Assembly (NCBI RefSeq): GCF_032884065.1
Contig: NC_088873.1
Location: forward strand, 31,654,227-31,718,226
Origin: Artemia franciscana
Taxonomy: Eukaryota > Arthropoda > Branchiopoda > Anostraca > Artemiidae
Reading direction: 5' to 3'
Length of the DNA stretch: 64,000 bases
Program-made: the position numbers and the translations under genes
Shown: one piece after another, positions 1-64,000 of the stretch
Numbering within the stretch: position 1 is the stretch's first letter
Layout of the letters: every line of letters starts with the position of its first letter
The notes under the pieces: model-generated
Seen by the model: only the letters and a program-made list of their open reading frames with translations
The model's database searches: none
What the model was told of the DNA's origin: nothing

Positions 1-72
1 CAATATAAAAATAAGTTGTCTGTCTGTGTGTCTGCTGTCAGGTGACGTCATGTTTCTGTGTCGACTGACGTC

Positions 73-271
73 ATGAAGTTAGTTGTCGTCATTTTTGCTA
101 CAAGAACAGCAAGAAAACAGGCTTGCGGCTAAAGAACGCAAAACCGCGCAGTTAGATGAAAATCCACCTGGAAAGCAAGAGTCAAAACATGTCAAAACTG
201 AAAATGATAGCGATGATGATTGGGTTTGGGATTTTGACTTGGATAAGGTCTTCAATGCCTACCAGATTTAA
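73..271 (+). pseudogene. Broken Helitron ORF, internally deleted STPR-like protein
   Basis: This is a deleted copy of the ORF at 52633-53004. Upstream sequence matches as far as TTTTTGCTA (about 110). It then jumps straight to CAAGAACAGCAAGAAAACAG, which lies about 170 bp further on in the intact copy. The deletion removes the first 23-residue repeat and puts the ATG at 73 out of frame with the rest. The downstream part still reads to the same acidic end ([15 protein letters not shown]) and the same stop. Function in the element is unknown. Confidence 0.6.
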
Positions 272-394
272 GTTAAAAAACAAAGGTTCGGCGATATGTA
301 CTTCATAGTGACGCTGAAAAATAAAGAAGAAAAAAAAAAACTGAAAAAATGTAAAAAACTAAAAAAAACTAAAAAGAAAAAACACTCAAAGATA

Positions 395-770
395 AATTAC
401 AGACCGGGATACAAATGACGACCGACACAGAGGGAATATAAATGACGACCAGGAACCTCAAAGAAAAATTACAGACTGGGACACCCGGACACAAATCACA
501 ACCGGGAATATAAATGACGACCGGGACGCAGGGACACAACTACAACGGGGACGCCGGGGGCACAGGCGGGATATATAATTGACGACTGAGACACAGGTAT
601 TGTTTGAATAGAAATTACAGACCGGGACACCAGGACACAAATGACGACCGGGACACTGGGACACAGGGAATATAAATGACGACCGGGACACTCAAAGAGA
701 AAATACAAACTGGGACACCAGGACACAAATGACGACCGGGACACAGGGAATATAAATGCTATTTATATGC
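395..770 (+). repeat. 26-27 nt composite minisatellite inside the Helitron
   Basis: Repeats of three related subunits of 26-27 nt, each beginning GGGACAC and most ending TGACGACC. One subunit has a GGGAATATAAA core, one an ACCGGGACACAAA core, and one a TCAAAGAGAAATTACAGACC tail. Long open frames across it are a by-product of the repeat and are not treated as genes. Confidence 0.8.
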
Positions 771-879
771 ACAGACAATGGGACAGCGAAGAATGTTGTA
801 TATTCGCATGTTTTACGTAGTTAACAATATATATTTATATCTATCTCTATTCACAGGTGGGACACAGGGACACAGCTAC

Positions 880-997
880 AATGGCGCGTAACTAATATGG
901 CGCGTAACGACTTACGCGCGCGGGGGGGCTTGGGGGGGCGCGAAGCGCCCCACCAACTAGGTGTTGGTGGGGCGCGAAGCGCCCCACCCAACAGCTA

Positions 998-998
<1 letters not shown>
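880..998 (+). other. Helitron 3' end with three hairpins
   Basis: In order: a GCGCGTAA/TTACGCGC stem with a CGAC loop, a GC-rich palindrome centred on GCGCGAAGCGC followed by CCAACTAG, and a second palindrome (GGTGGGGCGC/GCGCCCCACC) followed by ACAGCTAG. The element ends at CTAG and the next base is T. Helitron 3' ends normally have a single hairpin. The doubled arrangement recurs in most copies in the window. Confidence 0.7.

Positions 999-1085
<87 letters not shown>
999..1085. repeat. (TA)n microsatellite between two Helitrons
   Basis: Uninterrupted TA dinucleotides directly after the CTAG end of one Helitron and before an inverted, truncated one. The tract may be the insertion target or an expanded element end. 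Confidence 0.95.
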
Positions 1086-1087
<2 letters not shown>

Positions 1088-2315
1088 CTCGCTGTGCATA
1101 TAAATAGATTGTAAGGTTTACCGACTCTTGAACATGCAACATATAATGGTCCATTAGAAAACAATCCGTATTCAGATCTATACCTCATGATTCTAATGAT
1201 TGTCCTTGAGCTTTGTTAATGGTGACTGCTAATCGACCATTCCCTGTGTCGCCGTCGTCATTTATATATCCCCCTGTGCCCCCCGGCGTCCCCGTTGTAG
1301 TAGTGTCCCTGTGTCCCGGTCGTCATTTGTGTCCTGGTGTCCCAGTCTGTGATTTCTCTTTGAGTGTCCTGGGCGTCATTTATATTCCTTGTGTCCCGGT
1401 GTCCCGGTCGTCATTTGTGTCCCGGTGTCCCGGTCTGTATATACATTCGTTTTTGAATTGGTCTTTTTTTTTAGTTTTTAGTTTTTTACCTTTTTTTAGT
1501 TTTTTTAGTGACACCTCATGATTCTAATGACTACCCTTGAGTTTTGTTGATGGTGATTTGCTAATCGAACATTCCCTGTGTTCCCTTCGTCATTTATATA
1601 TCCCCCTGTGCCCCCGGCGTCCCCGTTGTAGTTGTGTCCCTGTGTCCCGGTCGTCATTTTTATTCCCTGTGTCCCGGTCGTCATTTGTATCCCGGTGTCC
1701 CGGTCTGTATATATATTCGTTTTTGAAATCGTATATGATGAAATAAATTTTTTTATTTTTCCCCTTTTTTTCTTTTTAGTTTTTTTTTGGTTTTTACTTT
1801 TTTTTAGTTTTTTAATTTTTTTTTCTTTTTATTTTTTTTTATTTTTATTTTTTTTAGTTTTGTTTTTCTCCTTTATTTTTCATTTTTTCCTTTTTTTATT
1901 TTTTTCTTTTTTTAGTTGTTTTAGTTTTTTAGCTTTTTTAGTTTTTTTATTAGTTTTTAGTATTTTTTTCTTTTTAGTTTTTTTGTAGTTTTTACCTTTT
2001 TTTTAGTTTTTTTAGTTTTTTTTTACTTATGTCCTGGTCGTCACTTATACTCCCTGTGTCCCGGTCGTCATTTGTGTCCCGGTGCTTTGTTGATGGTGAT
2101 TGGTAATCGAACATTCCTTCTGTCCCGGTCGCTTTCTCTTTGAGTGTCCTGGTCGTCATTTATATTCCCTATGTGCCGGTGTCCCGGTCGTCATTTGTGT
2201 CCCGATGTCCCGGTCTGTAATTTTGTCAGTCGAAAACATGACGTCAGTCGACACACAAACATGACGTCACCCGACAGACCCACACACACACAGACAACTT
2301 ATTTATATATATATA
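1086..2315 (-). mobile_element. Truncated Helitron, minus strand
   Basis: This is the reverse complement of the family. It begins inside the 3' part (a match to the ATAAATAGATTGT segment) with no terminal hairpins, so its 3' end is missing. It then carries the minisatellite (1250-1440 and 1575-1720), a long T-rich tract and its 5' end (GACGTCA motifs and CAGACAACTTATTTA, 2250-2305). A second copy of the CCTCATGATTCTAATGA segment at about 1514 shows an internal duplication or nested fragment. Confidence 0.65.
1740..2030. repeat. T-rich (TTTTTTAG)-type low-complexity array
   Basis: Almost pure runs of T broken by AG and occasionally ACC, forming a degenerate TTTTTTAG-like repeat. Open frames in it are rich in Phe and Ser only because of base composition. 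Confidence 0.85.
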
Positions 2316-2894
2316 CTAGCTGTTGGGGTGGCGCTTCGCGCCACCCCAACACCTAGTTGGTGGGGGCGCTTCGCGCCCCCCCAAGCCCCCCCGCGCGCGT
2401 AAGTCGTTACGCGCCATATTAGTTACGCGCCATTGTAGTTGTGTCCCTATGTCCCACCTGTGAATATAGATAGATATATTATATATATGTTTTTAACTAC
2501 GTAAAACTTGCGAATATACAACATTCTTTGCTGTCCCATTGTCTGTGCATATAAATAGATTGTCAGGCTTACCGACTCTTGAACATGCAACATATAATGG
2601 TCCATGGGAAAACAATCCGTATTCAGATCTATACCTCATGATTCTAATGATTGCCCTTGAGCTTTGTTGATGGTGATTGCTAATCGACCATTCCCTGTCC
2701 CGGTGTCCCAGTCGTCATTTATATCCCCCTGTGCCCCCCGGCGTCCCCGTTGTAGTTGTGTCCCTGTTTCCCGGTCGTCATTTATATTTTTTACTTATAT
2801 CCTGGTCATTATGGCTTATGTATGGTCATTTATATTCCCTGTGTCCCGGTCGTCATTTGTATCCCGGTGTCCCGGTCTGTATACACATTCGTTT

Positions 2895-3590
2895 TTTAGT
2901 TTTGTTTTCTCCTTTATTTTTTTTCTTTTTTATTTTTTTCTTTTTTAGTTTATTTAGATTTTTAGATTTTTTAGTTTTTTTATTAGTTTTTAGTTTTTTT
3001 TTCTTTTTTGATTTTTTGTAGTTTTTACCTTCTTTTTAGTTTTTTTAGTTTTTTTTTTACTTATGTCCTGGTCGTCATTTATACTCCCTGTGTCCCGGTG
3101 CTTTGTTGATTGCTAATCGAACATTCCTTTTGTCCCGGTCGCTTTCTCTTTGAGTGTCGTCATTTATTTTTTTCTTTTTTAGTTCTTACCTTTTTTAGTT
3201 TTTTTTTAGTTTTTTAGATGAAAATTTTTTTTAGTTTTTTTCCTTTTTTTCTTTTTAGTTTTTTATTGGTTTTTACCTTTTTTTTTAGCTTTTTTAGTTT
3301 TTTTTCGTTTTTTCTTTTTACTTTTTTTTTTAGTTTTTATCTTTTTTATTTTTTTTTTATTTTTATTCTTAATTTTATTAGTTTTCTTTTTCTCTTCTAT
3401 TTTTCAGTTTTTTCCTTTTTTTTAGTTTTTTTTTTAGTTTTTAGTTTTTTACCTTTTTTTATTTTTTTTTAGTTTTTTTAGTTTTTAAGCCTTTTTATTT
3501 TTTTTTATTAGTTTTTAGTTTTTTTTGTAGTTTTTGCCTTTTTTTAGTTTTTTCAGTTTTTTTCTAGTTTTTAGTTTTTTACCTTTTTTA
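2895..3590. repeat. T-rich (TTTTTTAG)-type array
   Basis: Same T-run and AG composition as at 1740-2030. It contains a short island of Helitron minisatellite sequence (about 3060-3170), so the arrays and minisatellite blocks alternate. Confidence 0.85.
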
Positions 3591-3665
3591 GCCTAACCAG
3601 GATTTGAACCTGGGACCTTCATTCTCCGTTCTGACACCCTCTCTCACCGAGTGACTACTCCAGCA
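3591..3665 (-). ncRNA. tRNA-like sequence (pol III promoter-like) inside a Helitron
   Basis: On the - strand there is a B-box-like GGTTCAAATCC within a perfect five-pair T-stem (CCAGG/CCTGG). About 40 nt upstream is an A-box-like TAGTCACTCGGTGAGAGAG. The two ends do not pair as a seven-base acceptor stem, so this is more likely a tRNA pseudogene or tRNA-derived SINE head than a working tRNA. The following sequence is A-rich, as in SINE tails. Anticodon not assigned. Confidence 0.45.
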
Positions 3666-3849
3666 TGTTCATTTTGGTGTTTTAAATGGTATATTATTAA
3701 CCAAATTAATGTGTTTTACAATATACTAAGCATCGTCATAACAAAAAGGACGACAACTAATTTCATGACGTCAGCCGACACAGAAACATGACGTCACCTG
3801 ATCCACAGATCCACAGACAGACAACTTATTTTTATATATATAGATATAT

Positions 3850-4284
3850 ATATATATATATATATATATAGTAAAAAACTAAAAAAAAATTTAGTAAAAA
3901 ACTAAAAACTAATAAAAAAGTAAAAAAGCTAAAAAACTAAAAAAACTAAAAAAACTAAAAAAAGGTAAAAAACTAAAAAAAATAAAAAATAAAAAAACTA
4001 AAAAAAAGGAAAAAACTGAAAAATAAGCTAAAATAAAGGTAAAAACCAATAAAAAACTAAAAAGAAAAAAAGGAAAAACTAAAAAAAATTTTCATCTAAA
4101 AAACTAAAAAAAACTAAAAAAGGTAAAAACTAAAAGAACTAAAAAAGAATAAAATAAATGACGACACTCAAAGAGAAAGCGACCAGGACAAAAGGAATGT
4201 TCGATTAGCAATCAACAAAGCACCGGGACACAGGGAGTATAAATGACGACCAGGACATAAGTAAAAAAAAAAACTAACAAAACT
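3850..4284 (+). mobile_element. Inverted Helitron fragment running into the gap
   Basis: After a short (TA)n (about 3840-3870), the A-rich mirror of the T-rich array appears. It is followed by Helitron segments in + orientation (AAATGACGACACTCAAAGAG, then GGGACACAGGGAGTATAAAT). The stretch is an inverted copy of about 3055-3590 and continues into the N run. Confidence 0.6.
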
Positions 4285-4384
4285 NNNNNNNNNNNNNNNN
4301 NNNNNNNNNNNNNNNNNNNNNNNNNNNNNNNNNNNNNNNNNNNNNNNNNNNNNNNNNNNNNNNNNNNNNNNNNNNNNNNNNNNN
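4285..4384. other. Assembly gap, 100 N
   Basis: Exactly 100 N. This is a conventional placeholder, so the true gap size is unknown. It follows an inverted repeat, which is a likely cause of the assembly break. Confidence 0.98.
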
Positions 4385-6640
4385 GGACATTAGACTAAAT
4401 TCAACTTTCAACATCAAATAACAAAAATACTATAATAATCTTGTTACACAGGGAGACAGGAAGGATTGAATCGAGCCGATATTAGGTGGTTTTATATATA
4501 GACCCCATTTTAACCTAGATCGCTACATATATCATATATCTGTAATAGTTTATATTTTTATTTATTATGTAAATAAAAGTCAAAGCATATTACTGTTATA
4601 TGTCATTTTGTGCTGCAAAATCTTTATACGGGTAAAATGAAATTAAAAGAAGATTTTTAGATAGTCAGTCGATTTAAACATAGCAGTACCCTTAGTGTCT
4701 CACAATCTTTTAAGCATCCTACCATAAAGTGGCATTTAATATCCTTTAGCTTTTAAAAAGATTCTAAAAACAGCTGTCTGTATCCATTCTCGATCTGTAT
4801 GACTGGAGGAAAATTGTACCAGCATAAATATAGCTTCCAAAATCAGTTCTTTATACACAATCCAATCTCGATTTGAGCAGTATCGATTGCGAAGAAAGGT
4901 TTAAATTTTTTAAAACAGCTAGTTTCACCGAAACAAAACACATTTACGCCTTATTATATGCCTTGGGGATTCCATAGCGTATAGCTCATAACGTATAGCC
5001 CAGACACATGTCAAGGGGGACTTCTGGTCCTACCCTCTTCCCATAAAATCTTGAAATTTTCAAGACTCTTGAATTTTTCATTTTTTTGTGATTTAAAACA
5101 ATTTTTCAGGTTTTGTCCCCCTCCCCTCCAGGCTTTGCATCATCCGTGATACTTGAACAAAAAAAAGTTTTGCAAGTGCTTGGTCTTGCCAATCAATACG
5201 GATATTTCCGTACATTGTTTTGTTAAAATAATTTGTATTTGCTGCTGTTTCAAGTGTTCTTAATCAATAACCGCTTTGGATATCTATCATAGAAGAAGAG
5301 AAAGATATTTCTTTGTATTTTTCTCATCTTAGTTTTGTTACACAGCTTTGGCATTGCTTTAAACTTATTGATCCTCTTTCTTTCTAACCGTCTCCGTTTT
5401 TGCAAGTATAACTCAACAAAGCATTTGAAGCAAGTTTTTCAAAAGTATTAGAATTAATCATGATTTACAGTACCCTAGAAGTAAAATGCCTAAACAAATT
5501 AAATTGGGGCTATTTGCAAATTGGCTGCATATCAGTCGGTTTGGAAGAAGGAATATTATCGGCGTGAAAATATATTGTAAAAATTATTGATTGCCTACAC
5601 TACTAAAATTAAACGATATAATGTTCACACAATTCGTAGTTAATTGAAGCTAATTCTAACTTGAATTGCTACTATTCCACAATATTACACAATTTGTAGC
5701 TGGTCTAACCTTGAAGCCGGCTAATAAGGTCTAATTTATTCAATAAATCTTGCTACTGATTCGTTTTAGCTTTTACCTTTTGTGTTAAGATAAATATCAT
5801 ACAGTATTTTTTTCTTCTCTTAAGGGCTCCCTTTGGGGGCTTGTGTTCCATTAATAATAGTTTACATTAGCTAAGAGTGATATTCAGACATTTAACGAAT
5901 GGAAATTGTTCCATCTAAAAAAGGAGTTGCTGAACATTTTTGAAATTGATTTTTAAGAACAGATTTTTCTAAAGTATCCATGTTAGTAAACAAAGAAATG
6001 TTTTTGTTGGAATATTATCTTGTTGAAAACGAGGAGCTAACATGCTTGATTGCACACATATTTACTTTTATTTGTTTAAGTTTGAATGTATTCCCTTGAT
6101 ATTAACGTTATAGCGTTGCCTAAGTAAAGAGCAAAGTGGGCTCTGTGTATTGTGAAAATAATTAAAAAAAATCAAATAAATAAGTAAAGAAATCTATTAA
6201 ATAAAAAAAGAGCAGAAAATAGGCCAAATAATAATCCAAGCCTAAAACTACCACAAATCACCATCCATAAATAAATTAAATCCAAGACGATCAGAAATTA
6301 CAATAAATAACATGAACAGGTTAACAACCTTCGTACCTTCTCAAGACCAGAACCTAATTGGCACATTACTGAAAAAATAAATGAGTGTGGGCTGACAGTT
6401 TAATGTACATATAAGGATACTTACTCCTTAAAGTTTTAATTTTTTCATTTAGTTAAAGCTAAAAAAGTAAAAAAATTTTAATTTATTATTTTCAGCAAAC
6501 TGAAAATTATGTTCTGGTCTTGAGGAGGCATGGGGGTTGTCAGTTCCTATTCGTGTTAATTTTTACTCGCTTTGAGTTTGACTCTGTAAAAATTAATTTT
6601 TACAGAGCACTTAAGAGCACATTTTGTTTTAGTTTCAAAT
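4385..6640. other. AT-rich intergenic or intronic DNA, nothing recognised
   Basis: No open frame of note, no tandem repeat and no RNA gene that I can identify. Mostly AT-rich with short A or T runs. Confidence 0.6.
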
Positions 6641-6689
6641 TATAATGGGCAAATTCCAAAATTGTGAGGGCTTGACATCCCCAATATCC

Positions 6690-9060
6690 CTAGTGACATA
6701 CCTCTGAAAGGCTCACCTGAATGTCGTTCGTCTTCTTACGAAAGTAGAAATCACAATTATTGACCTATCTCAATAACATATAATATATTTAAGCGGTGGA
6801 GGAATTGCCCTTCAATTCATTTTAACTCTTGAAAAGGGCACTAGAACTTCCGATGTCCAGTCAATTGAGTCCCATTCAAAGTTTATGTGACTATCCATTC
6901 AATAAAAGCCTTATGTGCCCTGAGGCATAACTTACAAGCTTTGCGCCTGAGCTGTGAGGGTTGTGTCCACCTTGGAGGCATTGCTATATGTTCTTTGGTC
7001 TATTTTGAACAAAATGGTAATCTAACAATTTCTATCATAAGTGTTTGGGAAAAGATGGCGCTAGGAGGAGGGGGGCTGTTGCTCGTCTATCACTTTTTGA
7101 CTCTTGGAAAGAAACAAGAATTTTGAATTTATAATAAAATGAGTCTCCTCTAAAGTTTATTCCACATGTCCTTTCATAAGAGCCTATTTGCCCTCGGGGC
7201 ATAACTGACATCACTTGCCCCCAGACTCTGAGGTGTGTGTCAGCCCAGAAGACCCTATTATATGACCTTGGGACTATTTTTTTGGATAAAACGTCTATCT
7301 CAGAATTTCTATTGGATGCATTCTGGAAAAAGAGGAAGTGGGGGTTGCCTCAACTCCTAAAAAGAGCACGGGACCTTTCATAATTACTGGCCCTTTCGAT
7401 TATGCTGAACAAAGTGGCTGCCTCAAAATTTTGATTGGATATGTTTTGAGAAATAATAAAGGGCTGGTTTCCCTCCAATTACTTTTGGCTCTTAAAAAAT
7501 TTCAATTTCCAATCGAATGAGGCCCTTTCGAAGTTTCTACGACAGCTCCTTCTATACGAAGTGCCTTGGGTCAGAAGATGCAAAGAAAAAAATAATAATA
7601 TATTGTGCCCACATCGCTCTTTACTTCGGCAGCGCTATTGCGCTGCCTATGATAGATAATAGATAATGTACAAAAAGCATTGCAATACGCAAGTAGGGAG
7701 AATGCCACCAAACCTCTAATAATCAACGCCAATAAGAGAGAACCAAACGTATATAACTGGTTTTCATTGCTTCAAACACTTTAAGAAACCTTTGCTGGTG
7801 GCGCTGAATGAAAGGCACAAGGAGCTAGCCAAAACCTATTCTGTGTAGTATCTTATAGTTTAATATGTCTGTTCGACAACCCGTACGCACGTAACGTGCA
7901 TTAATTTAGTTCAACACTCCCCTCTACGTTCTCTGAAAGGCTCAAGAATGCCCTTCGTCTTTTTGGAAAGTAAAGGTAAAACATACCGACCTTTCTCAGT
8001 AACGTATACTATGCGTGAACGATGGACAAATAACCTAATTTATAGCCCTTACCCTAAGGACTTTGGAAGGGTTTACATCCCCAAAAACATATTTACTGGA
8101 CTTTTCCACAATGTTGAACAAAATTGCTCTCTTAGAATTTTGATTGTATGTGTTTTGGAAAATGATAGGCTTGGGGCAGGTCAACCTCGAGTCACTATTA
8201 ACTTTTTAAAAGGGTACCAGTATTTCCGATTCCCAGTCAAATGAGCCCCATCCAAAGTTTTTGCGACTATCCATCTTATAAAAATCGCATGTGCCCTTGG
8301 GCATAACTTAAAACCTTTGCGCCTGGGCTCTGGAGGTTTTGTCCACCGTGTAGGCATTTCTATATGTTCTCTGATTTATTTTGAACAAAATGGCTATCTC
8401 ACAATTTCGATAAGATGCGTCTGGGGATAGGAAGGCGTCGGGGGATGGGGTTTAGTTGCCCTCCTATCACTTTTGACTCTTAAAAGGGAACAGCAAATTT
8501 CAATTTCGAGTCAAATGAGCCTCTTGTAATAATTATGCGACCACTTCTTTCATAAAAACCTTATATGACCCCGGGGCAATTCTTAAGGCCCTTACCCCCC
8601 GACCCTGGGGAGTCAACCTCAAAGGCCATGTTTTATAATCTTTGGACTGTTTTGAATAAAATAGCTATCTCAAATTTTACATCGGATGCATTTGGGGAAA
8701 AGAGGACGTGCCCCCTCCGAAATTTATTCGACCAACCCTTCCATAAAAACCTTACGTGCCCCCAGGGCATATATTATAACGCTTCTCCTTAAGGCTGCTT
8801 GGGGGTTGTCATCCCCAAAGGCATAACTACTGTACACTTCAACTATGCTGAACAAATGACTATTTCAACATTTGGATTGGATATGTTTGGAAAAATAATG
8901 GAGGTGGGTGGGTCTGGTTGCCATCCAATAACTTTTAACTCTTAGAAAGGGCACTAGAACGTTCTCCAGTCGAAGGAGCTTCTTTTGAAGTTTCTACGAC
9001 AAACCTTCTATACAAAGTGCCTTGGCCAGAAGAGAGAAACAAAATTAAAGAATAAATAAC
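6690..9060. repeat. Array of a ~300 bp interspersed family
   Basis: Diverged units recur. Each has a stretch like CTCTTAAAAGGGCACTAGAA, then an 'AGTCAAATGAGCC' segment, a 'CCTTATGTGCCC..GGGGCATAA' segment and a 'TTTTGAACAAAATGGCTATCTC' type segment split by mismatches. Good examples start near 6830, 8205, 8470 and 8935. Short open frames here are repeat-derived. The same family in reverse orientation is at 12235-12370 and 59600-60980. Confidence 0.7.
7905..8265 (+). repeat. Left arm of an inverted repeat around the 9.3-12.2 kb retrotransposon
   Basis: It starts TTTAGTTCAACACTCCCC. It is matched in reverse complement at 12235-12597, with the landmarks 'AAGAATGCCCTT', a 'GATGGACAAAT' segment and 'CCCTAAGG' in mirrored order. 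The pair makes a diverged inverted repeat. Confidence 0.55.
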
Positions 9061-9284
9061 AATAACACATTAATCTGCCTGTTCGCCTGCCATTGTCATG
9101 GATAATTTCAGCCTGTCCCAAGCCAGGATGAAGGAGGAGGGTTGGGCGACACATTTGGTTACCTGTCCCTGTAAAATTCCCAGCAACGGAAACGTCAATA
9201 AATGCCTCGGATGAATTATCTTCTCCCCTGACAACGAACCCAGCACACCCCCGGACACGACTATTGACTACGAAACAACCAACA

Positions 9285-10045
9285 AAAATTGGCTTCTGGA
9301 ACGTGAGAACTATGAGTCAGTTATTAAAAACCGAGCAAGTTCTCAGAGAGATGAAGCAATATAATATTGGCATCCTGGCCCTAAGCGAAATACGTTGGAA
9401 AGGTGTAGGCCAAGAAATACTTGATGATTGATATGTACTGTTAGCGGAGAGGACAACCATCATTGGGCATGTGTAGGACTCATGATGTCCCCTGCAGCAT
9501 ACCGAACAACGATCAAATGGACTCCAATAAACGAAAGCATCTTGTTTGCACAGTTAGTTACATCACATACTAAGCTTTCTGTGATTTTATGTTACGCTCC
9601 TACCAATGAGGCGGATGATGATGTCAAAGATAGCTTCTATGAAACCTTACAGGCTGTCACCAAAGACATCCCCAAACATGATGTTCTGTGTGTTGTTGGT
9701 GATCTGAATGCTAAAGTAGGAGCCGATTGCAAGTACTCTTCCGAAGTCCTAGGACCGCATGGACTTGGCCAAATTAACGAAAATGGTGCATTACTAATAG
9801 ACTTCGCGCTAAGTAATGACCTTGTCGTTGGTGGATCACTCTTCGAACATAAAAATGTGGACAAGTACACATGGACATCTCCAGACGGTGCAACGCGAAA
9901 CCAAATTGACCATTTCCTGATCGCCAGAAGGTGGCGCACAAGCCTGTTAGACGTGTGTGGGTATAGAGGAGCAGATGTCCAGTCAAATCACATGGTCGTG
10001 ATCGCCTGCATACAAATCAAACTACGTGGCCAAAAGAAGACATAG
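9285..10045 (+). pseudogene. LINE endonuclease domain, frameshifted
   Basis: The N-terminal part (9285-9427) reads KIGFWNVRTM and LSEIRWKGVGQ, which carry the Asn and Glu motifs of exonuclease-endonuclease-phosphatase folds, then meets a stop. After a frameshift near 9425 the domain continues to 10045 with VILCYAPTNE, VVGDLNAKVG (Asp and Asn active-site motif), RNQIDHFLIARR and a degraded final motif (QSNHMVV where SDH is usual). In intact elements this enzyme nicks the target DNA to prime reverse transcription. This copy cannot encode it. A stop at 10043 precedes further homologous sequence. Confidence 0.75.
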
Positions 10046-10804
10046 CAAGATCTGAAGAAACTGTACGACACGGACAAGCTACAGGATCGAAAAATCTGCA
10101 GAGATGTATGTATATCATTATGGAACGAATTCGATACCTTGGGTGTTGAGGCAAAAGACTCAGAAAGTGTCGAAGAGAAATAGGAGAAAATAAAAAGGGC
10201 ATACACAACTTTTGCCGAAGAAAAGCTAGGTTTCCGAAAGAAACCAAAGGAAAGGTGGCTCTCCAACGTAACATGGAAAGTGATTAACGAACAAAAGGCA
10301 CTCAAGCAGGCCATGCTCATAACTACTACATGGAGTACAGATCTGGCAACAAAACAATTATACAAAGAAAAAGATAAAGAGGTAAAAAAGAGTGCAAGAA
10401 ATTACAAGAGACAGTTCCTTGAAAAGAAAGCAGGTTTAGCTGAAGAAGCCGCTAGGAAGGGTGATTCCAAGACTTTCTACCGATTGACAAATGAGATAGT
10501 AGGAAAAGAAAGCATCCGAATCACCCTTTTCAAGGACGAAAATGGATTAATCATATCTGATCGAGAAAAAATTGACGAGAGATGGGCTTCCCATTTCCAA
10601 AAACTTTTGAACAGACCGAGAACCTGTGACCGAGCAAATGTACCTGATATCCCTTTTATGAATTTAGACATAAATACAGATCCTCCAAGTGCTGAGAAGA
10701 TTATACAAGCAGCTAAGAAGTTAAAAAATGGACGAGCCCCGGGTATTGACGGCATTCCTGCAGAAATGCTGAAGTACTCAGTTAGTACCTCCATATCCAT
10801 TTAG
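10046..10804 (+). pseudogene. LINE linker and start of the RT domain
   Basis: The linker between endonuclease and RT is highly charged. From 10280 a frame is open to the RT motif-1 region, with FYRLTNEIVGK, ERWASHFQKLLNR and KLKNGRAPGIDGIPAEMLK. The last is the classic motif near the start of the RT palm. It then stops at 10804 where intact relatives continue. Confidence 0.7.
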
Positions 10805-11510
10805 CTCTCCCTTTTCACCCAAATATGGACCTTAAGGAAGGTCCCAAGAGATTGGAGCAGAGGCATTATAGTCAAACTCTTCAAAAAAGTAGATTTGATC
10901 AACTGCCATAACTCGAGAGGCATCAATTTCCTCTCTGTCTCATCCAAACTATGAGCCTCCGTCGTTTTGCAGCGTCTGTAAAAAGCACTAGACGCAACCC
11001 TACGAGAAGAGCAGCATGATTTCAGAATCAAAAGCATGGAACAAGAAGCTCTACCTCCTCTTCATTGACTTTGAAAAGGCATTTGACTCAGTTGACCGAG
11101 AATGCTCGTGGAAAGTTTAGAAATACTACGGAATTCCTGAGAAAATAGTAGATATGATTATAGCGCTTTATGAAGAATCGGAATGTTGCCTAAAGACCGG
11201 AAACAGTACAACAAGATTTTTCAAGATCATGTCTGGTGTTTGTCAAGGATGTGTACTTTCCCCTATTCTTTTTATAATTATAATGGATTATGTCCTGAGA
11301 TTTGCATCGGGTTACGGGGTAAAAGTGAGTAACAAGCAACTGTTCGATCCGGACTTAGCGGACGAAGCTGTCCTTTTCGAAGAATCTAAAAAACGGTTGC
11401 AGCAGCTACTTGACACTATCACCGAGAATGCAGAGAATGTCTGGCTAAAGATAAACATTGAAAAATCACAAGCTCGCCACTTGTTCTCCATTGCAAAAAC
11501 GAGGGTCTAG
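10805..11510 (+). pseudogene. LINE RT palm remnant, catalytic box degraded
   Basis: Recognisable pieces are separated by stops: a KVPRDW segment, FEKAFDSVDRE (catalytic Asp motif, about 11070-11100) and SGVCQGCVLSPILF (about 11235-11270). The expected FADD/YADD box reads LADE (about 11360), so one catalytic aspartate is gone. The copy is therefore inactive even apart from the stops. Confidence 0.72.
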
Positions 11511-12142
11511 AACAAGTTCAGGAGTTCAATTACCTGGGTAGCTGGATTGACTGTGATGGGCAGATTTCGACCGAGATTAAACGTAGAATTGGACAAACTA
11601 CAGGTGCCTTCAATAGATTGAAGCCTATTTGGAGAAGTAACAAATATTCAATGCAACTGAAGCTTCGACTCTTTAACAGCAATGTACTCTCAATTCTCCT
11701 TTACGCACGTGAATGTTGGAAAATAAACACCCAGGTTGAAAAAAAAGGATCCTCGCATTTGGAGATTTGAGCTTCAGAAGAATCTTGAATACAAGTTGGT
11801 AAAAAAAAAATACAAATTCAGAAATACGCAGAAAAAGATGTCGAAGTCGACCTCCAGTCATTGAGTTGCTGAAAAGAAGGCGGTGGACATACCTGGGACA
11901 TGTTCTTCGGATGGAAGAGAGCCGCCTTCCTCGAATAACCTATGAATGGAAGCCAGATGGTAGAAGAAAGCGAGGCCGCTCCAAAAATACATTGAGATGA
12001 ACATAAGACGGAGATCTGAGGAAAGCTGGTACCTCATTACTGCCTGGACGGGAAGACGTAATCGCTGCAGCATCAATGCGGGACGAATGGAGAGGCTTTG
12101 TCGACGCCCTATGTGCCACCGATGGCTCTGGAGGAACTAATA
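11511..12142 (+). pseudogene. LINE C-terminal region, broken
   Basis: Reads in pieces as NYLGSWIDCDGQI, a segment typical of RT thumb and connection, then RRRWTYLGHVLRMEESRLPR and EWKPDGRRKRGRSKN, ending in DALCATDGSGG. Several frames are needed, with stops near 11770 and 11995. This tail is shared in form with the element at 46588-49503 (LRWLGHVLRM). Confidence 0.65.
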
Positions 12143-12234
12143 TCTAAGGTAAGGTGTGTCCACAACACTCTTATAATTATTATGATCACTTTTATTTCAG
12201 CAAGAAACATATAAAAAGAGTTTTCGTTGTAACT

Positions 12235-12597
12235 TGGGATGGAGTTCATTCGATTGAAAATTGAAAGTTCTAGTGCCCTATTTTGAGAGTCAAAAGTGAT
12301 TGAAGGGCAAACAGCCGCCCTCCCACTTCCTTTTTTTCTCCAAAGCAATCCGATAAAAATTTTGAAATAGCCATTTTGTAAAACATGGTTAAAAGGTCTA
12401 TTAAATGTTCCTCTGGGGATTTCAACCCCCCAACAGCCCTTAGGGAGATGGTGATAAGTTGTGCAGTTCGTCCATTGTTTACGTATAGCATTTGTTACCG
12501 GAAAAATGACGTATATTTGACCCGTGGTGCTCAAAAAGAGCAAGGGCATTCATGTGAAGCTTTCAGGGAATGTTGAGGGGAGTGTTAAACTAAACAA
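12235..12597 (-). repeat. Right arm of the inverted repeat around the decayed LINE
   Basis: Reverse complement of 7905-8265. It ends GGGGAGTGTTAAACTAAA, mirroring TTTAGTTCAACACTCCCC. The two arms with the LINE between them suggest a foldback-type repeat into which the LINE inserted, or an inverted duplication. Confidence 0.55.
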
Positions 12598-13750
12598 AAC
12601 ACACTATATACTTGCAGGTTTCCAAAAGGACACATCAGATTATTAGTAACTTTAAAAGCATATGAACATATTTAAAACATATGCAAACATACGAATCTAA
12701 TCTTCTATATTGAAAAGAAAATATATCTGCGAAATTGAGCAAAGCTATCGCCCCAGAGCACTAATATTAAAGGATTAGGAATGAAGGAAGATTAAATTTT
12801 GAAGTTTTGTCCTCAATTTCTCCCTCTATCATCCTCCCATATGTTTATTATATGGATCACAGAGAGTTGGAATATTTTGGCCCACATAAGCACTTTGTGA
12901 GGACTCGGAAACACACATCCCATCCCATCTTCACAATCGGCCATCCTTCCCAATAGCCGATGCGCAAGCATAGATCACTGACCATGACTTACAGAATTCC
13001 GAAATTTCGAGTTAATTGGAAACCCTGGGTAAAAATGCCTCCCTTTTCCATTTTTTAAATTTATGTGTAGACAATGGGCAACTTACTTAATTTATAGCCC
13101 TTAACACATGAAAAAAAGCCATGAAAGCTGGGTTAGTAGCCCTTCAATAACTTCTGACTCTTAAAAGAGATCAGCGTTTCAACTCGATCCCTCAAGGTGC
13201 TTCTGAGACATTTCAAATAATTGAAAAAATCCGGTTTTCAGGGTATATTCTTCGGGAACACTGGAATCTTTGCATAGCAAACGATCCGAAAAGCTCGCTC
13301 AAATTACAAATGATCAGGAAAGAAAAATTCCTATTCTCACAGCAAAATACTTGATTCTTTTGACCTGGAGAACGCTTCCTGAAAGTTTCGAGCTAATAAG
13401 ACACCCAGGATGAAACACACCTGCTCTTTTCATTGAAAAATTTTATGTTTAAAAAGTGGATACTTTCTATGTTTTAGGACCCTCTCCTCAGGGGCAGTAT
13501 GGTCATGTCATCCCCAGGGACATATTTCTTGAAGATTTTGACAATTTTCAAAAAAAGGCTGTCTCGAAATTTTGATCGAATGTCTTTGAGGACTGAGGAG
13601 TGTAGACAGAAAAAAAAGGCACAGGAGGGGGGCTTGTTACCTGCTCTTGGCTCTTAAAAGGAGCTCTAGAACTTTAGAATTTTCAATCGAAAGAACCCCT
13701 TCTGAAGTTTCTACGACCGCACCTTTGATAGGTAGTAACCTAGTAAAATA
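12598..13750. repeat. Non-coding DNA with diverged copies of the ~300 bp family
   Basis: No gene seen. From about 13040 to 13740, segments such as CAATAACTTCTGACTCTTAA and 'GGTAACAAG..CTCTTGGCTCTTAAAAG' type sequence match the family at 6690-9060. Confidence 0.5.
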
Positions 13751-16700
13751 AATAGCAATACATGGAAGCCGTGTTGCTCTCTACGTATGCAGCGCTGCCT
13801 ATGATACCATTACAACGTGCTTAGGTACCCTGCTTATTTACTTAACAAATCTGTGAAATAAGATCTGTCCTTTGAAAAGGGGAGTCAGTTTTTTAGCCCT
13901 ATCGCACACTGACTGGAATAATCAATGCTAATAAAAAAAAAATAGAGGTGGGATGAATCCAAGTCTTAATTTAAAATGTAGGCTACATCTTGTATGTTTG
14001 AAGTTCCTGAGAGTCTTAAATAAAGAGTTGATTATATTCTAGTTCGTTTGGCGAGGTTTGAAGGTGACCGCAAGCCTTTTTCATTGTGCGGTATTTTTTA
14101 TCACTCAAGGTTACTTGTTCTTTATCTTTCATAGAAACAGTATTTTTTTTTTTATTAATCTTTCTATTAAATACAGGCAGATGTCAGGCTTCTAACCTTG
14201 GTCGAAATTTATAGTCAGTAAAGATTTATTACTTGTCTAACTAGACTGTAATAGATTTTTCCTACACGAAAAAAAACAAATGACACTTGACATGCAAAAG
14301 GACTTTATTTAGTTACGCTGGTGTGATACGAATTTAAATGAAATTTTCCCAAAGTGGGATACATTTGAATTATTGTGCTGAAATATGAGAGTTAATTAAG
14401 GCTTTAAATTTAAATTGCGTTTTGTCTTTCACTTAGTTAAACACAGTGGATGGGAATGTTCTATGATTACTGTATCTGTTAATTTTTGGCAACTTAAATT
14501 TCAGAATAAGACAATTTTTGTGTAGCTCTTCCTCCTTTGTCTTTTTCATGTGAATTTTGTAATGCTGTTTTCTATTTTTAATGCGTGGTAATATTTGCTC
14601 ACTGAAGCTTTAACTGTTCTTTCTTAAGGACAACTTTGTCTTTGTATTTTAATTAAGGTATTTTATTATATTCAGACTAAGTCAAATTCTTAATCACAAA
14701 GAAAATATATAGTCGGCCTAAATATATTACTTGTCAAACAAGATTGTGATTTTTTTTTTTTTTTTTTTTTTACCAGAATAGGGATCAGTAAGGCTTAACA
14801 TGCAGAAGGATTTTGTTTATGCAAAGTGATATAGTTAGACTTCTCAAATAGGATAAATACTGAATCAAAGTACTAAATACAAGAGAAGCAGTTAGAGCTT
14901 CTAGTTTAAATTGCAATTTAAGTTCACTCATTCTAATACTGCGGATTGAGACATTCTGCTTACACAGTAGCTCAGTCTTTTGGATTGTTTCTAATCACGA
15001 GTAGGATACTTTTCTTTTGGCTAGACCTGTTACTAACTTAGTTTTCATTAAAGAACGTTGTCATATCTAGGTGGCTTTTACGCTTTTATTCCAAGTTCTT
15101 TATTTTTCTCTTTCGAATACTTTTCGGAATTCTGAATATGTGTCTTTTTCTATATGAATATATTGATGATCATATGATAAATACTAATCTAATTTCAAAT
15201 ACCTTCAGTATCGTTTTTTTTATTTAATATAGCTTAAAAATTAAACAATAAATACCAAAATGAGAGTCATATTACACACATTAAGCAGAATTTCCCATGG
15301 CATCGCCAGACCCATACATTAGTATATTAAGGATAGCTTTTACCAACTCGAAATGCAAATTGAGACACAATAGATACTTACAAACAACACTGGGAAAATA
15401 TGTTCCTACAATGATAATTGGATAAACCGCATGCAATCCAAAACTGTCAGGGTTACAAACTTGAACTCTTTCGTGTTTTTTCACTCTTTTCATCTCAACT
15501 CACTCTTTCACTCGAAGGAAGGGAAAATCACTTTTTTTGCCAATGTATAGCTAAAATCATTCTTTTTTTGCACTCTTTTACGAAATGATGATAGAAAAGG
15601 CTCTAGCAAAATTAAAACTTGAGCGCAAAGGGTACAACTGCTAGCCTTTAAGATCTCCATTATCTCTGCTTGTGCCCTGCCCCAGTCGTCTTCCCAACAT
15701 TTCCAACCATTTAAGAAGAATTATACTAAGTTAAATTCACTTGTGGAAACGTGAAATTTGGAAATTCAGATTTAATAAGAGAAAACAAAGGCTGTTTAGC
15801 CCAACCATTCTTCTTGAAAATAGAAAAATGAATATGCAGTAAGAGGATAAAGAAGCAACGACCACAACAGACCTTTTCAATGTCTACTCTGGAACTTAAG
15901 ATTGTGTAATTTGATATTTAGACACTGAGCTTACCAGAAACTGAGATATTTCATTTTTTATAATTCATTTGATCGTTAGTTTTAATTATTAATTTAGGCG
16001 TATGAATTAAAACCTAAAGAGAATTTTGTGTGCAAAGAAGTAGACTATAAATCCGTTAACCGTCGTTTAGACCGTTGAAACTTCCTGGTTTTTTTTTAAC
16101 TTTAAGGTAGCACTATGCTACCTACCGGTTTTTACTAGCACATACGACGCTGGAATGTTTTGGTACAAAAATAAACTTTTTTTGCGACAAGAAAAATATT
16201 CAGATTCCCTTTAAGCTCTAACTATAAGCAAGTCAATTCTTATAGCGAGAAGAAGAGCTGGAAGTAAATTATGATTTGTGATTATTGTTGTATATTTGCT
16301 GGAAAGTAATCTTTGGAGACGTAATAAAGAATTTGGTTTATTAACTTTATTATTATTTATAAAGTTCCGTATAGTTATTGACGGATTCCGCCTTCTCCTC
16401 GATCGGCATTGCAAATGTATCGAAAAGAAATGTTATGTTGTATCATTGAACATTTTTTAATCCATTGACGTTATTTTAACACAGTAGCAAATTTAAATAC
16501 TTCTGTGTTGTTTGGATAAACTGCCCAGAAAGACTATTTTCTCTGATTCTTATAATCTGAAGTACCCCCTTCTCGAAATTATTGTCTCATTCGCATTTAT
16601 TTCTGTTCATTAATATACTCACACTTAGTATACTCAAACCATTACGTTTGCAGAAAAAGCAGTTATCCACTTTCTTATACTATGAAAAATATTAATTTTA

Positions 16701-16920
16701 TATCAAAATGGAAAGAAATCTACTAGAAAAGGAAAGGAGGAGAAACAGTGGTAGCCGCACGTGCACAAATTTTTTAACTTGCACTTTTTTTGAGCGAGAA
16801 TCACTCTCTTTTGGCTTTTACTCGCACTGGCTGGAAAGGTCGGCAGTTGGCAACCCTGATTTAGTTCCTATCAGAAGTGTAAACGAGGCCACGCCAAGGG
16901 TTTCATAAAACATTTTATAA
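13750..16920. other. AT-rich DNA, no gene recognised; old direct duplication
   Basis: Blocks at about 14190-14480 and 14690-14970 share a series of motifs in the same order (ATTACTTGTC, then 'ACATGCA.AAGGA', then 'TTTAAATTGC'), suggesting an old duplication of about 500 bp. No open frame resembles a known protein. Open frames near 15281-15493 and 16211-16460 have no recognisable motif. Confidence 0.4.
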
Positions 16921-16924
16921 ATAT

Positions 16925-17165
16925 TTCGTAGTCACAAGTAAATGTAGTCATAGTTTCAAATAGTTACAGTCACATTCACAGTTGTAAGCAGTTGGATTCA
17001 CAAACAATTGTAGTCGCAATCGCAGCCCGTCAAAGTTGCAACCGCTTTAGTAGTAGTTGTAGTAATAGCATTGGTCGTGGAAGTTCCAAGCTAATAAACT
17101 TTTAAGTAGTCAAACTTACAAGTGGTCATATTCGCAAGCTGCTGCATGTAGCAAGCTGTCTTGCA
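16925..17165. repeat. Degenerate GTAGTCACA-type short repeat
   Basis: Loose repetition of GTAGTC and GTTGCAA-like words (AGTCACAAGTA, AGTTACAGTCACA, TTGTAGTCGCAATC, TAGTAGTAGTTGTAGTAA). It is probably an old microsatellite. Confidence 0.5.
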
Positions 17166-17199
17166 GATTTTCCCTATTGATTAAATAAATAAAAAACAA

Positions 17200-17345
17200 G
17201 TTTTTTAACTGCAAGTAAGGAGTGACATTAAAACTTAAAACGAACAGAAATTATTCCGTATATGAAAGGGATTGTCCCCTCCTCAACGCCTCGCTCTTTA
17301 CGCTAAAGTTTGACTCCTTCTCACAACTCTCCTTTTAAAAACAAT
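17200..17345. repeat. Hairpin-type interspersed repeat, half copy
   Basis: Family marker AAGGAG(C/T)GACATTAAAAC, then ACGAACAGAAATTATTCC and CGCTCTTTACGCTAAAGTTT. In fuller copies the second half is the reverse complement of the first, giving a near-palindrome. Here the second half is missing or replaced. Confidence 0.7.
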
Positions 17346-17420
17346 CAAAAACGTTAGCAAACATTTACAAAGTAGGAACAATAGGGAAAATCTTTTCAAG
17401 ACAGTGGAAATCAGTTCTGT

Positions 17421-17462
17421 GAATATTTCGGCCTTATGTCCAAGGGCCGTCTTCAGCACAAT
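17421..17462. repeat. GGCCTTATGTCCAAGGGCC motif with GAAGACGGC
   Basis: On the - strand the segment reads GCTGAAGACGGCCCTTGG then ACATAAGGCCGAAATATTC. A 'GAAGACGGC..GGCCGAAA' pattern recurs in arthropod repeats, including some Penelope-like elements. That link is from memory and weak. Confidence 0.3.
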
Positions 17463-17754
17463 ACGAGAACAAGAGAGAAAATATGTATATATAAATAAAC
17501 TTACATTATATTGTGAGAATTAATACTAAATAATGTTTTTTTTTTAAAGTTTTTTTTTTTAAACATCCTTATCATCCTTACTTCAACGAAGTTCAACTAG
17601 GACTGACAAAAAAAATGAAGTGAGAATATAAATTCATTCAGACTAAAGAGAACAAAGTGATTAAGTGCAATTTCTCAGAGCCAACCTTGCTTTTTTAGCA
17701 ACCTGTCTCAAACGACTTTTCGTAGCTGGTTCAATGCCATTATTAAACAACAAA

Positions 17755-18110
17755 AAAACAAGCTTTTTAAATGAAAGTAAGGAGCGACATTAAAACTTAA
17801 AACGAACAGAAATTATTCCGTAAATGAAAGGGGTTTTTCCTCCTCAATGCCCCGCTCATTACGCTAAAGTTTGACTCTTTTTCTTAACTATACTTTTTAA
17901 AACAGTAAAAAACGAAAAAAAGGCAAATTTTCTCAAGCTCGTAACTTTTGATGAGTAAAACTAAACTTGATGAAACTTATACATTTAGAATTGACGTAAA
18001 AATGCGATTCTTTCGATGAAACTATTGGTATCAAGTTCCATCTTTTAGAGTTTCAGTTACTATTGAGCAGGGTCGCTCCTTACTACAGTTCGTTACCACG
18101 AACTGTTTGA
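17755..18110. repeat. Hairpin-family element with inverted ends
   Basis: AGTAAGGAGCGAC at 17785-17797 is matched by GTCGCTCCTTACT at about 18072-18084. It is therefore bounded by subterminal inverted repeats about 290 bp apart, which is compatible with a small non-autonomous DNA element. The inside carries the usual CGCTCATTACGCTAAAGTTT segment. Confidence 0.65.
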
Positions 18111-18269
18111 TAGCTCAGATTCACACAGTGCATTTTTATTTAGTTCAACCTCCCCCTCCCACACTCCCTGAAGTTTTAGCTTAACACTGTTAGATTTATA
18201 AGACAAACGCAGGATCAATTCTTCCCCTTTATCCCTGCTAGATCATGTATGTAAACAATGGGACTTTCA

Positions 18270-19210
18270 CTCAACTTTCATTAACTTTCCCTTTCCTTTC
18301 ATTAACATTCCCTTAACTTTCACTCAATTTCAGAAGGCTTTTAAGTTCAACTTTCTTCGAATTAGGCCCTTTGTTTTGTATTTCAAAATTTTTTAACTGA
18401 ATTTTTTCTATATTTTTAAGATTCGAATGATGTTTTTATTATTTTTACGGATTTATGTATATCCCACACAAGGTATTTCACAGATTCTTTCCGAGAGCCC
18501 TTCGCTGTCAATAAACTTCAGGAGGCTTTTAAGTTCATCTTTCTTTGAATTAGTACTTCTTGCTTTACATTTTGATGGTGTTAACCAAATTTTTTCTGTA
18601 TTTTTAATATTTGTTTTATATTTTTATTATTTTCGCGGGTTTATGTATATTCCACACAGTATTTCACGAGAGTTTTAACCGAACTTATTTCTATGTTCTA
18701 AAATTTGTTTCACATTTAATTATTTTTACGGGTTTATGCATATCCCGCGAAGAGTATTTCACGGTTTTTTTTCGATAGGTGTTGGCTGTCCCTCAATTTC
18801 AGAAGCCCTTTACGTTCAACTTTCTTTAAATAAAGCACTTTTGCTTTATATTTTGAGGAGGTTTAACCAATTTTCTTTTCAATATTTTTTATATTCATTT
18901 TATATTTTTATTATTTTCTCGGGTTTATGCATATCCCACAAAAAGTGTTTCACTAGGTTTTTTCGAGAGCCCTCGACTCACACTTTGTTTCACAAGGCTT
19001 TTAAACTCAACTTTATTTAAATTAGGCCTTTTTGCTCTATATTTTGAGAGTTTAATCAAATTTTTTTTACATTACTAGGATTTGTTCCATAATTAAATTA
19101 TTTTCACGGGTGTCTGTATATCCCGCAAAAGGGATTTTACGGGTTCTTTTGTGTTTATGCATATCCTACACAGATTACTTCACAAAGTTTTTTGAGAGTC
19201 CTTGGCTGCT
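18270..19210 (+). repeat. Left arm: tandem ~185 bp repeats of a foldback-like element
   Basis: About five diverged units. Each has a TTTCACGGGTTTATGCATAT-like segment, 'CGAGAGCCCT', 'TTTCAGAAGGCTTTTAAGTT' and 'TTTGCTTTATATTTTGA'. Short open frames across the array are not genes. The same unit appears in the opposite orientation at 19397-21122. Confidence 0.75.
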
Positions 19211-19212
19211 TC

Positions 19213-19396
19213 TTTCAAAAGGCCATTTTAGCCCTCAATGTCTTCTAGTCAAAGTCCGAGCCGCTTCCCCTGTACGGGTGGGTGCCAGCCAAACTTTCCC
19301 CGCAGCACCCTGCCCGCTGGTCGGAGACCCCTTCAGACCAAGCGGGATCTCACTGCAGAGGGCTGACAGCAGGGGCTAAAATTGCCTTTTGAAAGA
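19213..19396. other. GC-rich spacer of the foldback-like element, bounded by an inverted repeat
   Basis: A ~136 bp GC-rich block (19237-19372) unlike its AT-rich surroundings. It is flanked by CTTTCAAAAGGCCATTTTAG (left) and its near-perfect reverse complement at 19373-19396. No coding potential recognised. Confidence 0.6.
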
Positions 19397-21122
19397 AATA
19401 AGCATTCATTTCCGTTAAAACCCAAAAAATCAGTTAAAACCATCAAAATATAAAGCAAAAAGACCAAACTCAAAGAATGATGAACTTAAAAGCCTTCTTA
19501 AATTAAATGAGAGTGAAGGGCTTTAAAAAGAACCCGTGAAATATCCTGTGTGGGAAATGACTAAACCCGACAAAATAATAAAAATATTAAATAAATCTTA
19601 AAATATAGAAAACAAATTGGTTAAGCCCCTCAAAATATAAAAGGAAAATTCCCAACTCAAGGAAAGTTGAACTCAAAAGTCTTCTGAAATTTACTGACAG
19701 CGAAGAGCTCTCGAGAAAAGCTCATAAAATACTCCGTGCGGGGCATGCATAAACCCGATAAAATAATAAAATATGGAATAAATGTTGAAAATATAGAAAA
19801 AATTCGGTTAAAATTATCATAATGTAAAGCAAAAAAGGTCTAACTCAAAGAAAGATGAACTTTAAAGTCTTCTGAAATTAACTGAAAGTTAAGGGGTCTC
19901 GAAAATAACCTAAGAAATACCCTGTGTGGCATATGCATAAACCCGTGAAAATTAAAAAAAAAACATGGAACAAATCATAAAAATATAGGGAAAATTCGGT
20001 TAAAATCATCAAAATATAAAGTAAATAGGCCTAATTCAAGGAAAGATGAACTTACACGCCTTCTGAAATTGATGGACAGTCAAGGGCTCTCGAAAAGAAC
20101 CTGTGAAATATCCTGTTTGGGATATGCCTGAACCCGAGAAAATAATAGGAAATAAGAAACAAATTTTAATAATGTTTTTAAAAATTATGTTAAAACCCGC
20201 AAAATATAAAGCAAAAAGGCCTAATTACAATAAAACTGAAATTAAAAGCCTTCTGAAATTGAGTGACAGCCAAGGGCTCTCGAGAAAACCACGCGAAATA
20301 CTAAGTGTAGGGTATGGATAAACCCAAGAAAACAATAAAAATACTTAATAAATCTTAAAAATACAGAAAAAACCCTCAAAATATAAAGTAAAAACTAATT
20401 TAAAGAAAGTTGAACTTAAAAGCCTTCTGAAATTCAGTGACAGCCAAGGCCTCTTGGGAAAACTTCTTGAAATACTGTGTGTGGGATTTGCCCAAACCCG
20501 AGAAAATAATAAAAAAAAATATGAAACAAATCTTGAAAATACAGAAAAAAAATCGGTTAAAACCAACGAAATACAAAGCAAAAATGCCTAAGTAAGAGAA
20601 AGATGAGCTTAAAAGCTTTCTGAAATTGGCTGACAGTGAAGGGCTCTCAAAAAGCATCTGTGAAATACCGTGTGTGGGATACGCATAAACCTGTGAAAAT
20701 AAAAAAAAATATGAAACATATCTTAAAATATAGAAGAAATTCCGTTAAAACTCTCAAAATATAAAGGAAAGGGCCTAATTCAAAGATAGTTAAACTAAAA
20801 AACTCTCTGAAATTGAGTGACAGTCAAGGGCTCTCGAGAAACCCTCGTGAAAAACTCTTTTCACGTATTTTATTACGTGAAAAAAAAACCGCAAAACCCG
20901 CAAGCATCTGTGAAATACCGTGTGTGGGATACGCATAAACCTGTGAAAATAAAAAAAAATATAAAACATATCTTAAAATATAGAAGAAATTCCGTTAAAA
21001 CTCTCAAAATATAAAGGAAAGGGCCTAATTCAAAGATAGTTAAACTAAAAAACTCTCTGAAATTGAGTGACAGTCAAGGGCTCTCGAGAAACCCTCGTGA
21101 AAAGCTCTTTTCACGTATTTTA
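19397..21122 (-). repeat. Right arm: tandem ~190 bp repeats, opposite orientation
   Basis: The CTTCTGAAAT landmark recurs at about 19681, 19869, 20060, 20250 and 20424, giving spacings of 174-191 bp. A recent duplication with period 250 bp lies inside it: GCATCTGTGAAATACCG at 20654 and 20904, with nearly identical sequence for ~220 bp after each. Confidence 0.75.
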
Positions 21123-21260
21123 TTTATTTTATTGTATTTTTTTATTGTATTTTTAAAGGTTTTTCGGTACCTCCTTCTCGGAACTAAAACAAACCCCCTC
21201 CTCAAACAGAAATTATGGATACGACCCTGCTAGTGCTACCCTCCTGGGGCACTCTCCCCC

Positions 21261-21674
21261 AGGTCACCCGGCAAAGGTTGAGACGTCTGAGAAGATCGGG
21301 ACTTTGATAAAATTCAAGACACATAAGATGTAATAAAAAAAAGGCTGGACCTTAAGAAAGGTTAAAGTTAAGAAAGGGAAAATTTCAATTGAAAAATTTT
21401 TAGGTGTTCGGATACTTATGTGAACCATAAGTATTTGCAAAAAAAAAAAAGATCACATCTTAAACCAGGTCACCCGGCAAAGGTTGAGACGTCTGAGAAG
21501 ATCGGGACTTTGATAAAATTCAAGACACATAAGATGTAGTAAAGAAAAAGGCTGGATCTTAAGAAAGGTTAAAGTTAAGAAAGGGAAAATTTCAATTGAA
21601 AAGTTTTTAGGTGTTCGGATACTTATGTGAACCATAAGTATTTGTAAAAAAAAAAAAAAAGATCACATCTTAAA
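21261..21674 (+). repeat. Two-copy tandem duplication, 206 bp
   Basis: AGGTCACCCGGCAAAGG occurs at 21261 and 21467, and the two 206 bp copies differ at only a few positions. Each ends in an A-run plus GATCACATCTTAAA. The duplication looks recent. Confidence 0.85.
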
Positions 21675-21679
21675 TTTTG

Positions 21680-23640
21680 TAACAACACTCAGCTAATCCG
21701 AAAATGCCCACCCTTGAGTTATGTCACTCTGACAAAAGATCACAGTCAAACTCTCATTTCTAGAAAGGGTCAGCGCTTTAAGACCAATCTGATGGCAAAA
21801 TCTGATTTTGGCCAATCTAAGAAATGATAAACCGGAAAAAATACCACTTAGCTTTATTCTTTGCGGTCTATGCAAAGGGACTGTTAGATTTGATTGAGTA
21901 GGACGTCTTGTAAAGAGGGTTAGATTCGATAAGTCAGGAAAGAATATAGAAATTACCTGTCTAGCGGGAAGAGGTGGGGGTCTAAAACCAGGTTAGAATC
22001 ATATCTCTCACGAACATATATGTTTAAATGACAAATCTACGGGGTGAATGCGCCAGTGCCATTTTTTCCACTTAAATACTTTCTGAAAATTGAAGCTTTA
22101 TTGCTTATTGGTTGGAAGTTTGATTGAAAAAAAAACCGTTAAAAAGGTTTCACTTTTAAGTGGCAATTTCTTATCAACTGACACTTTTTTTTTAAATGTG
22201 TTTCGATTTTTTTGGACACTAAGGACCGCAGTTTATTCTTTACAAAAAGACAGTAATTTTTAGAAAATTAAGAATCAATGTATAAATGTGAATTTCTTGA
22301 GTTTTATCTGGTGGGCCTCTCGTGCCATCGTGTGTTTTGTTCATATATGCATATAATCTCGTCTAAATACATGCATAGTTTTCAATTCTTTTTTATATCA
22401 TATGGCTCTTTTAAAAAAAGTTTTTTTTAAACCCTGTTCTATTTTGATTGTCGTGCACGTTGAATTTACTTGCGAAACTCAATCCTGAACATCGTTTGAT
22501 CTTATATAACTAGCAACTCTTGGGATGTTTAAAGGAAGTATGCTGAAATTGAAATTTTCCCGCTGGGCAGATAATTTAACAACTGATCATGTTTCTTCTT
22601 CTTCTTGTCTCTTTTTTTGCGCTTTTGTAGACAACCATAATTACAGTCTTCTTTTATTTCTTCCACGTAGAGTTTTAAAAATCAAAGTTTCAAGGAATTC
22701 GTCACAAAGAATCCATACAGTATTTCAACTTCAAGTGCTAGACGGTCCAAAGAAAGACACTTCAAGAAAAGCAAGAGAATGAGACGAGGGGGAATTTGCC
22801 GGCGCGGCATAGCTGGTTTCTGTTAGTTTATTAGAGCAATAAGTAAAGAACTTCTATCCCATTTAAGTTAGAGCTAGAGACATAAATGCGACTGCTTATT
22901 TCACGAATATGATTCAGGGTAGTTTTGAGATTCAGGTTTTGATTAACAGACATACACTAGCCTGGAACTAGTTTCAATATAGGTAAAAAGGACCGGCTAA
23001 TCGGTGGTTTTTCATTCTTTTGCTATACAAAAACAAATAGTTTTTTAGAAATTTCTTTTAACTGTTATTTAGTTTTAAAAATAAGTATATGCGTATAAAT
23101 AAGTGCGTTTTGTCTTTTGCTTCGATCACTTCGTAAATAATGGTTGGACTTAGAAACTCTGGAGGGGGTTTCATGGTGGAGCATGCTTGAAGTTCTATTG
23201 TGCATTTTGTGCTTAGAAACAGACTGAGGGGCATCATGCTCCTCCCACGACCTATTTTGTACCTTGACACCTTGGAAACCTCCTATGGTTTCAGACCTAA
23301 ATTTTCAAATAACCATCACACTCAGAAGGATCAAAATGTCCCAATCATGAGCTTTCAAGGGGGAGGGGGATTTTTCATCGAGGCCCGAGGATTAGGGTCC
23401 CAAATTACGGAACAGCTCCATTCTTCCCATGCATATTGTAGTAGAAAAGATGGCTGTGTTGCACAGTGTTAAAACCCGAAGCATGCAAAAAATTTAAATC
23501 TACACAATTGGTGGCGCAAGATGGGTCCCGAAGCCTCCATACATTCTCCTTCCTCATTACAGCCCACTTGTTATTAGAAAAATATGGACATTACGAATTA
23601 TGTTTAGACGAATTACTGGAAACATATAAGGGTTCTCGAT
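21680..23640. other. AT-rich DNA, no gene recognised
   Basis: Open frames at 22525-22782 and 23200-23684 carry no motif I recognise and do not look like exons with clear splice sites. The 23330-23450 part resembles low-copy repeat sequence (GGGGGAGGGGGATTTTTCAT). Confidence 0.4.
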
Positions 23641-23689
23641 CTCAGTGCAAAAACAACCTGACTCTAAACTGTGGTCTGGATTGACTGCC

Positions 23690-24600
23690 TATGAAGCGAG
23701 TTGGTGAAAAAAAACGAATACCCAGAATCTGTCCAAAAACGAGGTAGATCCTAACTGTAGATTGTCTCAGTGCAAAAACTGCTAATTCCTAACTCAGTTC
23801 AAAAAGGAGCAAAGTCTCGTTTCGGTGCAAAGTCTGAGCCAAGTCATGACTCAAGGAAAAAAAAGCTAAATCATGACTCAATGTGAAAATATGTAAGTCC
23901 TGTCACGGTAGAAAAACGACTTAAGCCTTTACTCGTTGCAAAATCAAACTAAGTCGTGAGTTAAGGCGAAATCAACCGATTCCTGGATCAGTGCAAAGGA
24001 GCCAAGTCCCCAAAACGAGCTATATCCTGGACTCACTGCAAAAGCCAGCTGAGTCCCGTCTCGCAATTTTTTTGCACCGTCTTTTTGGAAAAAAAAAAAT
24101 ATCCCAGAGGTGAAACTTTGTTGGTTTGGTGCAATCATGAGTTAAGTCCTGGTTTGGTGCAAACACAGCGAGATTAGTCCTGACCTGGTGTTAAAATGGT
24201 TTGAATCAAGCTGACCATTTATGATGACACGGTGTGAATACAATATGAGCCGTAACTGAGTTTAAAACAACCCAGGTCCAAGCCACTAACTGACGTGCTG
24301 CAAAAACGAGCAAATTTGTGGTTCGGTAAAAAAAAAAAAAAAAACGACTCGAGTCCCAACTCATTGCAAAACTGAAATAGGATCTGAGTTATTGCCAAAA
24401 TAAGCCAATTTTTTAATCGGTACAAAAACGATCAAAGTAGTGGTTAGCTGCCAAATCGAAGGCTGCAAGGACTGTCGAAGTCCGAACTGCAACATTTCAG
24501 TGACACTATGCAAAAACGAGTTAAGGGTTGAGTCAGCGCAAAACGAGCAAACCTCATATTGGTACAAATACAAGCTCGTATTTTACTACAGACAAAAGCG
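23690..24600 (+). repeat. Decayed minisatellite, ~30 nt unit
   Basis: Irregular repetition of words like CTCAGTGCAAAAACGAG and CTAAGTCCTGACTC for about 900 bp (examples near 23780, 23830, 23990, 24025, 24360 and 24515). Units vary in length, so the array is old. The short open frames on both strands are repeat artefacts. Confidence 0.65.
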
Positions 24601-24609
24601 AAAACTATG

Positions 24610-27040
24610 TTTAGTCCTCCCCCTACCCAGTAGCTATTTTTCCATGGAAACGTAGGCAAGTGTTACATTGTTGAAATCGAAAATCTATAATAGGTATTCA
24701 ATCTATGTGAGTGAAGGCTAGAACTGGTGCCGTGGCTGTTCGAAACCCCTTTCCCCTCCCTCGCCACATGTTTGCAGAAAGTTAACCATGGTGCAACTTG
24801 TCTGATTAGAAATCACGTGAGGACTTTCCAGCTGTATGATTGAAGGGATAAAGTAAACAGTGAAAAATCCCACCCAAAATGTTCTCCACCCTATAGTCAA
24901 CCTTTCAATAGAGAGTTTGGCAGTTTGCACTTTCTTTGCACCGGAGTCATGTAATTGTTTTCAATTTGTATAATTAGACTGCCCAGGTTGGTGCTTGGTC
25001 CCCCTGACAAGCCCCACTGCCAATGTTTTAGCAGAAAAATACACACACGGCACCCTTTTTTTAAACGGACTCATAGAAGAATTTTTAGCCTCTACGACTG
25101 GAGGCAAAAAGTATGCACGTGTCCTTTTAAACATCCTTCCTCTATCAACAGCTTTTCAACAAGTGTTTGACAATTTTTTTTTCTTAGGCATAAGAATATG
25201 GAATTTTAGACACTATGTAGAGATGATGATTTTCAGAGACTCATGGTCCTTCTCCATCCTTTGTATGGAAGTTATCATTTGTATTTTATGGGGCACGTCC
25301 TTGGGTCAATGAAACAGAAGGATGATTTACAAGGGTCCAGGTCACTTCGAAGCCTCGCCTACCTTCCACGTGAAATGATCTGAATCATTTAAAAATTTAT
25401 TGGGCCCGTGGCTGCATTTATGGAGGTTATCCTTAAGAGCTTTTACATTGCCAATCTTTATGATCAAGGGACTAACAGGCTTCAAATTTTCAATAGTCGG
25501 ACTCTCCGTTGTCTGAAACCTTAATTCTCCAAGTGCCTGGACAATAGCGGTTAGCAGTCTAGTATATTTTTAAGAAAATTTCTTTTGGTATAACCGGATC
25601 TCAAGTGGGTTTCAGCACTTTCCCCTTTCTGTCGCTGTCGAAAATCTACCACAGAGGTTACCAATCTCAGGCAATAAATCCCAAATAAATCAGCAAAAAA
25701 GCTTTCAGTCCTAGTTTTGTCTACCAAGCTACAGTTCACAGCTTGGTAGAAGACAAAAGTCGCATATATGTTGTTTTTTGTTTGTTTTTTTTTTCAAATT
25801 GTCCAGGAGAGCAAAAAATTTGCGAAACAGAATGTAAACATATGGAGACCCTTTATCCTTGGATGGTTTACCGACCGCTAAATGAATCAGCCAGTTAAAA
25901 ACCTTGTTTTTATAAACCGTGTTAAGAAGATAGTTTTCATTAGTATATTTGTTTCCCGTTTTGCCCATTAGACACCAAATCCAAACAAGGCTTAGCCTAA
26001 GACATGAGTTTTTCAAGCAAATAAATTTGAATCTTTGTTAGCCTTCGCAACAATTCTTGGAGCAACATATATGTCTCGAAGCCGGATATGCCAAAAAAAG
26101 TGAATTTTGCAAAAAATTGGATACATTGTTTTGATGTCCTTTAACGAAATTAATGTATTCTCAGCCAAATATATAAGTATTTCAAATTTAATTTTCTAAA
26201 AGAATGTATGTGAATCCCCAAAGTATTATCTAATGTAGTCAACTAATGTAAATTAAAGCATGATCTGTCATATTAAACACGTTTGCTTCGCAAGAAGACT
26301 TATTCCTTTTGTAAGAATTTCCAGGAATCAGAGTGGATAGGCCTTTAAAATCTCCGTAAGGAATTTATATTAGCGAATATTAAAACTGTCAACTGCATTC
26401 TGTGCTCCAGTTTCTAATCAGTGATTCTCGATAGAATTTCCATTAAGGGGAAACTTACAAAATCAATTAAACTAAGATAGAACTCTACTTTTTTTTAGTG
26501 AATTGCTAGAATCACAGTTTTTTATGATGAGAAGCTGATGTTAAGTCTGCTACCATCAAGGGTAGACAGGGGTGCAAATTCCCATGGAACCCCTCCCCCT
26601 AAAAATCTAAAAAATTATAAGTCACGTAAAAATACGTCAATTTTTCGGGAAAACTTTCTTTCCCCCCCCCTTTTTGAAAAAATCCGAAGGTTAAAATCAT
26701 CCCTGTCCTCCTATGAAAGACTTCAGAGGAAGTCCTTACTTGGTAGTGGATTTATTCACGTGATTTATGATGGCAGGAATTAAAACAAAGTCATTTACAA
26801 AAGTAACATGTCTAAAAAGAAGATGAGTCAAGAAGGTCAATGAAACTGGTTTTGAAATTGTGAGCGTTTCGTTGTTAGCATATAATGCTTGGATTGTAAG
26901 TTGCTATGTATCATAAAGAAAAAAAAACAATAATAAAGTATTTATTTATATTAATGCAAATAAATAAAACTGAAAATTTATGGTTAGAAACCAAAAGTTT
27001 GCAAAAAACCAATCATGGGAAAGCGCTTTTAAATGGGAAA
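24610..27040. other. AT-rich, probably intronic; no exon recognised
   Basis: Lies upstream of the receptor exon at 27417, so part of it is likely intron. Open frames such as 24995-25312 and 25729-26016 have no recognisable domain. The segment near 26560-26600 (GACAGGGGTGCAAATTCCCA) looks like an interspersed repeat. Confidence 0.4.
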
Positions 27041-27047
27041 AACTTAC

Positions 27048-27147
27048 CGACAATATCGGTTACTTTGTCACTATTTTCCATCAGCCGTTTCATCCATAAA
27101 GTCGGATCTGCAATAATATTTGGTGCTCGAGTCGCAGCTTTCCTAGA
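27048..27147 (-). CDS. Probable internal exon of an unidentified gene
   Basis: On the - strand an acceptor (TTTGTTTTCTAG) is followed by about 100 bp open in one frame, reading SRKAATRAPNIIADPTLW then MKRLMENSDKVTDIV. It ends in phase 1 at a consensus donor, G|GTAAGT. Acceptor tract, frame and donor all agree, which is unusual for random AT-rich sequence. The acceptor could instead be the AG five bases downstream (exon start 27142). I do not recognise the protein. No partner exon was found. Because the receptor exon at 27417 is on the other strand, either this gene overlaps it or one of the two loci lies in the other's intron. Confidence 0.45.
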
Positions 27148-27416
27148 CTAGAAAACAAATTTGAGTCAAGCCTGTAGTTGCATTTTGACTCAAGGCAATC
27201 TGATGAATAGAATCCAAACCTAACCTTGGCTTGATTTCAAGCTGATTTTTCAACCAAGAACCACACTCCGTAGCTTTAGCCTCAAGTATTTTGATTACTC
27301 ATATTATACTAACTTAGGCTACGCTTTGAGTCCTTTTTTTGTTGGGGGACTAGATTTGTTGCTGTTTCTTTCTTTCTTTACTATGTTTTTTTTTTTTAAA
27401 GACATTCTCTTTTCAG

Positions 27417-27617
27417 ATTGTGGAGGAATGGAAATATGTGGCAATGGTGTTGGACAGACTATTTTTGTGGCTTTTTGCAATTGCTTGCATAGGTGGCTCC
27501 ATCCTCATCCTTTGTTGGGCGCCAGCACTATATGATACAACGTTACCTATAGATCTAAAATACTCTAAAATTGCTCAAAATAAGTTAAAAAGCATGGGAG
27601 TTGTCATCCCCTATTAA
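27417..27617 (+). CDS. Last coding exon, nicotinic acetylcholine receptor alpha-type subunit
   Basis: The exon encodes 66 residues and a stop. It opens with [20 protein letters not shown], the end of the M3-M4 cytoplasmic loop running into transmembrane segment M4 (about residues 11-34). The short extracellular tail follows, starting [19 protein letters not shown]. In arthropod nicotinic receptor alpha subunits the segment W-K-(Y/F)-V-A-M-V-(L/I)-D-R-L-F-L-W followed by AP-LYD is highly conserved, so the family call is firm. The subunit type is not. A pyrimidine-rich tract ending CTCTTTTCAG precedes the exon at 27416, with phase 0. The ligand-binding domain and M1-M3 exons were not found and are probably upstream. 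The product would be a plasma-membrane cation channel subunit in neurons or muscle. Confidence 0.88.
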
Positions 27618-27644
27618 ATTTTTTATGTGTTCATATATTTGTGG

Positions 27645-27658
27645 AATAAACAAATAAA
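27645..27658 (+). terminator. Polyadenylation signals of the receptor gene
   Basis: AATAAA at 27645-27650 and again at 27653-27658, about 30-40 nt after the stop codon. A T-rich stretch follows. This would be a very short 3' UTR. Confidence 0.55.
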
Positions 27659-27884
27659 TATTTTGATTTTTTTTCTACTTTCTCCATTAATGTCCAATTT
27701 TTGATTAGCTCATGCTCCAGCTTAAACAAAAATAAATGCAGCATTTTAACTAACAGATATCCATTGCATTCTGTCTCGCCACAAGAACAGAATTGACTAA
27801 CTAATTAAAATCATATTTAGTGAAGAAGTGTGTGTGTGTTTTTTTTTATTGTAGCCTTGAATTTAAGAAGGAAAAAATATGGTT

Positions 27885-28030
27885 TCCGTATAACCGAACC
27901 CCGTGCATCGGAACGTCCTTGCAACTGAACCTCCCTGTAACTGAACCCTCGCACAACTGGACCCCCTTTAAATGAACGCTCGTGGAACTAAGCCCCAATT
28001 AACTGAATCCTAGTGCAACTCAACATTCTT
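27885..28030 (+). repeat. Decayed AACTGAACCC-type minisatellite
   Basis: About seven loose units of 18-20 nt built on 'GTGCAACTGAACCC' (AACCGAACCCCGTGC, CAACTGAACCTCCCTGT, AACTGAACCCTCGCAC, AACTGGACCCCCTTT and so on). Non-coding. Confidence 0.65.
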
Positions 28031-28039
28031 ATTCAGTTT

Positions 28040-29440
28040 TTGAGTGTTATACAAATACGAGGCAGTGTGATGGGGTAAAACACAATTTAGGATCGTTAGG
28101 TTTTACCTTGTTGCAATTGTTTGTTTTTTTAAAGTCAGGCAGTAAATGCATGTCAAAATCACTCATAAAAAAGCTCTGTTTTGTTAAAAAAAGGAAATCG
28201 GACGTCACAAACCATTAAAGCCTGATTTATTTCTCTTTTTTCACGTCCCTTAATGGGGGTCTCCTTAACCCTGCCCCTGTTTACATACTGCGATATTCTC
28301 GGCTTGTAGTTCGTCAGCGTTTGGTTTGAAAAAGGGTAGTTACCTGTCTTGACGTAGAGCCGAGACACGAGCTGTTTTTGTTATATATGAATCTTTGGAA
28401 TGAATTTTTTCAGATGAATCAGACCTTTCCTGAACGTTGAGTAATAAACGAAGCCTAGGAATGTATTACCTATATTGTGGTAATAAACATCTTTGTTGAA
28501 AATCTCTGAACTTTGTGAATTTAGATAACAAAAAGGCTCATGATTTCAGACCAATTTTCGGACGTGTGGTCTAATTTCTGGCTGCTGTGGCGGAAGTTGC
28601 CGCACTTACTCTAAAAGTTTCAAATGGATGAGCGAAAAACTTAGTTTTGTACCAAAAATGTTTTTCTCTCTGATCTAGTTGTCTTCGTCAAAGTCCCCTA
28701 GGTATAGTTTACTCACACAGAAAGTTAATCATTAATCAAAGAAAATCAACTTTTGGTCCATTTCGGGGTGCCAAAAACTGATACTCCCGGTAGTAATCAC
28801 CCATTAGTTCCAATGACGCCCATAGATCCTGTTCCTTTCTTCTTTTAATGATAAAAAAGTTTAACGCTGACTCCCTCATGGTAAGACGCAAGGGTCTCTT
28901 ACATCATAGGGAAATTTTCTAGAATACGCAGGTCTCTCTTGCATAATAGGGAATGATTTCTTTGGATGTTACGTAATAGAGTTTAATGTTTTCCGTAACA
29001 TGGGTTGTTAGAGTCTGTTAGTAAAGCGGGGAAGAAAAAAACTTGACGCAGGATAAAATATAAGCAAAGAGAGTCTTGAATTAAAGAAAGGTGGAAACCC
29101 TAGCAACCATTTCCAGGGATTGGATTGATATTAAAGATTAATTTAAGCCGTATTTAGATATATTGCTGATAGATTTTAAAGCAAAAATATCGTTTCTATT
29201 GACATATTAGACGCGCCTGCAAGAAAATAAACACACATTTTTTTACATTCGGTAATTTCTGAGAGCTTTTAATGAAAATGCTACCTTCTTTTGACCTAAG
29301 ACTAAGAATATTGCACACCACCGTGACAATACGTGACTAGCCCACCCTAGCAAGAAAATCCAGAAGGTGGGGCTTTTTATTAGATGTAACGTTTTATTTA
29401 CGCTTTGGTTCGCGTTTTACAAGGCTACTATAAGCAAAAA
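28040..29440. other. No gene recognised
   Basis: AT-rich sequence with two or three loose repeats of a 'CGCAAGGTCTCTTACATCATAGGGAA' type segment near 28880-28960. The open frame on the - strand at 28159-28368 has no recognisable domain. Confidence 0.4.
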
Positions 29441-29464
29441 TAAAGAATTTGCACTTTTTGCGAG

Positions 29465-30780
29465 AAGAATGAAAACGGATGCAAGTGTGCTGTGGGACAA
29501 TCTTTTTCTATGAAATAAATGTCTATGTAAACCGTTATTTTGTAGGTCTATCTGCACCTTTATAAACCATTGTGCCACCTATGGCAATACTCTCTTTGAA
29601 AATCAACGCTCAATATGCCTATGGATTTTCGATAATTCTAAAGTAATTGACTGTCTCAAAATTTTCACACAATAGTATTTTAGACCTCTTTTGGCTAGAA
29701 TTGTTGTTTTTCACAACAAAATATCTTAAAACGCCGCTTTGCTGTGGGGCAGTCTTTTTCGCAAGAATAAATGCCTATGGTAGCCGTTTATTTTATAGCA
29801 CTACCTGCACATTTACAATCGATTTCGCTACCGTACATCTCTATTGCCCCTGAAACTTGAGGCTCAATATGCGTATATATTTTCCATAATCCTTAATCAA
29901 TAACTATCTCAGAATTTTCACTTAGCAGCCTTTTGACCTTTATTGCTAGAATTGTTGTTTTGCACCGCAAAATGTCTGAAAACACCACTTTGCTGCGGGA
30001 CAATATTTTTGCCTAAAATGAATGTCCATGTTAACCGTTTGTACCGTAAGACTCCCTGGAGCCTTATAGGAGCGACAGCACCACCGTAAGGCATTACTGC
30101 CTCTGAGACTCGTGGCTCAATATGGTATAGATTTTCAATAATTCTAAATCAATTGTCTATCTCAGAATTTTCACACAAAAGCATTTTAATCTTCTTTTAG
30201 GTAGAATTGTTGTTTTGCATCCCAAAGCGTCTGAAAATACCGCTTCGCTGTAAGACGGTGTTTTTGCCTAAGATAAATGTCTTTGTTAGTGGTTTTTTTC
30301 TGTAGGATTACCTGCAACTTTAAAATGAATTATTGCCTCTGAAACTCAGGGCTCAATATGCGTATACATTTCGATAATTTTAAATCAATTAATTGTCTCA
30401 GAATTTTCACGTAATAGCTTTCATGCAGTAGCTTTCTGGCCGTCTTTTTGCTAGAATTGTAGTTTTACATCACCAAATGGTTGAGAACACCGCAATGCTT
30501 AGGAAAGTCTTTTTGGCTAAAAAATGTCTATATTAGCCGTTTATTTTGTAGGACTACCTGCACCTCTTAAAAATAAATGCGCTACCGTACGTTATTACTG
30601 CCTCCGAAACTCGAAGCTCAATATGCGTATAGATTTTCAAGAATTCTAACTCAATTGACTATCACAGAATTTTCAAACAATAGTATTTTTGGGCTTATTT
30701 TGGGTAGAATTCTTGTTTTGCAGCAACACTTACAATCTTTTTCAATACTAGAAATGTTCATACTTTGAATAAAAAGCTTC
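29465..30780 (+). repeat. Satellite-like array, ~250 bp unit
   Basis: The GCTCAATATG landmark (with small changes) recurs at about 29608, 29862, 30115, 30351 and 30616, giving spacings of 254, 253, 236 and 265 bp. Each unit also has 'TCTCAGAATTTTCAC', 'TAGAATTGTTGTTTT', 'AATGTCTATGTTAACCGTT' and 'ACTACCTGCACC' type segments. Open frames in it are repeat-derived. Confidence 0.8.
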
Positions 30781-30869
30781 GAAAATGCTTTACTTTTTTT
30801 ATAATTGTATAGTCTAGAGGTGCTACATATTTTGGTGTTTCATAACCAAGCTCAGATTGTCAATATCAA

Positions 30870-32275
30870 ATAGTTCGTTGTAACGAACTGTAATAAGGAG
30901 CGACCCAACTCAATAGTAACCAAAACTATATAAAAACGGAATTTGATACCAATAATTACACCAAACGAACCGTATTTTAATGTTGATCTTAAATATGTAA
31001 GTTTGATCAAGTTTAGTCTCCCCTGTAAGAAGTTACGAGCCTGAAAAAATTCACTTTATTTTGGAAAATAGCGGAAAATACCCCTTAAAAGTCATAAAAT
31101 CTTAAGAAAAATCACACCATCAAAATCAGCGTATCAGAGAATCCTACAGTAGAATTTTCAAGCTCCTATCTACAAAATGTGGAAGTTTGAATTTTTTGCA
31201 AAAAGACAGATCACGGATGCGTGTTTATTTGTTTGCTTGTTTTTCCCCGGGGGTGATCGTATCGACCCAATGGTCCTAGAATGTCGTGAGAGGGCTCATT
31301 CTAATGGAAATTAAAGTTCTAGTCCCATTTTTAAAGTGACCAAAAAATTGGAGGGCATCTAGGCCCACTCCCATGCTCATTTTTTCCCGAAGTCACCGTT
31401 CCAAAATTCCGAGATAGCCATTTTATTTAGCATAGTCGTAAAACCTAATATCTATGTCTTTGGGGACGACTTACTTCTCCACAGTCCCCGTAGGAGGAGC
31501 TGCAAGTTACAAACTTTGACCAGTGTTTACATATAATAATGGTTATTGGAAAATGTACAGACGTTTTCAGGAGAATTTTTGGTTGGATGGAGGGGTTGAG
31601 AAGAGGGAGTTATTTGGGGGTAACTTTCCATAGATTAATTTATTATTGACTAAGAGAATTTTCATGAAGGGAGCTCAGGATTTTCTAGCATTAAAAAAAA
31701 ACAGTGAAAAACAAATATGGAAAAGTTGTTTCAACTTAAAGTAAGGAGCAACATTAAAACTTAAAACAAATAGAAATTATTACGCATATGAGGGGCTCAC
31801 CTCCTCCTAATACTTCGCTCTTTACGCTAAAGTATTTTTAGTAATTTCGACTATTTATTCTACGGCCTTTATGATTCAGGGGTCATTTTTAAGAAACTGG
31901 GACAAAAGTTAAGCTTTAGTACCAAGAGCGAGGCATTGACGAGGGGCCGAACCCCTTCATATGCGTAATAAAAACATACGAATATAGAATTTCGTCACGT
32001 CAGTTAATTTGTAAGTTATTTATATTTTTACTAATAAAAATGTTCGTAAAAAATTTAAAAGTCTAGTTACCGTTTTAAGTAGCCAAAAAATTGGAGGGTA
32101 ACTAGGCCTCCTCTCCCGCTCCTTTTTTTCTCGAAACCGTCCGATCAAAACTATGTGAAAGCCATTTAGCTAAAAAAATAAATTAATATGCAAATTTTGT
32201 TTAATTATTCATGTGCGGGGAGCCAAAATCAAAACATGAATTAATTCAAAAAACGTTCTGAAATTAAATAAAAAA
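30870..32275. repeat. Long composite interspersed repeat
   Basis: It begins with CGTTGTAACGAACTGTAATAAGGAGCGAC, shown here as CGTTGTAACGAACTG and AATAAGGAGCGAC. A 'GGTGATCGTATCGACCCA' segment, 'GGGGACGACTTACTTC', 'TTCATGAAGGGAGCTCAGGA' and a hairpin-family block at 31740-31985 follow. I recognise this as a long, common repeat of this genome type from memory. No protein-coding part was found. Confidence 0.6.
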
Positions 32276-32284
32276 AAAGTTTTT

Positions 32285-32500
32285 TTTTAACTGAAAATAA
32301 GGAGCGACATTAAAACTTAAAAGGAACAGAAATTACTCTTCATGTGAAAGGGGCTGTTCCTTTCTCAACGCCCCGCTCTTTACACTGAAGTTTTTTACTG
32401 TTTTAAAAAGTTAAGTTGAGAGAAAGAGTCCAACTTTAGCGTAAAGAGTGGGCCGTTGAGGAGGGTACAGCCCATTTCATACAAGGAACTGTTCCCTTCT
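32285..32500. repeat. Hairpin-family repeat, near-palindromic copy
   Basis: The left half reads AAGGAGCGACATTAAAAC to CCCCGCTCTTTACACTGAAG. The right half repeats it in reverse complement (AACTTTAGCGTAAAGAG, then GGGCCGTTGAGGAGGG). Together they form a near-palindrome of about 190 bp. The retrotransposon on the - strand begins just after it. Confidence 0.75.
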
Positions 32501-32501
32501 C

Positions 32502-32522
32502 AATAATAATAATAATAATAAT
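32502..32522 (-). repeat. (ATT)n 3' tail of the retrotransposon
   Basis: Seven AAT triplets on the + strand, i.e. (ATT)n at the 3' end of the - strand element. Confidence 0.85.
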
Positions 32523-32729
32523 TTATTTGTGACCCACTTGAAACAGCGGAGTATAAAAACAAACATACACAAAAAAAACAAAAAAAAACAACTTCTGACA
32601 ACACATTAAATTATTGTAAAAAACATTTTAGAAGATCATGAAAAGGGTTAATAGTAAAATGTATTGAGTCGGATAGTTTCTGGTGTAGCACTTTAAATTT
32701 ATTTAATAAATCTGGAGCCCCAAAATTTG

Positions 32730-33449
32730 TTACCATATCACTGTTCTTGTACCAGGGAGGAAGATGCAACAAAAAACGAGGAAACGAAAATAAGATGACT
32801 TGAGAGCCTTTAAATCTTTTCTTTTTAAAACAGGATACAATCCAGAAAGATATAAAACCGAGCGATCACAAAAGCAAGAATAAATTTGTAAAAGGGCTTT
32901 GCGGTTGTATTTCCCCCTGTTCGCGACAATTTTAGAATAACCCACTTGAAGTTTAACCTTAGCATCAGAAACAATTTTGTTACGAAAAGAGACTAAATTG
33001 TTAGTAAGGGTAATGCCCAACCACCTTAAAGAAGTCACGCACGGAACGCTAAATTCAGAGCAATTAAGTCTAGAAGATTGGTTAGAAGAAGGACCAAAAT
33101 GAAGGAATTCACATTTATCAGGGTTAAGGGTTAGATCTACATTCGAGAAAGCAGTAGAGATAGAACGAACAGAAGCCGAAAGCCTAGATTTAGTTCTACT
33201 AATGAGAAGAATATTGCCTACATAAGCAAGATATGAGACATTTGAACTAATTAAAAGGTAAGTTGTTGGAAGACTATTTAAAATATCAGCAATACAAATT
33301 TTGAAAATTGATGGAGATAAAACTCCACCTTGTCTCACACCGTGTCTTACGAAAATCTTTAACATAGAAGGATCAGAAGGAGAAGATTTAACATTAAGGA
33401 AAGAATGACCATACCAAAATTTTAATAAAGAAACAATAGAAACATTCAC
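32730..33449 (-). pseudogene. Reverse transcriptase, second half, catalytic box lost
   Basis: Carries GVRQGGVLSPSIFK (RT motif before the catalytic box) and the primer-grip and thumb region NVDLTLNPDKCEFLHFG. It ends with the C-terminal Arg/Lys-rich segment KLQVGYSKIVANRGKYNRK. The box expected as YADD reads YVGN (SYLAYVGNILLISRT), losing both aspartates. A C-terminal frameshift follows: PPWY-like sequence continues downstream in another frame. The product would copy element RNA into the nicked target, but this copy cannot. Confidence 0.8.
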
Positions 33450-33835
33450 TCCACATAAACAGGGCTTGGGAATACAGAATCAAAAGCCTTAGATAGATCT
33501 AAAGAACAAAAATAAAGATCATAGCCCTTCCCGGAAGCATCAGAAAGCAGAGCAGAAAGAACTTTATGGGCATGCTGACATCCCAGACCACGCTGAAAAC
33601 CAAACTGGTTAACTCCAAAATTTATATTATCTGTTATAGAAGGGAGAAGTAAATACTCAAGGACTTTGCTTAAGGTACAAGAAACAGTGATAGGACGATA
33701 AGATGAACATGAAAATGGATCTTTCCCCCTTTTTAAAATAGAAGTAACTGTGCCACACAGAAAACTGTCCGGCACGACGGAACAACACAAACACATTTGA
33801 AAAAGTAGTTGTAAATACGATATTAAAGGGGGCAA
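33446..33835 (-). pseudogene. Reverse transcriptase, first half
   Basis: Contains VTSILKRGKDPFSCSSYRPI, VLEYLLLPSITD, a QFGFQRGLGCQHA segment and the motif A region FCSLDLSKAFDSVF with its catalytic aspartate. A frameshift and stop follow, and the protein continues in the next frame at 33449. Confidence 0.8.
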
Positions 33836-33939
33836 TCAGGTTTTAAATGATTCACTGATATTCCATCGGTGTCAACTGACTTAGACTTAAGCCTTTTAAT
33901 AGCCAGGTAAATTGAATCATCGGATATCGGTAATATATC

Positions 33940-34635
33940 CTACTGAGATAGAGCAGACGGTAGCATACGTTTCAAAACAGCTGAAAAATGTGAATGAACT
34001 GCATAATTAATCCGGGAAAAAATAGCAGTATAATGCGACTCCCAAGCTGACTTAGAAATATAATTGCCAGGACCATCACTAATAATTTTACTAGAATTTA
34101 AAACATTCTTCCAATCACTTGGATTTGATGGAAAATCAAGACCCCGAAATCGGAGAGCAGGAAAGTATTTTTTATAAGCAGATTTAGTCCGATTTTTAAT
34201 ACTGAAAACAATACCAGAAGCAGGCCTTCCGCATTCTGACCATATACACAACCATAACTTTGCACGGTTCTTAATCGACTTCAACTGTGAATCATTATTC
34301 CACACAGGTTGACGAGTCCCTAACCTAACTCGTTCACAAGGGACAGCACAAGACTCAGCGTTTTTCAAACACGAAATAATTTGAGAATAGTACAGGTTAA
34401 TATCGGCAACCACATTTTTCACAGGCACCCGCGTCTGGAGCAAATGAAACGAAATACGAATAGAACTAAGTAGTGTAGCAAGCGTCACACTGTAAAGGGC
34501 AATATTTCCACGATTCCAATTATACTTGTCGAAACACCATGAGGGCTTATCAATAGAGGAATATACAGGAACATCAGATACGGAAAACATAAGACATCGG
34601 CATATGATCAATGTCTTGTTCATCCGTAAGGACAT
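33940..34635 (-). pseudogene. ORF2 linker between endonuclease and RT
   Basis: A 231-codon frame in a different register from the endonuclease, overlapping it at 34574-34635, so a frameshift separates them. It includes GTRQPVWNNDSQLKSIKNRA and KSAYKKYFPALR, typical of the basic linker of CR1/Jockey-like ORF2 proteins. It stops before the 'KSKSVDTDGIS' segment, which is visible in another frame near 33880. Confidence 0.7.
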
Positions 34636-35251
34636 GCACTTCAGAAATACTGAGACTTGGCGAACAGACTACATGGTCAATACTTGATACACTTCCTGAA
34701 TGACGAATGTAAATATAGGACTGATCCTTTGGCACAATTTTATAATCAGGAACTAAATCTAACAAGCAGTCAGTTCTAGCCGAGTTATCTAAAATATTGC
34801 AGTTCAAGTCACCAATAATCGGATATGTAAGTTCGGAATCAGCGAATTGCTTCACAGCTGAGCATAAGGAGGAGCAAGTTTTAGCGAACCGAGTCATAGA
34901 ATCAATTCCACGTGCATTTTGTGGCAAATAAGTGTTAATTATAACAGTATTGCCTAAGTGGATGGCAAGAAAATGATCGTTCGAGCATAAGCAAGTGGGA
35001 TTTAGACCACTTAAACTCCGCTTCACAAAACATGCAAGCCCTCCAGAGGGCCTGCCAAAAGTTGTGCGGGCATTTATAAGAAATAACTGATGTGATGTAC
35101 TTCGTTGCAGGAAACTGGAACTGGTGGAAGAGAGCAGGTGTTCTTGTAAGCAGACTATATCGTAGTCATTTATGAACTCGTCGATCACAGAGGCTTTATC
35201 CTTAGTGCCATTAATATTAACAGAGAGTAGGGATATCGAGCGAGCCATCAC
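34574..35251 (-). pseudogene. LINE apurinic-type endonuclease domain
   Basis: Starts MARSISLLSVNINGTKDK, with the Asn motif, then IVCLQEHLLS (catalytic Glu), IINTYLPQNARG, PIIGDLNCNILD (Asp and Asn) and SSIDHVVCSPS. It ends DIDHMPMSYVF, where the final His motif is kept. All the main active-site motifs are present in order. The frame is lost just after the domain. Its start overlaps the end of ORF1 by a few bases. Confidence 0.82.
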
Positions 35252-36347
35252 TTGGCAGCAGAACTCAGTTTTTTAAGGACTTGACATTTTAGGCTAAACG
35301 ACACATGTGGACCACCACAATTCGCACATTTTGCAGGGAGTTTACAGGGAGAGTCTTTTGTAGAGACATGAGGCCCTGAGCAGATTGCACACTTTGGATT
35401 TGAACTGGAACAGGCGGACTGGATATGGCTGGGGGATCTACACTTGTGACAGCATCTAGGTGGGCTCAGAAACTTAGAAACTCGAATAAGCTCATAGCCG
35501 ATTTTTAGTCCTGTTTTTAGCAGCTGAGCCTTTGACAATAGATCTGTAAACTCAATCTTGACAACTGTGGAGGCACCAAGACGAGTAGCTGATGCTATGC
35601 CTGGCTCACTGCAGAATTGGTCAACATTAAATTCAAGAGGAATTCCTTTAGAAATTCCAAGTATTATTTTTTGTGACAATCTTAGTCACACAAGATGTTA
35701 CCGTATTTTTAATCGAAGAGCAAAAGTCATTCGCTGCAGATTTGTCTATATGAACAATCAGTTGATCTTTTTTTTGCTTTTACACTACTAACACATTTAT
35801 GACCAGCAACTTTATCCAGCATTTCTTTTCTTTTGATTGGATTGTCAAGTGAAGCAGGGATCTTGGAAACCACAATAGTCGCTAGGACATTTGGTTCAAT
35901 AGGTTGAGGAAGGGGCGGAAAATGGTTATCATAAACTTCCGCACGAGACGCAACAGCATAAAGGACTTTTTCCATTCGCGTGAGATTCGAGGATAGATGT
36001 GAAAACATCAGGTCAGGAACCGAAGGAACCTCATTAGCTGACAAGATAACATACGTAGGTACGGTTAAATCTTCAGAATCACATTTTGCCAGCAGCTCAA
36101 GAATATCACGTAAATGACTCCGTATAGCCTTATTTCCAGCACGTCTTGGGCAAATTTCTCCAGGCAAAACGTTGTTCCAAAAAGCAGACTTTGCAGCCGC
36201 AACAGCAGCTGCATCGAAGAATTCCAAGGCATGCCGAATAATAAGATCATCACCAACACCATTACTTCGGCTAAACTGTAAAAAGTTCAGAACTGGCAAA
36301 TAAACCAGTTCTCCGCTCGCCATTATTCCAGGGCGATTATCACCCAT
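35248..36347 (-). pseudogene. LINE ORF1 (gag-like, CCHC zinc knuckles), frameshifted
   Basis: Two frames form one protein. The first (36347-35727) starts MGDNRPGIMASGELVYLPVL and contains NNVLPGEICPRRAGNKAI. After a frameshift near 35730-35690 the second (35679-35248) carries three cysteine-histidine knuckles: CHKCRSPSHIQSAC (CX2CX4HX4C), CAICSGPHVSTKDSPC and CANCGGPHVSFSLKC. ORF1 proteins of this type bind element RNA in the ribonucleoprotein. The first frame's ATG follows a 5' UTR rich in short open stretches. Confidence 0.78.
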
Positions 36348-36719
36348 TTTACTGATGGTTTCCTTACGAGAAAAGTAAGGGAAGTGTTGAGGGTTGGCTA
36401 CCTTGTCCCCGCAATTTAAGAGGCACGCCCAGCGGGTATCACGGCTCTTGCTACCAACACACCCCCCCCCTTCTGCTTACTTTTCTCTCGCCACCTCTAT
36501 TGGAGCGTGCTTGCCTATAAATATCGGAATTCCTAATTATATTCTTACTGCTTGATGGCTAAATGAACTGTCTAATTTCTTGTAAAAAAACTAGTCAGAC
36601 AGGTTTCGTAAGAGATCTTCGTTTGTCGAGAGACTGCAAAATAAGTTCATAAAAACTTGCCAAACAGCTTTGTTTAAAATCCAGAAAAAGGTTATTATTT
36701 AGTTGTTCACGGAACAAAA

Positions 36720-36905
36720 TCTATATGAAGACTCAATGCCCCGCTCTTTACGCTAAAGTTTTTTACTGTTTTAAATAGTAGATTTGAGAAAAAGAGCCAA
36801 ACTTTGGCGTTCAGGAGGGAGCAACCCCTTCATATACGGAGTAATTTCTGTTTGTTTTAAGTTTTAATGTTGCTCCTTACTTGCAGTTAAAAACAAAATC
36901 TTTTT
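36720..36905 (-). repeat. Hairpin-family repeat, near-palindromic copy
   Basis: GCCCCGCTCTTTACGCTAAAG (shown as GCCCCGCTCTTTACGC and TAAAG) and its reverse-complement partner around 36800, ending GTTTTAATGTTGCTCCTTAC. The strand is judged from this end. Confidence 0.7.
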
Positions 36906-37204
36906 TTATTTAATGGTTAAATAATGCCGATCCAACACTTCGGTGCTAAATAAAACTGAATGCTAGGAGTTCCTATCTTATTTAAGTAAGCTATTGTTTT
37001 TTGAGTTTTTTTTTAATTACTTCACTTTTTTTCATTTTTATGTACTTTTACTTTAGTTGACTTCCTGTTTTGGTTACCTTCTAAAAAATATTTTCTTTAA
37101 GTTTTACGACTCACCAAAAGCCAGAAACAGAGCATTGAAATATTGACCATTTTTCCGCTTCATGAAATGTAATTAAACAAATAAAAAATATTACAACCAA
37201 AAGT

Positions 37205-37485
37205 AGGGAGCAGCCTTGCAACTTAAAACGAAATGAAATTATTCTTTATATATGGGGGAGTTCCCCCTCCACAACTCCTCTCTCATTAAACAAAAGTTTT
37301 TTCGTCCTGTGAAAAATCATCTTTTCCCAATCCACTGGATTTTGTTTTTCAGTTAATGTTCTCGAAGAATTTGGACAAAAAGTCAAACTTCAGAGTAAAG
37401 AGCAAGGAGCTAAGGAAGAAATAACCCGCCCTAATATAAAAAGATATTTTTTGTTCTTTTTTTGTTTTGAAGTTACTCCTTACTT
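37205..37485. repeat. Diverged hairpin-family copy
   Basis: Starts GTAGGGAGCAGCCTTGCAAC and ends GAAGTTACTCCTTACTTTCA, the two ends being imperfect inverted matches of the family. Confidence 0.5.
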
Positions 37486-39269
37486 TCAATTGAAACAAAA
37501 TAGTTTTTCATATTTAATTTCTTATAGTTTTCCAAACCGTAAGTAGGCCTAATCAAGGTATAACATGGGGTACCGTCCCTTAAACGCCAATTTAATTACC
37601 GTTAAATGTATATGTCAATTGACTCATACCTCCCTACTGTTCTAGTTTTTTTTTGCTTAAGAATTTAAATGTTGGAATGCAATTTAAATTTTGGACAAAA
37701 TCTGAGTAGTGGGACCCTTTGGTTCGGATCCGAGCACCATAGCAAATAGTTCCGATCAGACCCTAGTAACCAATAAGTATTGTCGGTTAAAGATCTATTG
37801 CGTGGACCTGGTTATTACATAATAGTTACTCGTTTACCTATGCAAATTTATTAGGGATGACGTAATTTTGCGTGTCAATGACACTTGTTTTAGTAAACTT
37901 TACTGGCTGCCAGTCAAACGGGGAACCTGTGGATGTAAATGAGGATGACATATTGCACACACGGTGGGTGTTAAATCTTAGTTAATTGTTTATTTATTCA
38001 AAATCCTAGCAACCAATGCCAAAGGGGCCCTAGCAAACAACCTGTATTATTGATTATTAATCTATTACGCGCACCTGGTTGTTCCATTGTTGTTAATTGT
38101 TTAACGCGAGTTAGACAAGGAATAGCCAGTATTTTACTAGCCAGTTATCGATCCCATATTTAAAACTGAATGACAGTGATTCACCTTATCGTTTCTTTGG
38201 AAGATATTTCTGAGGATCCTGTTTTTAATCCCCATATTTTTCTTTAGTTTTTTTTTTGTGGAATATGGAAAAATGTAAGAATAAAGATAAGTACACAAAA
38301 AAACATCAAATCAGAAAAAATCTAGAAACAGATAGGCGTATGAAAAGTGCAAGGAATATAGACAAAATCTATAATACATACAAGCATATGAAAAATAAAA
38401 GGAATATTGAAAACAAATAAAGTGAGAGCGTGAGATGACCAATTAACTCGAAATTTTTTATTTTACTACGAAAGTAAGACCTAATTCAAATTTGTTGTGA
38501 AGTACCCTATTGAAGCAAATAATTAACCCATTAGATGAGATAACAATAAATAGATTAATATCCATGGACTGTGACAGTTCTTAACACTAGGCATGCACTA
38601 CCCCATGTTACTACTGGTCCAATGGTCTTTCTAACTCTAGGCACAATTACAGTCCAGGATACTCCCAACCCATTGTGATACTCCCGTGACAAAATGATGC
38701 TTTAAATCCATTGCTTTATGTTTTGACAAACCCTCCCCTCATGATACTTCAACACAGTTCATGCCACTGTTGCAATATGTAGCTGCCCTGTAGCATTAAA
38801 CCGAGACTAGTCTTCCTGATTGCTCATATCCTTTCAAATTACGGTGCAAAAGCTTTTTTTGAAGCTACTGAATCTTTGGTAAAGTTTCTTGAAGACGCCA
38901 GTATTATTGATTATTGATTTATTATGCACACCTGGTTGTTATGTTATACTATTCCCATCCTATAGCACCCATTGGCAGGCTTGTGGCACCTATTATCGTT
39001 CCTAAGGCATTATCCGACATCCTTGATATAAACGATGTTTTAACTCATTTGGTTTGTATTTTCGAGTCGGCATGTGTATTCACAAGCCAACCTCTTCGTG
39101 ACAGCCCATGGGATTTAATGGACCATTGACACCTATTATCTGACAAAAATAACCGTATAAACTAAAAAACTGGGTAGACGAAAAAACCCTAAGGGCCTCC
39201 TCCAAGATATATTGTTTGCATTAGTCAGATAATAATTAGCCTAAACGGCTTCTCGAAGACAAATTGCTA

Positions 39270-39500
39270 ACACTGGACAGATGCTAGTCCCAGTTCCAGT
39301 TTCAGCAATTCTTTCCCCGGTCACAGCCGTTCCAGATCCAATTCTGTCGGATCCCAAACCAGCTGCAGTTTCAGTCTCGATTCAACTGATTCTAGCTCCA
39401 GTCCCACCTGTTCCAGTTCCCTCAGTTCCAGTTCTGGATCCACCACTCCTACCCCTGATTCCACAGTTCTAGTAATTCCGGTTCTAGCAATTCCACTTCG
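39270..39500 (+). repeat. CCAGTTC-type low-complexity block in the left arm
   Basis: Six-base-like repetition CCAGTTCCAGTT and variants, giving a Pro/Val/Ser-rich frame by chance. The mirrored block is at about 42555-42780 in the right arm. Confidence 0.7.
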
Positions 39501-39624
39501 AGTTCCACCAGTCCCAAGATCTTTTTGTGGCTGCCCCTGTTGCATTCTGTGGCTGGTCATCGACAATAGCCAGTTCATTGTATGTTTAGATTAGAATTAA
39601 TAGTGCACTGGAGGGAAAATCAAA

Positions 39625-40175
39625 TATATATTACTTTAAAAAGTGAAGATGAAATATTTCAAGAAAGTATATATAAATGATAAAGTCATCTTAGCATTAG
39701 ATGCTCACAAAGACAAATATCTGAACTATAAAACAAGCAATGATTGGAATCTTATTGGAAATGTATGCGTGCGTTTTAATTACAGTGAGAGATTAAATTT
39801 CGTCAGAGTACCGAAAAATTCGACTCTTATGATGGTGAATATGTGAAATTAACATTTCCAGAGATAATAGTGCTTAAAGAGAATGCAAACATAAAACTAT
39901 AATTTGATGATTAGGGTCAACATTTTGCTACTACTGGTGGTAACAAATTACTCGTTGATGCATCTAATCGCCATCTTTCTTGTGTTAGCATCCAAAAGAA
40001 GACAAGGAAAAGACAAGCCTACAGCTCTACAAATGTCACAAGCCATATCTTATCTATGTGCCGGAAGTGCAATCTATGTAAAACAAATTTCGTAATAAAC
40101 GCTGAAACCGTAAGTAAACTAAAAAAGACATTAGCAGATAATATAAAAAAGAATATAAAGATGAATTGATGAAAA
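39625..40175 (+). pseudogene. Decayed unidentified ORF, left palindrome arm
   Basis: Recognisable stretches, in more than one frame: KVYINDKVILALDAHKDKYL, a segment with VRFNYSERLNFVRVPKNS, then TFPEIIVLKENANIKL and ATTGGNKLLVDASNRHLSC. The right arm (- strand, about 42470-42020) holds a diverged version with INDKIILTLSADNSKY and LLATVGGNALAVDRSYYHLS. Both copies have stops and frameshifts. Shared peptide similarity in both arms suggests a once-coding gene of the element. I cannot name the family. Confidence 0.4.
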
Positions 40176-40729
40176 ACAAAGCACCTGCGAAAGTTCCTAG
40201 TGCCATGGACAGTTTGCTAACACATTTAGTCAATGAACCCAATAATACCAACAATAAAATATATAATGAGGCTGTAGCTGAAATCATGTTAAAAGTCATC
40301 TATGACACCAAAATGGAATAAGTACCAACTCACGATAAAATATGATGGATTATTTATAGAACTATTCCAAAGTATTCATTTTTTGGATTATATCCTATAT
40401 GTCATAATTTCAATGAAAATATTTTATTACATTACTTTGTTATGTCGTCATTATTTTTTAGGCTACGCTGGCAACTTCAAGGTTTAAAAGGTTTATTCAA
40501 AGATCAGAGTTGCAGGAACAGGAATATTCAGATACATAGTTAGTACTACCGGATTCATAGGGGTACTATTAGAGTCTGAGATAAGTTACCAGAGTTTTTA
40601 CCAGATTCTGAGAGAGATGGACAGAATTTTTTTACGGTTGCTGGAACATGAACAGGCATTTTCTTTCAAGTTAGAAAGACATAAAAGGGATTTTTTCAGT
40701 TTATAAAACCAGCAAAAAATAATTTTTCA

Positions 40730-41222
40730 CAGACACAGATAGAGAGAGACAGAAAAAAGGCACACAGACATGAGCACATACACAGACAAAAAGACACAAA
40801 AAGAGACAGACAAAAATTGACAGAGACAAAAGGACGCAAAGACAGACAGACAAAAAGACAAACATACATACACGTACAGACAGACGATAAGATGCACACA
40901 CACACACAGATGCAAGCACCTACAGAAACACAGACAAAAGAAACACGCATACAGACACACAGACAGACAGACAAAAAGACATACAGACATACACGTAGAG
41001 ACACGCACATAAACCTACAGACATAAGGACACGCATACAGAAATCCAAAAAAGACATAGAGACAGACAAAAAGACACAAACACACAAAGACACACAGATC
41101 CAGTTGACCAGACAAAAGTTACAAACACATACAAAAACACACACAAATGCATAGACAAACAAATACAGACAGACAGATAGTCAAAAAGACTTACAGGCAC
41201 AGAGGCAAACAAGCAAAAAGAC
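40730..41222 (+). repeat. (ACAGACAGACAAAAAGAC)n microsatellite, left half of the loop
   Basis: Purine-rich repetition of ACAGACAGACAAAAAGACA, with ACACAC variants. The reverse complement gives Cys/Val/Ser-rich open frames that are not genes. Confidence 0.92.
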
Positions 41223-41745
41223 AGATATGTGTGTCTGTACGTTTGTGTCTGTGCGTCTTTTTGTCTGTCTGTCTGTGTGTCTGTACATGTGTGCATGAGT
41301 GTTTTTTTGTCTGTCTGTGTGTCTTTTCGTCCATTGTGTGTCTGTCTGTGTTTCTACCAACCATGTTATATGTCTGCCTGTCTTTGTGTCTCTGTGTGTG
41401 TGCACATTTTTATCTGTCAATGGTCTTTTTTGTCTGTCTCTTTATGTCTTTTTGTCTGTCTATATATCTCCGTGTCTGTGTATGTATGTGTTTGTGTGTG
41501 TATTTTTGTCCGTCTATTCGTATTTTGTGTGTATTTGTATGTGAGCGTGTGTGCATGTCTTTTGTCTGTCTGTGCGTCCTTTTTGGTTGTCTAACTACAA
41601 GTCTTTGTGTTTTTACGCAAACGTCTATGTGTCATTACATCTGTGTGTCTGTCTGTGTAACCTTTTGTTTTTCTGTCTGTGTGTCGTACGTGTGTGTCTG
41701 TGTGTCTTTTCGTCTGTCTGTCTATTTAAAATACTATAAAATACT
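41223..41745 (-). repeat. (TGTCTGTCTTTTTGTCTG)n microsatellite, right half of the loop
   Basis: The complementary sequence takes over abruptly at about 41222, so the loop is itself an inverted repeat. Open frames of up to 205 codons here are low-complexity artefacts. Confidence 0.92.
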
Positions 41746-42019
41746 TCATCATATTTTCTCTTGAGGCGGTACTTATTCCAATTCGGTGTCATAGACAACT
41801 TTTAACATGGTTTCTGCTACAACCTCATCACACATTTTATTACTGGTATTATTAGATTTATTGATTGTATCTCTGAGTAAACATTCGATGGTACCAATAA
41901 CATTTGCAGGTTTTTTGTTTTATCAATTCATCTCTTTATTTCTTTGTTGTATTATCTACTAATGTCAATGTCATTTACTTATTCTTTCACTGTCTATTAC
42001 GATATTATTTTACTTAGAT

Positions 42020-42470
42020 TGCAGTTTCGGCAAATAGATAAGATACGGCTTATGATATTGGTGCAGCAATAGACTTGTCTTCTTCTTGTCTTTTTTTAGT
42101 GTTAATACCAGAAAGATGGTAATAGGATCTATCAACGGCTAATGCGTTACCACCAACTGTAGCAAGAAGTTTGCCTTCGTCATCAACTAATAGTTTTATG
42201 TTTGCATTCTCTTTCAGCGCTGTCATCTCTAGAAATGTTACTCTTGCATATCCAACATAATAAGAAATGAATTTTTTCGGTACTACAGAGAATTTGATCT
42301 CTAACTGTCATGATAACGCACGCATACACCCCCAATAAGTCACCCATTATTACTTGTTTCATAGGTCGAATATTTGCTATTATCAGCACTCAATGTTAAG
42401 ATGATTTTATCATTTATAAAAAAAAATTCTTGAAATATTTCCTCTTCACTTTTTAAAATACGATGTTAGT
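42020..42470 (-). pseudogene. Decayed unidentified ORF, right palindrome arm
   Basis: On the - strand, the diverged partner of the ORF at 39625-40175. Shared peptides include YINDK/FINDK, KENANIKLL and a Gly-Gly-Asn segment followed by a Val-Asp. Stops are frequent. Function unknown. Confidence 0.38.
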
Positions 42471-43836
42471 AATTATCCTTCCAATGCACTATTATTACTA
42501 ATCGAAACTTATAATAAACTGACTACTCTCAATATCCTGCCACAGATTACCACAGGAGGAAGCCTCGTAAAAAAATTGAGACAACTGGAGTCGGAGCGGA
42601 ATCACTGGAGCCGAAGCTATGGAATGTGGACCAGAAGTGGCAGCACTGGAACCGGAACTGACGGAACTGGAACCAGAGGGACGGAAGCTGGAATCGGTGG
42701 AATCGAGACTGGAACTAGAACCGGGATGGGATCCAGAAGAACTGGAACTTGAATCGCTGTGACCGGGGGAAGAAGCGGCTGAACTAGGATTGGCATCTAT
42801 CCAGTCTAAGTAATCTGTCTTGGGGAAATCCCTTAGATTTCTCGCTATCTGACTATTTCATACAATACGACTTAAACAAGGCCCTTAGGCTTTTTCCTAT
42901 CTCTCCAGTGTAAACGATGTGTATTGGAGAATGGTCTTGTGAAACATCATGGGCTATCACGAAGGGATTTGCTTGCGAAAACATAGAATTGTCTGAAAAT
43001 GCCTTAGAAATGATAATGTGTGCTATAGGGTGCCACAGACTCGCTAAAGAGTACCACATGGCAAGAATTACTATTTTGCATCACGAGGGAGTGGTCTGCG
43101 AAGACACAAAACAACGGATTTAAAGCCAATACAACATAACAACCAGGTATACATAGTAAATCAACACTCAATAATAAAGGCGTTTCAAAGGAATTCAGCC
43201 AAATACTCACTAGTTTAAGAAAAAGTGCTGGCACCGGGATTTGAAAAGATATAGGCAATTGGGGAGGCTTGTCTCGGTTTAAAAAAGGGCTGTCTCTGTG
43301 AAAAGTTCCAAACGATACCAAGTGGCAGCTAAGTTGTACCACGGGGGCGCGAACTATATTGATGAATCATGAGGAGATGGCTTATAAAAATATCAAACAA
43401 TGGATTTAAAGCATCATTTTTGTTACGCGGGGTATCTAAATAGGTTAGGAATGTCCTGGATTTTGATTCATGGGGGAAGAAGGCTCATGTTACCAAGAGT
43501 CGCACGGGGTTTCAGCGTACCAGGTGTTAAGAATAGTCATGGTCCATAGATGGTCATTCATTTCTTGTTATTTTATCCATTAGTATCATTATTTGCTTCA
43601 ATGGGGTAATCCCATAGAAAATTTGAATTAGTTCTTACGTTCCTAATAAAATAAAAATTACGAATTAAATGATCATCTAACGCTATGATTTTACCTGTTT
43701 TCTATATTTCTTCCGTTTTCCATACGCTTGCATGTTTTCCGATTTTTTCAATGTTTCTTGCACTTTTCATAGGCCTATCTATTTTTCAGTTTTTGTCTGT
43801 ATTCCCTGTGTATACCAGGAAGAATACTTATCTTCC

Positions 43837-43850
43837 ATTCCTACTTTTTT
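43837..43850 (+). repeat. Target-site duplication, left copy
   Basis: ATTCCTACTTTTTT, repeated at 49520-49533. It lies just left of the 123 bp array. Confidence 0.7.
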
Positions 43851-43869
43851 TTTTACTAATTTTTTACTA

Positions 43870-45400
43870 TAGTTTTTCTATAGAGTGTTGGCTTGTGAGA
43901 TGTTTCAAACAGGCTAAATTGGCTACTTAGGTCTACTTTTGCAGTATTAGCAGAGTTTCTAATAAGTTTTCTTCTTCATTTGAATTCTCAAAGGTGTTTC
44001 TATAGGGTGTTGGCTTGTGAGATGTTTCAAACAGGCTAAATTGGCTACTTAGGTCTACTTTTTCAGTATTAGCAGAGTTTCTAATAAGTTTTCTTCTTAA
44101 TTTAAATTCTCAAAGGTGTTTTCTATAGGATGTTGGCTTGTGAGATGTTTCAAACAGGCTAAATTGGCTACTTAGGTCTACTTTTGCAGTATTAGCAGAG
44201 TTTCTAACTAGTTTTCTTATTCATTTAAATTCTCAAAGGTGTTTTCTATAGGGTGTTGGCTTGTAAGATGTTTCAAACATGCTAAATTGGCTACTTAGGT
44301 CTACTTCTGCAGTATTAGCAGAGTTTCTATTAAGTTTTCTTCTTAATTTAAATTCTCAAAGGTGTTTTCTATAGGATGTTGGCTTGTGAGATGTTTCAAA
44401 CAGGCTAAATTGGCTACTTAGGTCTAATTTTGCAGTATTAGCAGAATTTCTAATAATTTTTCTTATTCATTTAAATTCTTAAAGGTGTTTTCTATAGGGT
44501 GTTGGCTTGTGAGATTTTTCAAACAGGCTAAATTGGCTACTTAGGTCTACTTTTGCAGTATTAGCAGAGTTTCTAATAAGTTATCTTCTTAATTTAAATT
44601 CTCAAAGGTGTTTTCTATAGGGTGTCGGCTTGTCAGATATTTCAAACAGGCTAAATTGGCTACTTAGGTCTACTTTTGCAGTATTAGTAGAGTTTCTAAC
44701 TAGTTTTCTTATTCATTTAAATTCTCAAAGGTGTTTTCTATAGGGTGTTGGCTTGTGAGATGTTTCAAACAGGCTAAATTGGCTACTTAGGTCTACTTTT
44801 GCAGTATTAGCAGAGTCTCTAATAAGTTTTCTTCTTCATTTAAATTCTCAAAGGTGTTTTCTATAGGGTATTGGCTTGTGAGATGTTTCAAACAGGCTAA
44901 ATTGGCTACTTAGGTCTACTTTTGCAGTATTAGCAGAGTTTCTGACTAGTTTTCTTATTCATTTAAATTCTCAAAGGTGTTTTCTATAGGGTGTTGGCTT
45001 GTGAGATGTTTCAAACAGGCTAAATTGGCTACTTAGGTCTACTTTTGCAGTATTAGCAGAGTCTCTAATAAGTTTTCTTCTTCATTTAAATTCTCAAAGG
45101 TGCTTTCTATAGGGTTTTGGCTTGTGAGATGTTTCACGCAGGCTATATTGGCTACTTAGGTCTACTTTTGCAGTACCAGCAGAATTTCTAATAAGTTTTC
45201 TTATTCATTTAAATTATCAAAGGTATTTTCTATAGGGTGTTGGCTTGTGAGATGTTTCAAACAGGCTAAATTGGATACTTAGGTCTACTTTTGCAGTACA
45301 AGCAGGGTTTCTAATAAGTTTCCTTCTTAATTTAAATTCTCAAAGGTGTTTTCTATAAGGTTTGGCTTGTGAGGTGTTGCAATCAGGCCAAATGGGCTAT
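43870..45400 (+). repeat. 123 bp tandem array, 13 units
   Basis: The landmark TGTTGGCTTGTGAG (with single changes) falls at 43886, 44008, 44131, 44254, 44377, 44500, 44623, 44746, 44869, 44992, 45115, 45238 and about 45361. The first spacing is 122 and all others are 123. Every frame on the + strand has a stop in each unit, so it is not coding. From unit 3 to unit 12 units alternate between CTTATTCATT and CTTCTT(A/C)ATT, so the higher-order period is 246 bp. Confidence 0.95.
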
Positions 45401-45423
45401 TTATTAGTTAATTATTAGTTAAC

Positions 45424-45710
45424 ATGCTAAGTTTTGGTAGAGGAAAATAGAGCTTTTTTGTGTTTTCTTTATTTTAGGGTATAAATTAAAAGGAAAGTTG
45501 TACTTTATTACAATTATTAATTAGTTGCAATATTTAGTTAGTTATTAGTTTGCATGCTAGGTTTTAGCAAAGGACAACATAGCTTGTATATGTTATTTTT
45601 GTCCTTTACTTTATAGTCTAAATTAAAGTAAAGTTGCAATTTACTGCAACTATTTATTAGTTGCATTAGTTAGTTAATTATTAGATAATCATGCTAGGTT
45701 TTGATGGAGG
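45424..45710 (+). repeat. Second short tandem array, ~134 bp units
   Basis: Two to three diverged units marked by TGCTA(A/G)GTTTT at 45424, 45556 and 45692 (spacings 132 and 136). Each has TTAGTTAGTTA-like and AGGACAACA-like parts. It joins the 123 bp array to the 5' UTR. Confidence 0.7.
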
Positions 45711-46587
45711 ACAACAGATAGGGGAATGCCCTACAGATAGGTAGAGTAGATCCATATGAGGCTTAGACCAAGTAGGACCTTGTCCCAGTGGGGCCCATAA
45801 TAGAAACTGGGAAACCCTCCCCTGGGGGTCATAATTACAGGTGGAGGAGGAAGAAGGTCCCTCAAATGTACACTCAGCAGGGCCAACTGCCGTGTTCACA
45901 CGTCAGATGAGTTACAAACCTTCTCCCAGTAATTGGTTAAATTCCATGGTGAAGCAGAAAACCATCGTGGGAGGATCCTCTATAGGAGGACAACTGCGGC
46001 AGGGCGTAAGATCCAGATTTATGGACAACGGCCTCTGTAAAGGGCTGCCTCGACCCTTTCGGGGTACCTGCAAGACTGGGAAACTTGCGGTCAATTTTTC
46101 CCACTTGAGGACTGGCGCCCCTCGAGGAAATTATAGCCTAGTAAACAACACAGCATTCGTACGGGATTCTGATTATTGGATGATTTTCTGGGCTTGGTTT
46201 GTTTAGTTGGGCGTTTTCGGGCTGAAAAACCTCTTCCTAGCTAATTTATCTACAATGGGCTGCCTCCCCGTAGTAGCATAATATTTGTAGGCATGAATAC
46301 ATAATGAGTCGGAGGTAATAGGCTTGGGACTGTCTCTGCAGGATTTCGATTCTTGTTGATAGAAGAGCATCGCCAAGTGCTGAAAACCATGTTGTGACCA
46401 AGATGGGCCCAGGATTGCACAAAGCCTCCAACTTACTGGAGGTCCCAGGGATTTCTTGCTGTCTGGTTCTAAGCCGGCTTAAGCGCTTCGGTGTAGACTT
46501 GAGAAAATACGTTGGTCCCCATCCTGCACTGGTATCCGGGATCACTGCTTTTCTTGAGGCTAAAATAATTTCAAAGATTTAAAGAAC
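45711..46587 (+). other. 5' UTR of the retrotransposon
   Basis: Higher GC than its surroundings and ends directly at the ORF start. A 121-codon open frame at 45841-46206 includes CKGLPRPFRGTCKTGKLAV. It may be a small ORF or just leader sequence, as no domain is recognised. Leader-like GGGGTACCTGCAAGACTGGG at about 46060. Confidence 0.5.
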
Positions 46588-48036
46588 ATGAAAATTGAAA
46601 CTTGGAATGTTACGACGTTAAAAAATGACTATCGCATCGACATTTTGACTGACGAATTCAGACGGTTTGAACTGGATTTATTAGGAGTTTCGGAAACTCA
46701 TATCCCAGGGGTAGGAAGCATGAAATTAGGTGACATAGAATTTGTTTACTCAGGCAGGAAGGATAGGGTACATAGACAGGGAGTAGGGCTCGTGATGAAT
46801 AAGGAAGCTGCTAAGTCTTGTTTAGGCTGGGAAGGTATTAATAATAGAATACTAATTGCTCATTTTATGACTAAAAAGTTTAGGGTATCAGTTATAGTAG
46901 CATATGCCCCCATTGAACCAACTGATGGAGATACTAGTGACTCAGATAAATTTTACTTACAGTTACAGGAGCAAACAGACAGGGTAGCGGGTAGAAATAT
47001 GGTGTTTTTGCTAGGAGATTTTAATGCTCAGGTCGGTAGAAATAGGGATAGATGGTATCCAAGCCTAGGTAAATTTGATGTAGGAAAAGAAAACAGTAAT
47101 GGCTATAGGCTTTTGCAATTTTGTAGGTATAACAACCTAGTTATAACCAATACGGTGTTTGGTCACAAAATGGCCCATAAGTTGACATGGTATTCACGTG
47201 ATGGTAAGACAGCAAACCTTATTGATTATGTTATTGTAAACAGAAGACTAGCAGGATCAATACAAGATACTAGGGTGTATAGGAGTGCCGGTATTGATGT
47301 TAAAAGTAAAGATCACCATCTAGTAGTGTCTAAGGTTAATTTAAAGCTGAAATTTCGAAAGGGTAACTCCCTCCCGGAAAGTTATGATGTTGGTAGACTT
47401 CAGGATGAAAATTTGAGAAAAAAATTCCAGGAACAGTTGAGTACTAAACTTGAGGGTTTAAAATTTGACAATGTGGAAGATGGATGGAATAATTTCAGAA
47501 AAACAATTTGTGAAGTTGCTGATGATGTCCTAGGGAAGAGTGCTAAGACTGCAACTAGGAATATTAGTGAAAAAGCTTTAGGTTTAATAAAGAGTAGAAG
47601 GGGTTTGTATAAGAATTACCTGAGTGATAGGTCGTATGAAAACAAAAGGAATGTAAAGAAATTGGAGAAAGCATTAAAATATGAACTAAGGAGATGTGAA
47701 GTGGAGGCGATGGATAAAATTGCTGAGGATCTGGAATATGCGGCTAGACGACACAATAGTAAAATATTTTACTGGCATGTTAATAAATTGAAAGGGAGTA
47801 GCCAATCCGGACTAGTCCCAGTTAAAGATAGAAATGGGGCCACAATTAGTGATAAGGAAAAAGTTAAAGAAAGGTGGGTGGAACATTTTGAGAATGTGCT
47901 AAACCGAGATACAGTTGCAGGAAAAGATATAGATGAAAATGAAAAAGTTTGTGATACCTTGGACGTGAAGGAAGATTTGTTTAGTGAGGAAGAATTAGCG
48001 ACAGTACTAAAAGGATTAAAAGGCCCCAGGTGCTGA
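46588..48036 (+). pseudogene. Retrotransposon ORF, endonuclease and linker part
   Basis: 482 codons from ATG. The endonuclease domain takes up residues 1-255: TWNVTTL (Asn7), GVSETHIPG (Glu36), IVAYAPIEPT, FLLGDFNAQVG (Asp144, Asn146), IDYVIVNRR (Asp213) and SKDHHLVVS (Asp242, His243). All catalytic motifs are intact. A charged linker (about 255-440) follows, then the start of the RT domain (VKDRNGATISDKEKVKERWV). The frame is lost at about 48025, inside the motif that normally reads KAPGADS: one base is missing or added, and the next frame continues APGADSM. Confidence 0.85.
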
Positions 48037-48226
48037 TAGTATGATTAATGAGTTTCTTAAATATGGTGGCTCTGAGCTTAGGAATAAGCTACTGAAGATT
48101 ATGAACATGATTTTTGAAAAAGGGGAAGTACCCAATGATTTTAGGAAAACCTTTATTAAACCACTGTATAAGAAAGGTGACAAGAGTGAGTGTCGTAATT
48201 ATCGGACATTAGTCTGGTCTCTGTAG
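48023..48226 (+). pseudogene. Retrotransposon ORF, RT finger segment in a shifted frame
   Basis: Continues the protein from APGADSMINEFLKYGG to FIKPLYKKGDKSECRNYR. A single missing base near 48205 (CGGACATT where CGGGACATT-like sequence is expected) breaks the frame again. The following frame resumes ISLVSVGSKLLSN. Confidence 0.8.
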
Positions 48227-49503
48227 GTAGCAAATTACTGAGTAATATGATACTTTTTAGACTGAGACATGGTGTAGACAAAGTTTTAAGGGAAGAACAA
48301 TGCGGTTTTAGAAAAGGTAGAGGATGTGTCGACCATGTTTTCACTCTTAGGTTAATAATTGAGAAGTCCCTTCGTTGTCAAACACCTTTGGTCCTTAGTT
48401 TTATCGATTATGAGCAAGCTTTCGATTCTGTTGATAGAACAGCGTTAACAAAGGTCTTATGGTTATATGGTATACCAGAAAAATACATTAAAGTGATTTG
48501 GGCTATGTACGAGAATAATAATGCTGCGGTTAAGGTAGGAAATGAGGTTAGCAACTGGTTTTGTATTAAATCAGGAGTTAAGCAGGGTTGTGTTTTATCT
48601 CCCTTTATATGGATCATTTTGATGGACTTCGTCTTAAGGAGCACTGGAAAGGCAATTACAGACCATGGAATCAAATGGGGAGGAAGAACTCTCCTGGACT
48701 TAGATTATGCTGATGATTTAAGCATATTAGATGAAAGTGATAGCAAAATGAATGAATTTTTAGAGGTTTTACGAGTTCAGGGTGATAAAATACGCTTGAA
48801 AATTAATGTTAAGAAGACTAAGTCACTAAGGCTAGGAATAAGTGAAGATGAACATGTGACATTAGGTAACAAAAAGATTGATCAGGTTGGGAGCTTCAGT
48901 TACCTTGGTAGTATTATTAGTAAAGAGGGTGGGAGCAGTGAAGATATTAAAAGTAGAATAGCTAAAGCTCAGGGTGTTTTTTCACAGTTAAAAAAAGTTT
49001 GGAAAAATAGAAAGATAAGTCTACAAACCAAGATTAGAATATTGGAAGCTACAGTGATGACAGTGGTCAAATATGGCTCTGAAGCATGGGCACTCCGAAA
49101 AGCAAATGAAAATTTACTAGATGTTTTCCAGAGAAATTGCCTACGGATTGTTCTGGGTACCCGGCTGACTGACGGTATTTCAAACAGTAGGTTGTACGAA
49201 AAGTGTGGTTCAATCCCGCTTTCTGGGGCTATAATGAAAGAAAGGTTGAGATGGCTAGGCCACGTTCTACGGATGAAGGATGACAGATTACCGAAGATTG
49301 TCCTTTTTGGCCAACCGTCTGGGGCTACACGGAAAGCAGTTTGTCCTTGTCTGGGTTGGGAGGATGTCATAAATTAAGATTTAAAGGAAATGGGAACTTC
49401 CTGGGAGGGTGTAAAGAGGGAGGCTTTAAATAGATTAGGTTGGAGGAGGAGCGTGCGTAGCTGTGTTGGCCTCACGTGGCTTGGTGCTGCAGTGAGTTAT
49501 TAG
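48207..49503 (+). pseudogene. Retrotransposon ORF, RT catalytic part and C terminus
   Basis: The RT palm is intact: FRKGRGCVDHVF, LSFIDYEQAFDSVDR (catalytic Asp), GVKQGCVLSPFIW and LDLDYADDLSILDES with the YADD box unbroken. The thumb and C-terminal region run SFSYLGSIISKEGGSSEDIK to RLRWLGHVLRMKDDRLPK. A TAA at 49375 replaces a sense codon. The same frame continues DLKEMGTSWEGVKREALNRL and stops at 49503. Only three lesions break the protein, so decay is recent. No separate RNase H domain was seen. Confidence 0.85.
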
Positions 49504-49519
49504 TAGTAGTAGAAGTAGT
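49501..49519 (+). repeat. (TAG)n-like 3' tail
   Basis: TAGTAGTAGTAGAAGTAGT between the ORF stop and the right target-site duplication. Essentially no 3' UTR. Confidence 0.7.
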
Positions 49520-49533
49520 ATTCCTACTTTTTT
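49520..49533 (+). repeat. Target-site duplication, right copy
   Basis: ATTCCTACTTTTTT, identical to 43837-43850. The palindrome arm resumes here. Confidence 0.7.
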
Positions 49534-50555
49534 ACTTTTTTCTACTTTTTCCATTTTTCATATTCTGTTTTCCAGTGTTTTTTTCTGTGTTCAGCTATTT
49601 TTGCTAGTAGAAGTAGAACCTGCTGTTTTAAGCCGAAGTAACCTCTCCTGCGTTTAAAACAGAGTTTGGAGAAAAACTAGAGAAAAATATGGGTAATAAA
49701 AAGAATCTTCGAAATGATCTTCTAAAGAAACGATAAAGTGAATCATTGTCATTTAATTTTAAATATGGGTTCGATAACTGGCTAATTAACTCGTTTCCAC
49801 AATGATGCTTACGTAATGCCTCACTGAGTTCAATACCTAACTTGAGCTGTCATTGTCTAGCTTTCTTCAAACAATTAATAACAAAGGAATAATCAGGTGT
49901 GCGTGTAAATCAATGAGGCCGAAGTAACCTGTCCTGGGCTTTAAACTGAGTTTTAAAAAAACTAAAGAAAAATATGGGGAATAAAACGGGATCCTCATAA
50001 ATACCTTCCAAAGAAACTATAAGGTGAATCATTGTCATACAGGTTTAAATATGGGATGGATAACTGGGTAGTGAACTCATTTGCGCAATGATGCATATGT
50101 AAAGCCTCACTTACTTCCATACCTAACTAAAGCTGTTGTTGTCTAGTTCACGTCAAACAATTAATAACAAAGGAATAAACCAGGTGTGCGTAATAGATTA
50201 ATAATCAATAATACTTGCTGGTTCCTAGGTCCCATTGGGATTGGTTGCTAGGGCTTTACATTAGCAAACAATTAACTATGATGTAACACCCACGTGTACG
50301 CAAGATCTCATCTTCATTTACATCCAAGGGTTCCTCTCTTGACAAGCGGCCCGTAAGATCTGTCAAAAAAGTGTCATTGACACTCAAAATTACGTCATCC
50401 TCAGTAAATTAGTAGAGGTAGTCTAAACCACTAGCTATTATGTAACAGCCAAGTGTGCACAATAGATCAATAATTAATAATGCTTGTTGGTCGCTTTGAC
50501 GCTCTGATCGGATCCAGAGGGCCCCCACTACTAATCTGAATATACTGTCAAAATT
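49520..50555 (-). repeat. Right arm of the giant palindrome, outer part
   Basis: Reverse complement of about 37680-38270, for example CTAGAGAAAAATATGGG (49677) against the mirror at about 38240. The outer piece also has an internal direct duplication of ~290 bp not matched in the left arm: GAATCATTGTCATTTAATTT at 49740 and a similar segment at 50027. It ends near CGGATCCAGAGGGCCC (50508), mirroring 37690-37720. Confidence 0.78.
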
Positions 50556-50559
50556 TCTG

Positions 50560-52360
50560 ATGAACATTATTTTGTTCGGTAAATCCTTATTAATACATCT
50601 ACTGTGCTTTTGGAAATTCTGTGCTACTTTTAGTCTTGTATGTGGCTAAAACCATCACAACCTTCAAAATGGGATTTTCTGATCTATAAATAGAAAAATT
50701 CAAATGATACCATTTAAAGTTGCTAAAAACAAAGTTCCTAGTAGCATTAGCCCCCCCCCCCCAAAAAAAAAGAAATTTTATGGCGGGGCTCCATACCCAT
50801 CTTGCCTTTCCTATCTATGTGTAGATAGGGAAGGGAATGTAATATTTTATGCTACATTGAGAGGCATTTGAACTAATTGCTACTCCAATACTGCCACCAT
50901 GTAGTATTATTTCTTCTACAACTGGTAAGCATAAAACATAGCTTTTTTGTACTTTTAAGTCGATCAACTTTCCAGAATTTAAAATTTTTGGAAATTCGTC
51001 CTCTTTGGGCAAAGTCGCTGTTTGGTGTTATAAAATGGCAGAAAACAACACTTTCCCATGGCACAATTTTCATTGTCACTTCAAAAGGAACTTTTAACTT
51101 ACGTTCGAATAAGCTGTCTCTCAATTTCCAAGGACCTCTGATTTGATACGATCATGCCTGGAAAAAAATCAGATAAACCTGTATTCATTGTCTATCTTCT
51201 GGAAAGAGTTGTAAAATTCCGCATTTTGTAGGGTTGCAGCTTCAAACCTGTGCGGTAGGTTCTCTGATACGATGAATCTAACAAAGCGACTTTTCGCTCA
51301 GATTTTTTGCTTTGACGATCAGCCCTGAGAATAAAATGAACACAAATAAACATACATCCACAATCTTTCTTCTGGAGAAAAAAATATTCCTCATTTTGTT
51401 GACTGGAGCTTGAAACCTCTACGGTAGGGTTCTTTGATATGATGAATCTAACAAAGCGAGTTTTAGCAAGATCGCTTGCTTTTTGAGGAGTGTTCCGCTT
51501 TTTTTTCAAAAATCAGGCAAATTTTCTCAGATTTTTAGCTATTGGTAAGTAAAAATAAACTACATAAATTGTATATATATAAAATCAGCACAAAAAGCCA
51601 ATTCTTTATGTGCCAGTTCTCATTCAAGCTCCGTTTTTAGTATTGACGAATAATGACCCTAGTCGCCTCTTACTTGCAGTTCGTTATAATTGACAATTTG
51701 ATCAGATTTTCTTATGATAAACAATTTTTTTGAGCTCATTCATTTTATTCAGTGGAATTCGACTATCGAAAAATAGAACGTCAATTTGACAGCTGAGCAG
51801 TAAGCTTAAATTTAGTTTTTCTTTCGCTATTCTATAGTTTTTTTTCAAAGATTTAAGGGATTTTAGTTCAAGGGGAAAATTGTCCTGTTATGAAAGAAGT
51901 ATATTCTACATGCAAAAGGTGGTATCTATGCAGGCAGGGTATTTTTATCCCTTAGGAATGTGAAGCTTTTGTCAAAAACTCACTTTAGGGACTTCTGAGA
52001 TCTTAGAAATCTGTTGACCGAGGAAAGATAAATGAAACTTCCCAGAATGAAATCGGAGCCTAAGATATCCCCTTGGAAACTGTTTTTAAGTTCCCATCTC
52101 TACTCCTTCTGTAGCCTATTCTATGGCTTTGGAAATTGCATAAAGACTAGTCTGCACCTGTTGTAGGCTTGCGAAATAGCAACTCTTTCCATAATTTTGG
52201 TTTGAGTCTGGTTTTCTTTCAATCTAGGGTTTAAGCATAATGGAGTGATATTAAATGCATAACGATACACAATAATTAAACATATTATAGATTAAATGGG
52301 CAATCACTTTCCCCAGAATGATCTGAACAGATGAATTGATCCCTCTCCACTATATTTATC
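50560..52360. other. No gene recognised; tandem ~169 bp duplication at 51120-51510
   Basis: AAACCTGTGCGGTAGG (51245) and AAACCTCTACGGTAGG (51414) mark two diverged copies, each with 'ATGATGAATCTAACAAAGCG'. A weaker third piece lies at about 51120. A C-run at 50750-50762 is followed by an A-run. The - strand open frame over the duplication is repeat-derived. Confidence 0.5.
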
Positions 52361-52366
52361 CTAAAC

Positions 52367-52489
52367 CTAGCTGTTAAGACAACCTAGTTGGTGGGGGCGC
52401 TTCGCGCCCCACCCCCAAGCCTCCCCGCACGCGTAAGTCGTTACACGCCATTGTAGTTGTGTCCCTGTGTCCCACCTGTGAATATAGAA

Positions 52490-52491
<2 letters not shown>
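52367..52491 (-). mobile_element. Helitron 3' fragment lacking the outer hairpin
   Basis: On the - strand the element ends at CTAG (52367-52370) as usual. Between CTAGCTGTT and CCTAGTTGG, however, only a few bases (AAGACAA) replace the GGGGTGGCGC palindrome present in other copies. The inner palindrome is intact. This is the left edge of the second Helitron cluster. Confidence 0.65.

Positions 52492-52567
<76 letters not shown>
52492..52567. repeat. (TA)n microsatellite
   Basis: Pure TA repeats between two oppositely oriented Helitron pieces. Confidence 0.95.
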
Positions 52568-52573
<6 letters not shown>

Positions 52574-52602
52574 GTTGTCTGTCTGTCTGTCTGTGGGTCA
52601 GG

Positions 52603-52674
52603 TGACGTCATGTTTCTGTGTCGACTGACGTCATGAAATTAGTTGTCGTCATTTTTGCTATGACGGTGACGTCA
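52603..52674 (+). promoter_or_regulatory. Three TGACGTCA (CRE/ATF-type) palindromes
   Basis: Perfect TGACGTCA at 52603-52610, 52626-52633 and 52667-52674. The second overlaps the A of the ORF's ATG. TGACGTCA is the consensus full site for CREB/ATF-type bZIP factors. Equivalent pairs occur at about 43-76, 2245-2275, 3765-3800 and 55560-55635. A regulatory role is inference. Confidence 0.5.
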
Positions 52675-53004
52675 TTAATGGTATTTAAGACATTTGTTCA
52701 CGGAAAAATGTTTAATTGTAAAATGACTGAAGAACCTACAATGGCAACAGCCGAGGAAGCTGCTCAAAGAGTTTATGCCAAAAAACTTGCTGCTGATAGA
52801 GAAAGTAAGAAAAGAAAGCGTTCCGAGGAATCACAAGAACAGCAAGAAAACAGGCTTGCGGCTAAAGAACGCAAAACCGCGCAGTTAGATGAAAATCCAC
52901 CTGGACAGCGAGAGTCAAAACATATCAAAACTGAAAATGATAGCGATGATGATTGGGTTTGGGATTTTGACTTGGATAAGGTCATCAATGCCTACCAGAT
53001 TTAA
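52633..53004 (+). CDS. Helitron-borne small protein with STPR-like 23-residue repeat
   Basis: 123 residues. The N-terminal ~25 residues are hydrophobic ([18 protein letters not shown]), and a charged helix-prone region follows. [20 protein letters not shown] repeats 23 residues later as LAAKERK, matching the 23-residue period of STPR (score and three peptide repeat) domains, which bind AT-rich DNA in the silkworm factor FMBP-1. Similar repeats precede the Rep domain in arthropod Helitron proteins, so this may be the N-terminal remnant of one. The C terminus is very acidic ([14 protein letters not shown]) and ends in a normal stop. I chose the ATG at 52633; an upstream GTG in frame is less likely. 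A deleted copy is at 73-271 and a (TA)n-truncated one at 55326-55603. Confidence 0.55.
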
Positions 53005-53129
53005 GTTAAAAAAACAAAGGTTCGTCGATATGTACTTCATAGTGACGCTGAAAAATAAAGAAGAAAAAGAAAACTGAAAAAAGAAAAAAGGTAAAAAACT
53101 AAAAAAAAAAACTAAAAAGAAAAAACACT

Positions 53130-53510
53130 CAAAGAGAAATTACAGACCGGGACAAAAATGACGACCGAGACAGAGGGAATATAAGTGACGACCGGGAACC
53201 TCAAAGAGAAATTACAAACTGGGACACCCGGACACAAATCACGACCGGGACACAGGGAATATAAATGACGACCGGGACACAGGGACACAACTACAACGGG
53301 GACGCCGGGGGCACAGGCGGGATATATAAATGACGACCGGGACACAGGGATTGTTCGAATAGAAATTACAGACCGGGACACCGGGACACAAATGACGACC
53401 GGGACACCGGGACACAGGGAATATAAATGACGACCGGGACACTCAAAGAGAAATTTCAAACTGGGACACCGGGACACAGGGAACATAAATGACGACCGGG
53501 ACACAGGGAC
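53130..53510 (+). repeat. 26-27 nt Helitron minisatellite
   Basis: Same three-subunit structure as 395-770. Open frames on the - strand are repeat artefacts. Confidence 0.85.
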
Positions 53511-53843
53511 ACATCATTAGAATAATGAGGTATAGATCTGAATACGGATTGTTTTTCCTATGGACAATTATATGTTGCATGTTCAAGAGTCAGTAAACCT
53601 GACAATCTATTTATATGCACAGACAATGGGACAGCGAAGAATGTTGTATATTCGCATGTTTTACGTAGTTAAAAACATATATTTATATCTATCTCTATTC
53701 ACAGGTGGGACACAGGGACACAACTACAATGGCGCGTAACTAATATGGCGCGTAACGACTTACGCGCGCGGGGGGCTTGGGGGGGCGCGAAGAGCCCCTT
53801 CAACTAGGTGTTGGGGTGGCGCGAAGCGCCACCCCAACAGCTA

Positions 53844-55325
<1,482 letters not shown>

Positions 55326-55328
<3 letters not shown>

Positions 55329-55603
55329 CTTTCTCTATCAGCCGCAAGCATGTTTTCTTGCAGTTCTTGTGATTCCTCGGCACGCTTTCTTTTCTTACTT
55401 TCTCTATCAGCCGCGAGTTTTTTGGCATAGACTCTTTGAGCAGCTTCCTCGGCTGTTGCCATTGTAGGTTCTTCAGTCATTTTACAATTAAACATTTTTC
55501 CGTCCACAATCTCCTTACAATTAAGAATTTTTCTTTGAACGATTTTCTTAAATACCTTTAATGACGTCATCGTAATAACAAACATGACGACAACTAACTT
55601 CAT
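55326..55603 (-). pseudogene. Truncated Helitron STPR-like ORF
   Basis: Reads [20 protein letters not shown], a 10-residue insertion relative to the 52633 copy (region [11 protein letters not shown]), then [19 protein letters not shown] and a second unit [18 protein letters not shown]. After that only Tyr-Ile repeats from the TA tract follow. The 23-residue spacing of LAADRES is exact here too, supporting the repeat. Confidence 0.55.
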
Positions 55604-55674
55604 GACGACATGACGACATGACGTGACGTCACTCGACAGACATAACCCACAAACAACTTATTTATATATATATA
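55326..55674 (-). mobile_element. Helitron 5' part, minus strand, truncated by (TA)n
   Basis: Carries the 5' end (TTTGTGGGTTATGTCTGTCG and TGACGTCA sites) and the first two-thirds of the ORF, then breaks into (TA)n inside the second STPR-like unit. Confidence 0.65.
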
Positions 55675-58003
<2,329 letters not shown>

Positions 58004-58004
58004 A

Positions 58005-59590
58005 TATATTCCCGTGTCCCACCCGCCGCATATATTCTGGTTTCTGCCCCCCTCCTTAGAAAATTTTGTGAGGACACTATTGGTTATGGGCCACGTTCAT
58101 CAACCTGTTTTTGTAATCTTACATATTCAAGCGATATCGCTTAAAACCTAGACTAACGAGGTCAACATAATCTCTAACCCGGTTAGGATTAACCTATTTA
58201 GATTATATCGATATGGGTGTTTGTGATACAAAAGTAAATAACAAGCGCTGTCAGAAAAACAAATAATTCCATTCAAAAGTAAACAATGTCATTAGCCTGG
58301 ATGTAGATCAAGATGAAATTGCTGAAGAAAACAGACGCTGGAAACTTTTTAAGGGGACTAATTTTCATGCTTTGAACTTTCCCCTAGCTTTTATCACTAA
58401 TAAAGATATTTTTTAAGGTGACAAGGTGTTCGGCCTACTTCATGTAGATAAACAAAAATTTCAAGTCATTATTTTTGGTAGCATTGTTAAGATTTGGAAG
58501 TTGAAAAAAGAAAAATGAAATGAAGTAGGTAGGGATTAACATAGGCCTGGAGTAGCTTAGTAAAAGTAAGGTTCTGACAGTGTCGGTGTTGAACAAATAA
58601 GTTCTTTTCTGGTGGAAGTAAAGACCAAAATTAAAATTTAACATGAACAAAATTGTCACGTTTCACTCCTTGCGACATGCATATCATCTATAAAACATGC
58701 ACGTGCGCATGATTTTTTCTTCGAGGGTGGGGAGGGATTGTAAAACTAAAGAGTTAGGTACTTATGTCGTATAGCCACCCCACTCAAGTTGGTCTGACAG
58801 AACCGTTTTCTTTTATGTATTTCAGTATGTATTCGTTGATAATCAGCCTAGCGCGAGAGCGTATATACACTACAATGTAGGTATATTTTAATTAAATATT
58901 TTAGCTAGTATGTTGGTTAGGTTCGCTTAGAAACTATGCCGTATATTGAGATAAAAGAGGGGTTGATTTACATAATTCTCTGTTGCAGTTTTCATAATTG
59001 AGTAACTAAAATACTTTATTTCCATCAGATTTGGACATATTTCACTAGGATTAACCTAACTTCGCTCAGATGAGAAAATTGAGAGTGATGGCTATAACAT
59101 TTAAGTACCAAGATTTACTTAATATTTCAAATAAGTGCCTGGATTCCTTGAAAATTTAGGACTTAGGGAGTGAGTACCTTTCCCTGCGCAGGTCCCTGTG
59201 ACGAAAGAAGCAAAAAAGCTGACTGGTGATATGAATATCCTTATATGATTATCGAAAACTGGCACTTTGCTAAAACATAGCATCTGAACAAAAAAAAAAA
59301 AAACAAAAAAACAAACAGAATGATGATTAGGGGCCAAAATACCAGAGAATATGCACCAGAATATAGCGGACTAATCCGTATTGCTATCAATGGTCTTTCT
59401 ACAGCCGTGATATAGATAACTTTTAGCATAAAATCTGAATTTTCTTTTGTTTAAATCTTTCGGTAACCAAAAAGATTTTGAGCAGCATACAAAAACTGAC
59501 CAACTGATTTATAATGTTTAGTAGTGATCTTATCAGGCGTAACGTCAATACCTTGTAATTTAAATTTTAATAAGAAACAACGCTATGGCG
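58005..59590. other. No firm gene; one unidentified open stretch at 58274-58413
   Basis: A + strand frame reads NVISLDVDQDEIAEENRRW then KLFKGTNFHALNFPLAF and stops at 58413. It has a protein-like composition but no recognised family and no clear acceptor. Otherwise AT-rich, with nothing recognised. Confidence 0.3.
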
Positions 59591-59599
59591 TTGCCAATA

Positions 59600-60985
59600 G
59601 TAAAGGTCATACGGCTTCAATGTTTTACTATTTATTATTTTTTTCCCAGAGAAACTTTATATGGAAGGGGTCGTCACATAAGCTTCGGAGGGGACTCATT
59701 TGATTGGAAATTGGAAGTTATAGTTCACTTTTTAAGAATCAAAAGAGATCGGAAGGCAACTAGCCCCCCCCCCCCCCCCACGTTCTTCTTTCCTCAAACC
59801 CATTCGATAAGAAATTTGAGATAGCCATTTTTTTCAAATCATTCAAAGATCATATAAAGAAAACTCCGGGGTAAACAAAATCCCTGAAGGCCCGGGTGCA
59901 GGTGCTGTAAGTGATCACCTAGGGGCATATATGTTTCTTATGGAAGGGCTACTTATATAAACTTCGAAGAGCGTTCATTTGATTGGAAATTGAAAATTTT
60001 ATTCCAGTTTTGAGATTCAAAAGAGATTTGAGGGCAAGCAGTCCAAATTTACGCCCCCTTTTCCCCAAATGTGACCGACAAAAATTTTTAGGTAGGAATT
60101 TTGTTAAAAATAGTTCAAAGGTCAGATAAAAAAAAATTCTAGTGTCGACGCAACCCTCCAGGTCCCAAAAGCAGGTTGGACCAATTGAATGGCCCAGAAA
60201 GTGGCTACTTGAATTGGAAATTGAAAGTCATAGTTCACATTTTTGAAGAGCCAAAAGAGATCGGAAGACAACTAGCCCCCCAACACTCTTTTTCCTCAAA
60301 CCCATCCGATAAGAAATTTGAGATAGCTATTTTTTAATAGTTCAAGCATCATATAACGAAAACTCCAAGGTCCATACAACCCACCGGGGGCTGGGGGCAG
60401 GCGTTGTAAGTTACGCCCTGGGGACATATAGGTTTCTTATGTAAGGAAGGCTCATATAAACTTAATAGAGCGTCCATTTGATTGGAAATTGAAAGTTCTA
60501 GTTCACCTTTTCGGAGTCAAAAGAGATCGGTGGGCAACTAGCCCCTCCGTTTGGCGTAATATATGGTTCTTATGGAAGGGATACTCGTATGAACTTCAGA
60601 GAGGGATCATTTAATGGAAATTGAAAGTTTTAGTTCACTTTTAAAGAGTCAAAAGAGATGGAAGAGCAACTAGCCTCCCCCCCCCACCCTCCATGTCCTA
60701 GTTTCCTCAAACCCATCCAATAAGAACTTTTAGATAGCTATTTTTCTAAAAATAGTTCATAGATCATATAACGATAACTCCAGGATCGACACAATCCCTC
60801 GAGGCCCGGGGCCAGACGATTATGCCCTGGGAGGATATATGTTTCTTATGTAACGGATGGGGGGAGGGAGTTACGTGAAGGATCTTTCTATGGAGGAATT
60901 TATCATGAGGGAAGAGAATTTCCATCAAGGGGTGCGCAGGATTTTCTAGCACTATTAAAAAAAGCAATGAGAAAATAAATATTTT
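59600..60985 (+). repeat. Array of the ~300 bp interspersed family
   Basis: ATTGGAAATTG landmarks at about 59703, 59982, 60213 and 60481, with a shorter one near 60613. Each unit has 'GAGATAGCCATTTTT', 'AAAAGAGATCGG', 'GGCCCGGG' and 'GGGGCATATA..TTTCTTATGGAAGGG' segments. It is the opposite orientation of the copies at 6690-9060. Poly-C runs at 59766-59779 and 60677-60686. Confidence 0.75.
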
Positions 60986-60994
60986 TTTTGCAAC

Positions 60995-61135
60995 TAGAAG
61001 TAATGAGCAGCATTAAAACTTAAAACGAATATAACAAATTGCGGATATAAGGGGGTTCCTCTCCTCCACTATACCTTGCTCCTTTCACTAAAGTATTTTT
61101 AGTAATTTTAACTATTTATTCTACTGAAATTTTTT
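60995..61135. repeat. Hairpin-family repeat, half copy
   Basis: Contains GAGCAGCATTAAAACTTAAAACGAA and TAAAGTATTTTTAGTAATTT-type segments, split here as AGCAGCATTAAAACTT and AGTATTTTTAGTAATT. Confidence 0.65.
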
Positions 61136-61139
61136 TGGG

Positions 61140-63530
61140 GGATAAAGATATGCCTGCTATTCCACTTTAGGTTTGTTACGTGATTTTGACCTTCTGTCTC
61201 ACCTTCGTAAACCAAGTATGGTTTATAAGATACATGTCAAAGAGTGTTGAATGAATTATTTTTGTGGCCAATAAGAATATTTTTTATCTTCTTTGAGCAT
61301 CAGTCTAGCCGTAGAGAGCCTTAGAGAGGTGTTTTGAAACGGGACGACCGAGTGGGCCTGACCCATTAGTCAATTTAAGCATTATTATTTCTGGAATGCC
61401 ATAGCCTTTCACAATAAATAAGGAAATAATGAGAATTAAATATAAAGATCGAGTAGAATGCGGAAGTGATATGCTTAACAAAGACAATGTATATATTCCT
61501 ATTGGAACAAAAATATTATTGTTACAAAGAAACTGCAGGTTTTTTTTTTGTATTTTTGGGATTCCCAGTTCTTTTGTATATTTTAATTTGATCGTATGGA
61601 AAATTTGAAAATCTGCGGTATAAAATCAGTCCGGAAATTTGAATCTAAACCAGAAGTCAACGGCATCCTCTTATCGGGGTTTTTGGCGTTTGGAAAACAG
61701 TATAAATTCCTGAACAACCCGATCAAGAAGACAGTAACTAAGTGAATCTTTGGAGCATTGATTAATATATTGTAGGAACTGTAAGTGAATTTTCTAGACA
61801 ATTTCAGTATTTCAGTATTTCAGTAGAATATTCGAGTAGAATTTCAGTAGAATACATTGAACTTACCTCCAACGAAGAGTGAGGTCGTCCAACACATATT
61901 AAGTATTATATTTGGGTTTGGGGCCCTAAGAGGAAGACCTTGTTTTATTGACTGGTTAGTTCTAAAGACCTGAAGGGTATCTCCTATTTCATTTGTGTCA
62001 TTCTAAAACAAATATATGTCATTTTTGTCTAATATTTTAACATTGAGCGGATACTCATCACCCTTGAAATTGGTCCTTAGCTGTATTGATTTTTGACAGC
62101 CAAAATGCAGTTTATCGACGACAGAATATGGCAATTATTTGTTTGATATTCTGCCTGTCTAAATATCTTGAAAAATTTACATAAGAAGTTGGATCCTATA
62201 TAAGTTGAAAGAAATTCACAAAATTGGACATGTAGTTTGATGAATTTCCTCAGGCAAGGTTAAGTGAGAAACTCATGATTTAGTTTTTTCAAGTTAAGAT
62301 AACAATGTAAGCAATAATTTTGGTTAAGGTTACTTATAGGGCAAAAATCCGAAATGAATAAAAATTCCACATTTAGTGTACTTTCCAAAATTGATAATCA
62401 CTGTCTTCATAATCACCCCTCCCCCCGATATAACCATAAACTATGTACAATAGCTTATAATTTCCTTTTTTTCAACTGGCTTTACTTTGTAGTGTGGACT
62501 GAGCTTTGAAAAACAATAATAAGCAGAAAAAGTAATTGTAAATCATAAAATCAGCTAACTTTTGAATTTATCCAAGGGCTGAATGAGACCCCAGTGGGGA
62601 TTGGGGGGCTTGTACGCAATTACGACAGAATTGTGAAAAATTGTAGAGAACATGGAACGTCTATTTTTTGGTCTCGAGCACGAAAAAACAAATAAAAGAA
62701 GATCTTTTTCACACACAAAAAAATCCTACTCAAAGTGAGTGCAATTTGCAAATAGAAACAACTATGTCCCTGTAATCAATGTGCGAAACTTATGATGACA
62801 GTTACTCTGAGTATCAAAGATCTGCCAAGCCAGCATCCGTCCCGTCCTAAGACAACTTGCGAACAAACTCTTCAATTCCAACTCTAAACCTCTGCCCTAA
62901 AGAAGAAAGACTGAGGCGTAATGTAAATAGGAATGGGCACCTCCCCTTAAAATTCTTTGTTCAGTACATCAAAAAAATATCAAGTTCTTAAAATGGCAAC
63001 ATGAGGTACAGGGTAATCGTGCCGATTTAACGATTTACTACAATTTCAATGATTCGACCAACATTTAGCCGATTTTGTTCAAAATTTCGATCTTGGTACG
63101 TAGCATAGCCAGTTTGTCGGTAAATTTTAGTGCAATACTTTTATATAATTTCTGGTATAATAGAAGGTGAATTATTGAATGATTCAGTAAAAACAGCTCT
63201 TACAGTTTCCTGTTTCAAAGACATATCCAATTTATTTGAGATATGCGACGCTAAACAAATTTTTAGGGAAACCAAAAGTGAAGAAAGCTCCGATTTTGCC
63301 AGAGTTTCAGATGATTTTCCATTTTACTGCTTATTTTTAAACCTTGGGGTACGCACTTCCTTCTGGGGTACTTCCTTGGGGTTTCACGGGTTTCTGTCAA
63401 TTCTTGAGATTTGGGGCAGTTAGAATCGTTCAAAACTCAGAGGGTTAACCCGATTTATTCTATTATTATTAGTACGTTGTTATTAAAGGTCAGATGGCAA
63501 CAGAGCTTTGTAGTAGTTAACAAAAACACG
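61140..63530. other. No gene recognised
   Basis: The frame at 63130-63423 (97 codons, + strand) includes SVKTALTVSCFKDISNLFE. It has no recognised domain and no clear splice sites, so it is left unassigned. No repeat of note. Confidence 0.35.
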
Positions 63531-63539
63531 TTTACTCAA

Positions 63540-63745
63540 CTGATAGTAAGGAGTAATATTAAAACTTAAAACGAACAGAAATTTTATGAAGGGAGTTGGC
63601 CCCCTCGTCAATACATCGCTCTTTATGCTAAAGTTCAAATTTTGTTCCAATTCCTTAGGAATGCGCCCTGAATCACAAAGGCCGTTTAATTAGAATAAAT
63701 AGCTCTTTTGAAAGTGCTAAAATAAACTTTAGCGTAAAGATGGAG
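63540..63745 (+). repeat. Hairpin-family repeat, near-palindromic copy
   Basis: TAAGGAGTAATATTAAAAC to CGCTCTTTATGCTAAAGTT, then the reverse-complement half around AACTTTAGCGTAAAGATGG (about 63725). Confidence 0.7.
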
Positions 63746-63759
63746 GTATTGACGAGAGG

Positions 63760-64000
63760 TCTGCTTTATATTCTTCTGTATATTTTATATCCTATATCCT
63801 ATATTCTTTAAACACTGCTTTGAACTCTCACTTTTTTGTCTAATTTGTTACTTGATCTAGATCTGCTTTATTCTTCTGTATACTTTATATTCTATATGTT
63901 ATATTCATTAAAGACTGTTTGAAACTCATTTTTTTGTCAAATTTGTTAAAGATCTGCTTTATATTCTTCTTTATATCTTATATTCTATGTGTTATTATCC
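63760..64000 (+). repeat. AT-rich ~95 bp tandem repeat running off the window
   Basis: CTGCTTTAT(AT)TCTTCT at 63761, 63863 and 63954 marks units of about 102 and 91 bp, each with TATTCTATAT and AACTCA.TTTTTTGTC-like parts. Confidence 0.7.

What the first reader, a model, noticed from the sequence alone, without database searches (positions are those of the whole stretch)
43837..49533. A 123 bp satellite array appears to be the 5' end of a non-LTR retrotransposon
The palindrome arm is interrupted exactly from 43851 to 49519, and ATTCCTACTTTTTT sits on both sides. Everything between, namely thirteen 123 bp units, two to three ~134 bp units, leader, ORF and 3' tail, therefore seems to have inserted together. 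Tandem promoter monomers are known at the 5' end of mouse L1, but I know of no described case for this endonuclease-RT type in arthropods. It could explain how such elements seed satellites.
Basis: partly seen in the sequence, partly recalled or inferred. Interest (0 to 1): 0.82.

Follow-up and report, generated by a model that had tools for sequence, protein, structure and literature searches.

The report
LINE with tandem-repeat 5' end
In the brine shrimp genome a block of 123-base tandem repeats is the front end of a mobile genetic element, carried along when the element copies itself, much as in mouse L1 but in what looks like a different branch of the LINE family.

Summary
The array is real and is the mobile 5' end of the LINE. 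Scaffold lengths identify the genome as Artemia franciscana. Array DNA alone as query gave 39 places by my grouping. All 39 are attached to this LINE: 37 run into its leader, 2 directly into its ORF. Two more searches, whose queries included leader sequence, raise this to 87 of 87, one with the LINE 3' end in antisense.

Arrays hold 1.4 to about 51 units; 51 start phases show no clustering. Target-site duplications of 69, 14, 13 and 9 bp bracket array plus LINE in 4 of 36 tested copies; most copies show no match of 8 bp or more. A young array-bearing subfamily is 99.4% identical in its leader; the three copies read have an intact 972-974 aa ORF ending in the (TAG)n tail.

Array-free copies exist: 18 of 35 leader-selected copies, some with other leaders, one of them a piece of another RT gene. 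So the 5' end turns over. Promoter function is inferred, not shown. It is a new variant of the L1-monomer kind, in an RTE-like element.

The parts
43837..43850 (.). left copy of the 14-bp target-site duplication ATTCCTACTTTTTT
   Evidence: exceeds 342 of 342 mismatched flank pairs
43851..43873 (+). T-rich stretch between the duplication and the first recognisable monomer; origin unclear (filler or decayed monomer)
43874..45403 (+). array of 12.5 monomers of 123 bp: the 5' end of the LINE
   Evidence: attached to the LINE at 39 of 39 array-selected places
45404..45702 (+). 2.2 copies of a 134-136-bp unit, the spacer of leader type A
   Evidence: found between array and leader in the type A copies
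45703..46587 (+). 5' leader; the part from 45728 is common to leader types A, B and C
46588..48036 (+). N-terminal piece of the broken ORF, EEP endonuclease (Exo_endo_phos)
48247..49377 (+). C-terminal piece of the broken ORF, reverse transcriptase (RVT_1); three type B copies read have one intact frame
49501..49519 (+). (TAG)n tail; in the three intact copies the ORF stop is the first TAG of the tail
49520..49533 (.). right copy of the 14-bp target-site duplication

Best explanation
The window holds one insertion of an RTE-like non-LTR retrotransposon of Artemia franciscana whose 5' end is a variable-length array of 123-bp monomers, followed by a short spacer, a leader of about 860 bp, a single endonuclease-RT ORF and a (TAG)n tail. 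The array moves as part of the element (shown by anatomy at 87 places). New copies lose array length at random points during target-primed reverse transcription (inferred from start phases without clustering). Most likely the monomers carry the internal RNA polymerase II promoter, so that copies truncated inside the array still keep some promoter units, as proposed for mouse L1 (inferred, not shown). Array length is regained by unequal exchange or slippage between monomers (inferred). The lineage has also exchanged its 5' leader more than once, probably by template switching or recombination (the different modules are shown, the mechanism is inferred).
For: 39 of 39 array-selected places carry the LINE; 87 of 87 over three searches, two of which had leader sequence in the query. 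The same array-spacer-leader junctions recur at loci whose outer flanks are mostly unrelated. Duplications of 14, 9, 13 and 69 bp bracket array plus LINE, flush or within about 21 bp of the array. Monomer number varies from 1.4 to about 51. Start phases are unclustered: Rayleigh p 0.92 for 51 starts. Young type B copies are 99.36% identical in the leader, and 3 of 3 read have an intact 972-974 aa EEP-RT ORF. 3' ends share a (TAG)n tail: 33 of the 34 stretches fetched.
Against: No transcription or reporter data, so promoter function is untested. Start phases do not cluster as they do at the transcription start in mouse type A monomers. Most copies show no duplication of 8 bp or more: 26 of 36, and in the second set only 2 of 17 reach 8 bp, against 14 of 272 mismatched pairs. 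18 of 35 leader-selected copies lack the array, including a young subfamily, so the array is not indispensable. The empty-site search did not complete.
Confidence: 0.75

Rival explanations
1. The array is a pre-existing satellite into which, or next to which, the LINE inserted; the association is local or reflects a target preference.
For: Tandem arrays are common in this window, and some LINEs prefer repeats (general knowledge).
Against: The array-LINE junction is the same in many copies at loci with mostly unrelated flanks. No LINE-free array was seen in 39 array-selected places. Duplications lie outside the array in 4 copies, not between array and LINE.
Confidence: 0.03
2. The array is part of the element but a passenger: it is carried because transcription starts upstream in host DNA or in a leader remnant, and it has no promoter role. 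Its length reflects slippage only.
For: Start phases show no preferred site. Young array-free copies with other leaders have also multiplied. Concentration of shared monomer variants in one 41-bp stretch, which would hint at a conserved core, is only weakly significant (11 of 15 sites, scan p 0.022 with a post-hoc window).
Against: The 123-bp monomer family is kept in an old and in a very young subfamily behind two different spacers, which is easier to explain if it helps.
Confidence: 0.2
3. The LINE-array unit spread mainly by DNA-level segmental duplication, and retrotransposition contributed little.
For: Some places share outer flanks or starts: L032 and L113 over 1.5 kb, and three copies at C3:29.07-29.23 Mb start at the same array base.
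Against: Among 26 array-bearing copies no sequence within 100 bp upstream of the array is shared, except one 71-bp stretch (L031/L033). 3' ends lie at the (TAG)n tail in differing flanks. Duplications bracket some copies.
Confidence: 0.03

Closest known systems
Mouse L1 (L1Md A, Gf, Tf) with tandem 5'UTR monomers and tether
   Same: Variable number of tandem monomers at the extreme 5' end, separated from the ORF by a non-monomeric stretch; copies start within monomers; subfamilies differ in their 5' ends (PMC9022269 and PMC6454616, passages).
   Different: Single-ORF element with an almost absent 3'UTR and a (TAG)n tail instead of two ORFs and poly(A); monomers of 123 instead of about 200 bp; arrays up to about 51 units; no clustered truncation site.
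RTE clade LINEs (RTE-1, SR3, lepidopteran RTE)
   Same: Single EEP-RT ORF of 972-974 aa (990 aa in HmRTE-e01), extremely short 3'UTR made of simple repeats, variable target-site duplications (PMC2887409 and PMC1291365, passages).
   Different: The passages I saw describe a 5'UTR of 276 bp and no monomer array; here an array of up to several kb and exchanged leaders.
Non-LTR elements with 5' tandem repeats outside mammals: fungal FoTeRs and MoTeRs; trypanosome SLACS and Xenopus Tx1 (the repeats of the last two recalled)
   Same: Variable-number tandem repeats concentrated 5' of the RT ORF (FoTeR: PMC12857005, passages).
   Different: FoTeRs are telomere-associated and have a restriction-like endonuclease. 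This element has an EEP endonuclease and its sampled copies are dispersed.

Membership tests
RTE clade | single ORF with EEP endonuclease followed by RT | tested here: met
   3 of 3 type B copies read have one frame of 972-974 aa; Exo_endo_phos and RVT_1 in the one scanned
RTE clade | extremely short 3'UTR of simple repeats | tested here: met
   the ORF stop is the first TAG of the (TAG)n tail; tails seen in 33 of 34 stretches
RTE clade | target-site duplications of variable length | tested here: inconclusive
   9, 13, 14 and 69 bp bracketing 4 of 36 copies; most copies none of 8 bp or more
RTE clade | RT falls in the RTE clade in a phylogeny | not testable with these tools
   no clade-labelled RTE sequences held; nearest solved structures are LINE-1 ORF2 and R2 proteins
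L1-type monomeric 5'UTR | tandem monomers at the 5' end, variable in number, mobile with the element | tested here: met
L1-type monomeric 5'UTR | monomers act as promoter | not testable with these tools
   no transcript or reporter data
L1-type monomeric 5'UTR | truncation sites cluster near the transcription start (as in mouse type A) | tested here: not met
   51 starts, Rayleigh p 0.92; 21 type A starts, p 0.85, some loci shared with the first set
free-standing satellite DNA | arrays with their own flanks, independent of a mobile element | tested here: not met
   0 of 39 array-selected places are LINE-free; the searches list only the best matches, so diverged free arrays could be missed

The most novel reading that the evidence does not exclude
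An arthropod RTE-type LINE evolved, independently of mammalian L1, a tandem-monomer internal promoter that buffers 5' truncation. The lineage turns over its 5' end quickly by capturing foreign modules (a fragment of another element's RT gene, a microsatellite-bearing repeat, an unrelated spacer of about 270 bp) while the same 123-bp monomer family is kept, or re-acquired, in its youngest subfamily. Each insertion plants a ready-made array of up to about 50 units.
Probability: 0.5. Interest if true: 0.75.

Novelty: new variant of a known kind. Interest (0 to 1): 0.6.

Why it matters
If the monomers are promoters, the L1-style solution to 5' truncation arose more than once, in very different LINEs, and a crustacean genome with near-identical young copies offers a natural test bed. 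It also gives a direct route by which satellite-like arrays are scattered through a genome, and a case in which 5' leader exchange can be followed step by step within one young family.

Tried and rejected
Empty-site proof from the palindrome arm: the arm is too diverged near the junction to place the border. Empty-site search of the genome with joined flanks: not completed. Transcription-start mapping from truncation phases: no cluster. A conserved promoter core in the monomer: weak, scan p 0.022 with a post-hoc window; a scan of a 44-bp low-variation window was not significant (624 of 2000 permutations). Target-site duplications as a universal mark: not found; the second set of 17 copies shows no clear excess apart from L172. 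Distant flank matches of L024 (13 bp) and L012 (15 bp), as signs of extra 5' sequence gained at insertion, exceed all 600 mismatched pairs but are suggestive only; L020 (16 bp) lies in a repeat-rich stretch that also matches its own 3' flank and stays ambiguous. A looser flank comparison gave 9-bp hits in 64 of 423 mismatched pairs, so its short hits mean little. Ten literature searches (one search was for the species) listed no paper whose title or abstract describes an RTE or arthropod LINE with a 5' monomer array. The library holds only openly licensed papers, and I read passages of six, none in full.
Full report
What is there. The window lies at G000:C11:31654227-31718226. Two scaffold lengths of this genome, C2 67,337,973 and C17 45,252,357, equal the longest scaffold and the N50 printed for an Artemia franciscana assembly (PMC11492255, passages; that table gives 6486 scaffolds and 1,270,721,445 bp, against 6468 and 1,270,528,402 here, and here C1 is longer than C2, so the held version differs slightly). 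Between two copies of ATTCCTACTTTTTT lie, in order, about 21 bp of T-rich sequence, 12.5 copies of a 123-bp unit, 2.2 copies of a 136-bp unit, a leader, an endonuclease-RT coding region broken in this copy, and a (TAG)n tail.

Is the array part of the LINE? Array DNA alone (44000-44400) was used to search the genome: 386 candidates, 40 scored, 210 matches, not all of them listed. I grouped the listed rows into 39 places including the window. For 37 I fetched 1.6 kb downstream: 34 run into the LINE leader, 2 (L042, L052) directly into the LINE ORF, and 1 (L051) was still array. A further stretch showed that this last one also reaches spacer, leader and ORF. L012 and the window complete 39 of 39. 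A query of a type B array, its spacer and 127 bp of leader scored 40 places of 2417 candidates: 39 reach the leader, and the other (C7:28070378) is joined head-to-head to the LINE 3' end in antisense, like a twin-priming inversion. A query of the window's own array, spacer and part of the leader scored 40 places of 3229 candidates, all with leader sequence: 32 in one alignment, 8 as a separate match at the same place. These two queries contain leader sequence and so favour such places. By my count the three searches hold 87 distinct places, all attached to the LINE. Some are not independent: three at C3:29.07-29.23 Mb share a start, and several lie on small contigs that may be duplicates.

The reverse test. 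The leader query gave 4111 first-look candidates, 40 scored. For the window and 34 others I saw the 5' side: 17 of 35 carry the array and 18 do not. Of the 18, eleven have another leader (L010, L013-L017, L019, L022-L024, L026), four (L011, L018, L020, L027) are truncated within the remnant of the 134-bp unit, and three (L032, L038, L113) stop inside the type B spacer; L032 and L113 share 1.5 kb of flank. Of the five not fetched at that stage, two appear with arrays and three were not examined.

Leader types. Type A (window): array, 134-136-bp units, a short stretch, leader. Type B: array, a spacer of 170 bp unique sequence plus a TG/TA microsatellite, leader. Type C: no array; the last 99 bp of the 134-bp unit are fused to a short stretch (GAAGAAATATTAAGAACAGTGC...) and, further upstream, either to a fragment of an RT gene of another element (C1: L014, L015, L019, L022, L024) or to a microsatellite-bearing repeat (C2: L013, L016, L017, L023, L026); L010 keeps only the short stretch. 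The RT assignment: the 67-aa piece of L015 matches RVT_1 with E 5e-5, 23.5 bits, below Pfam's cut-off of 29.6; the other 78-aa piece has no hit, and the 67-aa piece has no relevant match among solved structures. Part of the type B spacer matches the flank of L026 at 80% over 81 bp, so it too may come from a dispersed repeat. In a tree of 61 leader sequences (L041 dropped as short), type A is the diverse group (mean identity 95.7%), and B (99.36%, lowest 95.92) and C (99.0%) are young and form one group beside A, with some C rows among B. FastTree with midpoint rooting was used and support values were not printed, so the order of B and C is open. Full monomers: 56 A and 106 B, identities AA 94.1, BB 95.6, AB 93.1%.

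Array length and start. Fifteen fetched copies carry 1.4 to 9.4 monomers. Twenty-five type B copies whose leader-anchored alignment starts inside the query carry 8.0 to 16.2; a few of these have further array pieces upstream (for example C3614 and C13:43.75 Mb). Twenty-four type A copies carry 3.6 to 11.8. The longest, from coordinates, are about 48 (C1:57.23 Mb, type A) and about 51 units (C1:2.86 Mb, type B). Start phases within the monomer show no clustering: Rayleigh p 0.92 for 51 starts and 0.85 for 21 type A starts after removing three likely duplicates, some loci being in both sets. That fits loss of array length at random points in reverse transcription. It differs from mouse type A monomers, where a common truncation site marks the start of transcription (PMC6454616, passages).

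Target-site duplications. First set: 19 array-bearing copies with both ends (L033 and L109 dropped for microsatellite 3' flanks; L030 and several others lacked a usable 3' end). Eight share a match of 8 bp or more between the 3' flank and the last 60 bp before the array, against 8 of 342 mismatched pairs; not all of these matches sit at the junction. Second set: 19 pairs examined, 17 with a tail; 2 reach 8 bp, against 14 of 272 mismatched pairs. Duplications at the junction: window 14 bp, L034 9 bp, L124 13 bp, and L172 69 bp at 97% identity ending 2 bp from the array. L012 has a 15-bp match 164 bp upstream of the array. Most copies, including young ones, show none, so duplication is an inconstant mark. 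Co-mobility therefore rests mainly on the shared internal junctions and the differing outer flanks.

The protein. Three type B copies, chosen for untruncated alignments and so not at random, have one open frame of 974, 973 and 972 aa; the stop is the first TAG of the tail. EEP and RT domains were confirmed in the one scanned. Nearest solved structures are LINE-1 ORF2 and R2 proteins. Single ORF, EEP plus RT, an almost absent 3'UTR of simple repeats, and duplications of variable length match the RTE clade as described in PMC2887409 and PMC1291365 (passages). A clade tree could not be run, so I write RTE-like.

Mechanism. Shown: array, spacer, leader and ORF move as one unit; arrays vary in length and start phase; leaders differ between subfamilies. 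Inferred: the array holds the promoter. The argument is that DNA upstream of the transcription start is not carried to new loci, so transcription must begin in or upstream of the array in copies that pass it on; an internal promoter then has to lie in it or downstream. Passive carriage from an outside promoter is not excluded. Also inferred: lengthening by exchange between monomers, and leader exchange by template switching or recombination.

Known or new. Tandem 5' monomers are known in mouse L1 and, per PMC9022269 (passages), in some other vertebrate L1s (rat, hyrax, horse, elephant, opossum). Fungal FoTeRs carry variable repeats 5' of the RT (PMC12857005, passages). SLACS and Tx1 repeats are recalled. 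My literature searches (listed in Tried and rejected) showed no RTE or arthropod example. I therefore call it a new variant of a known kind.

Noticed in passing
G000:C7:28070378-28073800 (L140): Type B array and spacer head-to-head with the LINE 3' end in antisense, joined at a TA microsatellite: looks like a twin-priming inversion.
   Followed up: partly
G000:C11:41914355-41918612: Two successive blocks of array plus spacer in one place, the second followed by the leader: a second-order duplication of the 5' end.
   Followed up: no
G000:C3:31716399-31718990 (+) and C3:31732030-31734342 (-): Two array-bearing copies in inverted orientation about 13 kb apart whose leaders group together in the tree; possibly one inverted duplication.
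   Followed up: no
L167 (C2150) and L172 (C3853): Same 3' flank but different 5' flanks and array lengths; L172 has a 69-bp duplication. Either haplotypes or a rearranged copy.
   Followed up: partly
L012:284-463, L024:710-1174: Matches of 15 and 13 bp to the 3' flank lie 164 and 451 bp upstream of the recognisable element, as if extra sequence was joined to the 5' end at insertion.
   Followed up: partly
window 38309-40359 and 41734-43803: Old inverted repeat of about 2 kb per arm, roughly 75% identical, in whose arm the element sits; a 286-bp unit at 49632-50191 is duplicated next to the insertion.
   Followed up: partly
window 100-4284 and 52833-57801: Two related blocks (up to about 95% identical over several hundred bp) of T-rich 'TTTTTTAG' arrays, TA microsatellites and 'GTCCCGGTCGTCATTT' repeats near both ends of the window; L142 (C20) shows the same kind of repeat.
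   Followed up: no
window 19424-20858, 20652-21124, 29597-30279: Further tandem arrays with periods of about 187, 250 and 253 bp; none matched the 123-bp array in the window self-comparison.
   Followed up: no
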